NCBI RefSeq assembly: GCF_014764365.1
Contig: NZ_CP061718.1
Location: 2,248,501-2,312,500 of the forward strand
Direction: 5' to 3'
Length of the DNA stretch: 64,000 bases
From: Roseococcus microcysteis
GTDB taxonomy: Bacteria > Pseudomonadota > Alphaproteobacteria > Acetobacterales > Acetobacteraceae
Each line of letters starts with the position of its first letter. Position 1 is the stretch's first letter. A model generated the notes under the pieces. It had not been told where the DNA came from. It searched no databases and saw only the letters and a program-made list of their open reading frames with translations. This document shows, one piece after another, positions 1 through 64,000 of the stretch. Both the position numbers and the translations under genes were made by a program.

Positions 1-1
1 C

Positions 2-433
2 CAGGCTAGCAAGGCCTGGGCGCTCGACGCGCTCTGGCCACCCTACAGCGAGGGCATTGCGCTGCTGCCAGTGCTGAACCTGCGGCTCGGCTTTAACACC
101 GGCGTCACCTTCGGGATGTTCGCCGAAAGCGCGGCAGGGGCAGTGTGGCTGCTCGTCGGCATCAAGCTCGCCGTCGTCGCATGGCTGCTGCATTGGCTGC
201 GGCGTGCGGCCACCCGGACCGAGGCGACAGCGATTGGCCTCATCATCGGGGGCGCGCTTGGCAACATCGTCGACCGCCTGCGCATTGGCGCGGTCACGGA
301 TTTTATCGACGCGCACTATGGTGGTTGGCACTGGCCGACCTTCAACATGGCCGATGTCGCCATCGTCAGCGGTGTCACGCTGCTGGTACTGACCAGCTTC
401 CGCGCGCCCGCGCCACAGGCGCAGCCGCAATGA
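2..433 (+). CDS. lspA: Lipoprotein signal peptidase (signal peptidase II), 5' partial
   Basis: Inner-membrane aspartic peptidase that removes the signal peptide of prolipoproteins after lipid attachment. The reading frame is open from base 2, so the N-terminus lies outside the window; a GTG/CTG-internal start at 71 is not needed. Visible family marks are the stretch LNLRLGFNTGVTFGMF (like the family N-T-G-x-x-F motif), GNIVDRL with one catalytic Asp, and FNMADVAIV with the second catalytic Asp, plus hydrophobic segments between them. The stop overlaps an upstream alternative ATG of the next gene, and the genes share direction. Function is secure from the motifs; only the length is unknown. 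Confidence 0.93.
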   Translation, partial: QASKAWALDALWPPYSEGIALLPVLNLRLGFNTGVTFGMFAESAAGAVWLLVGIKLAVVAWLLHWLRRAATRTEATAIGLIIGGALGNIVDRLRIGAVTDFIDAHYGGWHWPTFNMADVAIVSGVTLLVLTSFRAPAPQAQPQ

Positions 434-462
434 CCACGATCCTTGAACCGGAGGAACCACCG

Positions 463-1131
463 ATGTCCCATGTCACCACCCGCCGGGCGGCGCTCTCCGT
501 CGCGTTTTCCTTTCCCGCGGCGGCCGCATTCGCGCAGGCGCCCGGGCCCCAGGCCTTCGAGCCGACGGCGCCCGGCCCAGACACGCCTCGCCCCTTGCCC
601 GGCGAGCGCATCATCGGCCGCGCCGACGCGCCGGTGGCGGTCATCGAGTACCACTCCCTGACCTGCGGCAATTGCGCGAACTTCCACACCACGATCTTTC
701 CGCGCATCCGCACGGCCTTCATTGAACCGGGGCTGGTCCGCTTCGTGATGCGTGACTTCCCGCTCGATCGCGTCGCGCTCGAAGCCGCGGCGATGGTCCA
801 TTGCGGCGGGCCGGAGCGCTACGAGGCGCTGATCTCGACCCTCTACACGAACAAGGAGAGTTGGGCGCATAGCCCGGATGCGCGCACCTGGCTGCGTCGC
901 ACCGGCACGCTTGCCGGGATACCGGCGGCGCGGATCGACGCCTGCATGACCGACCGCGGCTTCACCGACCCGATCATCCTGATGCGGCTGCAGGGCGAGC
1001 GCGAGTCGGGCGTCAACGCGACCCCGTCTTTCGTGATCAACGGTCAGTTGCATCGCGGCGTGCAGAGCTTCGAGCGCTTCTCTGCCCTCGTCCGCCCGCT
1101 GCTGCCGCCCGGCACGGCGCCGCGCGGCTGA
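463..1131 (+). CDS. DsbA-like thiol oxidoreductase, secreted
   Basis: A 222-residue periplasmic thioredoxin-fold protein of the DsbA/Thioredoxin_4 type, expected to make or move disulfide bonds. Residues 1-25 form a signal peptide beginning with a twin-Arg-like TTRRAAL; the active site CGNC is at residues 68-71 after EYHSLT, and the cis-Pro loop is in NATPSFVING. The start at 463 is chosen because GGAGG lies about 8 bases upstream; an in-frame ATG at 430 overlapping the lspA stop would give an odd 11-residue extension. Substrate is unknown. It could equally serve as a DsbG/ScsC-like protein for copper stress, given the copper genes downstream. Confidence 0.88.
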   Translation: MSHVTTRRAALSVAFSFPAAAAFAQAPGPQAFEPTAPGPDTPRPLPGERIIGRADAPVAVIEYHSLTCGNCANFHTTIFPRIRTAFIEPGLVRFVMRDFPLDRVALEAAAMVHCGGPERYEALISTLYTNKESWAHSPDARTWLRRTGTLAGIPAARIDACMTDRGFTDPIILMRLQGERESGVNATPSFVINGQLHRGVQSFERFSALVRPLLPPGTAPRG

Positions 1132-1177
1132 CGATGCGGGGTTGCCTTCCGCATCGGAGCAGGGCACGGACCCAGGC

Positions 1178-1675
1178 ATGATCCATCGGCACCCTCTGGC
1201 CCTCGGCCTCGCGCTCACGCTCGGCACCGGTTCTGCTGCCCTGTCGGCCCCCTGTCCGGTCGCGATGCCGGTCGCTGGCGAGTTCTCCTCCGGCTTCGGT
1301 TCACGGCATGGGCGTCCGCACCCCGGGGTGGACATCCGCGCGCCGGTTGGCACGCCGGTGACCGCGGCCGGGCCCGGCGTGGTGGTGTTCGCCGGGCGGT
1401 ACTTCGACTACGGCCTGATGGTCGAGATCGAGCATCCGGACGGCTCCCGCGCGCGCTACGCCCATCTCGCCCGCTTCGCGCCGGGCATCGGCAGCGGAGC
1501 GCCCGTGCGGGCGGCACAGGACATCGGCGTCGTCGGGCGCACCGGGCGCACTACGGGGGCGAATCTTCATGTCGAGCTTCGTCGGGATGGCAGGCCTGAG
1601 AACCCCTGGCCCTGGCTGACGAGGAGTGCCTGCGTGCCCTGGACCGAGGTCGCGGAGGCCAGGCCGGCGCGATGA
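1178..1675 (+). CDS. M23 (LytM-type) zinc peptidase, secreted
   Basis: A 165-residue protein with a signal peptide (residues 1-24, ending LSA) and a compact M23 domain. The zinc ligands are visible as H48 and D52 in HPGVD, H95 in YAHL and H131 in NLHVEL. M23 enzymes cleave peptide cross-bridges in peptidoglycan or act as regulators of amidases. All ligands are present, so it is probably catalytically active. The frame opens at 1142, but the ATG at 1178 puts the signal peptide at the N-terminus. Its last bases overlap the ATG of the following ynfA-like gene by four bases, suggesting translational coupling. Confidence 0.88.
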   Translation: MIHRHPLALGLALTLGTGSAALSAPCPVAMPVAGEFSSGFGSRHGRPHPGVDIRAPVGTPVTAAGPGVVVFAGRYFDYGLMVEIEHPDGSRARYAHLARFAPGIGSGAPVRAAQDIGVVGRTGRTTGANLHVELRRDGRPENPWPWLTRSACVPWTEVAEARPAR

Positions 1676-1998
1676 GATCCCTGGCGATCTACGTCGCGGC
1701 TGCCGCGGCCGAGATCGCCGGCTGCTACGCGATCTGGACCTGGTGGCGGCTCGGCGGGTCCATCGGCTGGGCCGCTGCCGGCGTCGTATCGCTCGCCCTG
1801 TTCGGCTGGCTGCTGTCACTGACAGATGTTGAAAGCGCCGGCCGGGCCTTCGCGGTCTATGGCGGCATCTACATCGCGGCTTCCCTGGTCTGGCTGCGGG
1901 CGGTGGAGGGCGCCTCGCCCGACCGCTGGGACCTGATCGGCGGCGCCGTCTGCGTCATTGGCGCGCTGATCATCCTCTACGGACCGCGCCAGGCATGA
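1672..1998 (+). CDS. YnfA/UPF0060 family small membrane protein
   Basis: A 108-residue protein of usual length for the UPF0060 family, with four predicted membrane helices and the family patterns at the N-terminus (AAAAEIAGCYAIW) and the C-terminus (DLIGGAVCVIGALIIL). The family is SMR-like in fold and some members have been linked to drug or cation efflux, but the natural role is not settled. The start overlaps the stop of the M23 gene (ATGA at 1672) and its own stop overlaps the next start (1995), so it sits inside a tightly packed operon. Confidence 0.92.
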   Translation: MRSLAIYVAAAAAEIAGCYAIWTWWRLGGSIGWAAAGVVSLALFGWLLSLTDVESAGRAFAVYGGIYIAASLVWLRAVEGASPDRWDLIGGAVCVIGALIILYGPRQA

Positions 1999-2387
1999 GG
2001 CGCGTCTGGGCAGAACTGCGTGCGCCTGTCTCTGCGCTGGTGCTGCTCGGGATCATCGCGCGCCTGTTGCTGCCGCTGCCGGCCTTTGCGGCGGTGGAGC
2101 GTTCGGCCTTCGACGCGCTGCTGCGTTCATCGCTCTGCCTGCCCTCGGGACAGCCCGGACCTGCGGAGGAAGAACAGGCTCCGCATGCGGCGCCGGCCGG
2201 CCATTGCCCACTGTGCCGTCTGCCGGATGGCGCCTGGGCGCTGCCGCCGGCGGACGCCGTTCTGAACCAGCCCGCTTGGGTGAACCTCGAACAGGCTCGT
2301 CCGCCTGGCCGTCGGCTCGTTCTCTCGCCGCCACCGCGTGGTCCGCCGCCGGCGCGCGCACCACCCGCACCTCCGAATATCGGCTGA
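1995..2387 (+). CDS. Small DUF2946-like protein with HCPLC motif
   Basis: A 130-residue protein with one N-terminal hydrophobic segment (residues 12-34, possible signal or anchor), an HCPLC motif at residues 70-74, and a Pro/Arg-rich tail ending PPAPPNIG. The pattern matches DUF2946 proteins, which are often found beside copper genes; the His/Cys motif would suit metal binding. No enzyme motif is seen. It overlaps the preceding gene by four bases and precedes the PCuAC and SCO genes, which supports a copper-related role by context only. Confidence 0.7.
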   Translation: MRRVWAELRAPVSALVLLGIIARLLLPLPAFAAVERSAFDALLRSSLCLPSGQPGPAEEEQAPHAAPAGHCPLCRLPDGAWALPPADAVLNQPAWVNLEQARPPGRRLVLSPPPRGPPPARAPPAPPNIG

Positions 2388-2445
2388 TCTTCATCGCCGG
2401 CGTCGTGCGCCGGCTGCTTTCCATTCCGATTCGGAGTTCTCATTC

Positions 2446-2940
2446 ATGCGTCGCACTTTCCTGCGCGCGGCCCTCATGGCCGGCGCGAGTCTCACTGCCT
2501 CTGCCATGCCATCCGGGTCTGCCACCGCGCATGATTTCCGCGCCGGCGACTTGCAGATCGGCCATCCCTGGACGCGCGCGGTCGCGGCCAGCGCCTCGAC
2601 CGCGGCGGGTTACATGACCATCCGCAACACCGGCAGCGTCGCCGATCGGCTTGTTGGAGCCGAGACGTCGCGGGTGAACAAGGTCGAGCAGCACGAGATG
2701 ACCATGACCGACGGCATCATGCGCATGCGTCCAATCCCTCGCGGAATCGCCATTCCGCCCGGGCAGGAGGTCCGTCTCGCACCTGGCGGCCTGCACCTGA
2801 TGCTGATCGGCCCGCAGGGCGGCTTCACCCAGGGTGCGCGCATCCCACTCACGCTGGTGTTCGAGCGGGCCGGGCGCGTCGAAGTCGAACTTGCGGTCGA
2901 AGCAGCCGGCGCGCGCGGCTCCGGCCATGACGGGCATTGA
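2446..2940 (+). CDS. PCuAC copper chaperone, periplasmic
   Basis: A 164-residue protein with a signal peptide (residues 1-29, ending SATAH) and a PCuAC (DUF461) domain. PCuAC carries copper to the CuA or CuB sites of cytochrome oxidase. The metal-binding motif H(M)x10Mx21HxM is visible as HEMTMTDGIMRM followed by GGLHLMLIG. A downstream SCO1 gene is its normal partner. The frame is open from 2338, but the ATG at 2446 is the one followed by a signal sequence. The extra His-Gly-His at the C-terminus (GSGHDGH) may add a metal site. Confidence 0.93.
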   Translation: MRRTFLRAALMAGASLTASAMPSGSATAHDFRAGDLQIGHPWTRAVAASASTAAGYMTIRNTGSVADRLVGAETSRVNKVEQHEMTMTDGIMRMRPIPRGIAIPPGQEVRLAPGGLHLMLIGPQGGFTQGARIPLTLVFERAGRVEVELAVEAAGARGSGHDGH

Positions 2941-2949
2941 GGGCGTGTC

Positions 2950-3579
2950 ATGAAGCTGTTGAAGCTGACGCGCTGGATCGCCTGGAGTGCTGTCGCCATC
3001 GTGGGGTTCGCGCTAGTGGCGACCACGGGCGGGTGGCTGGTGACCGATGGACCGCTCGGACCCCAGCGCGTCGCGACGGGGCCGTCGAGCCTTGCGATCG
3101 GCGGGCCATTCCGACTGACCGATCACCGCGGCCGTGCGGTGACAGAACAAGACTTCCGCGGCCAGCCGATGGCGATCTTCTTCGGCTTCACGCATTGCCC
3201 CGATGTCTGCCCGACCACCCTCAACGAGATGACGGGCTTCATCGAGGCGTTGGGCACAGACGCGGAGCGGATCCAGTGGCTGTTCGTGAGCGTGGACAGC
3301 GAGCGCGACACGCCGCAGGCGATGGCTGGCTACCTCGAGGCCTTCGACCGTCGCATCACGGGCCTGTCGGGCACCGAGGCACAGGTGGCCGAGGTGGCGC
3401 GGGCCTTCCGCGTCTATTACCAGCGCGTGCCACTGGAGGGCGGTGGCTACACGATGGATCATTCGGCGAGCATCTTCCTGCTGGACGCGCAGGGGCGTTT
3501 TGCCGGGACGGTCGACAACAAGGAGAGCGAACGGGTTGCGTTGGAGAAGCTGCGGATGCTGTTCGCGACGCGACAATGA
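2950..3579 (+). CDS. SCO1/SenC-type copper chaperone
   Basis: A 209-residue membrane-anchored thioredoxin-fold protein for maturation of the CuA centre of cytochrome c oxidase. One N-terminal helix spans residues 10-31. The copper ligands C83 and C87 are in GFTHCPDVCP and H171 is in YTMDHSAS, so the binding site is intact. It lies nine bases after the PCuAC stop and probably shares its transcript. The protein has full family length. Confidence 0.95.
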   Translation: MKLLKLTRWIAWSAVAIVGFALVATTGGWLVTDGPLGPQRVATGPSSLAIGGPFRLTDHRGRAVTEQDFRGQPMAIFFGFTHCPDVCPTTLNEMTGFIEALGTDAERIQWLFVSVDSERDTPQAMAGYLEAFDRRITGLSGTEAQVAEVARAFRVYYQRVPLEGGGYTMDHSASIFLLDAQGRFAGTVDNKESERVALEKLRMLFATRQ

Positions 3580-3643
3580 AAGGTTGTAATCGCGGGTCGG
3601 TATCATGGCACGGTTGGAGATACGGCATCGGAGGTTCGGAACG

Positions 3644-3856
3644 ATGAAAACCGCTGTGGACAGCCAGGAAGGCGCTGCGAGACGCCTACCGGGGCGCAAG
3701 ATGAAGCCGGAGCACCGCGAGGAATTGCTCCGGATATGGGACGGTGTGGATGATGACGGCCGCAAGATGATCCTGTTCGTCTCGCGGCAGTTGGCTCGCG
3801 ACCAGGGGCTGGTGCCGGCCGACACCCCGCTGGTGATCACCGATCGCGTGTTCTGA
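3644..3856 (+). CDS. Small hypothetical protein, 70 aa
   Basis: A short charged protein with no membrane segment. The C-terminal half reads as a compact helical domain (EELLRIWDGVDDDGRKMI, then FVSRQLARDQGL). GGAGG lies ten bases before the ATG at 3644, which is why this start is preferred to the in-frame ATG at 3605. I do not recognise the family. It is the last chromosomal gene before the convergent prophage tail spike gene, only six bases away, so the left prophage boundary lies at or near its 3' end. Confidence 0.55.
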   Translation: MKTAVDSQEGAARRLPGRKMKPEHREELLRIWDGVDDDGRKMILFVSRQLARDQGLVPADTPLVITDRVF

Positions 3857-3862
3857 CCTCGC

Positions 3863-5704
3863 TCACGGCACACGCCGCTTTGTCACCCCCACCGAGAGCG
3901 TCGCCGCCGTCAGATCGAACGTCGCTGCGGAGATGTTCCGCGCCATCACGCGCACGGTGTTGTTCGACCACACCGCGGCATCGAGTTCGATGAACCGCGT
4001 GGACGACACCAGCGACGCCGTTGCCAGGTCGCCGGCTCGTGCCCCGTTCACCGTGACGTCGAGCAGCGATGTCGCCCCCGGCGCCAAGCTCGGCAGGTCC
4101 CAGGACACCTCCGCCGCGAACTCCCGCCGGCCTGAGCCGAACAGCGCCCCCGTCAAGAGCGGCGTACCGTTCAGCACCGCGGGTGCCGCCTCCGGCAGCC
4201 CGTAGAGCCGCAGCGACTGCAGGTCGATCGGACCATCGAAGCCGATCACGCCCACCTGCGCATAGGCCACGGAGGCACCGACACGGATGGTTTGCCGCCG
4301 GTTGAAGTTGGCATCATCCATCGGCGCGCCGGCGTTCCAGCCCTTCGCCGGCCCGTTCCACTGCATGGTGGTGATGGAGGCCAGCACGTCGCCCGCGATG
4401 TCCTCGCGGACGTTCCCCGCGCCATCGAACACCCGCACGAACAGCCGCCCGCCCGAGGCCCCGCCCGTCAGCCAATGCGCCAGGGCGAACTCCTTGGCCT
4501 GGGAGGTGTCCAGCATCCAGCCCAGCCCTCGGTTGGCTGCCAGCGTCACCGCCCGATCGGTCGGCGTGAGGTCGGTCAGCCCGTTGAAGCAGAAATCCGC
4601 CATGAAGGTGGCCGTGGTGGTGGAGGTGGCGATGGTGATCAGCCCCTCCACCCCGACCTCCGTCGCCGACTGCCGGAACGCCGCGGCGCGCGTGTTCGGC
4701 ACCCCGGCCAGGAAGCGCTGGAATCGCGACGCCGGCGCGCGATGCCGGTTGATCACGGCATTGCCGCAGCGGTTCGCCGTCGCCGTGTAGTCGATGCCGA
4801 CGAGGTAGGTGTTGGTCCAGGCGATGTCGTACTCGCAATCCTGCGCCCCTGCCGTGTGGCGCGCCGCCAGCGGCGAGCATGCCTCCATGCGCATGTTGCG
4901 CGCGATGATGGCGGAGCCCGAGGTCTGGTTCAGGAAGGGGATGGCGATGTTGCTGCCGGCCTGGCGGAGCTCGAAGTTCGGCGCGTCAAAGACATGGCGG
5001 TTGTGGTTGGTATAGGCGCCGGCCTCATTGCCGAGTCGGATCCCGAAGCGGTCCTGTGCCGCGTTCACCCCCGTCGCGTGCGCAAAGTGGCCGCCATAGT
5101 AGCGCACGGAGGTATTCCATGCGGTGGCGGTGGCGCACCAGATGTCGAGACCGATGCGGTTGTTGACGATGCGCCCGAGCGTGAAGGTGCTGTCCTCCAC
5201 GCCGCGGCCATCGCCCAGCGTGCGCATGCCGATGGTGAAGCCTTCCACGCGCCGCAGCTCGATTTGCGATGCATCGACGTTGCGCACGGTGATGCCGATA
5301 TCGGCCTCGGAGGACCAGTCGGACTGGGTGGCGCGGATGACGTTCAGCCCCGTGTAGAGCTTTTCCGCGTTGCGGAGGGTGCCGCCATCGCCCAGCACCA
5401 GCACGCTGGTGGGCGCGGTGCCCGTGTGGCGGATGGTGCCCTGCATGATCAGGCCGCGCGCGCCGCCCGGCAGGGTCACGGTGCCGGAGACGTTCCAGGT
5501 GCCGGGCGGGATCATCGCGAATTTCTGGTCGGCGCCGGCGCGATCGAAGGCGGCCTGGATGGCGGTGCGATCGTCCGCCACGCCATCGCCCAGCCCGCCG
5601 AAGTCGTTCGGCAGCACGGCCTCCCGATCACGCAGGTACTTCGCGAAGTCGCTCTTGTTGAGATTGGCGTTGAGGACCAGCAGGTCGTCGATGCGTGCCG
5701 GCAT
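3863..5704 (-). CDS. Phage tail spike/fibre with pectate-lyase-like beta helix
   Basis: A 613-residue protein at the end of the late operon. The N-terminus (PNDFGGLGDGVADDRTAIQA, then IPPGTW near residue 60) is the hallmark of pectate-lyase superfamily 3 proteins with a right-handed beta helix, common in phage tail spikes that bind or cut surface polysaccharide. The C-terminal part has repeated beta-rich stretches (DLQSLRLYGLP, GATSLLDVTVNGA). The start at 5704 is chosen because the frame upstream of it only overlaps the previous gene in low-complexity Arg/Pro sequence. Receptor and enzymatic activity cannot be told from sequence. Confidence 0.8.
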   Translation of the reverse strand: MPARIDDLLVLNANLNKSDFAKYLRDREAVLPNDFGGLGDGVADDRTAIQAAFDRAGADQKFAMIPPGTWNVSGTVTLPGGARGLIMQGTIRHTGTAPTSVLVLGDGGTLRNAEKLYTGLNVIRATQSDWSSEADIGITVRNVDASQIELRRVEGFTIGMRTLGDGRGVEDSTFTLGRIVNNRIGLDIWCATATAWNTSVRYYGGHFAHATGVNAAQDRFGIRLGNEAGAYTNHNRHVFDAPNFELRQAGSNIAIPFLNQTSGSAIIARNMRMEACSPLAARHTAGAQDCEYDIAWTNTYLVGIDYTATANRCGNAVINRHRAPASRFQRFLAGVPNTRAAAFRQSATEVGVEGLITIATSTTTATFMADFCFNGLTDLTPTDRAVTLAANRGLGWMLDTSQAKEFALAHWLTGGASGGRLFVRVFDGAGNVREDIAGDVLASITTMQWNGPAKGWNAGAPMDDANFNRRQTIRVGASVAYAQVGVIGFDGPIDLQSLRLYGLPEAAPAVLNGTPLLTGALFGSGRREFAAEVSWDLPSLAPGATSLLDVTVNGARAGDLATASLVSSTRFIELDAAVWSNNTVRVMARNISAATFDLTAATLSVGVTKRRVP

Positions 5705-5720
5705 TTTCCCGGATCTCCGA

Positions 5721-7706
5721 TCAGAGGGCGGTTGCGGTGACCGGACCGGCGAAGGCGGAAACGTTGCCCTCGGCCGAGACGCTGCGCAGCCAGTACCAGC
5801 GGGTCTGGCCGGCGGTGAGGCCGGTGCGGTCCCAGGGCAGCGCAGTGGGCTCCGCGGCCAGCTTGGTGGCGGCGGCCAGGCTGGCGCTCTCCGCCTCGAA
5901 CACCTGCAGCCGCACCGCGCCAATCGGGACGCCGCCCGAGAGGCGCACGCCGCCGGTGATGCCGAGCGCGGCCGGCGCGGTCACGGCGCCTGGGACCGCC
6001 GCCTCCCGCCATCCCGACACGGCGCCACTGCGCGCCACGGCGCGCGCCCGAAAGGCGGTGGGCTCCGTGGTGGGGACCGAGGCCGCGGTGGCGCCCAGGG
6101 CGCCCCCGTAGCCCTGCCAGACGGCAACGGAGGCCGGCAGGAACTCCAACTCGTAGCCGGCGAGATAGGCTGAGCCCACGGGGGACCAGGACACCCCCAG
6201 CGCTCCAAAGGCGGCGGTGACCGGCGTCGCCACAGCGATGGCAGCCGGCGCGGCGATCACGCCCGGGTTGGGCAGCACCACCGACGGGCTGTCGCCCGCC
6301 GCGCGCTCGTCCACCGCGGGGTTCCAGTTCCAGACGGCGGGGTCCTCCTCCGACAGCGCGAGGTCCACCCCGCCATCGGGCGACAGCCGCCAGCCCGTCA
6401 CCCGCGCCGGGAAGGCCCCCACCCGGTCGAGCGCCACCGTCACGCCATCCCAGGGCCGCAGGCGCAGCGCGGAGAGGTTCGCCGGAAACGCCACCTCGCG
6501 CTGGCGCCGCACCCGCTCCAGCTCGGCTTTCATCAGCCGCTGGACGGTCGCCACTGACGTCGTCAGCGGGAACTCCAGGTCGCGAAAAATCTGCTCGCCG
6601 CCATCCTCAGCCACGTAGTTGGCGGCGAGCAACGGCGGGGCGTCGGTGGGCTGCCAGTTTTTCGCCGGGTCGACATAGACCGCCCGCACCCCGTTGAAGA
6701 GATCGCGCCGCGGCCGGGAGCCCTGGATGGTGACGTCGCCGCGCAGGTCGTTCGAGGTGAGCGTGGCCGAGGGCAGCGCGGGTCCGCCCGCATGGATAAA
6801 GAACCGCCCGCCCGACACCACCATCGCCCCGGCCATGGCGGCGACGAGCTTGCGGGTGATGGCGATCTTGCCCTCACCCAGCGAGACGCGGCCATTCACG
6901 GTGTAGCGGCGCTCATGCAGGCCGGCGCGGGTGCCGATCAGCTCGTCGCAGATGTTGGCGGCGGCCATGAGGGCGGGAATGTCGATGTCGTCCCAGGAGG
7001 CTTTCCAGCCAAAGGGCGCGGTGAGGTACCAGGCCAGGCAGAGCGCCGGGTTGTCCGACCAGCCGGTGGCGCCGGTGCGCGGGTCGAGGATGGTGTCGGC
7101 GCCCTCGACCAGGGCGGCGATGTTGGGCGGGCCGGCAGGGAAGGCCTCGGCGGTGATTTTCAGGCGCAGCGCGACATAGGCGCGGCCCCGGCCGCGGTGC
7201 TCGGCGGTCCACTTGCCGCCGGTCTCGGCGATGAGGTTGCCGTCGGCCGTCTGGTCAATTGTGCCCAGGTGCCGATCGATCCTGACCAGCCCGGCGAACT
7301 TCGCGTCGGTCGCCAGCGTGTCGCCCAGCCAGACATCGCCGATGCCACGGACGCGGTGCGCGGCCAGCACCACCACCGAGTAGAACCAGCCATCGGTCCG
7401 CCCCTCGTCGTCGGGTGCCGAGTGGATGAACACGATGGGCCCGCCGACCTTGCAGCGGCCAAAGACGATCTGGTGCTCGGTGATGGGCTGGCGGAAGGAT
7501 TGCGTGCGGCCGGCGCCGGGAGCGGTGGCATCGTCGCTGGGCCGGGTCGGGGCGGCGGGTCGCTTGGCGGGAAAGACCGAGGCACCGATGGAGGAGACGA
7601 CAAAGGCCGCGCCGGCACCGACCAGCGCACCGAGCAGGCCACCGCCGAGGGCGGCGGAGGCCACGCCGCCGGCCACGACGGCGATGAGGGGGATGGCAGC
7701 GGGCAT
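5721..7706 (-). CDS. Phage tail tip/host specificity protein (gpJ-like)
   Basis: A 661-residue tail-tip hub protein. The first 45 residues are a hydrophobic Gly/Ala segment, then come the patterns typical of lambda-J-like and GTA-like hubs: ITEHQIVFGRCKVGGPIVFI, a central beta-rich region (ALCLAWYLTAPFGWK), and two C-terminal fibronectin-like modules rich in Ala/Gly/Thr with W-x-x-GSAYLAGYELE. It sits where J proteins sit, between the tail-assembly peptidase-like protein and the spike. The stop is followed by the spike start after 16 bases. Confidence 0.85.
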   Translation of the reverse strand: MPAAIPLIAVVAGGVASAALGGGLLGALVGAGAAFVVSSIGASVFPAKRPAAPTRPSDDATAPGAGRTQSFRQPITEHQIVFGRCKVGGPIVFIHSAPDDEGRTDGWFYSVVVLAAHRVRGIGDVWLGDTLATDAKFAGLVRIDRHLGTIDQTADGNLIAETGGKWTAEHRGRGRAYVALRLKITAEAFPAGPPNIAALVEGADTILDPRTGATGWSDNPALCLAWYLTAPFGWKASWDDIDIPALMAAANICDELIGTRAGLHERRYTVNGRVSLGEGKIAITRKLVAAMAGAMVVSGGRFFIHAGGPALPSATLTSNDLRGDVTIQGSRPRRDLFNGVRAVYVDPAKNWQPTDAPPLLAANYVAEDGGEQIFRDLEFPLTTSVATVQRLMKAELERVRRQREVAFPANLSALRLRPWDGVTVALDRVGAFPARVTGWRLSPDGGVDLALSEEDPAVWNWNPAVDERAAGDSPSVVLPNPGVIAAPAAIAVATPVTAAFGALGVSWSPVGSAYLAGYELEFLPASVAVWQGYGGALGATAASVPTTEPTAFRARAVARSGAVSGWREAAVPGAVTAPAALGITGGVRLSGGVPIGAVRLQVFEAESASLAAATKLAAEPTALPWDRTGLTAGQTRWYWLRSVSAEGNVSAFAGPVTATAL

Positions 7707-8057
7707 TCAGCCAATCCTCCAGGCGGTGGTGCAGTCGGTGATCGGGAGGCGGGTGAGGCCGCGGGGCCCGACGAAGGCGGCCCGCCCTGCGTCCACCACC
7801 ACACCGAGCCGATCCGGATCAGGGGCGAGTACGACATCGCCCATGCGGGCAAAGACGGGCGGGATCTGCGGGAAGCCCGCGCTATCCGCGGAGGCGGCGA
7901 GGTCCGGCAGCACGCGGACGCGGGGCCGCTCCCCGGTCACCGCCTCCACCGCCGCCATGGCGAAGCGCGCGCAGTTCCAGCGAGGTGCGTCGAACGGGCG
8001 CGTCTGCGCCGCTGACAGCAGGGCTGCCAGCCGCGTCGGCCACTCGGGATGGCGCAT
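7707..8057 (-). CDS. DUF6950-like tail assembly protein (NlpC-like position)
   Basis: A 116-residue protein with NCARFAMAAVEAVTG near residue 28, a Cys start-of-helix pattern that recalls NlpC/P60 tail-assembly peptidases, though no clear His partner follows in the short domain. The family (DUF6950-like) is regularly found between tail hub genes in alphaproteobacterial phages. Its stop directly abuts the start of the gpJ-like gene. Catalysis is uncertain because a full catalytic triad is not visible. Confidence 0.7.
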   Translation of the reverse strand: MRHPEWPTRLAALLSAAQTRPFDAPRWNCARFAMAAVEAVTGERPRVRVLPDLAASADSAGFPQIPPVFARMGDVVLAPDPDRLGVVVDAGRAAFVGPRGLTRLPITDCTTAWRIG

Positions 8058-8069
8058 GGGGGCCCGGGC

Positions 8070-8636
8070 CTACCGCGTCGGCAGCCGGATCTCGGCCTCC
8101 TGCAGCGCCGGCACGTATTCGAAGAACCGATCGCCGGGGTATTCGGCCTGCTGGTCGGCATCGGTGTAGCGCCGCACCTCGGCGCGCTCGAGGTCCACCA
8201 GCCGGCTTTCGCAGGTGAGCGTGACGCGCGGCTCGGCACCGTCCGTCACCTGCATCGTGTCCATCAGCCCCTCCCACAGCGGAAACGGATCGGCGATGAA
8301 GGCGCCCTCGGCATCGAGCAGTGCGCCCCAGAGCCGGGCCGGCCGCAGCCGAAAGCTCCGCTCGGCCAGGGCGATGTCGATCACCTCCTGCGGCACGGGC
8401 GAGAGCGCCAGGGACAGGCGAACGGCGCGCAGCTCCACCGTCTCCTCGATCTCGCCCACGGCGCCGATCGAGCCCACGCCCTCGAACACCTTCCCCGCCC
8501 AGTGCAGCAGTCCCAGCCCGGTCCAGGCGCGAAAGGCGCCGGAGGCGAAGTCGAGCTCCACCATCACCACCGGCGCAGCGACCGGCGCGGTGGCGGAGGC
8601 GGCAGCATGGGCCGAGAGGCGCGGAGTTCCGGTCAC
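8070..8636 (-). CDS. Phage tail protein (distal tail/baseplate hub region)
   Basis: A 188-residue structural protein beginning with a GTG at 8636 whose last bases overlap the stop of the upstream gene (GTGA). The patterns VMVELDFASGAFRAWTGLG and GDRFFEYVPALQE match a common alphaproteobacterial phage tail protein of unknown exact position; the domain is beta-rich with repeated Leu-Glu pairs. Its place between the 228-aa tail protein and the peptidase-like gene suggests a baseplate hub component. Confidence 0.7.
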   Translation of the reverse strand: MTGTPRLSAHAAASATAPVAAPVVMVELDFASGAFRAWTGLGLLHWAGKVFEGVGSIGAVGEIEETVELRAVRLSLALSPVPQEVIDIALAERSFRLRPARLWGALLDAEGAFIADPFPLWEGLMDTMQVTDGAEPRVTLTCESRLVDLERAEVRRYTDADQQAEYPGDRFFEYVPALQEAEIRLPTR

Positions 8637-9319
8637 AGGGCTTCCTCCATGCGGATGGTGATCGCGGTGAACCGCCCCGGTCGGGTCGGATTGGCCGCCT
8701 CGTCATCGGAGACCAGCCGCATCGGCACGCTGGGTTTGGTCAGCACCAGCGGCGCGCTGATCCCCATCGCCTCGCGCAGCGGCGGCGCGACGGGGATGGT
8801 GGCCGTGCCCGCGCCCGACGCCATCACCGTCTCGGTCGCCATGTACAGCCGCCCGCCCAGGCCGATGTGGTCCCCGGCCCCCACCGCCACCGTGCCCGGC
8901 CACCAGCCCGCGGTGGTGATGCTGAGTGCCCCCCGCGGTGCTCCCGTGGCCAGCGCCGGATTGCCCGACCCCACCACCAGCCCCGTCCCATCCGTGAAGA
9001 TCGTCGCGTCCGAGAAGCTGTAGGGTCCGCTCGGTACATCGCCCTGGTTGCGCGGGTCGCCCGTGCGAAACTCCCGCCGCCAATCCCACACCCGCACGGT
9101 GTTCACCGAGCCGGCCAGTGCCGCCAGCAGCCCCTCCAGCACGCCAGCGCGGGCCGGGTTCAGCGGCTCAAAGCTCGCCTCCGCCACCCAGCGCGCCCCC
9201 TCGCGCCGCATCACCTGCGTGGCGCGCGTCACCGGCGAGACAAAGCGCAGCGTGTTGTGCTGGAGGTAAAAGACCAGGCGCGACGGGCGCAGCAGCTCCG
9301 GCCAGGCATATTCCACCAT
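8633..9319 (-). CDS. Phage distal tail-like protein, 228 aa
   Basis: A 228-residue protein directly after the tape measure gene, the position of the distal tail (Dit-like) protein. The N-terminus MVEYAWPELLRPSRLVFYL and the aromatic RVWDWRREFRTGDPRNQG are typical of tail-tip proteins that dock on the tube. The middle is Gly/Ala/Thr-rich and beta-rich. Assignment as distal tail protein rests on position and composition rather than a diagnostic motif. Confidence 0.68.
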   Translation of the reverse strand: MVEYAWPELLRPSRLVFYLQHNTLRFVSPVTRATQVMRREGARWVAEASFEPLNPARAGVLEGLLAALAGSVNTVRVWDWRREFRTGDPRNQGDVPSGPYSFSDATIFTDGTGLVVGSGNPALATGAPRGALSITTAGWWPGTVAVGAGDHIGLGGRLYMATETVMASGAGTATIPVAPPLREAMGISAPLVLTKPSVPMRLVSDDEAANPTRPGRFTAITIRMEEAL

Positions 9320-9324
9320 CGCCG

Positions 9325-11463
9325 CTACCCCCGCACCGTCTCATAGGCCGTGCCGCCGCGGCGCACCGCGTCCAGCGTCATCACCGAGGCCTGGCGCGCG
9401 ATCTGCCCCGCCAGCAGCCGCAGCCGCGCCTCGACGCCTGCATCCGCGCCGCGCGCATCAATCGAGATGGTCTGGTGGATCACCGGGCCGCTTGCCGGCG
9501 CGGTGCCGTTCGGCAGCACGGTGCCGCTCCGGCTGGGCACGAACCACTCCGGCCCGCGCTCGCCGACGATGTACGGCTGCCCCGCCGAGACCGGCCCGCC
9601 CTCCGCCCGAAACAGGCCGGAGAACAGGTTCCCGAAGGAGAAGCCCGATAGGGCGGTGGTGACCGCATTGCCCAGCGGCTCGGTGATGGTGCGCCGGGCA
9701 ATCACCCGGGCGATGTCCTGCAGCAGCCCCTGCATCACCTTGGACAGCTTCTCGCCCTTGATGATGGCGTCCTCGAAGGCGCTGCTGAAGGTCAGGCCGA
9801 GATCGCGCGCGGTGCTGCTGGTGCGCTCGGTCGCCGCCTGCACGCGCTGCTGGCCGCGCTCCAGCTCCTCCAGCGCGGCATTGGCCTCGCGCGAGATGGT
9901 CTCGTCCGGCACCGGCCGGCCAGCCCGCTCCGCCCGCTCCACCAGCCGGCCCAGCGTCTCCAGCCGGCGCTGGTACTTCTCATAGGCGGTCTCATTGTTC
10001 TGGATGAGCCGCTCGCGCTCGCGGATCAGGTCGTTGATCTCGCGCTCCGCCTCACGGTCGGGGCGCGGGATCGTGGCCACGCGGCGTGTCGTGCCCTCAA
10101 TGCGCTGCAGCGCCTGGTCGCGCTCGCGCAGCGCCAGGGTTTCCAGGCGGGTGCGGTCGGCGGCGGTGAGCCCGCCCGCGGCCTCGGCCTCGCGCAAGCG
10201 GCGGACGCGTTCCTCATAAGCGCTGTTGATCCGGAACCGGTCGTCCAGCTGCTTGCGGAGTTCCTCGGCCTCGGCCGCGGCGCGGCGGCGGCGGGAGTCG
10301 GCGGCTTGCGCAGCGGCGCCCTCCTGCTCGGCGCGCTGGCGCTCGCCGGCGGCCTGCTCGCCGCGGGTGATCTCCTCCGAAAGTTCGGCGTACTGCCGGC
10401 GCAGCTCCTCCAGCCGCGCGGCGCGGTCGACGCCGGCCTGCTGCTGGGCGGTGCCGACCAGCCCGCCGCGGATGCTGCCGCGGCGCGGCTGCGGGCGCAG
10501 GCTGTCGCGGCCGTCATTCTCCGCCTCCATCCGGGCGATGGCGGCGCGCAGCTCCTCGGCCTGGCGGCGGCGGTCGGCATCCACTTCGCCCGGCAGGCCC
10601 AGCCCGGCGCCGCGGCGAATGCCGTCCAGCACGCGCGCGGTCCCGGCCAGGGCACGCGCCAGGCCGTTGGACAGGCCGATGGCCTGGTCGAGCTGGCCGA
10701 GAAAGGTGTCGGTGGCCGCCGTCAGCTGGCCAAAGGCGCGGCTGAGCGACAAGGGCGCGCGCTCGAACTCCGCGCCCAGGCGCTCGGTGGCGCGCAGCAG
10801 GGCGGGAAACACCCGCTCGGCGGTGAGCTGGCCCTCGGAGCCCAGCTTGCGCAGCTCGCCGATGGAGACGCCGAGCTCGCGCGACAGCCCCTCGGCCAGC
10901 AGCGGCATGGCTTCCAGGATGGCGCGCAGCTCATCGCCCTGCAGCACGCCCGAGGCCAGCGCCTGGGCCAGCTGCAGCGTGGCCGAGGAGATCTCCTGGG
11001 TGGACGCGCCGGAGACGATGGCCACGCGCTGCAGGCCGCCGACCAGCCGCACGACCTGGTCCGAGGTGGCGCCGATCTCGCGCGCCGCGATGGAGAAGCG
11101 CTGGAAGGCGGAGACGCTTTCGCCCACGGCGACGCCGGTGGAGAGTGCGTTGCGGTACAGCGCCTCATAGACCTCGCTGGCGCGCTCGATGGAGCCGGTG
11201 GCGTTTTGCAGGCGCGACAGGCCCTGGGTGAGGCTGTCGCCGGCCTGGACAAAGGCGCGCGCCGCGGCGGCGAGGCCCGCGATCTGCAGGCCGCGCACAG
11301 CGACGTCCAGCAGGTCGAGGGAGCGGGAGGCGCGCTCGGCGCCGCCCTTGATCTGGTCGAGGGAGCGCTGGCCGGTCTCGCCCACCTCGCGCAGCCCGGC
11401 CTTGACCCGGGCGGCGTCCTCCAGCGAAAGGCGCACCGACACGCGGCGGGTGGCGTCGGCCAT
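9325..11463 (-). CDS. Tail tape measure protein
   Basis: A 712-residue protein that sets tail length. Residues 60-250 hold the tape-measure domain (SLTQGLSRLQNATGSIERA, then VAVGESVSAFQRFSIAARE, then GDELRAILEAMPLLAEGLS), followed by a long Arg/Glu-rich coiled coil (about residues 290-560) and a C-terminal region rich in Gly/Phe. The ATG at 11463 is chosen because GGGGAG lies ten bases upstream; the ATG at 11481 is inside that ribosome site. The stop of the gpT-like frame lies one base before this start, so translation of the two is probably linked. A tail of roughly 100 nm is expected from about 0.15 nm per residue. Confidence 0.93.
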   Translation of the reverse strand: MADATRRVSVRLSLEDAARVKAGLREVGETGQRSLDQIKGGAERASRSLDLLDVAVRGLQIAGLAAAARAFVQAGDSLTQGLSRLQNATGSIERASEVYEALYRNALSTGVAVGESVSAFQRFSIAAREIGATSDQVVRLVGGLQRVAIVSGASTQEISSATLQLAQALASGVLQGDELRAILEAMPLLAEGLSRELGVSIGELRKLGSEGQLTAERVFPALLRATERLGAEFERAPLSLSRAFGQLTAATDTFLGQLDQAIGLSNGLARALAGTARVLDGIRRGAGLGLPGEVDADRRRQAEELRAAIARMEAENDGRDSLRPQPRRGSIRGGLVGTAQQQAGVDRAARLEELRRQYAELSEEITRGEQAAGERQRAEQEGAAAQAADSRRRRAAAEAEELRKQLDDRFRINSAYEERVRRLREAEAAGGLTAADRTRLETLALRERDQALQRIEGTTRRVATIPRPDREAEREINDLIRERERLIQNNETAYEKYQRRLETLGRLVERAERAGRPVPDETISREANAALEELERGQQRVQAATERTSSTARDLGLTFSSAFEDAIIKGEKLSKVMQGLLQDIARVIARRTITEPLGNAVTTALSGFSFGNLFSGLFRAEGGPVSAGQPYIVGERGPEWFVPSRSGTVLPNGTAPASGPVIHQTISIDARGADAGVEARLRLLAGQIARQASVMTLDAVRRGGTAYETVRG

Positions 11464-11464
11464 G

Positions 11465-12156
11465 TCAGCTGGTCTCCCCATCGCGGTGGGTGGTGGCGGC
11501 CTCGGCCATGCCGATGCGCAGGGCGAGCAGCAGCTCGGCGGCAGCCCAGCCGGTGGCGCCGAGATCGCGGGAAGCGGCCAATGCGCCGGCGGTGTCGAGA
11601 GTGAGGCCGGTTATCGAAGTCTGGGCGCAGGCGGTGCCGGCGGACCAGCAGGCGTGGCCCTCCACGCTCACTGGGGCATGCGCGGCATAGGGGCACTCCG
11701 TCCCGCAGTCGCGCGCGAGGGCGGCGCAGCCGCGGCAGTATTCGGGCCCGCGGCCGAAGTGCCAGGCAGCGCGAGCCCTTAGCCGTTTCCCTCCAGCGCC
11801 ACGGCGGCGACGGGCGACGTGGCGCGGTCCCAGAAAGCGGCGGCGATCTCGTCCATGTCCATCAGCCGCTCGACGGCTTCGGGCGAGAGCGGGAGCGGCT
11901 TGCCGGCGGCGTCGCCGACGCCGTCCCAGGCCAGCACCGCGTGCCGAGCGAGCGCCTTGACCAGGAAGGCGAAGGAGAGGCCGCGGGCCATGTCGGGGTC
12001 GAGGTCGGGATCCGCTATGCGGATCGCGGCGAGACGGCGCGCGGCGGCGGCCTGCGCCGCGGCCATGACGGCGGTAGTGACAGGGCGGATTTCCACGCGC
12101 ACGCCGCGCGGCAGGTCGAGCCAGTACGGCTCGACCGGGAGGTCGAGGGTGAGCAT
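11465..12156 (-). CDS. Tail assembly chaperone gpGT-like fusion made by -1 frameshift
   Basis: If ribosomes slip back one base at 11785-11791 (minus-strand GGGAAAC), the gpG-like frame continues past its stop into a second frame that ends at 11465, one base before the tape measure start. The fused product would have about 229 residues: 123 or so from gpG plus roughly 106 new ones. The new part is rich in Cys in a regular pattern (EYCRGC, DCGTECPY, EGHACWSAGTAC), unlike lambda gpT, and could bind zinc. Lambda-like phages use the same gene order and the same kind of slip. The downstream frame has no good start of its own. The slippage itself has not been shown. Confidence 0.75.
11779..12156 (-). 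CDS. Tail assembly chaperone (gpG-like)
   Basis: A 125-residue acidic, helical protein (MLTLDLPVEPYWLDLPRGVR, ending AAVALEGNG) immediately upstream of the tape measure gene, the place of lambda gpG and GTA-type tail chaperones. The ATG at 12156 has GGAGG five to six bases upstream; the frame opens earlier at 12300 but without a ribosome site. The last sense codons carry the slippery heptamer described for the gpGT product. The region upstream (12157-12401) separates it from the PIN gene and may hold a promoter that replaces the one lost by cassette insertion. Confidence 0.85.
   Translation of the reverse strand: MLTLDLPVEPYWLDLPRGVRVEIRPVTTAVMAAAQAAAARRLAAIRIADPDLDPDMARGLSFAFLVKALARHAVLAWDGVGDAAGKPLPLSPEAVERLMDMDEIAAAFWDRATSPVAAVALEGNG
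11785..11791 (-). promoter_or_regulatory. Slippery heptamer G GGA AAC for -1 programmed frameshift
   Basis: On the minus strand the zero-frame codons are GAG GGA AAC GGC TAA, which fits X XXY YYZ with X=G, Y=A, Z=C. After slipping, the next codons are CGG CTA AGG, in frame with the Cys-rich extension. Lambda uses GGGAAAG in the same gene pair. The stop codon lies only two codons after the site. Confidence 0.8.
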
Positions 12157-12401
12157 GAGGTCCTCCAACGAAATGGCGGGAGCGCACGATCCGCGTGTGC
12201 CTTCCGGCGCAGGGGGTGCGATCGGGGGGATGTATTGGCTACTGCCGGTAGCCGGCGCACAGAGCGAAGTGCGGAGCCTCAGCCCGAGGAAACCTTGCAA
12301 TTGGGGCTTGGGCCAAGCTGAGAAGCGGCGGGGAGGGCCATAGCGCGCGGATGACGAACACCCGCCGCTGTCCGCTACTCCGTTCGGGCGGTTGCGACCG
12401 A
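12157..12401. other. Intergenic gap between gpG-like gene and PIN gene
   Basis: A 245-base stretch with no convincing gene. It lies upstream of the tail chaperone gene on the minus strand and downstream of the PIN gene, at the left edge of the non-structural cassette. No clear terminator or promoter consensus is visible. It may contain a promoter for the tail genes, since the cassette separates them from the head genes. Confidence 0.5.
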
Positions 12402-12908
12402 TTACACGCGCCCACCAAGTCGGCGCTGCCGTGCCCGAATTTCGCTATCGGGAAGCCAGACCGTTGCGTCCTCGCTCCAGGTGAAAAGCGCCGCGTGCAA
12501 CACGACAGGATCTGCGGTGCGATGGCGATGGACTTCATCGAACGCCCAGAGCACGCCGTGAACCTCAATGGCTGTGCCCGCCGCTGCGCGCAACCGGCCG
12601 TCGCCTGTGAGCAGGATGCAGTCCTGCGTCGTCTCAGCCAGCGCCCAGGCGGAGCAGTCATACAGCCGCAGCGCCGGGTTCTCACGTTCAAGAGCGACTG
12701 CGCGGTCGATCAGTGCGCCGCTCAGCCCGATCACGCGTAGGCCCTGCCGGACCAGTGCCCGCTTCTCGGTCGCTGGGATGCTGAGGAGCTCGTCCTCGTA
12801 CAGCAGATCAGGGACCTGGATCTCATAGGGCAGCCGCAGCAGCGCCTCGAGGAGCGCCCCCTTGCGCAGGTCGATCAGGGCGCTCGTGTCACTGATGATG
12901 ATCCGCAT
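12402..12908 (-). CDS. PIN-domain protein (DUF3368-like), probable toxin nuclease
   Basis: A 168-residue PIN-fold protein. The first acidic site is IIISDTSALIDL (D7), followed by Glu residues in LLYEDELLSIP near residue 40, and the late acidic pair in DCILLTGDGRLR. PIN proteins are metal-dependent RNases, often toxins. The gene overlaps the 3' end of the XRE-ImmA fusion by 20 bases and follows it on the same strand, the order seen in toxin-antitoxin and XRE-ImmA pairs. The active residues look intact. It lies inside the phage tail operon although it is not structural, so it is likely cargo. Confidence 0.82.
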   Translation of the reverse strand: MRIIISDTSALIDLRKGALLEALLRLPYEIQVPDLLYEDELLSIPATEKRALVRQGLRVIGLSGALIDRAVALERENPALRLYDCSAWALAETTQDCILLTGDGRLRAAAGTAIEVHGVLWAFDEVHRHRTADPVVLHAALFTWSEDATVWLPDSEIRARQRRLGGRV

Positions 12909-13989
12909 CGACCGCCTGCGGCCCCTTCAGCTCCGCTTCGACCTGGGACACTGGCTCGCGTAGCAGATCGGCCGCCTTCGGAAGCGAAATAAGCTTCTCC
13001 GCCACAGCCCGCATGCAGAGCCGTCGCAGTCGGCGCGGCTTTTCGCGCTCGCCGCGCTCGTCCGCTGGTTCAAGTTGCTCCGGCTCCTGCGAACGCCAGC
13101 TGCGCGCGACGGTCTGGAAGGCGTAGGTGAGGCTCGCCTGATCGATGACGCCGATGTCCCGGAGGCGCACGAGTAGGGCAGCGCCGCTGACGCGGTAGAT
13201 GCGCTTCAAGTCGATGAGCTCACGATAGCTAACCAGGTGCCGCCGCGCGCCGATCTCACGGACGAGGTGGTCACGCGGCATGAGTAGCGCGCTGGCGAAA
13301 CGGGTCATCGCCTGCTCCTCCTCCTTTTCGGAGAAGCCGGCAGGATCGATGACGCGATGCGCGAGTTCGTGTGCAAGGGTCAGGCGCCGTCGCTCAAGCG
13401 ACTTGCTCCGGTTCGCTACGATCACGGGCACTGGCTCTAGTCCGCCTGGACGCTGTACCAGACAGGTGAAGCCGGAGACGGAATCCGGCAGATCCTCAAG
13501 CAGGACCTTCAGCCCCTTCTCTTCGAGAAGCTCGGTCAGATTTGGGATCGGATCGAGGCCCAGCTTCCACTGCCCCCGAACCTCGTTTGCGAGTTCCTCT
13601 GCCTTGTCGACCGACTTCACGCCCCGTAGCACGTTGAACGGCGCTGACCAGGACGCACTGTCGAGGCCCAGGATGCGTTCTAGCTGGAGGTAACGCTCCA
13701 CCCACTCCAGCACCGCGGCCTCGACGCGGGCGCGGTCCTTCGCAGAGGTGCTCGCGCGGGTGCGGAAGTCCACCTCACCGAGCTTCGCATCCTCCACGGC
13801 CAGCAGGTAGGGCACCGACACCTTCAGTGCCCGGCTGAGCGCGAGCAACACATCCGAGCTCGGAGTCATTTCACCGCGCTCGTACTTGCTCAGCGCCTGC
13901 GCGGTGACCTTTCCGCAGACCGCATCCTCAAGCGCGCGCAGCGACATGCCGGTCCGTTTCCGTGCAAGGCGCAAGCGGTCACCGAACAT
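12889..13989 (-). CDS. XRE-family regulator fused to ImmA/IrrE metallopeptidase
   Basis: A 366-residue fusion. Residues 1-62 form an XRE helix-turn-helix (RLRLARKRTGMSLRALEDAV, then LSKYERGEMTP). Residues 150-260 form a COG2856 zinc peptidase with HELAH at 207-211 and the downstream Glu-rich helix EEEQAMTRFASALLMP. The C-terminal 90 residues are Arg/Glu-rich and helical. Proteins of this build are paired with toxins and can cleave or replace a repressor. The ATG at 13989 is preferred because GGGAGG lies eight bases upstream. Divergent from the GIY-YIG-like gene, it probably represses both promoters. It is not clear whether it acts as antitoxin for the PIN protein. Confidence 0.85.
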   Translation of the reverse strand: MFGDRLRLARKRTGMSLRALEDAVCGKVTAQALSKYERGEMTPSSDVLLALSRALKVSVPYLLAVEDAKLGEVDFRTRASTSAKDRARVEAAVLEWVERYLQLERILGLDSASWSAPFNVLRGVKSVDKAEELANEVRGQWKLGLDPIPNLTELLEEKGLKVLLEDLPDSVSGFTCLVQRPGGLEPVPVIVANRSKSLERRRLTLAHELAHRVIDPAGFSEKEEEQAMTRFASALLMPRDHLVREIGARRHLVSYRELIDLKRIYRVSGAALLVRLRDIGVIDQASLTYAFQTVARSWRSQEPEQLEPADERGEREKPRRLRRLCMRAVAEKLISLPKAADLLREPVSQVEAELKGPQAVDADHHQ

Positions 13990-14007
13990 TGCACCCTCCC
14001 TTTCTTG

Positions 14008-14041
14008 TTGACAAATTCGCCTCAGTCGTATGTTTTGTAAA
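14008..14041. promoter_or_regulatory. Divergent promoter region with imperfect inverted repeat
   Basis: Between the XRE-ImmA gene (start 13989) and the GIY-YIG-like gene (start about 14104) lies TTGACAAA at 14008-14015 and TTTGTAAA at 14034-14041, complementary at seven of eight positions and 18 bases apart. TTGACA also fits a -35 box, with TATGTT 15 bases downstream as a weak -10 on the plus strand. The AT-rich patch stands out from its surroundings. It is a candidate operator for the XRE domain, by inference. Confidence 0.45.
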
Positions 14042-14103
14042 CCATCGGCTGCGACTCCGTCAACGGCCTTGAAGGCGACAGCCGGCACACGTTTGCAGGA
14101 GCA

Positions 14104-14529
14104 ATGTCAATGGCGTTCCCTTCGACCAAGCCCAATCCCCTCGCCTCGATCTTTGCCGGCCTGCCGCCACCCTCGGTGCCGCTCGGCCATGTCTGGGGCG
14201 ACGACGGCGCTGAGTATCGCTACCGATTTGCGATCTACGACATCCACGTATGCCCATCGGCGTCGAATGCGGTCTACATCTTCGCCGGGCTTCAGGGGCG
14301 TACCTACGTCCCCCTCTACGTGGGCCGCGCTGAAGCTCTCAGTCGGCGCCTTCTCGGTCACGAACGACGCGACGAGGCGATCCGTCGCGGTGCCCGCTAC
14401 CTTCTTGTGCACGTCCCAGGTGTCAGTGATCCGGTCGGCTACACCGAAGCCGAGCGGCGCCTGATCCGCCATTACGCGCCGATGCTCAACGAGCAGCATA
14501 ACCCCCTTGTCGCGCTGCTCGCGCGCTGA
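14104..14529 (+). CDS. GIY-YIG nuclease-like protein
   Basis: A 141-residue protein. Residues 57-74 (VYIF ... YVG) match the GIY-YIG core, followed by RAEALSRRLLGH and, near residue 115, the helix EAERRLIRHYAPMLN holding the catalytic Glu position. The first Gly of the motif is replaced by Val, which may reduce activity. An in-frame ATG at 14110 has GGAG at better spacing (eight bases), so the true start may be there. It is transcribed opposite to the surrounding phage tail operon, and next to the XRE-ImmA gene. A role in DNA restriction or element mobility is possible. Confidence 0.7.
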   Translation: MSMAFPSTKPNPLASIFAGLPPPSVPLGHVWGDDGAEYRYRFAIYDIHVCPSASNAVYIFAGLQGRTYVPLYVGRAEALSRRLLGHERRDEAIRRGARYLLVHVPGVSDPVGYTEAERRLIRHYAPMLNEQHNPLVALLAR

Positions 14530-14548
14530 GCCAAGGAGACCAATTGCT

Positions 14549-14833
14549 ATGCCCTGCTTTTCCGTCGCCCATGTCCGCGAGCAAGGTGTTGACCTCATCA
14601 TCGCGCCGCTCGCTACCGATTTTGGCCGCAAGGATCCCGGGACGCAACGCGCCGTAATCGCCGAGCTACAACTGCGCTCACGCGGCGCTGGCCTCGCAGG
14701 TACGGTCGTCCCGGTGTGGGATGCGGGAGGGGGGCGGATGGCGTTCATCGCTCCGCGGCCATGGCACACCTACTTCAGCTCTATTGACCTCGGGATCGTC
14801 CGCGCAAGTTTAAATCGCGAGCTGCAGTGGTAG
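14549..14833 (+). CDS. Hypothetical protein, 94 aa, in the cassette
   Basis: A small mixed alpha/beta protein without a membrane segment or known motif. AAGGAGA lies eight bases before the ATG at 14549. It follows the GIY-YIG-like gene by 19 bases and probably shares its transcript. Patterns such as GVDLIIAPLATDFG and RPWHTYFSSIDLGIVRASL look like a real folded domain, but I do not recognise it. It may be a partner or immunity protein for the neighbouring nuclease; this is a guess from position. Confidence 0.6.
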   Translation: MPCFSVAHVREQGVDLIIAPLATDFGRKDPGTQRAVIAELQLRSRGAGLAGTVVPVWDAGGGRMAFIAPRPWHTYFSSIDLGIVRASLNRELQW

Positions 14834-14976
14834 GTCACGCCCGCGTCCACCGCACCCTATAGGCGCGGCGTTCAAGCGAGAGCCTCAGCGCACGGCAGAC
14901 CAACCGTTCGCTGAATAGGCATGCTGCTCTCGGTCAGGATCCCACACACGGCCGCCCCCGGACGGCGTGATAGGCA
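14834..14976. other. Junction between cassette and tail tube gene
   Basis: A 143-base stretch with no gene. It is convergent: the 94-aa gene ends here from the left and the tail tube gene ends here from the right. I see no strong hairpin. It marks the right edge of the inserted cassette. Confidence 0.45.
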
Positions 14977-15933
14977 TTACGCATACTCCGTTCCCGCCTG
15001 CTGGTTCCGCAGCACCACCGTCATCATACGCGTCGCCGTGGCGTTGAACGCGGCGCGGAAATCGAAGCTGGCCTCAACGCCGGCTGGCCCCTCGATCGGC
15101 GTCTTGGCCAGCGCCAGGTAAACCTCATGCAGTGTGATGGTCAGGCTGCGGTTCCCATCGATGGTGTAGGCAAAGGCGAACTCCGCCGCCGTGCCGTTCT
15201 GCGCCTGCGTCAGCAGCGTGGTGTTCTCGAACCGCGCGGTGATCTGGCCCGTGGCGCGGGAGACACCAGGATCGGCGCCCTCAATCCTGCGATCGGCGCG
15301 GATGGTCCGCACCGTCTCGATGCTGTTGGAGTAGGACAGCCGCGCCCCGGTCACCTGCGCCAACGCCGACCCGCTCCGCGTAATGGACCCTTGGGCCTTG
15401 TTGAAGGCCGTATAGGCAGCGGTGATGGGAGAGCCGCCCGAGCTTGCGCCTGACCGCACCGAGCCCTGCGCCACCAGCTTGATGGTGGCCGTGGCCGCGC
15501 CCGTCGGCGAGAAGTCGATCTCCAGCGTGTCGGCGCGCACGCCGGCGCAGACGTCGTAGCTGGGCACGTCCGGATAACCCGTCTCGATCGCCTGGGACGG
15601 CAGCGTCGCCGCGCCAGAAGCAAAGCTGTGGATGAAGTTCGGGCTGGTGCCGGTGGTGGTCGGCGCGCCAAGCAGCAGCCGTAGCCAGTGGCCGGTGTTC
15701 ACCAGGTCAATCGGCACCACGACATCGCCGGCGACGGTGACGGTGTCGAGGAAGGGCGCGGCGGGATCGCGGTTGCCGCCAAGGCCGATGACATCGGCGT
15801 CCAGCAGCGGCTGCTCGGCGCCGAGGCTGCTGGAGAGGAAGGGCACACGGCGCCAGTTGCCGCCCGGGGCGGTGCCGTAGGTGACCTCCGGGATCATGAG
15901 CAGGCGCGAATTCGCGCCGATGGCACGGGGCAT
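14977..15933 (-). CDS. Major tail tube protein
   Basis: A 318-residue protein (PRAIGANSRLLMIPEVTYGT at the start) of the type that builds the tail tube of siphoviruses. The pattern DVVVPIDLVNTGHWLRLLLG and the terminal module ENTTLLTQAQNGTAAEFAFA are frequent in alphaproteobacterial phage tube proteins, and the C-terminus is beta-rich. It lies directly after the terminator-like gene in the operon. In a standard late operon it would be followed by the tail chaperones, but here the non-structural cassette intervenes. Confidence 0.85.
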   Translation of the reverse strand: MPRAIGANSRLLMIPEVTYGTAPGGNWRRVPFLSSSLGAEQPLLDADVIGLGGNRDPAAPFLDTVTVAGDVVVPIDLVNTGHWLRLLLGAPTTTGTSPNFIHSFASGAATLPSQAIETGYPDVPSYDVCAGVRADTLEIDFSPTGAATATIKLVAQGSVRSGASSGGSPITAAYTAFNKAQGSITRSGSALAQVTGARLSYSNSIETVRTIRADRRIEGADPGVSRATGQITARFENTTLLTQAQNGTAAEFAFAYTIDGNRSLTITLHEVYLALAKTPIEGPAGVEASFDFRAAFNATATRMMTVVLRNQQAGTEYA

Positions 15934-15946
15934 GAGAGAACTCCTG

Positions 15947-16375
15947 TCAGTTCAGCGGCGAGCCGGCGACGGTAAAGACCAGCGTCACGGGGATGGCGGC
16001 GGCGCGGGAAGCAGCGGCGCCCTCCGTCTCGACGTCATCGAAGGCGGGCGCGCTCGGCTGCGCCCATTCCACCGCGCCGCCGAGGGTGCGGTCCGCGGTG
16101 ATGGCGGCGCCGATCTCCACCAGCAGCGCGTCGAGCAGCGCCGTATTGGCGGCCACCACCTCCACCACGGCGCGGTGTTCGATCTGCCAGGCAAGCGGCG
16201 AGAGGATCGGCGTCTCCTCTACCGTCTCGCCGTCGCGCAGCACCACCAGCCCGCCAGGCGGCAGGCGCTGCGGCACGGTTTCGTTGCGGAGGACCTTTGG
16301 GGTGGGGCTCCGTGCGGCCAGGGCGGCGCCCAGGCGCGCGGACAGGGCGGTCAGGGCCGCATCGCGGACACTCAC
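15947..16375 (-). CDS. Tail terminator-like protein, GTG start
   Basis: A 142-residue protein whose GTG at 16375 overlaps the stop of the upstream gene (GTGA). The pattern LAWQIEHRAVVEVVAANTA and the C-terminal IPVTLVFTVAGSPLN resemble alphaproteobacterial phage proteins in the tail terminator position (lambda gpU-like fold). The frame is open to an ATG at 16402, but that would overlap the neighbour by 31 bases. Assignment rests on position and size. Confidence 0.68.
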   Translation of the reverse strand: MSVRDAALTALSARLGAALAARSPTPKVLRNETVPQRLPPGGLVVLRDGETVEETPILSPLAWQIEHRAVVEVVAANTALLDALLVEIGAAITADRTLGGAVEWAQPSAPAFDDVETEGAAASRAAAIPVTLVFTVAGSPLN

Positions 16376-17094
16376 TGCCCGCGTCCTGTCTCGGCACCCC
16401 ACGCCGCCACAAAGCGCCGCGGCAGGCGGCGCAGTGCGCGCAGCGAGGCACCGCGGACGTCGAGCCGCTTGCGCAGCAGCACCTGCGGCAGGAGGAGAAA
16501 CATCGGCACCATTCCCTGTTCGAGCAGGCCGCGCGCCCAGGCCTCACGCCCCTTGCGGTTGGCGGTGCCGACCTCGGCCACGCCACCGGCGATCAGACGG
16601 GTGCGCCGCTGCCGCCCGGTGCCCTGTCCCTGCCGCAGCGGCAGGCACCAGACGAAGCCCCGGCCCGATTTGAACGGCCGGAGGAAAGCCTGGCCCGAGG
16701 CGACCATCTGCGCCGGCGTGACCCGCAGCCCCTTGTCGCCGCGCCCGCGCCAGCCGCGGGCGGCATTGAAGCCGGTGGCGATGGCCAGGAACTTGCCGCC
16801 GCCCTTGGGGCGGATCAGCGCGCCCCGGTCGAAGGCGTCGATCACCAGCGGGGTCTTGCTCCACACCACGCCGGCGGCGCGCAGCGACACGCCGCTGCGG
16901 GGAAAGACCTGCGCGCGCCAGGCATTGGCGATGCCGCGCGCCTTGCCGCCGAGGGAGCCGGTGACCTGCTGGCGCAGTTCGCGCTTGAGCGCGTCGGTTT
17001 CCTCGCTGACGGCGCGAGAGGCGGCGCGCTCGCCGGCGCGGACCTCCTCGGCCAGTGCCTTGCGGAGGTCGCCGACGATGGCGGAGAGGCGCAT
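16372..17094 (-). CDS. DUF6441-like neck protein
   Basis: A 240-residue basic protein (RLSAIVGDLRKALAEEVRAG at the N-terminus, ending AAWGAETGRGQ) that matches the DUF6441-like phage family in a neck or head-completion position. The central part FDRGALIRPKGGGKFLAIAT and GLRVTPAQMVASGQAFLRP are diagnostic-looking. The first half is helical and the second rich in Arg. It acts in capsid-tail joining by inference from gene order. Confidence 0.75.
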   Translation of the reverse strand: MRLSAIVGDLRKALAEEVRAGERAASRAVSEETDALKRELRQQVTGSLGGKARGIANAWRAQVFPRSGVSLRAAGVVWSKTPLVIDAFDRGALIRPKGGGKFLAIATGFNAARGWRGRGDKGLRVTPAQMVASGQAFLRPFKSGRGFVWCLPLRQGQGTGRQRRTRLIAGGVAEVGTANRKGREAWARGLLEQGMVPMFLLLPQVLLRKRLDVRGASLRALRRLPRRFVAAWGAETGRGQ

Positions 17095-17097
17095 GGG

Positions 17098-17406
17098 CTA
17101 TCGCCGGCAGAGGACGCGCCAGGCGACACCCGCGGCATCGCGCTCGGCGCTGTCCACCGTCAGCACATCGGCGCCGAGGGTGAAGCTGTCGCCGGGCTCG
17201 ATGGTGGGCAGCGCGGCCAGGGGCACGGTGAGGATGTCGGTGGCCTGGAGGATGCCGGTGCCAAAGCCGTCCGCCACGCGGTCGGGGCTGGAGCGCAGCA
17301 CGCGGAGCGGGATCCCCGCACCGGTGCCCGCGGCTCGATAGGTGGCGTTGGTGCCGAGGTTGGGATCCGCGGCCAGCACGGCCAGCGCCGCGTCGAACGC
17401 CGTCAT
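17098..17406 (-). CDS. Head-tail joining protein
   Basis: A 102-residue protein starting MTAFDAALAVLAADPNLGT. The layout, a small beta-rich protein (PGDSFTLGADVLTVDSAERD) between head and tail genes, matches head-tail connector proteins. The ATG at 17406 overlaps the stop of the upstream coiled-coil protein (ATGA), which fixes the start. The longer frame to 17802 is not used. Confidence 0.75.
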   Translation of the reverse strand: MTAFDAALAVLAADPNLGTNATYRAAGTGAGIPLRVLRSSPDRVADGFGTGILQATDILTVPLAALPTIEPGDSFTLGADVLTVDSAERDAAGVAWRVLCRR

Positions 17407-17681
17407 CCCAACCCGAACCAGGAGGCCAGCTTCGAACCCATGGCCGCGCCGATGATGCCGCCCGCCGCCGCCGCCCCGGTGGCCGGCACCGCCATCGGCA
17501 TGCCACCTGGGCTGCCCACCGCCGCCAGCGACAGCCGGGCCGTCAGCGCCGCCATGGCCTTGACCAGCTCCGTCACCGTGCGCGTGAGCTCGCGCATATC
17601 GGCGTCGCCCTCGCCAAGCCGGCGCTCGATCTCGGTGAGGCGGGCGACGATGGCACCGAGCTCGCGGTCGTGATCGGTCAT
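17403..17681 (-). CDS. Small coiled-coil protein with Gly/Ala membrane segment
   Basis: A 92-residue protein with a coiled-coil N-terminus (RLTEIERRLGEGDADMREL) and a hydrophobic Gly/Ala-rich C-terminus (residues 66-90) that could cross the membrane once. The size and build suit a lysis accessory, holin-like or spanin-like factor, and it follows the lysozyme-like gene with a four-base overlap (ATGA). A purely structural role is also possible. Confidence 0.6.
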   Translation of the reverse strand: MTDHDRELGAIVARLTEIERRLGEGDADMRELTRTVTELVKAMAALTARLSLAAVGSPGGMPMAVPATGAAAAGGIIGAAMGSKLASWFGLG

Positions 17682-18334
17682 GGCGCGATCTCCCGCTGAC
17701 GCTGCAGGCGCTGAAGGACGGCCCAGGCCGCCGCACCCGTGACGGCCAGCGCCACGCCCCAGGGGCCGAGGGCACGGGCCACGGAGGCCAGGCCGTCGGC
17801 ATGCGGGGCGAGCGCGGTCACGGTCTCGATCACAACCGCCGCCGTCAGGCCGGCCGCAGCCGTACTGGCAGCCGCGCGGACGGTGCCGGTGCGGGCGATG
17901 CCGGGCTCCACCAGCCCGGCCATGCGCAGCCCCTCGGCGATCACCTCCGCCGCATAGGGCTGGCCGCCGAGCTCATGGCGGATGATGCTCTCGACCATGC
18001 CCCGCAGCGTGGCGGCGTCGTGCAGGTCGATGGGATCATCGAGCCCCACCGCCAGGCGCTTGGCCACCGCGTCCTGATAGGCGCGGGTGTTGTTCTCGGT
18101 GCTGGGTGCCCAGCGCGCGACGATGCCGCGCACGGTCCGCAGGCCATGCCGATCCTGGTAGCTCTGCAGCAGCAGGGCGAGCGCGCGGATGCCGTGCTGG
18201 TGCGAGTGGAACCGGCAGAAGCGCCCATCCGAGGGTGGATCGGCCAGGCCGAGCCATTTGTTGGCCGGCACATGCTCGATGTTGCCGGGGTTGCGGTTGC
18301 GATAGCCCCGCGCGGCCTTGGGATCCCCGCTCAT
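17678..18334 (-). CDS. Phage lysozyme-like protein with C-terminal membrane region
   Basis: A 218-residue protein. The N-terminus RGYRNRNPGNIEH and the sequences RFHSHQHGIRALALLLQSYQ and RWAPSTENNTRAYQD match the transglycosylase-like family often annotated as structural protein P5. The C-terminal third has two hydrophobic segments (about residues 150-170 and 190-205), so the enzyme may be membrane-tethered. It cuts peptidoglycan by inference. Its position between head genes rather than at the end of the operon is unusual for a lysis gene and suggests a virion or lysis role. Confidence 0.75.
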   Translation of the reverse strand: MSGDPKAARGYRNRNPGNIEHVPANKWLGLADPPSDGRFCRFHSHQHGIRALALLLQSYQDRHGLRTVRGIVARWAPSTENNTRAYQDAVAKRLAVGLDDPIDLHDAATLRGMVESIIRHELGGQPYAAEVIAEGLRMAGLVEPGIARTGTVRAAASTAAAGLTAAVVIETVTALAPHADGLASVARALGPWGVALAVTGAAAWAVLQRLQRQREIAP

Positions 18335-18678
18335 GCGCCGGACGCCGGGGCGCGCAGCAGCACGGCGCGGACGGTCGTGTCGGCGGCGAGCGCTGCCACC
18401 GCGGCGATGCCCACCTGGAAATTGCCGGTTGCGGTGGTGGTGAGGCGTCGGTTGGTGTCGTCCCAGAAGAGGCGCGCACCGGCGGTGATGGCCAGCGCCG
18501 GCTGCTTGGTGATGTCAAAGACGCCCTTGGTCTGGCATTCGATGACGGCGTTCTGCACGCCATCGACGGCGGCCACGCCGAAGAGCGCGCCGACCAGGAC
18601 GCCCTGGCCGGAGGTGACGCCGCCGGCATAGGGGACGGCGAGAGCCAGGCTGTCGCCGGGCTGCACATAGCTGCGCAT
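18331..18678 (-). CDS. Head decoration protein (DUF2190-like)
   Basis: A 115-residue beta-rich protein (RSYVQPGDSLALAVPYAGGV, then FWDDTNRRLTTTATGNFQVG) typical of DUF2190 capsid decoration proteins. The ATG at 18678 is used rather than an upstream in-frame ATG at 18714, which falls in a strongly folded RNA element. The stop overlaps the start of the lysozyme-like gene by four bases. It would bind and stabilise the mature capsid. Confidence 0.8.
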   Translation of the reverse strand: MRSYVQPGDSLALAVPYAGGVTSGQGVLVGALFGVAAVDGVQNAVIECQTKGVFDITKQPALAITAGARLFWDDTNRRLTTTATGNFQVGIAAVAALAADTTVRAVLLRAPASGA

Positions 18679-18699
18679 GAGGATGAGGTCTCCAGAAAC

Positions 18700-18768
18700 G
18701 CAGAAGGCGCCCACACCACCCAGCCAAGCATTCGCTTGGCCGGGGACCCGGTGTCGGGCGCCCTCTGC
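18700..18768 (-). ncRNA. Large predicted RNA hairpin between capsid and decoration genes
   Basis: GCAGAaGGCGCCC (18700-18712) pairs with GGGCGCCcTCTGC (18756-18768) at 12 of 13 positions, and ACACC (18713-18717) pairs with GGTGT (18750-18754) leaving one bulged base. Inside lies a seven-pair hairpin GCCAAGC/GCTTGGC (18723-18729, 18734-18740) with loop ATTC. The structure lies in the late-operon transcript after the major capsid gene and before the decoration gene. It might be a processing site, an attenuator or an mRNA stabiliser. No U-tract follows, so it is not a simple terminator. Confidence 0.6.
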
Positions 18769-18808
18769 ATGGATTGACGATGGATGGGCTGATGGGTGGC
18801 GGTAGGGA

Positions 18809-20935
18809 TCAGGTGCCCGGGTTGAACCAGGCGCCGCGCCAGTCGATGGCGCCCACGCCGAAGTCGAAGATCACGCTGACCTCGACGCCGTCGACGCCCT
18901 GGACATTGCCGGTGGTGACCTGCGGCCCCTCGGCGCCGTTGAGGTAGCCGTAGACGTAGACCGGGGCCGCCATCGGGTCCGAGAACAGGTACCAGCGGTT
19001 GGACGGAATCAGCGGCTCCACCAGCGGCTGCACGAAACCGGCGTAGACATTGGCGTTGCTGGTCTGCGTCGCGGCCACACTCACCGTCAGCTGCCGTGCG
19101 GCGAGCTCCTGGTTCGGTCCCACCAGCAGGCGCATCTGGGCGCCGACGGCGATGGGCAGACCGTCGAGGGTCTTCTGGCGCATGACCGCGGCACGGCCCA
19201 GCGCCAGGTTGGGCAGGTCAAGCGCCGTGCCGGCCCCCGCCTTGTTGGCCCGCGCCGCCGCCGTCCCGAAAACCGCGGCCGCGCCGGTGATGAGCGTCGG
19301 ACCATCGCCATTGGCCGCGTTCAGCAGCTGGTAGGCGGTCGCGTTCTCGAAGTCGGCGACGCGCCGGCCGATCATGGATGCGAAGTCGGTGAAGGCGCCG
19401 AGATCGTCGTTCACCAGCATCTGCCGGGTCACGCGGATGCGCCGGGCGAAGGTCTGCAGGAAGACCAGCTCCTGGCTTTCCGACATGGTTCCAGCCTGGA
19501 CCTCGCCATTCTCCGACAGCGGCAGCAACGTCGGGAAGTCGCCGACACGCAGGTGCCGGTGCGGCTTGAAGTCCCGGAAATCGCGGCGGAGGAACAGCGT
19601 CCGGTAGGTCGGCGCCGCGGGTGCATAGGCCGCCAGCAGCATCTTGTTGGCCGCGGCGGAGAGCAGCGCGGGGAAGTCGCTGGTGGTGTGGAAGGCGCGC
19701 TCGGCCAGGACGGTGGGGTTGCGCGGGATCACCCGCTCCCCCCGGACCCGCAGCAGCTCGCCGATCATGTCCGAGGGGCGCCAGCCGAGAAATTCGGTGT
19801 GGCGACCGGCGCCGGGGCCGGTGCTTGGCGCCTGGTAGCCCGGCATGGTGCGGGCGGCGAGCGCCTCGGCCATGGCGTCGAGGATCTGCGACGGGTCCTC
19901 GTTGGACGGGCCCGTGTCGGGGCGCGCCGGCAGGGAGGGACGGGCGGCTCCGCTGGTGTAGGCGTCCCACAGGCGACCGCGCAGCACCTCAGGCGAGAGG
20001 CGGTCACGAATGGCCACCTGGCGAAGCTCGTCCACCCGGGCATCGGACAGCAGGCCACGGGCGGCGGCGAGCACCGGCTCATAGCCGGCGATACGCTCCA
20101 CCGTGGCGCGCTCGGCCTCGGCACGGATGGCATCGAGGTCGGGGGCCGGCGGTGCGGTGCGAGTGGGCTCGGGCGGCGTGGTGGGCGGGGTGCTGGCGGG
20201 CGGCGTGGTCACGGGGACCTCCTGGTGCGGGATGGTGGGCGGCGCGGGCGGCGCCGGCGCGGGATCCGGCGAAGCCGGCGTCGTCTCGGGCATGGGTGGT
20301 TCCTCGGGGATGGTCAGGGCGGGTTCGATGGCGGTGGCCGGGGTGCCCTGGTCCCCCTCGCCACGCACGACAGCGGCCGCGTCCACCGGGACGGGCACGA
20401 TCGAGATCTCGTAGGGCTCCCAATCCACCGCGCGGTGGATGGTCTGGCCGGTGGCGGCGTCAGGCCGGGGCTCGTAGCGATGCACGCGATAGCCGACGCT
20501 GACGGACTGCAGCGTGCCGTCGGCGACCCGCTGCCAGACGGGTTCGACGTCATCGGCGCCGCTGAATTGCAGCGTGGCAAAGCCCCGACCGGCCTCGAGC
20601 CGGGCGGCGGTGACGCGGCCCAGCACGTCGCGCGTGCCAGCTCGGCGGTGGGTGTCCAGCACCGGGGCACGACCGGAGCGCAGCGTGCCCATGCGCACCG
20701 CCTCGGGCCGCATGTCCAATTCCTCGATGATGGGGCCGAGCGGCGGGACGAAGTTGCGGGCCCGGGCGCCAGTGCTCCAGACCACCTCGACAGTGCGGGC
20801 AGCGCGGTTGACGGTGACAGGGGCCGCCAGGGCGCGGCAAGCCACGATCGACTGCCCAGCGGTGGGCAGTCGATCGGGCGCAGGCGTGGCCTCCGGCGCG
20901 GGGGTGCCCCCGCCCGGATCAATGGGATCTGGCAT
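18809..20935 (-). CDS. Prohead protease-major capsid protein fusion
   Basis: A 708-residue fusion. Residues 1-190 carry an HK97-type prohead protease (candidate catalytic His in VLDTHRR, candidate Ser in LQSVSVGYRV). A Pro/Thr/Ala-rich linker of about 70 residues follows, then a helical scaffold-like region and the capsid domain (from EFLGWRPSDMIGELLRVRG to the end, WRGAWFNPGT). Such fusions are known in alphaproteobacterial phages; the protease frees the capsid part. The start at 20935 is provisional, since a frame is open to 20995 (overlapping the neighbour by 14 bases) and no clear ribosome site decides it. Confidence 0.9.
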   Translation of the reverse strand: MPDPIDPGGGTPAPEATPAPDRLPTAGQSIVACRALAAPVTVNRAARTVEVVWSTGARARNFVPPLGPIIEELDMRPEAVRMGTLRSGRAPVLDTHRRAGTRDVLGRVTAARLEAGRGFATLQFSGADDVEPVWQRVADGTLQSVSVGYRVHRYEPRPDAATGQTIHRAVDWEPYEISIVPVPVDAAAVVRGEGDQGTPATAIEPALTIPEEPPMPETTPASPDPAPAPPAPPTIPHQEVPVTTPPASTPPTTPPEPTRTAPPAPDLDAIRAEAERATVERIAGYEPVLAAARGLLSDARVDELRQVAIRDRLSPEVLRGRLWDAYTSGAARPSLPARPDTGPSNEDPSQILDAMAEALAARTMPGYQAPSTGPGAGRHTEFLGWRPSDMIGELLRVRGERVIPRNPTVLAERAFHTTSDFPALLSAAANKMLLAAYAPAAPTYRTLFLRRDFRDFKPHRHLRVGDFPTLLPLSENGEVQAGTMSESQELVFLQTFARRIRVTRQMLVNDDLGAFTDFASMIGRRVADFENATAYQLLNAANGDGPTLITGAAAVFGTAAARANKAGAGTALDLPNLALGRAAVMRQKTLDGLPIAVGAQMRLLVGPNQELAARQLTVSVAATQTSNANVYAGFVQPLVEPLIPSNRWYLFSDPMAAPVYVYGYLNGAEGPQVTTGNVQGVDGVEVSVIFDFGVGAIDWRGAWFNPGT

Positions 20936-20981
20936 GTGGATAAGCCTGTGGTTAAGCGCGGGAAAAGCTGTGGGCAGCGCC

Positions 20982-22463
20982 TTACGGCGCGGCATATCCC
21001 TGCGCGTTGACGTAGACCTGCGCGCCCGTGGTTAGGCAGGCGACGTTCACCGCCGTCGCCGCGGTGCCGCGCAGCGGCGTAGGAAAGGTGATCTCCACCG
21101 GAGCCGCCATCGCCGCCGGCAGCAGCTGCCGCCAGATCACCGTGGCGCCATCCTTGATCACCACCTCGGTGGCCACCGTCGCGTGGGCGTTGCGGACGTC
21201 GATCGAGGTCACGTAGTTCCGGATGCCGGCCGCGGCCGCCGCCCGGAGCACCACGTCGGTGGTGTTGATGATCCCGCCCGCCGCCGCCGCCGCCTGCCAA
21301 TCCGCCTCCGGAATCGCATAGGGCTTGGTGACCAGCGCGCCGATCAGCGTCGCCAGCAGGTCCACACCGCGGGCCGTGGTGACCGCAGTGGGGTTGGCCG
21401 AGTAGCCTGTGGCCGCCAGCACCGGCACCGCACCGGCCGTGTTGCGCGCCTGGCCGCCCACCGGCGTCACCGGGTTCAGCACGTTCACGCCCAGCCCCTG
21501 GCCGGCGACCGACTGGCCCCGGCCAGCGGTGATTTCCGTGGTCAGCTCGGCATAGTCCGCAATCGTGACGAACTGCACCCTGATGTCGGTGCTGGAGGCC
21601 GGCGCCAGCTCCCGGCTCACCGAGGCCCAGCCCGTGTTGATGTAGGCCCCCGAGAAGCTCGACCCCACCAGGTCAAAGCTGTTGGCATTGATCACCGTGG
21701 CCGTGAAGGTCCCATTGGCCCCCGGCACGCCCGACACATTCTCCACCGTCACCACATCGCCGGTGACATAGCCATGTGCGGTGCGGGTGACCCGGACCAG
21801 CCCGGTGCCATTGTCCGCCACGGCGGAGATGCCGTTCACGTACTGCCGGTTCCGCACCCGCACCCGAAACCGATACAGCGCGTTGGGGTCCGGGATCTGT
21901 TGGTGCCGGACGTAGGAGTTGGACCGCGCCGCGGTGGTGTCCATCAGCCTTCCGTGGAACCAGCACTCGTCATTGGTGGGCTCGATTTCCAGCACCGACC
22001 AGCCGGTGGCGGCGGTGGTGGGGATGGTGCTGGCCGAGGCGGTGGTGAGGCGCGGCGCGGCCTCGTTCTGGACCTCGTAGTTGGCCAGGGTGGGGCTGGC
22101 CCCGTCCAGGCGCCAGGCGGCGGCGTGGCGGCCGTCGGGCTGGGCGGTGGCGGGGTCGATGCTGGCCAGCTCCAGCCAGACCGACTGGCCGACGATGCGC
22201 TGGCTCATGTTCACCGCCACCATGACCCGCAGCGGGATGGTGAAGGTGGTGCGGCTGGTGAGGGTCAGCTCGTCGTCCAGCGTGGTGCCGGTGGAGATGG
22301 TGACGGCGCCATCGGCCACCGTGAGGGCCATGCCGCCGCCGGTGGTTGCGACCTCCCAGCGGGCGGGGGTGATTTCGGACCCGCTGAAGCTGTCGCGGAA
22401 CTTCTTCTGCATGCTCTTTACCTTGAGCATGTCGTCGGTCCAGTCGTAGGCGCCAGCCATCAT
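20982..22463 (-). CDS. Phage structural protein, 493 aa, with Ig/FCCH-like beta module
   Basis: A protein placed between the portal and protease-capsid genes. The middle (about residues 215-275) holds a beta module found in many phage structural proteins (GTGLVRVTRTAHGYVTGDVV, then NANSFDLVGSSFSGAY). The N-terminus resembles a jelly-roll fold and the C-terminus (about 380-490) has a further beta domain ending YVNAQGYAAP. The start overlaps the portal stop (ATGA), so it is made with the portal. Role unknown: a head fibre or decoration component is the best guess. Confidence 0.65.
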   Translation of the reverse strand: MMAGAYDWTDDMLKVKSMQKKFRDSFSGSEITPARWEVATTGGGMALTVADGAVTISTGTTLDDELTLTSRTTFTIPLRVMVAVNMSQRIVGQSVWLELASIDPATAQPDGRHAAAWRLDGASPTLANYEVQNEAAPRLTTASASTIPTTAATGWSVLEIEPTNDECWFHGRLMDTTAARSNSYVRHQQIPDPNALYRFRVRVRNRQYVNGISAVADNGTGLVRVTRTAHGYVTGDVVTVENVSGVPGANGTFTATVINANSFDLVGSSFSGAYINTGWASVSRELAPASSTDIRVQFVTIADYAELTTEITAGRGQSVAGQGLGVNVLNPVTPVGGQARNTAGAVPVLAATGYSANPTAVTTARGVDLLATLIGALVTKPYAIPEADWQAAAAAGGIINTTDVVLRAAAAAGIRNYVTSIDVRNAHATVATEVVIKDGATVIWRQLLPAAMAAPVEITFPTPLRGTAATAVNVACLTTGAQVYVNAQGYAAP

Positions 22464-23956
22464 GAGGGGTCTCCGGAATTGGGGGCAGCGCCAGCATCCG
22501 CGCGTGGCGATGCGGCACCGGTGGCGGCAATCTCGATGGCGGCGAGTTGGGCGGCGTCCTGGGCGGAGCCGGACTTGGCGACGCGGCGCGGATCGCTGTC
22601 GAGCGAGAGGCCGGCATCATCCAGCAGGGCGTTGGCCTCGCGGATCATCTCGACCACCTGGCGGAAGTCGTAGCCGAAGGCGCCGACTGCCTCGGGCTGC
22701 GGCACAAAGCCGGCACGGACCTGCGCGATCAGCGCGGTGGTGTCCTTGAGTGGATCGATCATCTCGTGGGCGGGCGGGACGTGGGAGAGGCCCTCCGGTA
22801 CGTCGGCGCCCCACAGACCGAGCAGCGCGCCCTGGGCGTGGAAGCGGTCCGCGATGGGCCGCACCAGCATGGGGATCAGCATGCCGTACTGCACCTGCTC
22901 GCAGAGGCGGCGGAACTCGATCTTGCCGGCCCGCAGGCTGGAGTAGTTCGCCTGCGTCAGGTCGCCGGCCACCTGGTCGTAGGTCAGGCCGGTGCCGACG
23001 GCCGACGCCTCGAGCGCGCGGCGTGCGAAGGCGGCATGGCTGCCGCCCCCACTTGGATTCACCACCTCCACCGATCCCATACCGCGGCGGTACAGGATCA
23101 TGCCGGGCTCGAAGCTCTCGACCGTGCGGCCCTGAGCATCGCGCAGCAGGCCTGACGCCGGCCCTGTCATGGTGTCGTCGCCATCCTCCGAGACCACCGC
23201 GGCTAGGCAGGCCTCGATCTTGGCCTTCATGAGCAAGGCGGCCTCATAGTCGCCGAGGTCGCGCAGCCGGGTCAGCACAGGCGCCAGCCAGGAGACGTCG
23301 CGCAGCTGGCCGGGGCGGCGCTTGCGGTAGATATGCAGCACGTCGCGGGCCGGCACGCTCTGGCTGCTCAACCAGGTCGCACCACCCGGCAGCACCCAGG
23401 ACGCGCCGGGGTGCACGCGGTGCAGCCAATAGCCAACCGGCTCCCCGGCCTCGCCCAGGCCGATGCCCTGCAGCGTGGGGACGCCTTCGATGACGCCCTG
23501 CCGCGCCGCGTCGAGGTGGTCGCTTTCCAGTACCTGCAGCCGCAGCCCGATCGGGTTCGCGGGCGTGATGTCGGCCGGCAGCATGCGGACGAAGCATTCG
23601 CCGCTCTCCACGACCGCGCGCATAACCAGCGCCTGTAGGCCGTAAAGGTCCAGCCGCCCCTCGGCATCACAGGCGGTGCTGTCGGACCAGCGGCGCCAGG
23701 CCTCGGCGTGGGGCTTGTCTGGCCAGCGGGTCGTGATGCCGGCGCCGACTGCGTTGCCGGTCCAGAGGTCGACAATGCGGGCGGCGTAGGGATCGTTGCG
23801 GACGGCGTCGCGGGCACGACGCGCCACGGTGGGTGCGGCGGCACCGACCTCGGCGGTGGCGCTGCCCCCCGAGGCAGCCCAGGAGGAGGTGCGGCTGTCC
23901 TGCGCGGCGGCATAGCCGCGGAGGGCGTGCCAGGCATCGCGGAGACGGCCCATCAC
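22460..23956 (-). CDS. Phage portal protein, lambda family
   Basis: A 498-residue portal protein (lambda gpB-like), which forms the dodecameric DNA entry channel of the head. The patterns RDAVRNDPYAARIVDLWTGN, AHAEAWRRWSDSTACDAEGR-like middle and QGVIEGVPTLQGIGLGEAGE are typical of this family. The start can be GTG at 23956, overlapping the gpW stop (GTGA), or the ATG at 23953. Full length for the family. It lies after the gpW-like gene and terminase in the normal head gene order. Confidence 0.93.
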   Translation of the reverse strand: MMGRLRDAWHALRGYAAAQDSRTSSWAASGGSATAEVGAAAPTVARRARDAVRNDPYAARIVDLWTGNAVGAGITTRWPDKPHAEAWRRWSDSTACDAEGRLDLYGLQALVMRAVVESGECFVRMLPADITPANPIGLRLQVLESDHLDAARQGVIEGVPTLQGIGLGEAGEPVGYWLHRVHPGASWVLPGGATWLSSQSVPARDVLHIYRKRRPGQLRDVSWLAPVLTRLRDLGDYEAALLMKAKIEACLAAVVSEDGDDTMTGPASGLLRDAQGRTVESFEPGMILYRRGMGSVEVVNPSGGGSHAAFARRALEASAVGTGLTYDQVAGDLTQANYSSLRAGKIEFRRLCEQVQYGMLIPMLVRPIADRFHAQGALLGLWGADVPEGLSHVPPAHEMIDPLKDTTALIAQVRAGFVPQPEAVGAFGYDFRQVVEMIREANALLDDAGLSLDSDPRRVAKSGSAQDAAQLAAIEIAATGAASPRADAGAAPNSGDPS

Positions 23957-24189
23957 CTGCTTCCCCCGCGCGAGAAGCTGGCGAAGGTGACGCTGGGACG
24001 GCGGGCCGCGCTGTTCTCGGCGGCGTGCAGGACTGACAGCGCGCGGCCCAGCTCATCCAGGGAGCGGTATTCCACGGTGCGACCATCGAAGGTCACGCGC
24101 GTGGTGCCACCGGTGAAGGCCGCCGCCAGCACGAAACCGCGGGTGCCGACGGGCTGCGCCAGCGCCCAGGCGAGGACGGTGGGATCCAT
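23953..24189 (-). CDS. gpW-like head-tail joining protein
   Basis: A 78-residue protein with TRVTFDGRTVEYRSLDELGR, the hallmark of lambda gpW and its relatives, which complete the head before tail attachment. It sits between terminase and portal, as in lambda. The stop overlaps the portal start. The start at 24189 lies 13 bases after the terminase stop. Confidence 0.88.
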   Translation of the reverse strand: MDPTVLAWALAQPVGTRGFVLAAAFTGGTTRVTFDGRTVEYRSLDELGRALSVLHAAENSAARRPSVTFASFSRGGSR

Positions 24190-24201
24190 GTCGTCCTCCT
24201 T

Positions 24202-26166
24202 TCAGCGAAGCCAATTGCCACGGGGCGCGAGCCAGCCGGATGGTCGCGTGGTGCTGGTGGCAGGCGCAGCACCATCGATCAGCGCCGCTGCGGTGGGTTC
24301 CGCCGCTGGGAGCGACAGTGCATCCGCCATCCGCGCCCAGCGCCCGTCGCCCCAGCCATCCATGCCAAGCGCCGCGGCGGCTGCGCGGGCATAGACCCGG
24401 CAATCCAGCGCCTCGTTCCGCTCGCGCGTCTTGACCCACTCCAGCCGGCGAAAGCCATTCCGGCCGGCTCGGGCGACGAACTGCTCGGCGGTGAGCTGCC
24501 GGCAGAACTCCTCGCCGGCGGCATGCATCGGCAGGTGAACAAAGCCGGCCGGGAAAGGATCGCCGCTCTCCGCGGTTGGCCGCTCCAGCTTGAGCCACCC
24601 ATAGGTCTCGCCCTTCAGGAAGGACGATCCCACCGGCCAGACCTTCAGCCCGCCCAGCTTGCGGCCATTGCGGCGCACCTCCGTGGCGGAGGGCTGGCCG
24701 ATTGCCGCCCGCAGCCCGTCCTGGCCTTTCACCGCGATGGCGCGCCCGGCGCCGGCGCGGCGCACGAAGGCATAGACTTCCGCCGTGGTCATGCCGTCGC
24801 CGCTGTCGATCGCCGCCATGGCAATGGGGAGACGATGCCCGGAGGCGTGCCGCCAGGTCTCGCCCAGCAGCGCCCGCAATTCGTCCCAGACCGCCGCCTC
24901 GAAGGGGTTCCCCACCAGGATGCGATGCTCGACCAACCAGGACTGGCGATCCTGCGCCCAGGCCCAGATGCTGGCCTCGAGGCGATCGCGCTGCACGTCC
25001 ACGCCGGCGGTGAGCAGCAGCCCACCCTCGGCGACCGTGCCCGGCTCCCATTCCTCGCGGCGGTCATAGAGCCGCTGCCAATCCGGCGCCTCGCCGCTCT
25101 CTTGCCAGGTCTCGCCCAGCACCGTGTTCTTGAAGGTCTTGATGGCGCGGTCGTCGCCCTGCGCCGCCTCCCAATCTCGCACCGCCTGCGACCAGGAGAA
25201 CCAGCCGACCGGCGAGTACAGCGCCGAGATGTGGAAGCCGATCGCGTGGGAATCCTGCGGGATGGCGGTGGGACGCCACTCGCCGCCGGCCAGCATCGCC
25301 GTCTTGTGCTGCTCGCCGATGGCTCCGTCGCAGGCCTCGCAGAGATAGCGCGCGGTGTCCGGCTCGCCCTTGTCCCATACCAACCGCTCGAAGCGCAGCC
25401 ACTGCATCGCCGTACAATGCGGACAGGGCAGAAAGAACCGCCGCTGGTCGCTGGCGAGGTATTCCCGCTCGATGCGCGATAGGCCGGAGATGGTGGGCGT
25501 CGAGACCAGCAGCGTCTTGCGGCGCCAGCCGAAGGTGCGCGCCCGGGCCTCGGCCAGCGCGACAGGATCACCTTCGCCTTCGACGTCGCCGGGATAGGCG
25601 TCCACCTCGTCGAGGAACAGAAAGCGCGCCGACATGGAGCGCAGCCCGACCGCGCTGTTGGCGCCGGTCATTACCAGCTGGCCGCCAGGGAACTCCTTGC
25701 TGAGCTGGCGATTGCCGCTGTCGCGCGAGCGTGCGGGCGCAACACGCTGCCTGATGGCAGGCGTCTCCTCGATCAGCGGATCGATGCGCTGGTCGGAGAA
25801 GCGCTTGGCCAGTTCCGTGGTCGGTTGCACCGCCAGCATGGGGCCCGGCGCGTGGTGGATGACGTAGCCGATCCAATTGTTGCCGCATTCCGTGCCGCCG
25901 ACCTGCGCCCCTTTCATGAACACGACGCGACGGGCCGGATGCGCCGGCGAGAGCGCGTCCATCACGTCGCGCAGATAGGGCGTGCGGTTGGTCCGCCACG
26001 GGCCCGGCTCGGCACTGCCGCGGGAGCCGAGCATGCGGTGCTTGTCGGCCCAGTCAGAAACCAGCAGCGCGGGCTCGGGCGCCATGCCGTCGCGCCAGGC
26101 CTGCAAGATCTCGGCGGCGCCGTCGAAATTGCCGAGTTCGGCGATAATCTGCTCGCCGGTCATCAT
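24202..26166 (-). CDS. Terminase large subunit (lambda gpA-like)
   Basis: A 654-residue DNA-packaging motor. The Walker A site KGAQVGGT is at residues 85-92, Walker B FLFLDEVD at 182-189, and a zinc-binding region contains PCPHC near 239 and CEAC near 273. The C-terminal part is the endonuclease domain (ending WLAPRGNWLR). gpA-type enzymes cut at cos sites, so this phage probably has cohesive ends. The ATG at 26166 overlaps the stop of the small subunit gene, tying their translation. Confidence 0.95.
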   Translation of the reverse strand: MMTGEQIIAELGNFDGAAEILQAWRDGMAPEPALLVSDWADKHRMLGSRGSAEPGPWRTNRTPYLRDVMDALSPAHPARRVVFMKGAQVGGTECGNNWIGYVIHHAPGPMLAVQPTTELAKRFSDQRIDPLIEETPAIRQRVAPARSRDSGNRQLSKEFPGGQLVMTGANSAVGLRSMSARFLFLDEVDAYPGDVEGEGDPVALAEARARTFGWRRKTLLVSTPTISGLSRIEREYLASDQRRFFLPCPHCTAMQWLRFERLVWDKGEPDTARYLCEACDGAIGEQHKTAMLAGGEWRPTAIPQDSHAIGFHISALYSPVGWFSWSQAVRDWEAAQGDDRAIKTFKNTVLGETWQESGEAPDWQRLYDRREEWEPGTVAEGGLLLTAGVDVQRDRLEASIWAWAQDRQSWLVEHRILVGNPFEAAVWDELRALLGETWRHASGHRLPIAMAAIDSGDGMTTAEVYAFVRRAGAGRAIAVKGQDGLRAAIGQPSATEVRRNGRKLGGLKVWPVGSSFLKGETYGWLKLERPTAESGDPFPAGFVHLPMHAAGEEFCRQLTAEQFVARAGRNGFRRLEWVKTRERNEALDCRVYARAAAAALGMDGWGDGRWARMADALSLPAAEPTAAALIDGAAPATSTTRPSGWLAPRGNWLR

Positions 26167-26759
26167 GCGACCGTTACGCGGACGTCGTTGCGCTCGGCCA
26201 GGTGCTGGCGCAGCCGAGCATCCATCATCGTCTGCAGCCGGTGCGCATCGACGCCGAGTTCGACGGCCAGTTCCGCAGCGACCCGGGCGGGCCAGGCGAG
26301 GATGGCATCGCGCTCCTCCTTGGCCAGGCGGTGCACCAGTATGAGCGCGCGCGCCTTCTCGACCAGTTGGCCACGTCGCTCATCAAGCCGGAGCTTGCGC
26401 TCCTGCGCCTTGAGCATCTCGTTGGCGGTGCGGGCGTTGTGGAAGCTGCTGCCGCCCGCGGAGGGCGGGGGCAACGGCTCCGGCATGGGTGGCGCGACGA
26501 AGGCCGGCCGCGGTGGGGTCGGCGGTGGCGAGGTCGGTGTCGGCGCCGGTGCCGGCGCCACCATGGCCGCCGTCTTGCGCACCGGGTCGCTGCTGGCTGC
26601 CAGCTGCGCGCGGACCTTTTCGACGTTCCATCCGCCGCCCGGCTCCTGGGCGATGCGGCCGGACTGCGCGGCCTTCTGCAGCGCGGTGTGGGAGACGCCG
26701 AGCCGGCGCGCCACCTCGCGCTGCGAGGGCACCAGCACAGCGGAAGCGGTTGCGATCAT
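26163..26759 (-). CDS. Terminase small subunit-like protein
   Basis: A protein of about 198 residues with an N-terminal helix-turn-helix (VPSQREVARRLGVSHTALQK) and a Pro-rich linker, then a helical C-terminal domain (RLRLDERRGQLVEKARALIL) that would contact the large subunit. It binds cos/pac DNA. The start at 26759 is preferred to 26828, because the HTH starts soon after it and GGAGG lies upstream, though spacing is long. It is the first gene of the late operon, facing away from the plus-strand early genes at 26886. Confidence 0.78.
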   Translation of the reverse strand: MIATASAVLVPSQREVARRLGVSHTALQKAAQSGRIAQEPGGGWNVEKVRAQLAASSDPVRKTAAMVAPAPAPTPTSPPPTPPRPAFVAPPMPEPLPPPSAGGSSFHNARTANEMLKAQERKLRLDERRGQLVEKARALILVHRLAKEERDAILAWPARVAAELAVELGVDAHRLQTMMDARLRQHLAERNDVRVTVA

Positions 26760-26825
26760 GATGTGATCGAACGCCTCCGATATTAGCAATTCGATGAGCG
26801 CGAGATGCGCTTGGCTCACGCGTGG

Positions 26826-26885
26826 CACAGCGCGAATGGTCCGTCACACGCAGGGGATGCCCTGCAGCAACAGACGGAGACCAGC
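26826..26885 (+). promoter_or_regulatory. Repeated promoter/leader element, copy 1
   Basis: The 60 bases before the ATG at 26886 share two blocks with the 58 bases before the ATG at 28233: CACAGCGCGAATNGTCCGTC followed by ACNCGCAGGG, and CAGACGGAGAC close to the start codon. The second block includes a GGAG ribosome site. Preservation of the upstream block outside coding sequence suggests a shared promoter or operator. Confidence 0.55.
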
Positions 26886-27122
26886 ATGACCGACCGCGAA
26901 GCCCGCGCCGCCCGCAACCAGGAAAAGAGCCTGGCCGCCTTCCTCGCGAAGAAGGCTGAATTCGACGCCCTCCTCGCCGAACTGACGCAGGCCAGCGCGG
27001 ACCACTTCGGCGCGGATCCCGAGACGGTGCTTTGGGGCGAGGCGGCCTGGCTTTCGGACGCCACCGCGAAGCTGAAGGACATCGCGGATCAGCATTTCCG
27101 CCGCGGCGAATACGAAGTCTGA
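26886..27122 (+). CDS. Small helical hypothetical protein, 78 aa
   Basis: A charged, helical protein (EARAARNQEKSLAAFLAKKA, then FDALLAELTQASADHFGAD) without membrane segments. The ATG at 26886 follows the repeated leader and a GGAG ribosome site. It is divergent from the terminase operon and followed by the DUF3489 gene. The function is unknown; the composition fits a small DNA- or protein-binding factor. Confidence 0.65.
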   Translation: MTDREARAARNQEKSLAAFLAKKAEFDALLAELTQASADHFGADPETVLWGEAAWLSDATAKLKDIADQHFRRGEYEV

Positions 27123-27217
27123 AGCGGGCGACTCCCGCACCGCCCCGACCGGCAACGCCGGCGGGGCTCCCGGCAGTAGGGGCCGATGACCGGCGCCCGG
27201 AACCGGAGACCACCACG

Positions 27218-28087
27218 ATGTCCAAGCTTTCCGACAGCCAGCGCGTGATCCTGAGCGCCGCCGCGCAGCACGAAATGGGCCTCGCCCGCGCGCCAAAGTC
27301 ACTCCCGGCCGCGGCGCGTAACGCGGTGTTCCGCAGCCTGCTCAAGAACAACCTGCTCACCGAGATCAACGCCCCGCGGGAGCATGTCGGGCTGGGCTGG
27401 CGCCAGGACGACGACGGGACCTGGATCGTGGCGCGCATCACCGACGAGGGGCTGCGCGCCATCGGCATCGACCCGAACGAGGGCGATGCGGTAGCCGGCG
27501 AGCCCGACTGCTCGGGCATCGAGGGCAGCGTGCCCGACACGGCGCCGACGGTGGCGGCGGATGCTGCGCCGGGGGAAACCACCGACACCGCCGCCGCGCC
27601 CGCCCTGGCCGCGCCCCTGGCGGAGGAGATCGCCCTGCTCGACCAGGCCCTCGCGGCACGCGCCGCTACGCCACGCGCCAGCCTGCGCGACACCGCCGCG
27701 GCCATCCTCGCCGCCTGGGACGACCAGGCCGCTCGCTTCGGGACGCATGATGGCGACCTGATCGGCGCACTCGACGCGCCGATGGCGGCCCTTCGCATCC
27801 TGCTCGCCGGGAAGCCCGCCCGCGTCGCCCGCGAGCCGGGCGCGCAGCGCAAGCCGCGCGAGGGGACCAAACAGGAGCAGGTGCTGGCCATGCTGCGCCG
27901 GCCCGAGGGCGCCACAGTCGCGCAGATCGCCAACGCCACGGGCTGGGCACAGCACACGGTCCGCGGCTTCTTCGCCGGGCTGAAGAAGAAGGGCCACGCG
28001 GTCGAGGTGATGGAGCGGATCCGCCAGGTCGGACCCAACAAGGAGGGCGCCCGCGGAAGCTTCACGATCTACCGCATCGCCGAGTGA
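27218..28087 (+). CDS. DUF3489 domain protein
   Basis: A 289-residue protein. The N-terminal 90 residues form a winged-helix-like domain (SQRVILSAAAQHEMGLARAP), the middle is Ala/Pro/Thr-rich and low in complexity, and the C-terminal region (about 220-289, EQVLAMLRRPEGATVAQIAN) is the DUF3489 winged helix. It is a likely DNA-binding protein. DUF3489, DUF2924 and recombinase genes recur together in alphaproteobacterial elements; all three are in this prophage, although far apart here. The true start (27218) has GGAG 11 bases upstream. Confidence 0.85.
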   Translation: MSKLSDSQRVILSAAAQHEMGLARAPKSLPAAARNAVFRSLLKNNLLTEINAPREHVGLGWRQDDDGTWIVARITDEGLRAIGIDPNEGDAVAGEPDCSGIEGSVPDTAPTVAADAAPGETTDTAAAPALAAPLAEEIALLDQALAARAATPRASLRDTAAAILAAWDDQAARFGTHDGDLIGALDAPMAALRILLAGKPARVAREPGAQRKPREGTKQEQVLAMLRRPEGATVAQIANATGWAQHTVRGFFAGLKKKGHAVEVMERIRQVGPNKEGARGSFTIYRIAE

Positions 28088-28120
28088 AGCATCACAGCCA
28101 CGCCACTGAACATGATCGGG

Positions 28121-28151
28121 AGCGCCGGGGATCATCCAGATTCCCGGCGCT
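28121..28151 (+). terminator. Rho-independent terminator after the DUF3489 gene
   Basis: AGCGCCGGG (28121-28129) and CCCGGCGCT (28143-28151) form a nine-pair stem with a 13-base loop, followed by TTTAT. It ends the transcript of the DUF3489 gene and lies just before the second copy of the leader element. Confidence 0.75.
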
Positions 28152-28174
28152 TTATCGAGTTGGCTGTGTTCCGA

Positions 28175-28232
28175 CACAGCGCGAATCGTCCGTCACGCGC
28201 AGGGCATCCCGCCCCGCCAGACGGAGACGACG
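28175..28232 (+). promoter_or_regulatory. Repeated promoter/leader element, copy 2
   Basis: This is the second copy of the leader described at 26826-26885, with the same blocks at nearly the same distance from the ATG (58 against 60 bases). It begins directly after a terminator, which fits a new promoter here. Confidence 0.55.
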
Positions 28233-28427
28233 ATGACCATCCTCCCGCACCAGACCGCCGAAGGCCCGCAGGACCGCGCCGCCTGGCAGCAGCTTCTCGC
28301 CACCGCGCCGCGCAGCACCGACAGCGTGGGCCGCGCGACCATCCAGGTCTGCACCGCCAGCGACGGGCGCGCGATCTACGCCACGGTCGAATACGCCACC
28401 TGGCAGACCGAGAAGGAGGAGGGGTGA
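28233..28427 (+). CDS. Small hypothetical protein, 64 aa
   Basis: A 64-residue protein (PHQTAEGPQDRAAWQQLLAT) with no membrane segment or known motif. Its stop overlaps the start of the next gene by one base (TGATG), indicating coupled translation. It follows a strong leader repeat with a GGAG ribosome site. The role is unknown. Confidence 0.65.
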   Translation: MTILPHQTAEGPQDRAAWQQLLATAPRSTDSVGRATIQVCTASDGRAIYATVEYATWQTEKEEG

Positions 28428-28708
28428 TGCCCTCCGAATGCCGCTGGATCATCCTGGCGCAGGATGGCCGCCACGTGACGATGGGCCGCGCTGCGCCGCC
28501 GAGCGAGGCAGAGGTCGAAGCCGCCGCCGCGGCGCTTGCCGCGCAGGGACTGGCAGGATGGCTCGCCAGGTTGGACGGGCACTACTGGTCGCGCCGCCGC
28601 GTGGCGCTCACGCTAGTGCAGACACTCGGCGACGGCGCCAGCCTGGATTGGCCTGCCGCCATCGCTGCCTTTGAAGCCGACCGCAAGGCTGCAACGGCAC
28701 CCCGCTGA
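28427..28708 (+). CDS. Hypothetical protein, 93 aa
   Basis: A small protein (SECRWIILAQDGRHVTMGRA, ending FEADRKAATAPR) with an Ala-rich helical middle. The TGATG junction with the preceding gene and GGAGGAGGGG upstream support it. It converges on the methyltransferase gene five bases away. No family recognised. Confidence 0.6.
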   Translation: MPSECRWIILAQDGRHVTMGRAAPPSEAEVEAAAAALAAQGLAGWLARLDGHYWSRRRVALTLVQTLGDGASLDWPAAIAAFEADRKAATAPR

Positions 28709-28712
28709 CGCA

Positions 28713-29978
28713 TCACGCTGCGAGCGTGGCACCGCGCGCGGCGGCCACGTCCCGGAATATGCGATCCTCTCCGGACAGCACTGCCGCCTTGCCAGTAAGA
28801 TTTTGCCAACGCTGGATCGCTACATCGACGTAGCGCGGATCGATGTCCACCGCGTGGCAGACCCGCCCGGTCGTCTCCGCGGCGATCAGCGTCGTGCCGC
28901 TGCCAAGGAATGGATCGTAGATCGCCTCGCCATCCGCGCTGTTGTTGATGATCGGCCGGCGCATGCACTCCACCGGCTTCTGCGTGCCGTGCACAGTCGC
29001 CGCATCCTCGTCGCCACCATTCGAGATCGCCCAGAGCGTCGCCTGGTCGCGCGCGCCCTGCCAATGGCCAGTCGCACCCTTGCGCACGGCATAGAGGCAG
29101 GGCTCGTGCTGCCAGTGATAGTCGCCGCGCCCCAGCACGAAGCGCGACTTGGCCCAGACGATCTGGCTGCGGATCACGAAGCCGCATGCTTCGAGGCTCT
29201 CGATCACCGTGCGGCTGTGCACGCCGGCGTGCCAGACATAGGCGACGTCGCCGGGGAACAGCGCCCATGCCTGGCGCCAGTCGGCGCGGTCGTCATTCGC
29301 CACCTTCCCGGTGCGCATGGTGGCCGAGACCCCGGCCTCGTTCCGCCATTCCGGATCGTAGTTCACGCCATAGGGCGGATCGGTGATCATCAGATGCGGG
29401 GCGGCACCATCCAGCAGTCGGGCCACGTCTGTCGTGCTGGTGGCGTCGCCGCAGAGCAGCCGGTGCGGACCCAGCAGCCAGAGATCGCCGGGCCGCGTGA
29501 CGGGAATGGTCGGTGGCTCCGGCGCCGGTGCATCGGGATCGCCAGCGGCAACAGGTTCATCCCCGCCGCCTTCGGCCAGCAGCCGGTCGAGTGCCGCCTG
29601 GTCGAAGCCGATCAGGCCGATGTCGAATTCGTCTGCGCGCAGCTCCCGCAGCTCGGCGGCGAGCAGGCTCTCGTCCCAGGTCGAATTCAGTGCCAGTTGG
29701 TTGTCCGCCAGCCGGAAGGCCTTCGCCTGCGCTTCGGTGAGGTGGCCGAGCCGGATGGCGGGAACCGCATCGAGCCCGAGCGCCTTCGCGGCCAGGACGC
29801 GACCATGGCCGGCGATTAGCACGCCGGCATCGTCCACCAGCACCGGCACGTTGAAGCCGAACTCGGCGATCGACGCCGCCAGCTGCGCCACCTGCTCGGT
29901 GGGATGCATGCGTGCATTGGCGGCGTAGGCCGCGAGCGATGCCACCGGCATCATCTCCATCTGAAGGTCAGGCCGCAT
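28713..29978 (-). CDS. ParB-like/DNA methyltransferase fusion, DPPY type
   Basis: A 421-residue protein. Residues 1-90 are a ParB/sulfiredoxin-like nuclease domain (AGVLIAGHGRVLAAKALGLD) and the rest is a beta-class DNA methyltransferase with motif IV DPPYGVNYD and the AdoMet motif YDPFLGSGTTLIAAE near the end. DPPY enzymes usually make N6-methyladenine, sometimes N4-methylcytosine. The start at 29978 overlaps the paralogue stop and has GGAGG nine bases upstream. There is no adjacent restriction endonuclease, so it is probably a phage modification enzyme protecting its DNA. Confidence 0.9.
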   Translation of the reverse strand: MRPDLQMEMMPVASLAAYAANARMHPTEQVAQLAASIAEFGFNVPVLVDDAGVLIAGHGRVLAAKALGLDAVPAIRLGHLTEAQAKAFRLADNQLALNSTWDESLLAAELRELRADEFDIGLIGFDQAALDRLLAEGGGDEPVAAGDPDAPAPEPPTIPVTRPGDLWLLGPHRLLCGDATSTTDVARLLDGAAPHLMITDPPYGVNYDPEWRNEAGVSATMRTGKVANDDRADWRQAWALFPGDVAYVWHAGVHSRTVIESLEACGFVIRSQIVWAKSRFVLGRGDYHWQHEPCLYAVRKGATGHWQGARDQATLWAISNGGDEDAATVHGTQKPVECMRRPIINNSADGEAIYDPFLGSGTTLIAAETTGRVCHAVDIDPRYVDVAIQRWQNLTGKAAVLSGEDRIFRDVAAARGATLAA

Positions 29979-31425
29979 CGGCGGTGGCCTCCATGCGTGC
30001 TGCGGCGACGGCCTCGTAGTCGCGCCCATCATCGGCCAGAGTCACCGGCAGCTCGGGGTGCAGCATGCGCCACCGCGCCACGGCCAAGTCGACATAGGCC
30101 GGTGCCAATTCGATCGCGCGCACGCGGCGGCCGGTGCGTTGGCCGGCCAGGATGGTGGTGCCCGAGCCGCCGAAGGGCTCGAACACGACGTTGCCCTCGT
30201 CGGTGTATGCCCGCATCAGGAACTCCGGCAGCACCACCGGGAACACCGCAGGATGCTCGGTCTCGATGCCGCGGCCCTTGTGCCGGGTCAGGCGCAGCAC
30301 GTTGTCGGGGATCCGGAAGTCCTGCACCGGCAGGCCAGCATGCTGGTATTCCGAGATGGTGCCGTCAGCGGCGCGAAGGCCGCTGCCCTTGTTCGGCGTG
30401 CCAGCCCATTTGCAGGGCACGATCTTGTTCGCCTGGCGTGCCTGGCGGTTGAAGTGGAAGACGAACTCGAAGGCGGGTGCGAGGCGGCCATTCCAGTCGC
30501 CAGGCAATCCAGGGCCCTGGTCCCAGGTGTAAAGGCCGAACCGGCGCCAGCCGCGGGCGCGCATCCAGTCGAGCCAAGCGGCCCAATACGGGATCCATTC
30601 GCTGTCGCGGTGGATCAGCCCGAGATTCACCAGCACCTGGCCATCGGGCCGCATGGCCACGTCGAGATGCTGGAACACTCCGTGCATCAGGGCATCCCAA
30701 TCGGTGCCGCCGCCGGTGGTGTAGTCCCGCTGGTTGCCGTAGGGCGGCGAGGTGAAGAGCAACGCGGCGCGGTCGTCGCCCACCACGCGCGCCACGCTGG
30801 CGGCGTCGGTGCTGTCGCCGCAGAGCAGGCGGTGGTCGCCCAGCAGCCACAGATCGCCGGGGCGGGTGACGGCCTGGCGCGGCGGCTCGGGCTCGGCGTC
30901 CGCAGGGTCCTCCGCCGGCGCATCGTTGCCAGGGGCGTCGCCGCTGGCAATGGCCGGGCTGGCAAGCGCCCCGTTGCCAGGGTCCGTTGCCACTGGCTCC
31001 ATGCTGGCCAGCAACCGGTCAAGCTCACCGGTGTCGAAGCCGGTGAGCGCCAGGTCGATGCCGCCCATCTCCTGCAGCTTGGCGACCTCCGCCGCCAGCA
31101 GCGCCTCATCCCAGCCGGCGTTCAGCGCGATGCGGTTGTCCGCCAGGCGGTATGCGGCCTTTTGCGCGTCGGTCAGGCCTGCGCGGGTGATCGTGGGGAC
31201 GGTCTCCAGGCCCAGGGATTTCGCGGCCTGCAGCCGGCCGTGCCCGGCAATGACCTCGCCGCTCTCATCCACCAGCACCGGCGCCACGAAGCCGAATTCC
31301 AGAATGCTGGCCGCGATCTGCGCCACCTGCTCGGCGGAATGCGTGCGCGCATTGCCGGCATAGGGCAGCAGGGAGGCGATCGCGCGCGCCTCGACGGCGC
31401 TCGCAGACCATGGGGCCTGGGGCAT
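29968..31425 (-). CDS. ParB-like/DNA methyltransferase fusion, SPPY type
   Basis: A 485-residue paralogue of the downstream gene with the same domain order: ParB-like domain (SGEVIAGHGRLQAAKSLGLE) then a methyltransferase with motif IV TSPPYGNQRDY and motif I FEPFGGSGTTILAGQ. The SPPY form points to N4-cytosine specificity, so the pair would modify two different bases or sites. The start at 31425 is preferred over 31485 because the N-terminus of the paralogue aligns there. Both are transcribed toward lower coordinates as a two-gene unit. Confidence 0.9.
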   Translation of the reverse strand: MPQAPWSASAVEARAIASLLPYAGNARTHSAEQVAQIAASILEFGFVAPVLVDESGEVIAGHGRLQAAKSLGLETVPTITRAGLTDAQKAAYRLADNRIALNAGWDEALLAAEVAKLQEMGGIDLALTGFDTGELDRLLASMEPVATDPGNGALASPAIASGDAPGNDAPAEDPADAEPEPPRQAVTRPGDLWLLGDHRLLCGDSTDAASVARVVGDDRAALLFTSPPYGNQRDYTTGGGTDWDALMHGVFQHLDVAMRPDGQVLVNLGLIHRDSEWIPYWAAWLDWMRARGWRRFGLYTWDQGPGLPGDWNGRLAPAFEFVFHFNRQARQANKIVPCKWAGTPNKGSGLRAADGTISEYQHAGLPVQDFRIPDNVLRLTRHKGRGIETEHPAVFPVVLPEFLMRAYTDEGNVVFEPFGGSGTTILAGQRTGRRVRAIELAPAYVDLAVARWRMLHPELPVTLADDGRDYEAVAAARMEATADAA

Positions 31426-31742
31426 GCGCACCTGCTGAAATCGATGATGGTGGTGAGGAACGCCGCCTGGGGAGCCTGGCAACACGGCGCCGTGGCAACG
31501 TCGTAAAATGGCCTGGCGCTAGCGACCTTGCGCGCTTCCGCCCCCCGCATACAGCGGGGCCAGGAAGGACCCTACGGCTCGAGAGCCACAGTCTGGATCG
31601 AGTCGCAGCGTGGCTGCTCAGCCGCGGCGCTCTCGCACCTTCTCTACGTGTCTTGCTTCTAGCCTTATCGATTTCGGAGCCGCTACGGGGTGAATTGTAA
31701 CAGCGTGATCGGGGCGATGATGACCGCCCCGATCGTCCCGCG
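31426..31742. other. 317-base gap between methyltransferase pair and replication operon
   Basis: No convincing gene is present. The right part holds the terminator described at 31707-31734. The left part contains a moderately AT-rich stretch and likely the promoter for the methyltransferase pair on the minus strand, but I see no good -35/-10 pair. Confidence 0.5.
31707..31734 (-). terminator. Terminator after the DUF6456 gene
   Basis: GATCGGGGCG (31707-31716) and CGCCCCGATC (31725-31734) form a perfect ten-pair stem with an eight-base loop, just beyond the stop of the DUF6456-like gene. On the minus strand the following sequence is only weakly T-rich, so termination may need assistance. It ends the long replication operon. 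Confidence 0.7.
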
Positions 31743-32297
31743 TCACGCCGCCCTCGCTCGTGGCATCAGCCCGAAGTGCACGGCGAGAATGCCGAGGGAC
31801 CCGACCAGGATGCCCTGTCCCACTGGGCCGTGCACCGTCCGTCCGGCCCAGCCCTGCCGCATCGACCACTCGCGGACCGAGAACTCCAGGCCGACGACAA
31901 ACCACGCGCAGGAGCCGCAGGGGCTGTCCTGCCCCCCCAGAGCATCGAGCGCCGCAGCGACGCGGCGCCGTGCCTCCACCTGCATCGTCGAGAGCGTGTC
32001 GACGCGCGTGCCTGGGATGCGCATGATCTGCGACGTCGACATGCTGTCGAAGCAGGCGGCGCGGAACAGCCCGCGGAAGATCTCACCCGCTTCGTGCATC
32101 TGTGGCGTGATGCTGCCGTGCGCCAGCATCAGCCCGAGCGTGTCCACGGCGCGGCGATGCTGGACTGGGCTGCCGGTCTCGGGATCCGCCTCGCGGATCG
32201 GCTCCGAGAAGCCACCGTGCTGCATCCGCCACTTCGACGGCTTCGCCAGATCGTCGTGCTTCGGCTTCGGCACCTTGGGCTTGCGCTTACCGGCCAT
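31743..32297 (-). CDS. DUF6456-like phage protein
   Basis: A 184-residue protein with a C-terminal module RRRVAAALDALGGQDSPCGS, CAWFVVGLEFSVREW and GWAGRTVHGPVGQGILVGSL, the pattern of DUF6456, which occurs in phage regulatory proteins. The N-terminus is Lys-rich (KRKPKVPKPKHDDLAKPSKW). It overlaps the upstream small gene by 11 bases. A transcription-related role is possible but not shown. Confidence 0.75.
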   Translation of the reverse strand: MAGKRKPKVPKPKHDDLAKPSKWRMQHGGFSEPIREADPETGSPVQHRRAVDTLGLMLAHGSITPQMHEAGEIFRGLFRAACFDSMSTSQIMRIPGTRVDTLSTMQVEARRRVAAALDALGGQDSPCGSCAWFVVGLEFSVREWSMRQGWAGRTVHGPVGQGILVGSLGILAVHFGLMPRARAA

Positions 32298-32517
32298 GGT
32301 GGTTCTCCCCGTTGCGACGCCCCCAGCGCCGATTGGCTTCGTTGGTGATGGCCTGGCGGAGCCAGTCGTCCGTGATGTCGGCGACAGGCAGCGCGGCCAC
32401 GCCGTGCCGATGCCAAGCGGCGGCGCGCATGGCGTTCACCTCGCGGTCGTTGGTCGGGCTGCGCGTGCCGCGGTCGAGGCAGGACCGGGGCGGTTGCGGC
32501 GCGCCGTGCATGCTCAT
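32287..32517 (-). CDS. Small hypothetical protein, 76 aa
   Basis: A short protein (NDREVNAMRAAAWHRHGVAA, then PVADITDDWLRQAITNEANR) joined to its neighbours by an ATGA overlap at 32514-32517 and an 11-base overlap downstream. The position inside a compact operon supports it as real. No recognisable domain. Confidence 0.6.
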   Translation of the reverse strand: MSMHGAPQPPRSCLDRGTRSPTNDREVNAMRAAAWHRHGVAALPVADITDDWLRQAITNEANRRWGRRNGENHHGR

Positions 32518-33062
32518 GCGCGGCCTCCCGTGGGGTCAGTCGCCCAGAGCAGAAGGGCGATGGCATCCGCCTCGTTGTCGTCGGCCGGCGCAAAGCCGCG
32601 GGCCTGGATGGCGGCGACCATCTTCGCCTTGTTGGCGTTGCCCTTGCCGGTGGCGTAGCGCTTGATCGTGCCGACCGGGACGCCCTCGTAGGGGACGTCG
32701 TGCTCCTCGCACCAAGCGGTGAGAATGCCGAGGAAGCCGCCGTAGATGTGCGCCGCGTCGGTGCCGGCGTGGGCGCGGACTTCCTCGAACACGATACGCG
32801 CCACACCGCCGGACAGGGCAGCCACCTCGGCCAACCAGCCGCGGAAGCGGAGGAAGCGCATCCCGCCGCCCTCGAAGCGGGTCGGCTTGAAGGTCATGGT
32901 GCCGGAGGTGATGCCGCCGTCACACGACCGCAGTGCCCATCCGGTGGTGGTGCCGAGATCGAGGGCGAGCACGGCGTGGTGCGCCAGGCTGATCGCGGGC
33001 GGGAGAGCGATGGGCGGGGCGCTTGCATGGGCGGCGGGCATGGTGAGAGTCGCAACTGCCAT
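32514..33062 (-). CDS. RuvC-like Holliday junction resolvase (phage type)
   Basis: A 182-residue RNase H-fold nuclease. The acidic motifs are visible as LALDLGTTTGWAL near residue 34, RIVFEEVRAHAGTDAAHIYG, and DDNEADAIALLL near residue 168, and YATGKGNANKAKMV is typical of the phage RuvC family. It resolves branched DNA before packaging. It ends with a stop overlapping the next start and follows the primase gene in the operon. Confidence 0.9.
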   Translation of the reverse strand: MAVATLTMPAAHASAPPIALPPAISLAHHAVLALDLGTTTGWALRSCDGGITSGTMTFKPTRFEGGGMRFLRFRGWLAEVAALSGGVARIVFEEVRAHAGTDAAHIYGGFLGILTAWCEEHDVPYEGVPVGTIKRYATGKGNANKAKMVAAIQARGFAPADDNEADAIALLLWATDPTGGRA

Positions 33063-33189
33063 GGTGGTCTCCGAGAGGGGATGATCCTGGTGAGGGCGGC
33101 GACGGCGCGGTTCTTGGCGGAGCTCGCCGTCGCTGCCCGGCTTTCAGTCGATTGCCGCCTGGGCGGGCCGGTGCTGTGCGGACGGCGCA

Positions 33190-36135
33190 TCACGGCACGT
33201 CATCCAGCCAGGCTGGGGGACCAGGGGAGGATGGGGAGGGTTGCGCCGCATCCTCCCCGCGATCCTCCCCTCGAAAAACCGAGGTAGAATCAGGGTTCGG
33301 GGAGGATGGGGAGGAAGGGGAGGAAATTCCGGACCCTGGCTTCATGTGTGTGTGCGCGTGCGCGCATGTGTAGGGGGAGGAAAAATCCTCCCCTTCCTCC
33401 CCATCCTCCCCCGGCCCAGGAAAAACCTGGATCGTTGCTAGGTTAGGATTGTCGGAGAATCCTCCCCGACCCTCACCAATCCTCCCCGCCTGCGGTCCGA
33501 CCGGGGAGGAAGGGGAGGATTTTCCGGTGTTGCTTTCCTGAGACGGTGTCAGGCGCCACCGCTGGGCGTTGTGCGAGGCACCGCCGGCCTGGAGACGAAC
33601 GCGCCTGTCGCTGACCTGAAAGACCCGATCTCGCATTTTGCTCAGTGCCCGACCGAGGCGAACGCGCTGTCCGTTTTCATCCTTCGCGCTGATCGGCAGA
33701 GGCGGATCGGCCATCTTGGCGTGCCCGAAGAGATCGCTGGCGCTGACCTCCGCGGTCCCGAAGCGGTCCCACCAGGTCTGCACGAAGGCCCTCCACGCGC
33801 CGCCCTCGCTGTCAGACGCCGCCATCATCTCGTCGAGGTTGCCCAGGAAGCCCTCGATGCTGCCCACCTCCAGCACGCCGCCCAGCGTCTGCGCCCAGAT
33901 CTCGTAGCTGCCGATGCTGCGGCCACCGCGGGGCCGGCCTGCCACGATCCATGCCTGGCATAGGGTGAGGCAGGCCGCGACCAGCCGGCCACGGTTGGCG
34001 CGCACCCACACCATGAGATCGGGGTGGCGGAAGGTGTCGCGGCGCCAGGGCTGGTCGGTGTGCGCGTCGAGCCGGATGCGGACGAGGCGCCGCGCCATCT
34101 CGTTCGAGAAGGTGGGGTTGTTGCCGGTGGCGACCCAGGCGCAACGGATGGGGAGCCGTGTCATCTCGGATTGCCCGAGAATGCGGTCCTCCCAGAAGGG
34201 GGCGGTCAGGGCTGCGGCGAGAGCTGAGCTGTCCAGCTGCTCGCGCAGATTATCGATCAAGATCAGCGAGGGGATCTGCCGCAGCTTGGCGGTGATGCGC
34301 TTGCGCCATTCCTCGTCGTCGCGCCCCTCAGTCATGACGGAGGCGCCGACACCGGTGAGCACGGTGGCGATCACGTCCACCATCAGCGTGGCGCCGGTGC
34401 CGGGTGTGGGCTTCTCGATCAGATGCAGCGGCGTCGGGCCGTCGATCATGGCGCGGAGGAAGCTGAGCAACAGCAGGGACAGGGCGTGGGCGCGCTCGGC
34501 AGTGCTGGTGAAGGGGAAGTCGCCCAGCAGATCATCCAGCAGCAGGGAGCGCGCGGCGGCGATATCCTGCGCCGATGGACGGTCGGGAATGGCTGGCAGG
34601 CGAAAGCCCGTGGTCGGGCGATAGAGCAGGCGGGCGTCGGGGTGGTAGCCCGGTTCGGTGAGCAGCACGCCGCCGCGCCCAAAGACCGGCGTGGTGACGA
34701 TGCCGGCGAGGATGGGCAGTCCGGGATCCGGGGTGGCCAGCAGCGACTTCACCACGCCGGTGGGCGGCGGCGCGGGGATGGCGTCGCCCTTGGCATTGAC
34801 CTTCCGCCACTCCGCCAGCTTGGCCAGCATGTGGCGGAGCCGCTCCTCCGAGACCGTGGCGGCGACGGGCCGCCCCTCATCGTCGGGCGTGACCCAGCTG
34901 GGCAGCCCGCCGAGCCGGAACAGCCAGGGCATGCGGTTGGAAGCGAGGATCGCGCTCCAGGCGCGGTCGGTGGCGCGGCGAAGATTGCCTTCATCGGCGC
35001 GCAGCACCGGCAATGGCGCGGCCGGCTCCTGGAAGCCCAGCGGCAGGTGGCGGCCGGTCTCGTCCTCCGCTGGCGGCGGCGGCGTGGCTGCTGCGCGCAG
35101 GGCGGCGTCTACCAGGGCGGCAATGGCCTCGGGGCCATCGCGGCCCAGCATGTCGTTGAAGTCGTCGCCCTGCTGCGGCGGCCTGGCGATCGCGGCGATG
35201 ATGCCGTTGCGGCGAAGGCGGCCCGCCACCGCGTCCGCGGCGCGAATGCCGGCGCCGGAGGCGTCATGGTCGGCGAGGATGATGATGCGCTGGGCCCCGG
35301 GCGGCAGCTGCACCTGCTCGAGGCCGGAGGTGGAAAGGGTGGCCCAGACCGGTAGCCCTGGGCAGGCTGCCATGACGGCGAGGCCAGTCTCGATGCCCTC
35401 GCAGAGCCCAAGCACGCCAAGCGCGCCGATCGGCGCCAGGCGCACCGCGCCACCACCGACCTTGCCCATCATCATGCGCGGCTTGGGGACATCGGCCTTG
35501 CGGACAGTGTCGCCATCCTGCTGCAGATAGGTGCGATGGAGCGCGATCACCTCGCCGGCGACGTCGCGGACCAAGCCGATCATCGCCAGGTAGCCGGCCT
35601 TGGTCTCGAAGTTCGTCAGATCGGAGTGGAACAGCAGGTCGGTATCGGGCGGCACAGTCAGGCCACGGCCCTGGAGGTAGTGATCGGCGGGCGTGCCGGC
35701 GATCGGCACCGCGTGCTCCCGCACGAAGCCGATTTCGTGCGTCATGTCGCGCTCTGGCTTGCGCGCTGGCGGCGGGTCCTGCCGCGTCGGCGCCTCGCCC
35801 GTCCAACCGACACGCGCCGCAGCCTCGGCAAACAGCAGCCGCCCCGAAAGGCCGGTGCCGTGCTCCAGCGTGCTGAATGGCCCGCCGCCCTGGGCGCCGT
35901 CGAAGTCGTGCCAATCGCCGGCATGGTCGCCGGCCAGCATGATCACGCAGGACCCGGATTGGCGCGGCGGCGCGCCCTGGATGTTGGCCAGCCGCCATTC
36001 ATCGCCCTGGCGCCGCCCATTGGGAAAGAGCCCCGGCACCCAGGCATGGGCGCTGTCGCGCAGGCGGGCACCAATGGCGTCCAGGTCGTAGCGGAAGGAC
36101 GGTGCCGGCGGCGTGGCGTCGTTCAGGTCAATCAT
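33190..36135 (-). CDS. Phage primase with Toprim and P-loop ATPase domains
   Basis: A 981-residue replication protein. The N-terminal quarter is a DNA primase-like region (HYLQGRGLTVPPDTDLLFHS), the Toprim core is at about 235-330 (LGLCEGIETGLAV, then IIILADHDASGAG), and the C-terminal half is a P-loop ATPase (TPGTGATL as Walker A, SLILIDNLREQL as Walker B). It ends in a low-complexity tail with repeated Ser-Ser-Pro and Gly-Glu-Asp stretches coming from DNA repeats. The ATG at 36135 overlaps the stop of the rejoined HNH-like gene (ATGA). The final motif PAWLDDVP may be a partner-binding tail. Confidence 0.88.
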   Translation of the reverse strand: MIDLNDATPPAPSFRYDLDAIGARLRDSAHAWVPGLFPNGRRQGDEWRLANIQGAPPRQSGSCVIMLAGDHAGDWHDFDGAQGGGPFSTLEHGTGLSGRLLFAEAAARVGWTGEAPTRQDPPPARKPERDMTHEIGFVREHAVPIAGTPADHYLQGRGLTVPPDTDLLFHSDLTNFETKAGYLAMIGLVRDVAGEVIALHRTYLQQDGDTVRKADVPKPRMMMGKVGGGAVRLAPIGALGVLGLCEGIETGLAVMAACPGLPVWATLSTSGLEQVQLPPGAQRIIILADHDASGAGIRAADAVAGRLRRNGIIAAIARPPQQGDDFNDMLGRDGPEAIAALVDAALRAAATPPPPAEDETGRHLPLGFQEPAAPLPVLRADEGNLRRATDRAWSAILASNRMPWLFRLGGLPSWVTPDDEGRPVAATVSEERLRHMLAKLAEWRKVNAKGDAIPAPPPTGVVKSLLATPDPGLPILAGIVTTPVFGRGGVLLTEPGYHPDARLLYRPTTGFRLPAIPDRPSAQDIAAARSLLLDDLLGDFPFTSTAERAHALSLLLLSFLRAMIDGPTPLHLIEKPTPGTGATLMVDVIATVLTGVGASVMTEGRDDEEWRKRITAKLRQIPSLILIDNLREQLDSSALAAALTAPFWEDRILGQSEMTRLPIRCAWVATGNNPTFSNEMARRLVRIRLDAHTDQPWRRDTFRHPDLMVWVRANRGRLVAACLTLCQAWIVAGRPRGGRSIGSYEIWAQTLGGVLEVGSIEGFLGNLDEMMAASDSEGGAWRAFVQTWWDRFGTAEVSASDLFGHAKMADPPLPISAKDENGQRVRLGRALSKMRDRVFQVSDRRVRLQAGGASHNAQRWRLTPSQESNTGKSSPSSPVGPQAGRIGEGRGGFSDNPNLATIQVFPGPGEDGEEGEDFSSPYTCAHAHTHMKPGSGISSPSSPSSPNPDSTSVFRGEDRGEDAAQPSPSSPGPPAWLDDVP
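33224..33518. repeat. Cluster of GGGGAGG/CCTCCCC repeats with Z-DNA tract
   Basis: About 15 copies of GGGGAGG or its complement lie in 295 bases inside the 3' end of the primase gene, several spaced nine bases apart (33299, 33308, 33317; and 33387, 33396, 33405). GGGGAGGA at 33374-33381 and TCCTCCCC at 33386-33393 form a perfect hairpin with an AAAA loop. Bases 33343-33372 alternate pyrimidine and purine without a break (CATGTGTGTGTGCGCG... pattern), able to form Z-DNA. Such features are typical of replication origins; it might also simply encode a repetitive peptide. Confidence 0.75.
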
Positions 36136-36343
36136 GTTGCGACAGCTCCGCAATGCGTCAATGCGGCGCATGCGCTGTCCTCCGCCGCCACTGACCGTGC
36201 AGGCGCGTCATTAAAATCAATCCGCGGTCCCGCTAATGCGTCCGCAGCAATCCATGTTGCGCCCCGGATTCGCCATGCTGGCAGACGGCCATGACGCTCC
36301 AGAGAGCGCGCTTGGTCCCGCGCAATGCCGAGCCGCGCCGCCA

Positions 36344-36351
36344 GTTCGGCC
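36344..36351. repeat. Target duplication GTTCGGCC, left copy
   Basis: Eight bases identical to 37737-37744 flank the IS256-type element. An eight-base duplication is what IS256 elements make, so the insertion is intact and recent. Confidence 0.9.
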
Positions 36352-37736
36352 GGTCACGTCCGTCAACGTGGTGGAAAATGGTGATGTGCTTGAGGTGGCC
36401 ACGGCTCAGGCGGCCTTGGGTGGAAGTTGCAGGGTTTCGTTGGTGGGTGGCGGGTTGAGCATCTCGCCCATGGCCTCCACACCCATGTAGCGGTGCTGCA
36501 TCTGCCATTCGTCATTGGCCTCGAGCAGGACGGCGCCGATCAGGCGGATGATTGAGGCTTCGGAGGGAAAGATGCCGACCACGTCGGCGCGGCGCTTCAC
36601 CTCCTTGTTCAGTCGCTCCAGCGGGTTCGTGGAATGCAGCTTGGTCCTGTGCTGGGCCGGGAACGCCATGTAGGCGAGCACGTCGTCGTCGCTGTCGTCC
36701 ATCAGCTTGCCGAGCTTCGGCCAGCGGGGGCGGAGCTGGTCGGCGACATGACGCCAAGTCTGCCGGGCGCTGGCCTGGTCGGGCTGGAGGAAGGCCTGGC
36801 GCAAGGCAGCGGAGGCCATGGACTGCTGGGCCTTGCCGACATGGGCGAGCGCGTTGCGCATCCAGTGCACGCGGCAGCGCTGCCAGGTGGCGCCGAGGAC
36901 GCGGGCGATCGCGGCCTTCAGCCCTTCATGAGCGTCGGAGACGACCAGCTTCACGCCCTTCAGGCCGCGCTTGACCAGGCTCTTGAGGAAGGCGGCCCAG
37001 AAGGTCTCGGCCTCGGAGGGGCCGATGTGCAGGCCGATGATCTCGCGCCGCCCCTCGGCATCACAGGCCACGGCGACTATGGCGGCGACGGAGACGATGC
37101 GGCCGCCCTCGCGCTGGCGCAGGTAGGTGGCGTCCAGCCACAGATACGGCCACTCGCCGGATAGCGGCCGGTCGAGGAAGGCGCCGACCCGCTCATCGAT
37201 GTCCTTGCACAGCTTCGAGACGGTGGATTTCGAGATGCCGGACAGGCCCATCGCCTGCACCAGGTCGTCGACGCGCCGGGTGGAAACCCCGCCGATCCAG
37301 GCTTCCTGGATCACCGCCACCAGGGCCTTCTCCGAGGTCTTCCGCGGCTCCAGGAAGGGCGGGAAGTAGCTGCCCTGCCGGAGCTTCGGGATCCGTAGCT
37401 GCAGCGACCCCAGCCGCGTGTCCAGCGTGCGGTCGCGGAAGCCGTTGCGATAGTTCAGCCGCTCGCCGGTGCGCTCGTGCCGCCCGGCGCCGATCAGGCC
37501 CTCCACATCGGCCTCCATCAGCATCTGCAGCACCGCCTCGGCGACGCTGCGAAGGAAATCACCGTCTCCGGCTTTCGCCAGGAGATCGGCCAGTGGCAGT
37601 CTGTCGTCGGTCATCGGGTCCTCGGTCGGTCAGAGGTGGGAGCTCGCAACTCCACCCTAGCCGCCAGAGCCGATGGCCACCCCAGCCCTACACCCCGGCC
37701 GAAACCGGAATTTCCACCACCTCCACGGACGCTACC
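36352..37736 (-). mobile_element. IS256-family insertion sequence
   Basis: A 1385-base element with imperfect terminal inverted repeats of about 26 bases: left GGTcaCGTCCGTcaAcGTGG (continuing TGGAAA) and right end GGTagCGTCCGTggAgGTGG on the complement, identical at 21 of 26 positions. It is flanked by the target duplication GTTCGGCC and contains one transposase gene. The insertion split an HNH-like phage gene between the helicase and primase genes. Confidence 0.93.
36406..37614 (-). CDS. IS256-family transposase
   Basis: A 402-residue DDE transposase. The first Asp is in LWLDATYLR, the second in [10 protein letters not shown] and the Glu in [15 protein letters not shown], all at the expected order and spacing for IS256. 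The N-terminus ([20 protein letters not shown]) binds the ends. The frame is complete, so the element is likely able to move. Confidence 0.95.
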
Positions 37737-37744
37737 GTTCGGCC
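37737..37744. repeat. Target duplication GTTCGGCC, right copy
   Basis: Right-hand partner of 36344-36351, directly after the right end of the IS256 element. It lies within codons of the interrupted gene. Confidence 0.9.
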
Positions 37745-38303
37745 AGGAGCAGTCGGTCCCCTTCGAATGCGTACCATCGCACGCAGCGCCGATTTCGTGC
37801 CTGTACGTTTGGTGGTGCCCACCGGCAGTTACCGGGCTCGTAGTCGCCGCCCGGGTCAATGCGGTCGAGGCTATGACGTGGGCTGGGCCGTGGCCCCATG
37901 TCTCGGAGGAATGCCTCGAAGCTGGATGCCCAATCGGGGCATACGCGAATGCCGCGGCCGCCATAGTGGCGGAAGGAGGCATTCCCTGGATTGCCGCATC
38001 GCTTCTTCGCCGCGCTCCAAGCCAAATACTCGGCGGTTGGCATCTTTCCGGAGGCGCTCCCGTGCCTCGTCGAGCAGTCGTGGGCGAAGCAGCCACAGCT
38101 CCGGCTTCCGCCGACTGGGGCGGTCAAGGCCAGTCGCAGGCTCTGCGAGAGTACCTGCTTCTCAGCGCCGCATGCGCATTTGCAAAGCCAGCGCGGGCGC
38201 GAGCGTGTCGACAGGCGCGCCTCGCACGGAAGCGGGGTGAGTAGCGTCCAGCGACCAACGCGATCGCCTGGGTGCAACTCCTTTATGTTGGAGCCCAGGA
38301 TCC

Positions 38304-39596
38304 TCATTCGACGATCACCAGCCCCCACTCTGCCCGCGTGATGGCGGTGTAGAGCCAGCGGTTGCGATCCTCAGCGGTGCGACTGAGGCCATCGTCAAAC
38401 ACTACGACGGTGGGAAACTGGCTTCCTTGGGCCTTGTGACACGTGATGGCATAGCCCCAGCTGCTTTCGATCAACCCGCGCATTTCACGATAGTCGCGGG
38501 TCAGACGCTCCCGGTCGTAGCGGACGTGATCGTCATAATGGCCCTTGTAGAAGCGATGCCGGCCGGAAATGGCGACGCCATCCTCCGTGGTGATCGTGGC
38601 CGAAAAGGCGAGGTCGCTCTCGTGTCGGATCTCCGCCAGCGACAGGAACATGCCGTTGACCAGGCTCAGGTCGTGGCGGTTCTTGAGGCAGATGAGCTTC
38701 TCGTCCTGACCCGCGGGATAGGGTGCCGGAAAGCCAGCGGCCTGCTTGATCTGGCTGTTGAGCCAGCGCCGCGTGTCGTTGCGGCCGCAGATGACCTGGC
38801 CACCGCGCAGCATTTGCTCGGGCCGCACCGCATTGCGCGGCAGCTTCCAGACATGCGCATCATGCTCGCCGGGCGGGATGTCGATGCCCTGCCGCGCCAT
38901 GGTGGCGAGGCGGATGATGGCGCTCTCGCCGGCCTGGCGATGAATCTCGGTGAGCATGATATCCGGCTTTGCCTCGGTGAAGGCGCCGGTGCCCTTGATG
39001 GGGGGCAGCTGCCCGGGATCGCCCAGCACCAGGATGGGTTTGCCGAAGGCCAGCAGATCGGCGGCCATCTCCGGCCCGACCATCGACACCTCGTCCAGCA
39101 CGATGAGGTCGGCATCACGCACGAGCGATTGCTCGTTCAGCAGAAAAGTCGGCTTGTGGATATCCGCCAGGCGAAGCTGCAGCTTGCTGATCTGCATCTC
39201 CGCGAAGGCGCGTTCGGCAGGTGCCATGCGGCCGAGGCCACGCTGCAGGTCGAGGAGGTCCCGCTCGACGCGGTCGATTTCCTCGGGCGTCGCCTCAGAG
39301 ACGCGATAGATGAGGGAGTGGATGGTGGAGGCAGGCGTGCCCTTGCGGGTCATCACCAGCGCCGCCTTGCCGGTGAAAGCCGCGAAGAGGATGCGACGGC
39401 GCGCCGCATCCTCCTCGTCATCGCCGGCTGCCACGTCGATGCCGATCGCCTGAATGGCGTAGGTGATGACGGTGCTCTTGCCGCTGCCGGCATAGCCGAA
39501 CAGCCGGAACACCTGCTGCTGCTGCGTGCGGTTCTGGAACCAATCCACGATGGCGCGGATGGCGTCTGCTTGTTGGGGAGATGGGGTGAAGCTCAT
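38304..39596 (-). CDS. RecD/Dda-like superfamily 1 helicase
   Basis: A 430-residue ATPase. Motif I GYAGSGKST is at residues 34-42, motif II DLIVLDEVSMVG near 150, the late motif SWGYAITCHKAQGSQFPTVV is the UvrD-like C-terminal signature, and LYTAITRAEWGL near the end is motif VI. These are 5'-3' helicases that assist phage replication and recombination. The start overlaps the stop of the gene upstream (ATGA), and its own stop overlaps the HNH-like gene start. Confidence 0.92.
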   Translation of the reverse strand: MSFTPSPQQADAIRAIVDWFQNRTQQQQVFRLFGYAGSGKSTVITYAIQAIGIDVAAGDDEEDAARRRILFAAFTGKAALVMTRKGTPASTIHSLIYRVSEATPEEIDRVERDLLDLQRGLGRMAPAERAFAEMQISKLQLRLADIHKPTFLLNEQSLVRDADLIVLDEVSMVGPEMAADLLAFGKPILVLGDPGQLPPIKGTGAFTEAKPDIMLTEIHRQAGESAIIRLATMARQGIDIPPGEHDAHVWKLPRNAVRPEQMLRGGQVICGRNDTRRWLNSQIKQAAGFPAPYPAGQDEKLICLKNRHDLSLVNGMFLSLAEIRHESDLAFSATITTEDGVAISGRHRFYKGHYDDHVRYDRERLTRDYREMRGLIESSWGYAITCHKAQGSQFPTVVVFDDGLSRTAEDRNRWLYTAITRAEWGLVIVE

Positions 39597-40280
39597 ACGA
39601 GCTCCCCGCCATTCACCTGGTAATCCTTGATCACGCCACCACGCGCGATATCGCCGACCTCGCATTCGCGGACGAAGACGCGGCGACCATCAGCCAGCGT
39701 ACGCCAGTGCCCGCGGCGAATGTGCCAGCGGGGTGAGGCATGTGAGCCGCTGCGCTCAGCCAGCGCGGATGCGATGATGTGTGGCTGGATGTCGGCGACA
39801 CGATAGTTCCATCCGCGCACGCCATCCTTCGCAAAGGATCGCCGACGCAGTGGCGAGAGTTGATGTTCGGCCAGCGGGGTGGGGATGGAGAGTAGTCCGA
39901 GCGCGCGCCAGACCATGGAGGTCGCGGCTTCAAAGGTCGGCGCGTAGTGGTTCGGGTCCTGCTCCTTCGGGTGGCCCATGACTTCGGCCAGACCGTTGGG
40001 CAGGAATTCCACTGCGGCCATCAGGTCGCTCCAGCAATTCCGCTCTGGGAGAAAGCGGAACAGGCAGCTATCGACGCCTGCCTCGGTGGCACGTGCATAG
40101 GAGGCGAGACATGCCTCCGGCTCATCAGGATCCTGAAGTTCAAAGATGCAGTGCGGGTGCGGCAGCTTGAGCGTGCCGCCCAGGTTGCTGGTGGCGAGCC
40201 GCTCAACATCGTCCGAGTTGAAGCGGCGACTATCTGGAAAGATGTAGATCGGGGCGGTAGCGACCGCCTTGGCATCGATC

Positions 40281-40283
40281 TCA
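40281..40283. repeat. Target duplication TCA, left copy
   Basis: Together with 41228-41230 this is a three-base direct repeat bordering the IS5-type element, matching a TNA target. Rejoining across it restores a reading frame, which supports the borders. Confidence 0.75.
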
Positions 40284-41227
40284 GAGCCCATCCGGAAAGG
40301 AATTGAATCGTCTGAATCGGATGTGATTCTCTGGTCCTACGGACGGTTCGCGGGAGCAGACGGATGGCGTGGACGGCGGAGCATCGACGTGCGGCGGATC
40401 GGCGCGGGCTGCGTTACCCCTCTGACCTGACGGATGCGGAATGGGCGCTGGTGGCGCCGCTGATCCGACCCGCGAAGCACGGAGGCAGGCCGCGCAGGGT
40501 GGATGTGCGCGAGGTGCTGAACGCGGTGTTCTATGTGCTCTCGACCGGCTGCCAGTGGAGCGCGCTGCCGAAGGACCTGCCGCCGAAGAGCACGGTGTGG
40601 GACTACTTCTCGCGCTGGGAGTGGGAAGGGACCATCGAGCGCCTGCACCACGTGCTCTTTGTCGCGGTGCGCGAGCAGGCAGGCCGTGAGGCCAGCCCTA
40701 CGACGGCGATCATCGACAGCCAGACGGCAAAGGCGGCGCAAAAGGGGGCTCTACGCTTGATCCGTCCGGCTATGACGCGGGCAAGAAGATCGTCGGCCGC
40801 AAGCGTCACCTGCTGACCGATACGCTGGGCTTGCTGCTCGGTGTGGTTGTTCACCCAGCCAGCGTGCAAGACCGCGACGGCGCCGAGCCGCTGCTGCGCC
40901 AGGCGCGCAGGCTGTTCCCCTTTGTCGAGCGCATCATCGGCGATGCGGGCTATGGGGGCCGAAGATGGCTGCTGTCGTTGCCCGCACCGGATTGTGGAAG
41001 ATGGAGATCGTCCGCCGCTGCGACAGGCACAAATTCGTCGTGCTGCCGAAGCGCTGGATCGTGGAGCGCACCATCGGCTGGATCAGCCGCAACCGACGGC
41101 TGGCCCGCGATTTCGAGCGCCACTGCCGTATCGCTGCCGCCTTCGTGCGCATGGCCATGATCCGCATCATGCTTCGGCGTCTGGCCCCAAGACGCTCAGC
41201 GTGAAAGCAAACTTCCCGGATGGGCTG
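40284..41227 (+). mobile_element. IS5-family insertion sequence (IS427-like), decayed
   Basis: A 944-base element with imperfect ends: GAGCCCATCCGGAAAG at the left and the complement of CTTCCCGGATGGGCTG at the right, 14 of 16 matching, flanked by TCA. Its transposase needs one frameshift to be read and has a further base loss. It split the first exon-like part of a replication-operon gene. Confidence 0.88.
40364..41204 (+). pseudogene. IS5-family transposase with two frame breaks
   Basis: Frame 1 (40364-40816) carries LRYPSDLTDAEWALVAPLIR and the first Asp in AIIDSQT. A slippery A AAG GGG at 40741-40747 would shift to the second frame ([31 protein letters not shown], second Asp in IIGDAGYGG), as in IS427-type elements. 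Then near 40963 one base is missing (GGGGGCCGAAG where GGGGGCCCGAAG is expected), and a third frame carries [12 protein letters not shown] and the Glu region [20 protein letters not shown]. The last break looks like true decay. Confidence 0.85.
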
Positions 41228-41230
41228 TCA
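41228..41230. repeat. Target duplication TCA, right copy
   Basis: Partner of 40281-40283. It lies right after the IS5-type right end and within the ancestral codon series of the split gene. Confidence 0.75.
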
Positions 41231-41312
41231 CACCAAAAGCGATGTGCATGACGAAGGACATGACGCTTCAAGCTGAAGGCAAGGGGCATCATGCGCGAGG
41301 AGGTGGCAGGCG

Positions 41313-42092
41313 TCATCGGGCATTCTCCCAGCAGCGAGCCGCGTAGGGACAAAAGCGGCAGAGGTAGAAATCGGAATGCGCTGCGATCCGCGGCGGCAAT
41401 TCGCCGGACTCAGCCGCGCGCAGAATGTCGACGGCGCGGTCGGACAGGCGCTGCGCCTCGGCTGCATCGAAGGGCACCGCCTCGTGGTGCAGCGCCAGCG
41501 TGTCGCGGTTCAGCGCGGTGAGCAGCGCGACCTCGAGCTCGAGGTAGGCCATGTAGAGCTGCACCTGGGCGAAGTAGATCGGCTTGGACTGACGCAGGCC
41601 GTGCTTGACCAGGTCGGTCCATGATTTCTGACCGAGTGCCTTGTGCTCCCACAGGGAAGGCCAGCGGATGCCGACATCGGGGCCGGCCACGATGACGCCA
41701 TCGGCATGGCCACGCAGCTTTCCGCCCGCGGCGGCAAAGCCGAATTGCTCGCCATCGGCGCCACGATCGCGCAGATCAAAGCCCGCCTGGCGGAGCCAGC
41801 GGATGGACAGCGTTTCGAACTGGTGCCCCGCATCGAAGATGCGCAGGATGCCACCGTCGAAGTCCCGGCCGGCATCCTTCGGCGCGTGGGCTACCTCGTA
41901 GACCAGCTTTCGCCCGCAGGCCTCGCCGATGCGGCTGCCGCCAAGATAGTCGCGGGGGCGCTGTTGCTGATTGCGCGCGACCAGCGCCGCATCGACATGC
42001 GCGTTGATGCGGGCGGTGACCGCTGGGGCGTCGCAGAGGGCCATGCTTTGCCCTCCGTAGACGAGGCCGGAGCCGTGGTTCAGATCGATCAT
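41313..42092 (-). CDS. PD-(D/E)XK nuclease (Cas4/RecB-like)
   Basis: A 259-residue nuclease. The patterns GEACGRKLVYEVAH, KLRGHADGVIVAG (Asp) and LWEHKALGQKSW (E-x-K) form the PD-(D/E)XK site, and the C-terminal LCRFCPYAARCW holds three Cys that with an upstream Cys may bind an iron-sulfur cluster as in Cas4/AddB-like nucleases. It is probably the recombination exonuclease of the phage. The frame is open to 42437, but conserved sequence starts at MIDLNHGSGLVYGG (42092). Confidence 0.87.
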   Translation of the reverse strand: MIDLNHGSGLVYGGQSMALCDAPAVTARINAHVDAALVARNQQQRPRDYLGGSRIGEACGRKLVYEVAHAPKDAGRDFDGGILRIFDAGHQFETLSIRWLRQAGFDLRDRGADGEQFGFAAAGGKLRGHADGVIVAGPDVGIRWPSLWEHKALGQKSWTDLVKHGLRQSKPIYFAQVQLYMAYLELEVALLTALNRDTLALHHEAVPFDAAEAQRLSDRAVDILRAAESGELPPRIAAHSDFYLCRFCPYAARCWENAR

Positions 42093-42189
42093 TGACCCGC
42101 ACGCCCGGCCGGCGGGGACGTGCGGCAGCTTGTCGCGATGACGATCGATGCGCCGTGAATATGCGACGGGGTGATCACGGCGGTGCCCA

Positions 42190-42444
42190 TCACTCGCTTC
42201 TCTCGCCAGCCGCGGTGCCGCGCGCCGAGCGCAAGGGCTGGGTCGTTTTACTGCGAGCCCATTCCAGAGCATCGCCCCAGCGGTAGAGCGCGCGAGCGGC
42301 AAACATCGAGTAGGGCGGGCCGCCGCCGCGCGTGGCTTTGGTGGCGAGAGTGCGTGGCGAAACCGGATAGCCAAGTTCAGTGAGTGCCGCGGCCGTAAGC
42401 TCGCGCCGAAGCAATGCGTCGGGATTATCGGGTACACACGTCAT
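42190..42444 (-). CDS. Small HTH protein (excisionase-like), 84 aa
   Basis: A short protein with a winged-helix-like DNA-binding pattern (ALLRRELTAAALTELGYPVS, then PRTLATKATRGGGPPYSMFA, then YRWGDALEWARS). This layout is common in phage excisionase or replication-initiation accessory proteins. The start is at 42444, inside the operon after the zinc protein. Function as a DNA-bending factor is an inference. Confidence 0.7.
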   Translation of the reverse strand: MTCVPDNPDALLRRELTAAALTELGYPVSPRTLATKATRGGGPPYSMFAARALYRWGDALEWARSKTTQPLRSARGTAAGERSE

Positions 42445-42469
42445 CGATGGTTGCCTTCTGCTTGAGGGG

Positions 42470-42925
42470 TCAAAATGGAATCGGGTCGTCGAGCGGATCC
42501 CGCTCGGCGGCCTGGCGCTGCATGGATGCCTGGAAGCCGTCGACGCAGGCCTCGATGATGCGGTCGATCTCCATCGCACTGCGGTCGTGGAACGGCGCCA
42601 TGAGGTTCAGCTCCACCAGCACCTCGGCGAGAGGCCGGCGCGCGTCCTTCACCGCGCGCTCCTCCATCTGCGTTTTGTCGATCACGCCATGGGCCCTGCG
42701 GGCCATCGCGCCGCCTGCCTCGCAGCACCGCATTGAGCAGAAGCGGTGATGGGGAAACTCGCCCAGCCGCATCTCGTGGATGTAGCCGAAGCCCTTCGCC
42801 TCCCGGCTGCAGAGCGCGCATGTGAGGCGACGCACCTGATCATCGGGCGAGCAGCCGCGCGGCGGTGGCAGGGACTTGGCCGCAGCACGCGGCTGCGCCG
42901 GCCGCGTCCAGCGGCGACGGACCAT
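42470..42925 (-). CDS. Zinc-binding phage protein, 151 aa
   Basis: A protein with two Cys pairs, CALC (about residue 36) and CSMRCC (near 63), separated by a conserved-looking AKGFGYIHEMRLGEFPHHRF, thus a probable zinc ribbon. The C-terminal half is helical and acidic (MEIDRIIEACVDGFQASMQR). I do not recognise the family with certainty. It lies between the SSB-like protein and the small HTH protein in the replication operon. Confidence 0.65.
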   Translation of the reverse strand: MVRRRWTRPAQPRAAAKSLPPPRGCSPDDQVRRLTCALCSREAKGFGYIHEMRLGEFPHHRFCSMRCCEAGGAMARRAHGVIDKTQMEERAVKDARRPLAEVLVELNLMAPFHDRSAMEIDRIIEACVDGFQASMQRQAAERDPLDDPIPF

Positions 42926-42932
42926 CGGCGCA

Positions 42933-43658
42933 TCATCCGTTCAGCCAGGCCGGGCCACCGGCGGCGGGGGGTGCCGAACGTGGGGGCGGGGCGGCTGGCG
43001 TAGCCGCCGGTGCGGCCCAGGAAGGCGACGCTGGGGCGGCGGCCTGCGACGCTGCCGCGCTGGCCCAGGCGGGGGCGGCGGGCCCGGGAGCAGCGGCAGG
43101 TTTCGCCGCGCGCTGGCCGCTGGGCGAAGCCGGCACCGACTCGCCCGCCATGATGCGTGCGTATTCGGGCTCGCCCGGCAGCACCACGCGGTCGAGGCGG
43201 TTGCTGTCGCTGTAGCGAGGGTCGTTCGCCGGCTCGACGCGGATCTTGGCGGCGAAGGTGATGCCCGACAGGTCGGACAACCCCCGCAGGACCCGCTTCG
43301 CCTTTGCGGCCTCACTCATATCCTGCGGGTCGAGGCCGAGCGCGCTGTCGATCATGGCGCGGAAGGTCCCCTTCGAGATCTTCCAGGCGATGGACACGCC
43401 GTGCTCGTCGACCTTGCCGCCGACCACCGTGAAGGTCTGCCAGAACTTGCGGCGGATGTGCGGGCCGGCAGCGACGGTGAATTCGCCGTCGACCATGGCG
43501 GTGTCGCCGCCGCCACGGGATGCCTTCAGGAGGCCGCGGTCCGCCTCGCCTTGACCGTCCACCCCGCCAGGGCGGATCACCATGGTCACCTTGGCAAAGG
43601 TGCCGTCCGGGATGAGGTCGGAGCCACGCGGCAGTTCGGCGTCGTTCATGTCGTACAT
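42933..43658 (-). CDS. Probable phage single-stranded DNA-binding protein
   Basis: A 241-residue protein with a beta-rich N-terminal 150 residues (LIPDGTFAKVTMVIRPGGVD, then HIRRKFWQTFTVVGG, VSIAWKISKGTFRAMIDSAL) and an Ala/Pro-rich disordered tail ending GGPAWLNG. The layout, a DNA-binding core plus a disordered tail with a short conserved end, is that of SSB proteins, although the core is not a textbook SSB. Its position next to the Sak4-like ATPase, which works with an SSB, supports this. A closely related end (PAWLDD) occurs in the primase. Confidence 0.7.
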   Translation of the reverse strand: MYDMNDAELPRGSDLIPDGTFAKVTMVIRPGGVDGQGEADRGLLKASRGGGDTAMVDGEFTVAAGPHIRRKFWQTFTVVGGKVDEHGVSIAWKISKGTFRAMIDSALGLDPQDMSEAAKAKRVLRGLSDLSGITFAAKIRVEPANDPRYSDSNRLDRVVLPGEPEYARIMAGESVPASPSGQRAAKPAAAPGPAAPAWASAAASQAAAPASPSWAAPAATPAAPPPRSAPPAAGGPAWLNG

Positions 43659-43684
43659 CGATCGGTGTGCCTCTCGGGTTCGGG

Positions 43685-44527
43685 TCAGGCGGGGGATGGG
43701 GCGGGCGCGTTGATCTTGCGGAGCAGCGCGAGCAGATCCGGCGGCTCGGTCTCATCGAGGCGGCCGGAGCGGTCCTTGGCCGGCAGCCCGAAGCGGTTGC
43801 TCGCCTGGCAGACCAGCCGGCGTTCCGTGCCGCGCTGAGGGTCGTGGACCAGCGCGCCGTCGCCATCGCGAGAGAACAGCGAGAGGGTGATGACCTGATC
43901 GACGATGCCGGGGAGTTCGCGGCCGGCCTTGCCGCCCTCCATCTGCGGCTGCCAGGTGACGCGGCCGAAGTCGTCGGTGTGCTTCTCCAGGATGCCGACC
44001 AGGATCACGGTCTTGCCCGGTGCGTGCTGGAGGTGCTTCAGCAAGCCAATGACCTCGCGCCCGAGCAGGCCATAGGCGCCGCGGGTGTCCGGCTTACCGG
44101 TCTTGTCGGAGAAGGCCTCGGGCTGCTTCTTCGCCCAGACCATGGCCTGGCGCGTCAGATCGGTGATGCTGTCGACGAAGATGATCGACTTGCGGGCGAG
44201 CATCGCGACGAGGTCGGGATGCTGTGCGGCATAATGGGCGTAGTGCTCGTTCGAGAAGAAGGCGGTGGGCGGGGCAGCGGGGTTCGGGCCGCCGATCAGG
44301 GAGGTGAGAACCACCATGTCCTCGAAGCAGCGCACGGGGATGCTGTCGCCGCGCCAGTCCTGGACCGACTTCATGCCGGCCTCGAGGTCGAGGAAGGCCG
44401 TCTCGACGGCGGGCAGTACCTTGACGAGCGTGGTCTTGCCCGACCCGCTCTCGCCGACGATGACCATGGTGGTCTTGTTCGCGGCGGCGGAAAGCCGGTC
44501 GTCGGCCGTGACGATGCGGAGCGCCAT
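43685..44527 (-). CDS. Sak4-like RecA-type ATPase
   Basis: A 280-residue ATPase. Walker A is GESGSGKTT at residues 25-33 and Walker B is SIIFVDSITD near residue 115; other marks are ETAFLDLEAG and GREVIGLLKHLQHAPGKTVI. Sak4 proteins are single-strand annealing recombinases used by phages with help from an SSB, which lies next to it. The ATG at 44527 overlaps the stop of the preceding gene by one base (TGATG). Confidence 0.85.
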   Translation of the reverse strand: MALRIVTADDRLSAAANKTTMVIVGESGSGKTTLVKVLPAVETAFLDLEAGMKSVQDWRGDSIPVRCFEDMVVLTSLIGGPNPAAPPTAFFSNEHYAHYAAQHPDLVAMLARKSIIFVDSITDLTRQAMVWAKKQPEAFSDKTGKPDTRGAYGLLGREVIGLLKHLQHAPGKTVILVGILEKHTDDFGRVTWQPQMEGGKAGRELPGIVDQVITLSLFSRDGDGALVHDPQRGTERRLVCQASNRFGLPAKDRSGRLDETEPPDLLALLRKINAPAPSPA

Positions 44528-45069
44528 CAGCGACCTCCCTGCATCGGGATGGTGCCGGCGGCATGTGGGCTGTCCCGCCGCGCGGTCTCCGACATGATGG
44601 CGAGGCGATAGGTGGCGCGACCTGTGCGCACGGTGCGGGCCGGCTCGAAGGCGGCGCGAATGCGCTCCGGCCAGGCGGTATAGGCGCGCTCCGAGACCTT
44701 GAAGCTGACCTCGACATACTGGCCGGGATCCTCGCCGCCGGCGCGGATCTGCTCTGACAGCGCGGCGAGCCGCGCCTGATCCCATTCCACCCGCTTCGGC
44801 AGGTCGACCGCGATCTCCACGGCGCCGTCCTGGAACCGGACCGTGCCGGTATCCTTGCCGGCCGCAGCACGGGCGCCGACGGCGCGCTGTTCGTAGCGGA
44901 GCGCGATCGCGGCCTCGATCCAGTCCTGCATGCGCTTGGCGGCATCCAGCGCCTCGCGCGCATCGGTCTGCAGCAGCGCGAGATGCTCGGCGGGAAGCGC
45001 GATGACGTCGCTCACCGGCATGTGGCGCAGCGCATCGAGCGTGGGGCGGTTGGTGCGGGGCGCGTCCAT
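44527..45069 (-). CDS. Phage hypothetical protein, 180 aa
   Basis: A 180-residue protein with a helical N-terminus (LALLQTDAREALDAAKRMQD) and a beta-rich middle (VRFQDGAVEIAVDLPKRVEW, YVEVSFKVSERAYTAWPER). It is common in phages beside recombination genes. The start overlaps the stop upstream (TGATG). The role is unknown; a partner of the Sak4-like ATPase is plausible by position. Confidence 0.65.
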   Translation of the reverse strand: MDAPRTNRPTLDALRHMPVSDVIALPAEHLALLQTDAREALDAAKRMQDWIEAAIALRYEQRAVGARAAAGKDTGTVRFQDGAVEIAVDLPKRVEWDQARLAALSEQIRAGGEDPGQYVEVSFKVSERAYTAWPERIRAAFEPARTVRTGRATYRLAIMSETARRDSPHAAGTIPMQGGR

Positions 45070-45410
45070 CACGCGGCCTCCGCGAGCAGCAGCGGCAGGA
45101 TGGACGACGCATAGCGACGCGGCCGGCGGCGGGCGACGAGGATGTAGGCGTAGTCCTCGTAGCCGTGGCGGCGCTGCACGATATCGGCCAGGCCGAGCTC
45201 GGCGAGCTTCCAGGCGCGGGCTGCCAGGCGCTGCAGCGCGGTGCGCTCCTGCTCGGGCAGGCACCGCAACTGCGGGCAGACCTGCCGGGCGAGCGCGCCG
45301 CGGTGATAGGTGATGCTGTCGCCGGGGGCCGCGGCGCCCAGCCAGGTGCAGAGCGACGCCTCGGTGAGAGGCTTCGACACTGCGCGGATGTCGGTGATGT
45401 TGGTGTCCAT
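45069..45410 (-). CDS. Phage hypothetical protein, 113 aa
   Basis: A 113-residue protein (VSKPLTEASLCTWLGAAAPG, then SITYHRGALARQVCPQLRCL) with a mid-protein pattern seen in phage replication accessories. It is the second gene of the operon after the sigma-like factor and is preceded by an exact 17-base leader repeat (see 45408-45424). No recognised domain. Confidence 0.6.
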   Translation of the reverse strand: MDTNITDIRAVSKPLTEASLCTWLGAAAPGDSITYHRGALARQVCPQLRCLPEQERTALQRLAARAWKLAELGLADIVQRRHGYEDYAYILVARRRPRRYASSILPLLLAEAA

Positions 45411-45424
45411 ACTTAGCCCTACCC
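45408..45424 (-). promoter_or_regulatory. Leader repeat GGGTAGGGCTAAGTATG, minus copy
   Basis: The 17 bases ending in the ATG of the 113-aa gene are identical to those at the start of the small gene at 48059. Upstream, about 20 further bases are similar at roughly 12 of 19 positions (GACGNATCGNCG core). A shared promoter or translational operator for two operons is likely. Confidence 0.6.
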
Positions 45425-45443
45425 AGCCCCTCGCCGATGCGTC

Positions 45444-46019
45444 TCAGGCCGCCGCGGCGATGCCGCCGGCGAGCAACCGCAGGCGCATTTCGCGGATGCG
45501 GCGGTACAGAACCGAGCGCGGCATCGGGCCCTGCTGGCCGAGTTCGTGCGGCGTGCACTGCGTCAGGGCTGCGCAGATGCTGTGGTCGCGCTGGTCCAGC
45601 ACGGCGCCGGCGCGATCCAGGTCGAGGCGGCGCTCCAGCGCGACCACCGCGTCGGTCTGCTGGCCGCACCACGCCGCATACCCCTCCGATTCGGGGATGA
45701 TGTCGGCGAGCGTCAGGTCCTCCTCCTGGCCAGACACCGCGTCATCCAGCGACGCCTCGTGCCGTTCGCGCTTCTCGCGGCGAAGGCGTGTGGCGAGACG
45801 GGATGCGCGGTGCTGGAAGCAGACCGTGGCGAAGGCCGCCAACGTCCCACGCGCCGGATCGAAGCCGGGCAACCGCGCCAGGAGGTCGAGCAGCATGTCC
45901 TGCTCCATGTCCTCCCGCTCATGGCTGGGCCGCCCGAGGGTGCGGCAGAGGCGCCGCGCGTAGCGCTCGGCGAGCGGGTGAACGACGTCGAGATCGGCGA
46001 GGGAAAGCTGGGCGGGCAT
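45444..46019 (-). CDS. Phage sigma-70-like factor
   Basis: A 191-residue protein with a region-2-like domain (MPAQLSLADLDVVHPLAERY, REDMEQDMLLDLLARLPGFD, FATVCFQHRASRLATRLRRE) and a helical C-terminal domain with a YRRIREMRLRLL region-4-like end. It would redirect host RNA polymerase, for example to late genes. The start at 46019 is the first Met of this motif series. It lies at the promoter-proximal end of the replication operon. Confidence 0.75.
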   Translation of the reverse strand: MPAQLSLADLDVVHPLAERYARRLCRTLGRPSHEREDMEQDMLLDLLARLPGFDPARGTLAAFATVCFQHRASRLATRLRREKRERHEASLDDAVSGQEEDLTLADIIPESEGYAAWCGQQTDAVVALERRLDLDRAGAVLDQRDHSICAALTQCTPHELGQQGPMPRSVLYRRIREMRLRLLAGGIAAAA

Positions 46020-46098
46020 CGGGCGTGGCTCCTGCGAGACGGCTATGACGTCCAGAAGCAACCACACGACCTGCCAGGGCGGAGAGGCGGAATGGGGC

Positions 46099-46140
46099 GC
46101 AATGGGGAATTGAAGTAGCCTGGGATTTATTCCCCATTGC
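46099..46140. promoter_or_regulatory. Perfect inverted repeat in the divergent control region
   Basis: GCAATGGGGAAT (46099-46110) and ATTCCCCATTGC (46129-46140) are exact complements, 18 bases apart, between the sigma-like gene and the ImmA gene. A partial extra copy AATGGGG lies at 46091-46097. This is a good candidate operator for the XRE repressor of the lysogeny switch. The whole gap (46020-46274) has no gene and likely holds both divergent promoters. Confidence 0.7.
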
Positions 46141-46274
46141 TAATTCAGAGACTTATGGCCGATTTCGTCCGAAATCAGATAGATAGCCCAGCGATTTCCG
46201 CCCCACCCATGCGGGAACCGCTCCCTCAGCCGGTCGCCTGTGGATATCGGGGATAGACGAACAAGAGGGGAACA

Positions 46275-47051
46275 ATGCTGTTGACCAATCGCACAGCAAT
46301 TCGTCATGATCCCGGCATGTCCATCACCGTCGAGTACCCGCATCACGCCGCCTCGGGCGCGCCTCGGCCATTGTCGGCCCAGACCCTCTGGGCGGTCGCC
46401 GCGCAGGTGCGCCGCCAGGCCATGACGGAGCCTGGTGGATTCGCGCTGCCGCTCGCCGCACTGGTCGCCGCCACGCGGACGGTGTCGGCGAATGGGCGCG
46501 CCATCCTGGTCGCCTGGGAGCTCGACCATCCAGTGCATGATGGCTCCGGAGAGGCGGTGCTCGGCGTGTGCGAGACGGATCCTGACATGCCGGGCACGGC
46601 GCTGGTCTCGGTGAATGCGCGCATGGTGGCCGGCCGGCCGGACCTCGCGATCAGCACCGCGGCGCATGAGCTGGGCCACGTGCTGTTCGACGTGCCAGTG
46701 GCGCTCGGCGAACCGACACGGCGCTACCGCGCGGTGACGGCCGGCCCGAGCGCGCTGCTCGATCGGACCACCGCGGCCTCCGAGCGCAGGGCGAATGAGT
46801 TCATGGGGGCGCTGCTGGCACCGCCGGTGCAGCTCCATCTGCGCATGCTGGCGCACGCGCGGTCCGAGCGGCTCCGCACGGTGCATGCGCCGCATCGGGG
46901 ACGGCAGGGTTGTCGCGTCCTGGCGGCCGACAACCCGCCCGAGGTGATCGAGGGCGTGGTTGCCGCTCTGGCGGGCGACTTCGGCGTATCGGAGCGCTTT
47001 ATCGCCGTACGGCTGAGCCGCTACGGCCTGGTTCAAGGAGAGCAACGGTGA
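46275..47051 (+). CDS. ImmA/IrrE-family metallopeptidase
   Basis: A 258-residue protein with HELGH at residues 131-135 and a downstream Glu in SERRANEFMGALLAPP as third ligand. In ICEBs1-type elements ImmA cleaves the repressor ImmR to trigger excision. Here it is followed by an XRE protein overlapping by four bases, matching that arrangement. The ATG at 46275 is preferred because GAGGGG lies five bases upstream; another Met at 46317 is less favoured. Confidence 0.88.
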   Translation: MLLTNRTAIRHDPGMSITVEYPHHAASGAPRPLSAQTLWAVAAQVRRQAMTEPGGFALPLAALVAATRTVSANGRAILVAWELDHPVHDGSGEAVLGVCETDPDMPGTALVSVNARMVAGRPDLAISTAAHELGHVLFDVPVALGEPTRRYRAVTAGPSALLDRTTAASERRANEFMGALLAPPVQLHLRMLAHARSERLRTVHAPHRGRQGCRVLAADNPPEVIEGVVAALAGDFGVSERFIAVRLSRYGLVQGEQR

Positions 47052-47329
47052 GCTTTGGATCGGTCATCCGCGAGCGACGGACTGCGCTCGGCATCGGGTT
47101 GAACGATTTCGCGGAGCGATTGGAAATCTCGGCGGCCTATTGGTCGCGCATTGAGCGCGACCAGGAGAATCCGCCCCGCGACGAGCTGATAGAGCGCGCC
47201 GCCGCCATTCTCGGCGTGCGGATGGATGATCTGTTCGTCGAAGCGCAGCGACTGCCGCCCGACATGCGGAAGGATATGGCCAAGGTTGTGCAAGCGTATC
47301 GGCGGTTGCGCTTTGTCGGGAAGGGATGA
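47048..47329 (+). CDS. XRE-family repressor, probable phage switch protein
   Basis: A 93-residue helix-turn-helix protein (FGSVIRERRTALGIGLNDFA, then SRIERDQENPPRDELIERAA). GTG start at 47048 overlaps the ImmA stop (GTGA), with AAGGAG upstream. Such a small XRE protein next to ImmA is the expected repressor of the lysogenic state. Its operator is probably in 46020-46274. Confidence 0.88.
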   Translation: MSFGSVIRERRTALGIGLNDFAERLEISAAYWSRIERDQENPPRDELIERAAAILGVRMDDLFVEAQRLPPDMRKDMAKVVQAYRRLRFVGKG

Positions 47330-48021
47330 ATGTCGTGGGCGGCCGAATTGTAAGGAAGCCCTGCTATGGGCTGGCCGAGATCTGTGAGCGTTGGGGCGTG
47401 ACGGAATTGGACGTGGCGAATTTCGTCGCGGCCAATGAGCTCACACTCTCCGTCGTCGTCGCGGGCCTCGCTGTCGAGAAGGGCAGCATCGAGGACGTGA
47501 ATGATCGGGACTGGTGCCACATCCCGGACGAGCGCAGCTACCTCTCGGGCGCCGCAGATCTCCACCAGTCGCAGGCCTGGGCCACCCTCATGAACGGGTC
47601 CGAGACGATCAGCAGCTTCAAGGCAGAGCCAGGTCGCTACATCAGTATTGAAGCGCGCGGCGATGACGCGGGCATGATCGTGGTTTCGCGCGAACGGTTG
47701 GTCGTCCGGCATGCCGAACGTTTGCGCTTCGAGGCGGAGCAGGAGGTGGGTGTGGCGACGGCCAGCAGCGGAGCCGCTGCCGTGGCGCCGCCACCAGCCG
47801 CGCGTGGCGCAGCACCGCGGTATGACTGGGACGCCTTCTGGGCCGAGGCACTGGTCAGCATGTTCCAGGACGGGCCGCCGGCCACGCTGGCGGAATACGT
47901 GCGCCGCATGGAGGGGTGGTTCGCTGATCGTGGCGAGCATCCGGACTCCAGCACGATCAAGAAGAAACTGAGCCAACCCTGGCGGCGTATTGCGCCCCAG
48001 TTGGAACGCCGCCGCGCCTGA
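47326..48021 (+). CDS. Hypothetical protein, 231 aa
   Basis: A 231-residue protein with a helix-turn-helix-like N-terminus (PCYGLAEICERWGVTELDVA), a beta-rich middle (AEPGRYISIEARGDDAGMIV), an Ala/Pro linker and a helical C-terminal domain (STIKKKLSQPWRRIAPQLER). The start overlaps the XRE stop (ATGA). The C-terminal domain resembles the DNA-contacting ends of phage regulatory proteins. Function unknown. Confidence 0.65.
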   Translation: MNVVGGRIVRKPCYGLAEICERWGVTELDVANFVAANELTLSVVVAGLAVEKGSIEDVNDRDWCHIPDERSYLSGAADLHQSQAWATLMNGSETISSFKAEPGRYISIEARGDDAGMIVVSRERLVVRHAERLRFEAEQEVGVATASSGAAAVAPPPAARGAAPRYDWDAFWAEALVSMFQDGPPATLAEYVRRMEGWFADRGEHPDSSTIKKKLSQPWRRIAPQLERRRA

Positions 48022-48044
48022 TTGGGACGGATCGCCGTCGCGGC

Positions 48045-48061
48045 GGGTAGGGCTAAGTATG
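48045..48061 (+). promoter_or_regulatory. Leader repeat GGGTAGGGCTAAGTATG, plus copy
   Basis: Exact copy, in opposite orientation, of 45408-45424, ending in the ATG of the next gene. The two copies are about 2.6 kb apart and face outward. The GGG block before the ATG is a weak ribosome site. Confidence 0.6.
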
Positions 48062-48274
48062 AAGCCATCGCCTGTGGGACTGAACGCTCACCTCCCGCCG
48101 CACCTTCGTGAGGTCTGCGGCATCCTGGCACGTGGCCTGCTGCGGCTGCGCAGCCGCGCTGCCGAGGATGAAGCGCGCGATGCCGAGATAGCTCGGGGGG
48201 TGGGAGACGTTCCCCTACACTCCACCGCCAAGCAGCGCCTGCATGCGAACCCCAACAGGAAGGGACTCGCATGA
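48059..48274 (+). CDS. Small hypothetical protein preceding DUF2924, 71 aa
   Basis: A 71-residue protein (LPPHLREVCGILARGLLRLR, ending HANPNRKGLA). The tail (S-x-KQRLHANPN) is shared by many alphaproteobacterial small proteins just before DUF2924 genes. The stop overlaps the DUF2924 start (ATGA), which fixes the frame. The ATG at 48059 follows the leader repeat. Confidence 0.72.
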   Translation: MKPSPVGLNAHLPPHLREVCGILARGLLRLRSRAAEDEARDAEIARGVGDVPLHSTAKQRLHANPNRKGLA

Positions 48275-48768
48275 CCAGACGATCCACCGCCGCGGCCGCG
48301 CCGGCGCCCACCATCCCGAAGATCCCGCCGACGCAGGTGCTGAGTCGGCTCGCCGCGCTACAGGCGGCGCCCACCGCCACGCTGAAGGACCAATGGCGGG
48401 AACTGTTCGGCAAGGAGCCGCCGCCCTGGAACCGGACCTACATCCAGAGCCGGCTGGCCTATCGCATCCAGGAACTCGCCTATGGCGGGCTGAAGCCCGA
48501 GACCGTCGACCGACTGGTGGCGCTGGGCGAGCAATTGGATGGCGGCAACGTCGTCCTGCGCCGCATTCGTGCCGACAGCCGGCCGCTGGCCGGCACGCGC
48601 CTCATTCGGGAATGGCAGGGCGTCCAGCACGTGGTCACCGTGCGCGTCAACGACTTCGAATTCGAGGGGCGGCCCTACCAGTCCCTGTCCGCCATCGCTC
48701 GCCACATCACCGGCACGCGGTGGAACGGCTGGACATTCTTTGGGCTGCGCGCGCGGGGCGACGCATGA
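48271..48768 (+). CDS. DUF2924 domain protein
   Basis: A 165-residue protein with the DUF2924 patterns LAYRIQELAYGGLKPETVDR, RPLAGTRLIREWQGVQHVVT and QSLSAIARHITGTRWNGWTF. DUF2924 genes almost always sit just before a large serine recombinase, as here. The C-terminal module recalls a DNA-binding fold (SAIARHITGTRWNG). It overlaps the recombinase start by four bases. It probably assists the recombinase. Confidence 0.88.
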   Translation: MTRRSTAAAAPAPTIPKIPPTQVLSRLAALQAAPTATLKDQWRELFGKEPPPWNRTYIQSRLAYRIQELAYGGLKPETVDRLVALGEQLDGGNVVLRRIRADSRPLAGTRLIREWQGVQHVVTVRVNDFEFEGRPYQSLSAIARHITGTRWNGWTFFGLRARGDA

Positions 48769-50117
48769 CCCGCCGCGCTCGCATCGAGCCGGCCATGCCG
48801 GCCACCACGAAGAAGCTGCGCTGCGCCGTCTACACCCGGAAGTCTACAGACGAGGGCCTGGAGAAGGAATTCAACACCCTCGACGCGCAGCGTGACGCCT
48901 GCGAGGCGTACATCACCAGCCAGCGTGCCGAGGGGTGGGTGCTGGTGCGCGACCGCTACGACGATGGCGGCTTCTCCGGCGGCACGCTGGAACGACCGGC
49001 GCTGCAACGCCTGCTGCGCGACATTCAGGCCGACCTGGTCGACGTGATCGTAGTCTACAAAATTGATCGCCTCAGCCGCTCGCTGATGGATTTCGCCAAG
49101 CTGGTGGAGGTGATGGACGCGCATGGCGTGACCTTCGTGTCCGTCACGCAGTCCTTCAACACGACCACCAGCATGGGCCGGCTGACGCTGAACATCCTGC
49201 TCAGCTTCGCGCAGTTCGAGCGCGAGGTCATTGGGGAGCGAATCCGGGACAAATTCGCAGCCTCCCGCGCCCGCGGCATGTGGATGGGAGGGAAGGTGCC
49301 GCTCGGCTACGACGTGGTTGCGCGCAAGCTAATCGTGAATGAGGACGAAGCCCCGCGCGTGCGCCGCGTGTTCGAGATTTTCGCCGAGACGGGATCGGGC
49401 ATGGAGACGGTGAAGCGCCTTCGTGAGGAGGGGCTCACCAGCAAGGTGGGCCGGCCGCTGGACAAGGGCGACGTCTACAAGCTGCTCAACAACCGGACCT
49501 ATGTCGGCGAGGCGGCGCACAAGGGAAACATCTATCCCGGCGAGCACCAGGGGATCGTGCCGCGGGAACTGTGGGATCGCGCGCACGCCGTGCTGCAGAT
49601 CAGCCCGCGGGTGCGCGCGAACCAGAACCGGTCACAGACGCCGGCGCTGCTGAAGGGGCTGATCTTTGGGGTGGATGGACGGTCGCTGTCGCCGACGCAC
49701 GCCAGGAAGAACGGCCGGCTCTATCGCTACTACGTGGCGCAGCGCGTGCTGAAGGGCGATGCCGCCGGCGACGACAGCATCGTGCGCCGGGTGTCTGCGG
49801 CGGAGATCGAGGTGGCGGTGGTGGACCAGGTGCGGGCGGTGCTGCGCCAGCCGGAGATCGTGGTCGGCACCTGGCGGGCGGCGCGCAGGGAGGCACCGGA
49901 CCTGACCGAGGGCGAGGTCCAGGATGCGCTGCATCGACTTGATCCGCTGTGGGAGCACCTGTTCCCGGCGGAGCAGGCGCGCATCGTGCGGTCGCTGGTG
50001 GAGCGGGTGGTGGTCGGCCCGGCCGGCGCAGACATTCGGCTGCGGCTGGACGGGCTCGGCGGCCTCGTCCGCGATCTCACGGCCATCTCACCGAGCGCCC
50101 TGATGGCGGCAGCATGA
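48765..50117 (+). CDS. Large serine recombinase, prophage integrase
   Basis: A 450-residue enzyme. Catalytic Ser27 lies in VYTRKSTDEG; the resolvase domain continues to about residue 150 (VVYKIDRLSRSLMDFAKLVE, LNILLSFAQFEREVIGERI), followed by a recombinase domain (GYDVVARKLIVNEDEAPRVR, DVYKLLNNRTYVGE) and a shorter C-terminal region (GVDGRSLSPTHARKNGRLYR). A zinc ribbon is not clear. It cuts and joins the prophage at att sites. It overlaps both neighbouring genes by four bases. Confidence 0.93.
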   Translation: MTRRARIEPAMPATTKKLRCAVYTRKSTDEGLEKEFNTLDAQRDACEAYITSQRAEGWVLVRDRYDDGGFSGGTLERPALQRLLRDIQADLVDVIVVYKIDRLSRSLMDFAKLVEVMDAHGVTFVSVTQSFNTTTSMGRLTLNILLSFAQFEREVIGERIRDKFAASRARGMWMGGKVPLGYDVVARKLIVNEDEAPRVRRVFEIFAETGSGMETVKRLREEGLTSKVGRPLDKGDVYKLLNNRTYVGEAAHKGNIYPGEHQGIVPRELWDRAHAVLQISPRVRANQNRSQTPALLKGLIFGVDGRSLSPTHARKNGRLYRYYVAQRVLKGDAAGDDSIVRRVSAAEIEVAVVDQVRAVLRQPEIVVGTWRAARREAPDLTEGEVQDALHRLDPLWEHLFPAEQARIVRSLVERVVVGPAGADIRLRLDGLGGLVRDLTAISPSALMAAA

Positions 50118-50503
50118 CGACCGCGACCAGCATCACGGTCCGGGTGCCGCTGGCCATTCGACACCGGCCCGGCAGGAAGACCGTCGTGACGCCGATGACC
50201 GATGGCGTGGCGCCTATCACGACGCGCGCCGACCCGGCGCTGGTGAAGGCTGTGGCCAGGGCGTTTCGGTACCAGCGGATGCTCGATCAGGGGCGCTACG
50301 CGTCAATCAGCGAGATGGCAGAGGCGGAGCGAATCGAGCGTGGCTACCTTGGCAGCCTGCTGCGCCTGACGCTCCTGGCGCCCGACCTCGTTGAAGCGGT
50401 CCTGAACGGTAGGCACCCGAAGGATCTGCAACTCTCTTCGATAATCAGAAATTCCCTATTTTCGTGGGAAATTCAACGCCAAGCGCTCCATTCGCGTTGC
50501 TGA
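50114..50503 (+). CDS. Small HTH-like protein downstream of recombinase
   Basis: A 129-residue protein with a helix-turn-helix-like centre (YASISEMAEAERIERGYLGS, LLRLTLLAPDLVEAVLNGRH) typical of a gene that follows recombinase and DUF2924 genes. The C-terminal end (LQLSSIIRNSLFSWEIQRQA) diverges from the usual end of this family, and the DNA there is less GC-rich than its surroundings. This might mark the edge of the inserted element. The start overlaps the recombinase stop (ATGA). Confidence 0.72.
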   Translation: MTTATSITVRVPLAIRHRPGRKTVVTPMTDGVAPITTRADPALVKAVARAFRYQRMLDQGRYASISEMAEAERIERGYLGSLLRLTLLAPDLVEAVLNGRHPKDLQLSSIIRNSLFSWEIQRQALHSRC

Positions 50504-50636
50504 CGATCTAGGCCCGGCACGGGACGGACCTCGAGAGAGGGTCAGATTTTCTTGTCGGCAGGCCTCTCCATTGTTGTCATACATTTCGAAGGGAGCTAGT
50601 AGGGTAGTGTCACACGGTACAGGGAGACCAGGAGGC

Positions 50637-51920
50637 ATGCCGCGACCCAAGGCTAAAGAACCACGCGCCAAGGTCGCCAGCGTGCGGCTGACCCCGAGTG
50701 AATGGACAGAGATGGAGGCCGCCAGCGCGGCCAGGGGTTTTGCGAGCCTAAGTGAATACGTTCGCCACCTTCATGACGAAGCGCTGAAGGCCAATGGCAG
50801 CAAGGAAGGTAAAGCGGCAGTTAATCCGCGTGATTTTCCGTTTAGCAATATGCGTCGCCACCTCGATACCGATTTTGGACAGGCAATGCACGGCGACGCG
50901 CGCTGCTATTTGTTTGGCGGCGCCAAACCCAAATCCGTGGACCTGATTGTAACTTCCCCACCCTTCGGGTTAGTCAAGAAGAAGGATTACGGGAACGAGG
51001 ATGCGCACCGATACTGCGACTGGTTTCGCCCATTCGCAGAAGGTTTCCGGCGCGTCCTAAAGGACACTGGAAGTCTTGTGATCGACATTGGCGGCGCTTG
51101 GAAGCCAGGCACACCAACGCGTTCGCTCTACCATTTCCAATTGCTCGTGATGCTTTGCGAAGAGTACGGCTTCCACCTGTGCCAAGAGCACTATTGGTGG
51201 AATCCGTCCAAGCTGCCGAGCCCCGCGGAATGGGTCAACATTCGTCGCGTTCGAGTAAAAGATGCCGTCAACACGGTTTGGTGGCTATCGCCGACGCCTT
51301 GGCCCAAGGCCAACAACCGTCGCGTCCTCGCGCCCTACAGCCCCTCGATGCGGACCCTGCTACGGGACGGCTACACCCCGAAGCTCCGGCCCTCAGGCTG
51401 GGACATTTCGGAGAAGTTTGGCCGCGACAACGGCGGTGCCGTGCCGCCGAACCTGCTCGCCATCGCGAACACAGAGTCCAACGGCCAGTATCAGGACTTC
51501 TGTCGCCGCAATAACCTGCCGATTCATCCAGCGCGCTTTCCGGACGCCCTGCCCGAGTATTTTATCCGCTTCCTCACCGAGCCAGGCGACCTCGTGGTCG
51601 ATCCCTTTGGGGGATCCTGCGTCACCGGCGCCGTCGCAGAGCGGCTAGGCCGCAAATGGGTCTGCTGCGAGTTGGAGGAAGACTATCTGAAGGGGGCTGC
51701 GGCACGCTTTGGTGACAGCCCGCGGCAGTCGGCGAAGGAGGTCACCTACTCCCTGGCGCCGCCCTGCCGCCTGCCAGTGGACGAGGCGAAGGTGCCCCTC
51801 CACGCCGACGGAGGCAGATCGCGGCCTACGCCGCTGCCGCCGATGTCCGATCCGCCGCCGCGGCTGACGCCGAAGCGCCGACGCAGCGAGCAGCCCACCC
51901 TTCTAATCCCTGCCGAGTGA
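50637..51920 (+). CDS. Solitary DNA methyltransferase with RHH-like N-terminus
   Basis: A 427-residue protein. Residues 10-50 (KVASVRLTPSEWTEMEAASA, then SLSEYVRHLHDEAL) look like a ribbon-helix-helix domain, and the rest is a beta-class methyltransferase with motif IV TSPPFGLVKKK and the AdoMet site DPFGGSCVTGAVAERLG. A TSPPF-type enzyme is likely to target cytosine N4 or adenine. The ATG at 50637 has AGGAGG nine bases upstream. It faces the McrBC-like operon and could provide modification for it. Confidence 0.88.
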   Translation: MPRPKAKEPRAKVASVRLTPSEWTEMEAASAARGFASLSEYVRHLHDEALKANGSKEGKAAVNPRDFPFSNMRRHLDTDFGQAMHGDARCYLFGGAKPKSVDLIVTSPPFGLVKKKDYGNEDAHRYCDWFRPFAEGFRRVLKDTGSLVIDIGGAWKPGTPTRSLYHFQLLVMLCEEYGFHLCQEHYWWNPSKLPSPAEWVNIRRVRVKDAVNTVWWLSPTPWPKANNRRVLAPYSPSMRTLLRDGYTPKLRPSGWDISEKFGRDNGGAVPPNLLAIANTESNGQYQDFCRRNNLPIHPARFPDALPEYFIRFLTEPGDLVVDPFGGSCVTGAVAERLGRKWVCCELEEDYLKGAAARFGDSPRQSAKEVTYSLAPPCRLPVDEAKVPLHADGGRSRPTPLPPMSDPPPRLTPKRRRSEQPTLLIPAE

Positions 51921-53109
51921 GGCCTGCCAGGTCGACCAGCCAGGGCATGCCATCCGGGTGCGGCGCTGGCAGCGGAGCGAGCCCGCTCCGGTCTAAGAGT
52001 GCCACCACCGAGGTTCCGAGGAGATCATCCAACGCGCTCGGCTCACGATAGCCGCGCGCGTAGCGGACGACCTGCGAAACAGCGTCACGAAAGGCATCGG
52101 CGCTGTCGCCTAAAACGAAGAACTTCGCCTCCAGCACAGCCACGGCCTCGCCGCTGTCGTCATCGAGCACAACGACGTCGGGCCGGTCGGAAGATGCACG
52201 AAATCCGTAGGCGCCTAAGATCCCAGCGATGGCGGCCTCTGAAGGCTCAGGGAGCGGTGTCTGGTGTGCCTCCGTGAGCGACTGCCAGTGCACTGAGAAC
52301 CGACCTATACGCGCTATCCGCCGGTCCCCTCCGGCGAGGAGGTCCAGCGCCGGCCTAGTCCTGGACGCCACGCCCAGCGCTTCGGCTGCTGCGAGCGCAA
52401 CCGCAAGCTCGAAGCGGCGCCATGCCTCGGTCGGGCCAATCAACGTGTCGGCCAGAACGGCCCTCAGCGCGTCAGGGTCGCCCGACTCCGCCTTGATCAG
52501 GACCCTGTAGGCCTCAGCGGCCGCCACGTAGAGTGGCAGACGCGACCGCGCCGCCTCCACCACCGCGGCGCCCCCCGGACGGCGGCCATCGACAAAGGCC
52601 GTGCCGGCAGCGCGGACGTGCGCCGACCGTGCGACGGCCTCAATCTCGCCCGACACCTCCATCGCTCGCGGGCGCTGCGGTGATCCCTCCGGCGCCATTG
52701 CAACGAAGCGCGCTGCGCCCCGACGCGCCGCTCCTAAGACCCAGAGGAGAACGCGATTTGGGCCCGAGGCGAAGTTCCGAACTGGCTCATGTCCCACCAT
52801 CAACGTCGGGTGACCGGTGACGAGGCGGCGAACCAGGGTGGCCCTCGCGTCCAAGCGGCCGCGAACCTGACCATCCTCAGTCCGCGGCGACGTGGCGAGC
52901 ACTGACCGCAACTCATGAGGGTGGCTCACCAGCCGATGTATCAACGCGCGCACTGGAGCTGAGACGGCCCAACGCATGCGGATATGGTCCAGGTCGTCGA
53001 GTCGGCGCACGTCGGCGTCTGGGCCGGGCACCACGGCGACGCCGCTGCGGTAGTAACGCAGAAGAACGCCGAGAATGTAGTTGTCGATCGTCGCCTCGGC
53101 TCCGGTCAC
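51826..53109 (-). CDS. McrC-like nuclease subunit
   Basis: A 427-residue protein with a C-terminal PD-(D/E)XK site (RPDVVVLDDDSGEAVAVLEA, then K in EAKFF). The N-terminal half is helical and beta (RRLVTGHPTLMVGHEPVRNF) and would contact the ATPase. GTG start at 53109 overlaps the stop of the McrB-like gene (GTGA). In McrBC, the C subunit cuts modified DNA. Its 3' end overlaps the methyltransferase gene (on the other strand) by about 95 bases. Confidence 0.82.
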   Translation of the reverse strand: MTGAEATIDNYILGVLLRYYRSGVAVVPGPDADVRRLDDLDHIRMRWAVSAPVRALIHRLVSHPHELRSVLATSPRTEDGQVRGRLDARATLVRRLVTGHPTLMVGHEPVRNFASGPNRVLLWVLGAARRGAARFVAMAPEGSPQRPRAMEVSGEIEAVARSAHVRAAGTAFVDGRRPGGAAVVEAARSRLPLYVAAAEAYRVLIKAESGDPDALRAVLADTLIGPTEAWRRFELAVALAAAEALGVASRTRPALDLLAGGDRRIARIGRFSVHWQSLTEAHQTPLPEPSEAAIAGILGAYGFRASSDRPDVVVLDDDSGEAVAVLEAKFFVLGDSADAFRDAVSQVVRYARGYREPSALDDLLGTSVVALLDRSGLAPLPAPHPDGMPWLVDLAGLTRQGLEGWAARCVGASASAAAADRTSAAAA

Positions 53110-54239
53110 ATCGCCACAGCGAATAGCCGCCGCTCCAATTCAACGCGTTCCCCCGCTGGCAACGCAAGTGCGTCTGCCACAGCACTGGCGATACCGGCGG
53201 CTTCCTGCCGGGAGATACCGTCCATCATCGGCAGCAGGTAGAGCGAGAAGGCGTCGAGATAGGCCTGCTGGTGCTCTGATGCGGTCGGTGCCGCGGCGAA
53301 GTCCAGGTCCTCTGCGATCCCGCGGACCGTTCGGATCGCATCGATTATTGGCGCTGCGCCCACGGCGCGCACTGCGTTGACAGCGTCCCAGACTGCCGCA
53401 AGCGGGAGGGGCGCGCCTGCGGCCGGCTCTGTCGCTGCGAGACCCTCGCGCACGAGGAACTCCGAGAGGAAGGCGCGTGTATCGCGCGGCGCGTCCACGA
53501 AGATCCAACCGAAGCGTCGCGCCAGCGCGAAGCTCATTTGGTAGAGTGAGGCCTTGTCCAAGGTATTGATAGTGGCAATCAGGCGCCAACCATCACCTGG
53601 TGCGTGTTCGTGTGTCGCCGCCCCCGGCTTGGGGCGCGGAAGTATGACGTGCGTCGGGCTCGCTGGGTCGGCGGCGTCGGTGCGGTAGGGAAGCGTCGTC
53701 GGCTGGCCACTGAGCACGGTAAAGAGTGGCCCTAGCACCTTGTCCACGTCGCACCGGTTGAGTTCGTCGATTACCAGCGGCCTGTGGAAGTTCTGCAGGA
53801 GGATGCCCGGCACGAATCCCACCTTCCCCTCGCCAAGCGGCTGGTAACCGCCGATGATGTCCTGCGAACTCCAGTCGGCCGAGCCGGTCACCATCCGCCA
53901 GCCGCTGCCGGAGAGTACTCCGGCGATATGCTGCGCGAGCTCGGTCTTCCCCGTCCCGGGCGGGCCGTAGAGCATGAGGTGGCGCTTGCCCGCGCGAAGG
54001 GCCGCGTTGATCTGCCGGTAGACGGCGGGGTCGATCCCGAGAAGCTTCGCCAACTCTGGCACTTCGCGCAGTGGTACTGGCTCGTCTTCGGCCGGATCGT
54101 CCTCCTCGCCGTCTACCGCATCCGCCGGTCGAGGGGCAGCCGCGGCAGCTTGGGCGAAGGCGGCGGCGACGTCGCGAACGAGGCGCGCACGCTCCTCCTC
54201 CTCGAGACCTTCGTAGACCGGAATGCTACGCGGCGGCAT
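53106..54239 (-). CDS. McrB-like AAA+ ATPase
   Basis: A 377-residue protein with GPPGTGKTELAQ (Walker A) near residue 119, LVIDELNRCDVDK (Walker B), ATINTLDKASLYQMSFALAR (the McrB-type sensor region) and the sequence RFGWIFVDAPRDT. The canonical McrB signature NTADRSL is changed to NTLDKASL, so the nucleotide could be ATP or GTP. The start at 54239 overlaps the stop of the upstream gene by 14 bases. It forms the motor for the McrC-like nuclease. Confidence 0.85.
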   Translation of the reverse strand: MPPRSIPVYEGLEEEERARLVRDVAAAFAQAAAAAPRPADAVDGEEDDPAEDEPVPLREVPELAKLLGIDPAVYRQINAALRAGKRHLMLYGPPGTGKTELAQHIAGVLSGSGWRMVTGSADWSSQDIIGGYQPLGEGKVGFVPGILLQNFHRPLVIDELNRCDVDKVLGPLFTVLSGQPTTLPYRTDAADPASPTHVILPRPKPGAATHEHAPGDGWRLIATINTLDKASLYQMSFALARRFGWIFVDAPRDTRAFLSEFLVREGLAATEPAAGAPLPLAAVWDAVNAVRAVGAAPIIDAIRTVRGIAEDLDFAAAPTASEHQQAYLDAFSLYLLPMMDGISRQEAAGIASAVADALALPAGERVELERRLFAVAM

Positions 54240-55680
54240 CAGCGCGCTCCGGCCAGCCGAAGACGGGATCCACCTGCACAAGAGCCGACACCGCCGCCGT
54301 CGCCTCGGCATAGGTGATGGGCCGTGCAAGCTTCGGATGCTCGAAGACGTCGTCGCCCTCACTCAGCGACACGAGCGCCGCGGCAACGTAAGGTCTCGGC
54401 TTGCCGATGTAATCGAGCCGGCCACTCACCGGGTCGAAGTCGCCGAGCATCTGCCCTGAGGATCCGGGGGGCAGGGCGGGCAGGAAGCCAAGTAGGAGCA
54501 TCCACTCCCAGGTCTCTTGGAAGGCGAAGGTACCATCGTCGAGCCGGATCGCCGGCACGACCCGCGTCAGAACCATGCCGCTCACGCCACCCTTCGTGTT
54601 GGCGAATGCAATCCGTTGATCCCCGTGCTGGCCAGCGAGGCTCGCAACAACCCCGCCGTCGTGTACCGCTATGTGGACGATCCAGCGCAGCGGCTTATTC
54701 GTCGCGTCCGTAGGCTTAGCCCAGAACCCCGTGCCCTCATTCACCTCACCGCAGTCGGCCAGCGTGCGCTTCTTGGATCCGCAGAGGTGGAGCTCCAGGC
54801 CGTGCTCCCCGAGTACACGCGTCAATTCGCTGGCGATGAGTGAGCGCGCCTCGTCGCGTACCCCGGACTGCCAACGCTGCGAGAAGGGCGGACGGTGGAA
54901 GTTGACCTGCGCGCCTGGGCTGGCGGCTTCCAGAACCTGCCGCAACGCATAGAGCGCCTTGTCGCAGTCCAGGAGCCCAGGCCGAGTACCACGTGGCCGC
55001 GCGGCGGCCGGGATCTCGGTCCGGAACGCTGCAACGATCTGGCGCTTGTGCTCGCCGCTGACGATGGGCTCGAAGTGGTCAGGGAACAGCAAGAAGAGAA
55101 GCGCATGACGAACTGGGCGCCTGTCTGACCCGGGAACCGTCGCCAACCACTCCGCGAATCGCCAAGGCGCCTCCGCGTCGCTGAGGAGTGCGACCCGGTC
55201 AGCCTCTGGCCGCGTCTTCCAGGCGGCCATCGCGTCGAGCAGGAAACCGAACTCGTCCGGAAACCGCGCAAGGTAGGCGGGGCCCGGCTTGCCGACGCCC
55301 ATGAGCGCGGCTTCGTCGAGATGGGGTGTGACGCCGGAGCCCGGGAACGCCCAGACCTCCATGACCCGCTCGGCCTTTCGCTCGGCTCCATATTTTGAGT
55401 TGTGGGGGAACAGGAGCAGCAGCCAGACAACCTCGGCGGCGAGGTGGCTCAAATGCGGTGGCGCGCCGACGAGTTGCTCACGCAGCTTGTCGAAGAACGA
55501 CCGATCCGCCCCAATGATCGGATTCGCGCGGAACAAATCCCTCAGCGCTGTCAAGTTATCGGCGGTCCAGAGCCGCTCGTCCCCGAGAATCGAGCCGTCG
55601 TCCTCAAAGCAGCGGCTTCGCCATGCTGCCGAGGCATTGAGGACGGCGCCTACCTCTGGGTTCCCCCTCCAACTTGCCAT
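54226..55680 (-). CDS. Unknown 484-aa protein of the McrBC-like operon
   Basis: A protein with an N-terminal region resembling those found before McrB-like ATPase domains (ERLWTADNLTALRDLFRANP, FDKLREQLVGAPPHLSHLAA) but without an ATPase domain. The C-terminal half contains Trp/Gly-rich patterns (TGFWAKPTDATNKPLRWIVH, FAFQETWEWMLLLGFLPALP). It is first in the operon. It may recognise modified DNA or recruit the McrB-like protein; this is a guess. I do not recognise a named family. Confidence 0.6.
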   Translation of the reverse strand: MASWRGNPEVGAVLNASAAWRSRCFEDDGSILGDERLWTADNLTALRDLFRANPIIGADRSFFDKLREQLVGAPPHLSHLAAEVVWLLLLFPHNSKYGAERKAERVMEVWAFPGSGVTPHLDEAALMGVGKPGPAYLARFPDEFGFLLDAMAAWKTRPEADRVALLSDAEAPWRFAEWLATVPGSDRRPVRHALLFLLFPDHFEPIVSGEHKRQIVAAFRTEIPAAARPRGTRPGLLDCDKALYALRQVLEAASPGAQVNFHRPPFSQRWQSGVRDEARSLIASELTRVLGEHGLELHLCGSKKRTLADCGEVNEGTGFWAKPTDATNKPLRWIVHIAVHDGGVVASLAGQHGDQRIAFANTKGGVSGMVLTRVVPAIRLDDGTFAFQETWEWMLLLGFLPALPPGSSGQMLGDFDPVSGRLDYIGKPRPYVAAALVSLSEGDDVFEHPKLARPITYAEATAAVSALVQVDPVFGWPERADAAA

Positions 55681-55792
55681 CCGGCTGACCCTCTGTGAAA
55701 ATTCGTTCCGTCTCTACTACACCCTTTGTCATAAGCTTGGGGGGTGGCAAGACCGCCCGTGTGCTCTCTTCACTTCGGCAGACCCCAAATCG

Positions 55793-56842
55793 ATGCCTCG
55801 AATTAGCAAGAAGACCCTGCTCCAGGACGCCGTGGAGGCAATTCGCTCCGCCGGCTGGGAGGTCGCCGTCCTGTCCAAGGCAGGCCAGCACCCGATGCGG
55901 CTCCGTATGCGTCGGGGCACCACCGACATTATCACTTGCGTCTACATCTGGGCCGTCTCGCACGGCGGGGGGCGGGCCAGGCCCAGTCACGAGCACCGAA
56001 TCCAGATCACGAGCGACGTGGCACAGTTTAGGCTGGAAGACGGCGAGAAGACTCTTGTGCTCGGTTGGAGCAGTAAGTTCGGCGTCTATGCCGCCTTCGA
56101 CGTGACACGGCACGCCGGCCGCCTCGGTTCCTCGCCTTCAATGCAGATTGGGCAGGCGGCGCTCCTTCGGGCCGGGGAGGTTGGCGCTGCGATGCATATG
56201 CGTCGCCGCGACGAAGTCGCCATTGCCGTGCGGCCGGACCTGCTCGGGGACTACGTTGAACGTCTCGAGCTTTTGCACAACAAGGCGAGCGCCGCCCGCC
56301 AGATCGAGGAGCTTAGGCGCGCCCTCGACCCCGCTCCTGAGGCCGACGTGCTGGTCTCGGAGGAAGCACAGCGAGCGCTCGTCGAACTTGAGGCGGGTCG
56401 CAAGCCTAGGTTTGGGGACCTGAATGAGATCGCGCAGAGGCAGACGATCATTGAGCGTCTTGCGGCGATCGAGGAACGGCTCTCCGCACTGGCTCCCGCG
56501 AAGATCGGCCACAATCAACCGCCTGAGCCTATTGAAGCCGATCAGGTGTCTCCGATCCTAGAGGCCAGGGATGCCTCGCGCACGATCGCGGTGGAGGTTG
56601 CCAAGGCCAAACCCGACGTCGCCGAAGTTGCGCGGCGGACGACGATTCTTGCCGGTATGGCCCGCAAGCTTCGCGCAGCAGGCGGCGGCGTCGCGGACTT
56701 CGGAAAGCGCGTGAAAGACAAGGCTCATGATAAAGCGGCGGAGATCGTCGCCACTGCCGTCGTCGGTGGAGGCGCAGCTCTCCACCAGCAGATTGGCAGC
56801 GCTCTCAGCAGCATAACTAACTGGTTCAAAATGCTTTTCTGA
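55793..56842 (+). CDS. 349-aa protein with unassigned N-terminal domain and coiled coil
   Basis: The N-terminal 150 residues (HEHRIQITSDVAQFRLEDGE, TLVLGWSSKFGVYAAFDVTR, SPSMQIGQAALLRAGEVGAA) resemble domains seen in predicted restriction proteins that sense DNA modification. The next part has a Glu/Arg-rich coiled coil (about residues 160-270) and a C-terminal Ala/Lys helical region with a weak hydrophobic end (VATAVVGGGAALHQQIGSAL). It is divergent from the 484-aa gene, 112 bases away, so both may share a control region. Role in defence is inferred from location. Confidence 0.65.
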   Translation: MPRISKKTLLQDAVEAIRSAGWEVAVLSKAGQHPMRLRMRRGTTDIITCVYIWAVSHGGGRARPSHEHRIQITSDVAQFRLEDGEKTLVLGWSSKFGVYAAFDVTRHAGRLGSSPSMQIGQAALLRAGEVGAAMHMRRRDEVAIAVRPDLLGDYVERLELLHNKASAARQIEELRRALDPAPEADVLVSEEAQRALVELEAGRKPRFGDLNEIAQRQTIIERLAAIEERLSALAPAKIGHNQPPEPIEADQVSPILEARDASRTIAVEVAKAKPDVAEVARRTTILAGMARKLRAAGGGVADFGKRVKDKAHDKAAEIVATAVVGGGAALHQQIGSALSSITNWFKMLF

Positions 56843-57403
56843 GGTTCGGCCCGGTCTTTGGGACCATCGCTGAGGGTGTTGCGAGTTACCTGGGCGACGA
56901 TCAGCTTGGCGTCACGAAAGGTTTTCTGGTTCCGGTTGCCTTTGCCGGGCAGTCGACTTGCTGAATGCCACCAAGCTTCAAGGAGCATCAAAGACGCAAA
57001 ATCAGTTGGTTAGGGCTTGAGGGCTAAATCGTCCTACCCCCAAGCTTCGGAGACTTTCCCGGCTGCGGAGAGCGATTTCCCGGTTCGTTGCGTTCTCCGA
57101 CCCTCAAGCCATCGCGGCAAAACCCCAGGAAACCTGCGGTTCACGGCGCTGTTGGCGCATGGGAAATGTCAGGTTGGAAAACCGACTGGAGCAGCGGTGG
57201 GAACTGGAATCCAACCTTCGCTGGTGTTCGTGAGACACGTCTCGCCGGCCGACAGTGTTCGCGTACCGTGACTCAACCCGGTCTTGACCCTGACTTTCGC
57301 GCTGCGCATCCTGTCGGTAAGGGGCCCTCCGCGATCGCCCCGTGAGGCTTCGGCCCAAGCATCGCGTCCATGCTCCGGCGCCCCGCGCCGAAGGAGGACG
57401 CAC
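56843..57403. other. 561-base gap right of the defence cluster
   Basis: No firm gene is seen. One frame from about 56845 to 56962 reads like a protein end (VFGTIAEGVASYLGDDQLGV, then GFLVPVAFAG), possibly the remnant of a transporter cut by the insertion. The right part (57088-57345) has ORFs on both strands with no family signal. This gap probably contains the right border of the horizontally acquired block, and the promoter of the chrBA genes. Confidence 0.4.
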
Positions 57404-58222
57404 GTGCCGAGCCCTGACATCATCACACCGAGCCAGCTTGCCCGGCTTCTCGGAACGCCAGACGCGCCGATCATCCTGGACGTCCGCACCGACGAGGATT
57501 TCGCCCGAGACCCCCGCACCCTGCCGGGGGCGCTTCGCCGCGACTTCCGCTCCGTTGCCTCCTGGGCGGGCGATTTCGCTGGGCGCCCCCTGGCCGTCAT
57601 CTGCCAACGCGGCCTCAAGCTGAGCCAGGGCGTGGCCGCTTGGCTCCGCCATGCGGGCAGCACCGCCGAGGCGCTGGAGGGTGGCTTCAAGGCCTGGGCG
57701 GCCGGCGGTGGCCTGCTCGTCCGACTGGACCACGTGCCGCCGCGCGACGCCCAGGGCCGCACGGTCTGGGTCACGCGCGCCCGCCCCAAAATCGACCGCA
57801 TCGCCTGCCCCTGGCTGATCCGTCGCTTCATGGATCCGGCCGCGGTGTTCCTCTTCGTCGCTCCGTCCGAGGTGCCGGCTGTCGCCGAGCGCTTCGGCGC
57901 CACGCCCTTCGACATCGATGGCGTGTTCTGGAGCCACCGTGACGAACTCTGCACCTTCGACGTCATGATCGAGGAGTTCGGCTTGGCCTCCGACCCGCTG
58001 CTGCGGCTGGCGGCCATAGTGCGCGGCGCCGACACCGCACGGCACGACCTGGCGCCCGAGGCGGCGGGGCTATTGGCCGCCTCGCTCGGCCTCTCGCGCA
58101 TGTATCGGGAGGATCTGGCGCAGCTCGACGCCGCGATGGGCCTCTACGACGCCTTCTATCGCTGGGCGCGCGACGCCACGGCCGAGACCCACAACTGGCC
58201 CACATCAGGAAGCAAGGCATGA
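57404..58222 (+). CDS. Rhodanese-ChrB chromate resistance protein
   Basis: A 272-residue protein. Residues 1-105 form a rhodanese domain, with Cys in VICQRGLKLSQG as its active loop, and the C-terminal 160 residues form a ChrB domain (RARPKIDRIACPWLIRRFMD, DELCTFDVMIEEFGL). ChrB acts in chromate response with the ChrA transporter next to it. The GTG at 57404 has AAGGAGG seven bases upstream, and its stop overlaps the ChrA start (ATGA). Confidence 0.9.
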   Translation: MPSPDIITPSQLARLLGTPDAPIILDVRTDEDFARDPRTLPGALRRDFRSVASWAGDFAGRPLAVICQRGLKLSQGVAAWLRHAGSTAEALEGGFKAWAAGGGLLVRLDHVPPRDAQGRTVWVTRARPKIDRIACPWLIRRFMDPAAVFLFVAPSEVPAVAERFGATPFDIDGVFWSHRDELCTFDVMIEEFGLASDPLLRLAAIVRGADTARHDLAPEAAGLLAASLGLSRMYREDLAQLDAAMGLYDAFYRWARDATAETHNWPTSGSKA

Positions 58223-59592
58223 ACCCCGACACCGCCAACAAGGCCGGAGCGACTCCCCGCACGCTGGCGGAGGCGCAACTGCCTTCCTTCGCCGAGGCAC
58301 TGCGCGTCTGGTGGCGCATCGGACTGCTGTCCTTCGGCGGCCCGGCCTGGCAGATCGCGCTGCTGCACCGCGAGGTGGTGGACCAGCGGCGCTGGGTTTC
58401 CGATGCGCGCTTCCTCCACGCGCTGAGCTTCTGCAACCTGCTGCCGGGGCCTGAGGCGCAGCAGCTCGCCACCTATCTCGGCTGGCTGCTGCATGGGGTG
58501 CGTGGCGGGTTGGCCGCCGGGATGCTGTTCATCCTGCCCGGCGCCGTGGTGATGCTGGCACTGTCCGTCATCTACGTCACCTTCGGCCAGGTGCCGGTCG
58601 TAGCCGCGCTGTTCTTTGGGCTGAAGGCGGCCGTGTTGGTGCTGGTGGTGGAGGCGCTGCTGCGGGTGGCGCGCCGCGCGCTCAAGACCAGCGCGGCCTG
58701 GGCCATGGCCGGGGCGGCCTTCCTCGCGCTGTTCGCCTTCAGCGTCCCATTCCCCCTCGTCGTGCTGGGCGCGGCCCTCATTGGCTATCTGGCGCCCGGG
58801 GCCTTCCGCGCCAGCGACCACGGCAAGGCCAAGGACGGCCCGCCCGCCCTGCTGGACGCCGTGCTGGCCGCCGACCCAGGCCGCCCCGCACGGCTGGCCG
58901 CGCAGGCCTGGCGCGCGGGCTGGGTGGCGGTGGTGCTCTGGCTGCTGCCCACGGCGGTGCTGATGCTGGCCGTGGGCGGCGTCTTTGCCGATATCGCTTG
59001 GTTCTTCTCGGTGATGGCGGTGGTGACGGTGGGCGGCGCCTATGCCGTGCTCGCCTATGTCGCGCAGGAAGCGGTGCAGGGATATGGCTGGCTGAGCGCC
59101 GATCAGATGCTCGTCGGATTGGGGCTAGCGGAGACCACGCCGGGCCCGCTGATCCTGGTGCTGCAGTTCGTGGGCTTCCTGGCGGGGCATGGTGCTGCGG
59201 GCATTCTCTACGGCGTGCTCGCCTCAGTGCTGGTGCTGTGGGTGACCTTCGCGCCGTGCTTCGCCTGGATCCTCCTGGGCGCGCCCTTTGTCGAGCGGCT
59301 GCACGGCAATCGCAAGCTGACTGGCGCGCTCGCCGCCGTGACGGCAGCGGTGGTGGGCGTCATCCTGAACCTGGCGCTGTGGTTCGGGCTGCGGGTGCTG
59401 TTCGCCGAGGTGCGGGAGGTGCGCTTCGGCCCTCTCTCGCTGGACGTGCCCATGCCCGGCAGCCTGGATGTGCTTGCGCTCGCCCTGGCCGCGCTGGCCG
59501 CGCTGTGCGTGTTCCGGCTGAAGCTCGGCCTCATCCGGACGCTCGGCGTGACGGCGGCGGCGGGACTCGCCGCGAAGCTCGTGCTGGGGTGA
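58219..59592 (+). CDS. chrA: ChrA chromate transporter
   Basis: A 457-residue inner-membrane chromate efflux protein with two homologous halves. The family marks are WWRIGLLSFGGPAWQIALLH and LLPGPEAQQLATYLGW in the first half, and GLGLAETTPGPLILVLQFVG in the second. About ten membrane helices are expected. The gene overlaps the ChrB start and the remnant MFS start (TGATG), so all three were one unit. Confidence 0.95.
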   Translation: MNPDTANKAGATPRTLAEAQLPSFAEALRVWWRIGLLSFGGPAWQIALLHREVVDQRRWVSDARFLHALSFCNLLPGPEAQQLATYLGWLLHGVRGGLAAGMLFILPGAVVMLALSVIYVTFGQVPVVAALFFGLKAAVLVLVVEALLRVARRALKTSAAWAMAGAAFLALFAFSVPFPLVVLGAALIGYLAPGAFRASDHGKAKDGPPALLDAVLAADPGRPARLAAQAWRAGWVAVVLWLLPTAVLMLAVGGVFADIAWFFSVMAVVTVGGAYAVLAYVAQEAVQGYGWLSADQMLVGLGLAETTPGPLILVLQFVGFLAGHGAAGILYGVLASVLVLWVTFAPCFAWILLGAPFVERLHGNRKLTGALAAVTAAVVGVILNLALWFGLRVLFAEVREVRFGPLSLDVPMPGSLDVLALALAALAALCVFRLKLGLIRTLGVTAAAGLAAKLVLG

Positions 59593-59831
59593 TGCGTGGC
59601 GTAGCAGGTGGCAGCCCGATCCGGCGGATTCTCGTCGCGCGCGGGCTGCGCGACTTCGGCGATGGCCTGGTGGCGATCCTGCTGCCGGCCTACCTGCTGG
59701 CACTCGGCTTCGGTGCGGCCGAGGCGGGGGCGGTGACAACGCTGGCGCCGCTTGGCTCGGCTTTGATGACGCTGAGGGCCGTTGTTGCCGTCGCTCGGCT
59801 CGATCCGCGCCGCCTGCTCAGTGCTGGCTGA
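59592..59831 (+). pseudogene. Truncated MFS transporter fragment
   Basis: A 79-residue open frame with two hydrophobic segments and the MFS start pattern RILVARGLRDFGDGLVAILL, then AYLLALGFGAAEAGAVTTLA. Full MFS proteins have about 400 residues, so the rest has been lost at 59831. It starts on the last base of the chrA stop (TGATG). MFS genes are frequent after chrA, so it is a real gene that was cut. Confidence 0.8.
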
Positions 59832-60138
59832 CGACCGTCAGCAGGCTCGATTTCGCCGTGGCGGCGTGCGCTACCTGCATATGACATCCTCATCCTTCGC
59901 CTACGCCGGGGTGAGGGCACGACGCTGGTGCTGATCGCGCTGGCCGTCGTAATCGTCGGACAGCTGCCTTCACCTACCTGCCAGTGATGAACGCCATCTT
60001 TGGATCAACCCCGCTGACGTTGGCCGACGGAGCGCTGATCCTTGCCGTCGGCGTGGTGAGCTTCGTGCTACTGGAGATCGAGAAGCTCTTCCTCGCAACC
60101 GTTTCCGGGGGAAATTGCCCGGACGGTCGGGGCATCCG
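59832..60138 (+). pseudogene. Decayed P-type ATPase C-terminus and deletion scar
   Basis: After the MFS fragment, this gap carries TLVLIALAVVIVGQL and then, after one lost base near 59971, FTYLPVMNAIFGSTPLTLAD and VVSFVLLEIEKL, the typical C-terminal membrane helices of cation P-type ATPases. Only the last 60-70 residues remain, and the upstream part is gone. It is best explained by a deletion joining two unrelated genes. The transcript end overlaps the convergent CBS gene. Confidence 0.65.
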
Positions 60139-60555
60139 TCACCCTCCCGCTGTGGGCCCGTCGATGTAGCGGACCACCAGGTCACGCAGCGTGACGATGC
60201 CGACCAACTGCCTGCCATCGACCACCAGCGTGTGCGTCTGGCCGAGGCGTTGCATGAGGCGGATTGCATATCTCACCCCCATCTCTGCATCCACGCTCAG
60301 GGCGGGCTTGCACATCACCTCGTAGAGGTGGGTGCGTGACGGCACGCGGTTGCCGTTGACCACTTCCCGCGCGATGTCCCCCACCAGCACAAGGCCGTAC
60401 TCGTCACGCTCATTGCGCCGTTCCACCACCAGAGAACTGATATTGCGCTCGCGCATCATGGCCAGCGCATCGCTCACTGTGGTGAGGCCGTCCACGACCA
60501 CGGCATCGGGCGTCATCGCCTCGCGCACCGGCAGGTGATACTGCTCGCCCTTCAC
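60139..60555 (-). CDS. CBS-domain pair protein
   Basis: A 138-residue protein with two CBS repeats (VREAMTPDAVVVDGLTTVSD and YEVMCKPALSVDAEMGVRYA), each ending in a sheet pattern (LVLVGDIAREVV, LVGIVTLRDLVVRYI). CBS pairs bind adenine nucleotides and regulate partner proteins. GTG start at 60555 overlaps the PII-like stop (GTGA). It closes the ump-type operon and may control the transporter. Confidence 0.9.
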   Translation of the reverse strand: MKGEQYHLPVREAMTPDAVVVDGLTTVSDALAMMRERNISSLVVERRNERDEYGLVLVGDIAREVVNGNRVPSRTHLYEVMCKPALSVDAEMGVRYAIRLMQRLGQTHTLVVDGRQLVGIVTLRDLVVRYIDGPTAGG

Positions 60556-60902
60556 AGCTTGTCCTCCACTTGCTTCGCCAGGAAGCGGATCTGCGCTTCC
60601 AGCCCAACCGCGTCCTCGATCGCAATCTGGAAGGCAATGCCGGCGCCTGGCTCGGCGTCGAACCCCCCCGCCTTGGCGATCGCTTCCAGGATGCCGCGCG
60701 CCAGGTGTTCCTCCACCACCAGAAGCACGATGTCGCGCTGGCTGGCGAGGTCCAGGCCGAAGAAGGTCTTCTTCGCCTTCAGCCCCTCGCCGCGCGCGCT
60801 GGGGATGGTGGTGGCCCCCGTGGCGCCGGCCTCGCGGGCGGCTTTCAGAACCTCATCGAGGCGGTCATCCTCGACAAGGACAAGTAGAAGCTTAAACCGC
60901 AT
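60552..60902 (-). CDS. PII-like signalling protein
   Basis: A 116-residue GlnB-like protein (RFKLLLVLVEDDRLDEVLKA, TTIPSARGEGLKAKKTFFGL, RDIVLLVVEEHLARGILEAI). The ferredoxin-like fold pattern is present, but the T-loop lacks the Tyr used by true PII for uridylylation. It is probably a PII-like regulator of the adjacent DUF1538 pair, as in other ump operons. It overlaps the 3' end of the upstream membrane protein by 11 bases. Confidence 0.85.
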   Translation of the reverse strand: MRFKLLLVLVEDDRLDEVLKAAREAGATGATTIPSARGEGLKAKKTFFGLDLASQRDIVLLVVEEHLARGILEAIAKAGGFDAEPGAGIAFQIAIEDAVGLEAQIRFLAKQVEDKL

Positions 60903-61674
60903 CGATTCCTCCCCGGTTCTGACCTCGCTGAAGCCGCGCCTGCACCGCCGAGAAGGCGAGCACACTGGCCACGGGCGACAGCAGGGCAAACAAGATTACG
61001 CCAAAACCATCCGTCAGGGGATCGCGTCCAGGGATGGCGGTGGCCACGCCCACCGCGAAGGCCGCCACCATGGGCACGGTGACCACCGATGTCGCAAAGC
61101 CGCCGCAGTCAAAAGCGAGCGGCACGAGTTGCCGCGGCGCAAGCGCGACGAGGACCGCGATCAGGCTGACCAGCCCTGCCACCGCCCACGGCAGCGGCAA
61201 GCCGGTGACGATCCGAAGCGTACCCAGAAGCAGCCCTAGCGAGACGCCGGCCGCCACCACAAGCCGCAGCGCCATCGGACGCAGCGTGCCACCCGTCATC
61301 GCCCCCACCCGCTCGGCAATGGCCGTCAGCGCGGGCTCGACCATGGTGGTGGCGAAGCCCAGCGTCGCGGCGAACAGGTATAGCCAGAGGAAGCGCGTCC
61401 ATGGCACCTCGCCATCGGGCGCGGCGGCGAGGCCTGGGGCGGTCAACCGTTCCGACAGATCTGCACCGATGGGCAGCAGCGACCATTCCAGCCCCAGCCG
61501 GAACAACGCGAGGCCCAGGAGCACGTAGGCGGCACCAATCAGCACTCGCGGAAGGTGCGGCGGCCGTCGGCGCAGGATGAAGGCCTGGAACCCACCTACC
61601 ACCAGCACGACCGGCGCCGCATCCAACAGCGTCGCCACAAGCGCTGCAAGCAGGTCAGCCGCCATGGAATTCAT
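60892..61674 (-). CDS. DUF1538 membrane protein, UmpB-like
   Basis: A 260-residue protein with about seven membrane helices, containing the repeated DUF1538 motif EPALTAIAERVGAMTGG and GFATTMVEP, with FDCGGFATSVVTVPMVAAF and DPLTDGFGVILFALLSP. Pairs of DUF1538 proteins (UmpAB) have been described as a two-part Na+/H+ antiporter in Halomonas. Its ATG overlaps the UmpA-like stop (ATGA). Antiport is inferred from the family. Confidence 0.85.
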   Translation of the reverse strand: MNSMAADLLAALVATLLDAAPVVLVVGGFQAFILRRRPPHLPRVLIGAAYVLLGLALFRLGLEWSLLPIGADLSERLTAPGLAAAPDGEVPWTRFLWLYLFAATLGFATTMVEPALTAIAERVGAMTGGTLRPMALRLVVAAGVSLGLLLGTLRIVTGLPLPWAVAGLVSLIAVLVALAPRQLVPLAFDCGGFATSVVTVPMVAAFAVGVATAIPGRDPLTDGFGVILFALLSPVASVLAFSAVQARLQRGQNRGGIDAV

Positions 61675-62408
61675 CCGCCGAGCACCAGCGCACCCAGGAT
61701 GACAACCAGCATGGGCATCAGGCTCGCCAGCGCCACCACGCCGAAGCCGTCCGCGAGAGGTCGCCTTCCGCCGATGACGGTGGCCAAGCCGATGCCCAGC
61801 GCCGCGATCAGCGGAATGTTGATGGCCGAGGTCGCCGCCGCCCCCGCATCGAAGGCCACGCCGAGCAGCGGCGTATCATGCACCAGTCCGACCATGGCGA
61901 CGAGGCCGTAGCCGCCGAGCAGGAACCACCAGGCGGGCCAGCCCAGGATGATGCGCAGGCAGCCCAGCACCACCGCAGCGCCGACGGCGGCGGAGGCGGC
62001 ATAGCGCAGCACCGCCGCGGTCCGGGCCGCCCCCTCCGCGCCGCCCTCGATCAGGCCGGCCTGCGCCGCTGCCGCGCCGGCCTTCGCCGTGACGGCATAC
62101 AGCGCCGGTTCTGCCACCGTGCTGCCGAAGCCAATGGCAAAGGCGAAGGCGAGCAACAGGAAGATGTTTCCACGCCGTGCAAACACGTCGGCCAGCGCCT
62201 CGCCGAGCGGGAACAGGCTCATGGCCAAGCCGCGCACAAAAAAGGTGAGGCCCAGCACGACCAGCAGAGCGCCGACAAGTTTCGTTTCGATATCGGGCGG
62301 CGGTGCGCGCAACACAACGGCGTAAAAGAAGCCAACCACCAGCAACAGAGGCACGAGGTCCCTCAGGTTTTCCAGCAGCACCCGGACCAACCCCGGAAGT
62401 CGCTCCAT
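61671..62408 (-). CDS. DUF1538 membrane protein, UmpA-like
   Basis: A 245-residue partner of the next gene, with the same repeat GFGSTVAEPALYAVTAKAG, and FDAGAAATSAINIPLIAALG and RPLADGFGVVALASLMPMLV. About six to seven membrane helices. It is the first gene of the four-gene minus-strand unit. The upstream 100 bases separate it from the divergent universal stress gene and likely hold both promoters. Confidence 0.85.
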   Translation of the reverse strand: MERLPGLVRVLLENLRDLVPLLLVVGFFYAVVLRAPPPDIETKLVGALLVVLGLTFFVRGLAMSLFPLGEALADVFARRGNIFLLLAFAFAIGFGSTVAEPALYAVTAKAGAAAAQAGLIEGGAEGAARTAAVLRYAASAAVGAAVVLGCLRIILGWPAWWFLLGGYGLVAMVGLVHDTPLLGVAFDAGAAATSAINIPLIAALGIGLATVIGGRRPLADGFGVVALASLMPMLVVILGALVLGG

Positions 62409-62507
62409 ACTGTTGCACCTCCCCTGTCGTGGGAGGCTCGCTGGCCTTGCCCCAAACTTCGATCACCACCTACATAGGTGACGACACCTTGGTTGAGGAG
62501 ACGAAAA

Positions 62508-63371
62508 ATGCGCCTGCTCTGCGCAACCGACCTTTCCTCCCGCTCGGACCGCGCTGTGCGCCGCGCAGCCATCCTCGCGAAGGAGACCGGGGCGGAGCTG
62601 GTGCTGCTTTCGGTGGTGGATGATGACCGGCCTGAACTCCTCCTCGCGAGCGAGCGGCGCGACGTGACCCATCAACTCGCGGACCAGGCACGCGGCATGC
62701 CGGAGATGCAGGGCCTCAACCCGCGCTTGCGGGTGGAGGTGGGTGACCCGTTCGATGCGATCATCCGCGCAGCCGATGAGGAGAAGGCGGACCTCGTCGT
62801 GATGGGCGAGCATCGTCGGCGCCTGCTGCGGGACATGTTCATCGGCACGACGATCGAGCGCGTGATGCGCCTGGGCGGCCGACCGGTGCTGATGGTGAAC
62901 CGCCCGTCAGAGCGTCCTTACCGCCAGGTGCTGGCTGCCGTGGACATCTCCGAGCCATCCGCCTCGGCGCTCCGCGCGGCGACCCGGCTTGGCTTCGCAA
63001 AGCGTGGAGACCTCACGGTCTTTCACGCCTTCCTGCAGCCCGGGCGAGGCAGCATGGTGCTCGCGGGCCTCACTTCGGAAGCCATCGCAGGCCATGTGAC
63101 CGCGACTGCCGTGCAGGCCCGGACGGATGTGAGCCAGTACCTCCGAGGGCTCGATGTCGATCTGGGACCACAATTGCCGCCGATCGTGGTGCATGAGGGT
63201 ACGCCGGCGGAGGCGCTCAAGGAGACGGTAGCGCGCCTTTCGCCCGATCTTGTGGTGATGGGTACCCGCGCTCACGGTGCCATTGGACGATTGCTGCTCG
63301 GCAGCACCGCCGAGGAGGCGCTGCGGACGCTCGATTGCGACGTTCTGGCGGTGCCGCCCGACGCAGAATGA
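62508..63371 (+). CDS. Tandem universal stress protein
   Basis: A 287-residue protein made of two UspA domains. The nucleotide-binding signatures are VMGEHRRRLLRDMFIGTTIE at about residue 100 and VMGTRAHGAIGRLLLGSTAE at about 250. The ATG at 62508 has GGAG eight bases upstream; the earlier frame start at 62478 lacks one. Such proteins act in stress survival. It is divergent from the ump operon. Confidence 0.93.
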   Translation: MRLLCATDLSSRSDRAVRRAAILAKETGAELVLLSVVDDDRPELLLASERRDVTHQLADQARGMPEMQGLNPRLRVEVGDPFDAIIRAADEEKADLVVMGEHRRRLLRDMFIGTTIERVMRLGGRPVLMVNRPSERPYRQVLAAVDISEPSASALRAATRLGFAKRGDLTVFHAFLQPGRGSMVLAGLTSEAIAGHVTATAVQARTDVSQYLRGLDVDLGPQLPPIVVHEGTPAEALKETVARLSPDLVVMGTRAHGAIGRLLLGSTAEEALRTLDCDVLAVPPDAE

Positions 63372-63393
63372 CGATGGTGGGCGCATCGCATGA

Positions 63394-63741
63394 ATGAGCC
63401 AGATCATGACCAAACCGTGGAACTGGGGCAGTCCCGACCGACCGGAGGGGCCTGAACCCGAAAGACCTACCCCCTTGGAGCTGACAAGGAGGCTGGCGTG
63501 GCGGACCGGGCTGCTCGGGGCCGGGATGTTCCTTGCACTGACAGATGATCCATCACGCAACCTGAGAATGAATGCAGTCGCGTATCTCGTAGCTTTGGTT
63601 TGGTGCCGCTGCGACGGCGCCTTCTCGGCTGGGCGGTGGGGCGCAGCAGCCTTCGAGGCGGTCATCTGGTACCTCGCGGCTGTGGGGTTTGCGCGGCTGC
63701 TGGTACTGGCGTTTGGAAGTCCGTCCGCATCACTGCCGTAG
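63394..63741 (+). CDS. Small membrane protein, 115 aa
   Basis: A protein with a hydrophilic Pro/Glu-rich start (RPEGPEPERPTPLELTRR) and two or three weak hydrophobic segments (AYLVALVWC, AVIWYLAAVGFARLLVLA). It lies 22 bases after the stress protein gene and may share its transcript. An alternative start is Met5 (63406). No family recognised. Confidence 0.5.
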   Translation: MSQIMTKPWNWGSPDRPEGPEPERPTPLELTRRLAWRTGLLGAGMFLALTDDPSRNLRMNAVAYLVALVWCRCDGAFSAGRWGAAAFEAVIWYLAAVGFARLLVLAFGSPSASLP

Positions 63742-63845
63742 ACGTCTGTCCAGCAGCCGCTCCGCCATATTGTTTGATGCGCATCAATGCATCTGCCGCG
63801 ATGGCCGGCGAGAGTTCCGGCTCGCCCAAGCAGATGGAGGACAAG

Positions 63846-64000
63846 ATGCCCGAGATCGACGGCCAGGACGAAACCCAAATCCGCGAGATCGCCTATTTCC
63901 TATGGCTGAACGAAGGCTGCCCGGAGGGGCGCGCCGATGATCATTGGACGCTAGCCTGCGGCATGCTCAACGTATCGATGCCTGCGGCCGGCGAGCCACA
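63846..64000 (+). CDS. DUF2934-like protein, 3' partial
   Basis: The N-terminal 51 residues are visible: PEIDGQDETQIREIAYFLWL and then EGCPEGRADDHWTLACGML. The pattern AYFLW-x-x-EG-x-P-EGRADDHW is the DUF2934 signature. GGAGG is five bases before the ATG at 63846. The C-terminus is cut by the window end. Confidence 0.85.
   Translation, partial: MPEIDGQDETQIREIAYFLWLNEGCPEGRADDHWTLACGMLNVSMPAAGEP

Follow-up and report, generated by a model that had tools for sequence, protein, structure and literature searches.

Standalone McrBC, the best-known form of this machinery, is modification-dependent and cuts modified DNA (Type IV). McrBC systems are usually treated as belonging to this class, and a link between McrB-like GTPases and DNA methyltransferases recurs (PMC11090510). 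LlaJI, LlaI and BsuMI are McrBC-type restriction-modification systems (PMC1459862). LlaJI combines McrB and McrC homologues with methyltransferases and restricts unmethylated DNA (PMC1459862); a review calls it a GTPase relative and states that its target is unmodified DNA (PMC12707154). In LlaI and BsuMI, restriction is encoded by a cassette of three genes, whose McrB has the AAA part only and is 337-343 aa long (PMC1459862). A methyltransferase-associated clade of NxxD McrB proteins was mentioned by Bell et al. 2024 and left for later (PMC11090510). McrBC-type restriction-modification is therefore already known as a kind; the McrB family described here is itself unstudied.

We analysed a five-gene cluster at positions 50637-56842 of a 64,000-nucleotide stretch of Roseococcus microcysteis DNA (the window). 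All five open reading frames are present in the order, on the strands and with the overlaps that the initial annotation reported: the 484-aa gene overlaps the AAA+ gene by 14 bases, and the McrB motor and McrC genes share a 4-base GTGA. The McrC gene also converges on the methyltransferase gene with a 95-bp 3' overlap (Table 1). The annotation's reading of McrB, McrC and methyltransferase as a restriction cluster was borne out, and we consider it likely that the cluster is an McrBC-type restriction-modification system, fuelled by GTP and borne by a prophage as cargo. Its five genes are not an obligate unit; they comprise three core genes and a detachable McrB front half, to which an MTaX1 gene is an optional addition.

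Table 1. Features of the cluster and the adjoining recombinase, in window coordinates.
Feature	Position	Strand	Basis or remark
Large serine recombinase of prophage (context, outside the system)	48798..50117	+	PF00239, PF07508; phrog_95 integrase 6e-103
M.PvuII-like methyltransferase (427 aa)	50637..51920	+	PF01555; 55% identity to M.PvuII; TSPPF; MTase_II profile
McrC-like PD-(D/E)XK nuclease subunit (427 aa)	51826..53109	-	Homologues; RPD...E-x-K...Q; profile match; GTG start
McrB-like AAA+ motor (377 aa), motor half, without N-terminal reader	53106..54239	-	PF07728; 6hz4/6ut6; identity to fused McrB
484-aa protein, by sequence the detached specificity half of McrB	54226..55680	-	Predicted helical N domain and beta-rich M domain
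M domain of 484-aa protein, residues 276-484	54226..54855	-	Putative DNA-target reader; matches N-termini of the family's fused McrB
N domain of 484-aa protein, residues 1-272	54865..55680	-	Predicted all-helical; likeness to fused McrB N-termini
MTaX1 protein (349 aa), optional accessory	55793..56842	+	PF20296; divergent from 484-aa gene

The McrC-like PD-(D/E)XK subunit is encoded in the same operon as the McrB motor and is 41-43% identical to the product of the gene that follows McrB on Ensifer and Novacetimonas plasmids. The residues RPD...E-x-K...Q are invariant in 13 McrC-like homologues, and a profile comparison matches the protein to other McrC proteins (probability 86%, E=5e-6). It matches no Pfam family, an observation that counts against a restriction-modification reading. 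The AAA+ motor matches AAA_5 in Pfam (8e-22) and the McrB structures 6hz4 and 6ut6, and is 54-60% identical to the C-terminal part of fused McrB from these two plasmids, its closest relatives. Walker A (GPPGTGKT), Walker B (IDELN) and the NxxD signature (NTLD) are all kept. The sensor NTLDKASL, which the initial annotation had singled out, is present; it needs no special explanation, however, because it preserves the McrB NxxD signature (PMC11090510) and is ordinary for its subfamily, in which close relatives read N[ST][IL]DKA[SA]L at this position. For the motor gene, the ATG at 54239 is the most likely start, since homologous split systems restart there, most of them with MP... A motor alignment scanned over 84,980 species genomes recovered 29 loci of this McrB family, whose open reading frames we searched with each window protein.

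The 484-aa protein, to which no function had been assigned, is identified by sequence comparison as the front half of McrB, to which a further module has been joined. Its residues 276-475 match the N-terminal domain of the Ensifer and Novacetimonas fused McrB proteins (26% identity, E=4e-13, to Ensifer residues 6-205), and this M domain is conserved in all 29 loci and two plasmids. Residues about 1-275 match, in a translated plasmid search, the N-terminal domain of another McrB family, that of large 'AAA family ATPase' proteins, with 30-37% identity to the N-termini of plasmid fused McrB. In seven of the eight plasmid records read, the N-domain McrB has a gene behind it where McrC would stand; the exception, from Mesorhizobium, appears to be a broken locus. 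Further, an EVE domain follows the N domain in one such locus (L002) and, weakly, in a second (L003). An AlphaFold2 model of the 484-aa protein (mean pLDDT 78) predicts that the N domain is helical and the M domain rich in beta structure; a fold search with this model returned no match of E below 0.5, and the full protein matched no significant Pfam family. When alignments of the N domain, the M domain and McrC served as profiles to search PDB sequences, no significant match came up. The M domain is our candidate for the reader of the DNA target. Pfam finds the methylcytosine reader DUF3578 in none of 22 homologues, and neither DUF3578, YTH nor EVE in the M domain; the domain was also considered for a B3 reader of the LlaJI.R1 type and is beta-rich in the model, yet has no Pfam, PDB-sequence or fold match. 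The failure to relate it to any known reader counts against the restriction-modification reading. Scans of viral contigs with the 484-aa protein and with the N-domain alignment found no relative, and neither the 484-aa nor the MTaX1 protein matched a phage collection.

Set in tandem, the 484-aa and AAA+ proteins align along fused McrB and abut at the split. The commoner form in the family, found at most loci, is a fused M-motor McrB of about 590 residues. It might thus be argued that the window carries a degraded, inactive cluster in which a frameshift or sequencing error has broken McrB. An N-M protein of about 480-510 residues with a separate motor occurs in the window and in L023, L026, L034 and L044, and a Planctomycetes locus (L050) has an M-only protein with a separate motor. 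The split is therefore real: five other genomes keep it, and in most of them the motor likewise restarts with MP..; in addition, all frames are intact, the catalytic motifs are kept and GGAG stands seven bases before the motor ATG. We accordingly reject a frameshift artefact, and find a degraded cluster barely credible. In a tree of the AAA+ domain the split forms L023, L026 and L034 fall at the base and the window, L044 and L050 lie on long branches of unresolved placement, so that the tree fits one fission event as well as several.

We then examined how far the cluster's genes stay together. McrC follows the motor in every locus where the contig allows, and an M.PvuII-like methyltransferase is adjacent in 25 of the 25 loci whose contig continues past McrC (two of these, L029 and L030, are identical copies within one genome; the contigs of L027, L045, L048 and L049 are too short to show it either way). 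The methyltransferase gene runs convergently in 24 of the 25 and on the same strand in L034. The Ensifer (L015) and Novacetimonas (L016) plasmids likewise carry it, the L016 gene spanning the start of the record. This pairing, which extends across Alpha- and Gammaproteobacteria, Acidobacteria and Planctomycetes, shows that the methyltransferase is not the solitary enzyme it was first taken for. The system is rare and patchy: the 484-aa protein is absent from 298 other genomes of the order, and a distant relative of the motor occurs in only 2 of 298 other genomes of the family. Co-occurrence thus held for methyltransferase and McrC beside McrB, but did not extend to a fixed five-gene set, as MTaX1 is present in 4 of 28 loci (the window, L023, L040 and L041). 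With 25 of 25 testable loci for the methyltransferase, and with MTaX1 in only 5 of 385 genomes across the class as the background for its own count, chance association can be excluded.

The methyltransferase matches N6_N4_Mtase in Pfam (E=1e-37) and an MTase_II profile (6e-113), and is 55% identical to M.PvuII (PDB 1boo) over 278 columns (E=8e-104); its TSPPF fits the SPP[FY] motif of M.PvuII-like N4-cytosine enzymes. Because of this relationship, its target is probably CAGCTG, modified as N4-methylcytosine. That M.PvuII-like specificity is assumed from 55% identity counts against the restriction-modification reading. CAGCTG occurs 18 times in the window against roughly 22 expected from base composition, a count that is uninformative on site avoidance. 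The RHH-like start noted in the initial annotation, about residues 1-50, stands in part: Pfam gives it a weak, NikA-like match below cut-off (E = 0.005), but the extension is conserved in most methyltransferase homologues, being absent in L026, L034, L050 and the plasmid Type II relatives. Other methyltransferases use DNA-binding extensions for autoregulation, and by analogy this one may do the same.

A constant partner from a single methyltransferase family suggests that the nuclease cuts unmethylated sites, and as LlaJI restricts unmethylated DNA, the window cluster would work in the same direction, rather than through the nuclease sensing foreign modification that was first envisaged. We consider it unlikely that the cluster is instead a Type IV McrBC that cuts foreign modified DNA, beside a methyltransferase with another job (regulation, or guarding against a different nuclease). 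Such an arrangement would agree with the modification dependence of the best-known McrBC and with the N domain, which is common to McrB proteins that have no directly adjacent methyltransferase and sometimes carry an EVE modified-base reader; it would sit poorly with one methyltransferase family in every testable locus and with an M domain in which Pfam detects none of the three readers sought. The cutting of modified DNA by standalone McrBC, and a possible orphan-like use of the methyltransferase, count against the restriction-modification reading.

The 349-aa protein, previously unassignable, matches MTaX1 (86.2 bits against a curated cut-off of 25; 3e-24). Its association with the McrBC cluster is real but optional, and its position varies: the gene lies between McrC and the methyltransferase in L023, and upstream of McrB in L040 and L041. 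MTaX1-HNH genes directly follow a methyltransferase on Thiothrix and Roseivivax plasmids, and in the window methyltransferase and MTaX1 flank the McrBC genes, as might be expected if the pair were an ordinary Type II operon interrupted by an inserted McrBC cassette. However, this two-system origin is highly improbable given the varying placement and the 24 of 28 loci in which methyltransferase and McrBC occur without MTaX1, and we retain the reading of a single McrBC-type system with an optional accessory. HNH-type C-termini are found by annotation or sequence in the MTaX1 relatives of L017, L018, L023 and L041, with Pfam HNH_2 confirmed for L023; the L019 relative carries GmrSD. A coiled-coil-like tail is common to the window protein and L040 (68 bits; low-confidence model). 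A membrane effector in the tail was rejected, the highest 19-residue hydropathy being about 1.0.

The predicted MTaX1 domain (residues 1-165, pLDDT mostly 66-88 in a model built on four sequences only) matches SPARDA DREN in a fold search (probability 1.00, E from 1.3e-3); a weaker match is the homing endonuclease I-Ssp6803I. DREN has a PD-(D/E)XK fold with catalytic D41, Q60 and K62 (PMC12205087). MTaX1 proteins have a conserved Q in an RIQVT-like strand and mostly have T two residues on (Q-x-T, against Q-x-K in DREN); if this strand is equivalent to that of DREN, the lysine would have been lost and the domain would be a DNA-binding pseudonuclease. As an optional accessory, MTaX1 is probably a discriminator that binds DNA and descends from a nuclease fold.

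The window also contains terminase, portal, head protease, tape measure, tail fibre and serine integrase genes of a prophage. In a congener (genome G222), a prophage is colinear with that of the window from the left flank to the recombinase. Past that gene the two diverge, and G222 carries a Type III methyltransferase together with a restriction-helicase protein in the slot. Of 299 genomes of the family, 66 contain the recombinase sequence. Downstream of it, 12 of the 14 further slots read hold proteins resembling defence genes (L074 and L082 count by methyltransferase only; L083, L084 and L088 were assigned from the similarity of their proteins to those of L078 and G222). Slot contents include Type I, II and III restriction-modification systems, DarTG, an LmuB-like ATPase and a helicase system; the G013 slot has a further McrB-like AAA gene with a methyltransferase next to it. 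Because a colinear prophage carries another system in this position and most slots hold defence genes, it is well supported that the cluster is cargo in a swappable defence slot, as its place beside the serine recombinase had suggested; the slot exchanges whole restriction systems. Copies of a sequence of roughly 62 bp, 87% identical and in the same orientation, lie at 57187-57248 and 67 kb leftward, and like copies flank the G222 element. These are candidate att sites; related copies are scattered across the genus.

These data suggest how the system might operate. The methyltransferase would mark its target in host DNA, and the 484-aa subunit would recognise the unmarked target through its putative M reader and recruit the separate AAA+ ring. 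The ring would translocate DNA with GTP as fuel, and the McrC-like subunit would cut unprotected invading DNA. Type I systems use HsdS as specificity subunit. A bolder idea, which we offer tentatively and think rather doubtful, is that the window encodes an McrBC with a comparably detachable and exchangeable specificity subunit, in which an N module and an M reader from different McrB families were joined into a free-standing adapter that programs an AAA-only ring, while MTaX1 would be a dead nuclease fold turned methylation discriminator. With one methyltransferase type that has a known relative in M.PvuII, fused and split McrB among close relatives, and separable reader modules, the family offers a clean test case for asking whether, and by what means, the readers of McrBC turn from modified to unmodified DNA.

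Contrary to what the initial annotation supposed, the layout is not new, given the earlier LlaJI, LlaI and BsuMI systems (PMC1459862). Like BsuMI and LlaI, the cluster has a methyltransferase and a three-gene cassette with an AAA-only McrB, a likeness at the level of gene content; unlike theirs, its methyltransferase is M.PvuII-like, has an RHH-like N-terminus and is convergent. It shares with LlaJI McrB- and McrC-like subunits that have their own methyltransferase, whereas LlaJI needs two 5mC methyltransferases for its asymmetric site and has its B3 reader within the McrB polypeptide (PMC1459862, PMC12707154, PMC7680126). An NxxD AAA+ motor and a PD-(D/E)XK partner in one operon recall the Type IV McrBC of E. 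coli; the cluster differs in that DUF3578 was not detected, a neighbouring methyltransferase is conserved and McrB is in two polypeptides. Compared by description only, it resembles the clade of Bell et al. 2024 in linking McrB-like GTPase genes to DNA methyltransferases. Its methyltransferase is of the same family as that of PvuII, but its restriction part is McrBC-type rather than a small R.PvuII endonuclease. Finally, as in the MTaX1-HNH Type II operons (L017, L018), an MTaX1 domain adjoins an M.PvuII-like methyltransferase, with a coiled-coil tail in the window protein and L040 where those operons carry HNH.

The variable slot is the stretch that runs from the widespread large serine recombinase to the right end of the prophage family. 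Comparison of the window with slots of other genomes (see table) took in a further 14 from the family, and 12 of these contain defence-like genes, comprising Type I, II or III R-M systems or their methyltransferases, DarTG, LmuB-like genes, and McrB-like genes with a methyltransferase. In about one-third of the McrBC loci, the window's included, the McrC and methyltransferase genes converge with overlapping 3′ ends; this overlap could allow antisense control of both nuclease and methyltransferase.

Direct repeats bound the 67-kb prophage, and copies of the repeat sequence are scattered in the genus; the flanking pair may represent att sites or a dispersed repeat. At the prophage border, a chrB-a RNA motif lies immediately upstream of rhodanese/ChrB-like and chromate-transporter-like genes. 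Elsewhere in the prophage, two adjoining ParB-nuclease/methyltransferase-like proteins, of which the search covered that encoded at 29968-31485, possibly form a second phage methyltransferase set.

Features and compared loci (window coordinates unless stated)
Feature	Location	Strand	Details
Compared slots	48798-57248; L063, L065-L067 (congener G222, colinear prophage); L073-L088		
McrC/methyltransferase 3′ overlap	51826-51920; also L015 (Ensifer plasmid), L016 (Novacetimonas plasmid), L031, L037, L039-L043, L046		
Direct repeats	56843-57250; G000:C1:2238285 (left copy)		
ParB-nuclease/methyltransferase-like pair	28713-31485		phrog_498, phrog_620
chrB-a RNA motif	57316-57406	+	RF03078; 58.4 bits, above gathering score
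McrB-like AAA gene locus	L087 (genome G013) 2481-6921		AAA gene product 638 aa

A further McrB-like AAA gene occupies the same type of recombinase slot in L087, next to a gene for a 436-aa protein, and the Type II methyltransferase present there is a different one; these genes possibly constitute a second McrBC-type R-M family.
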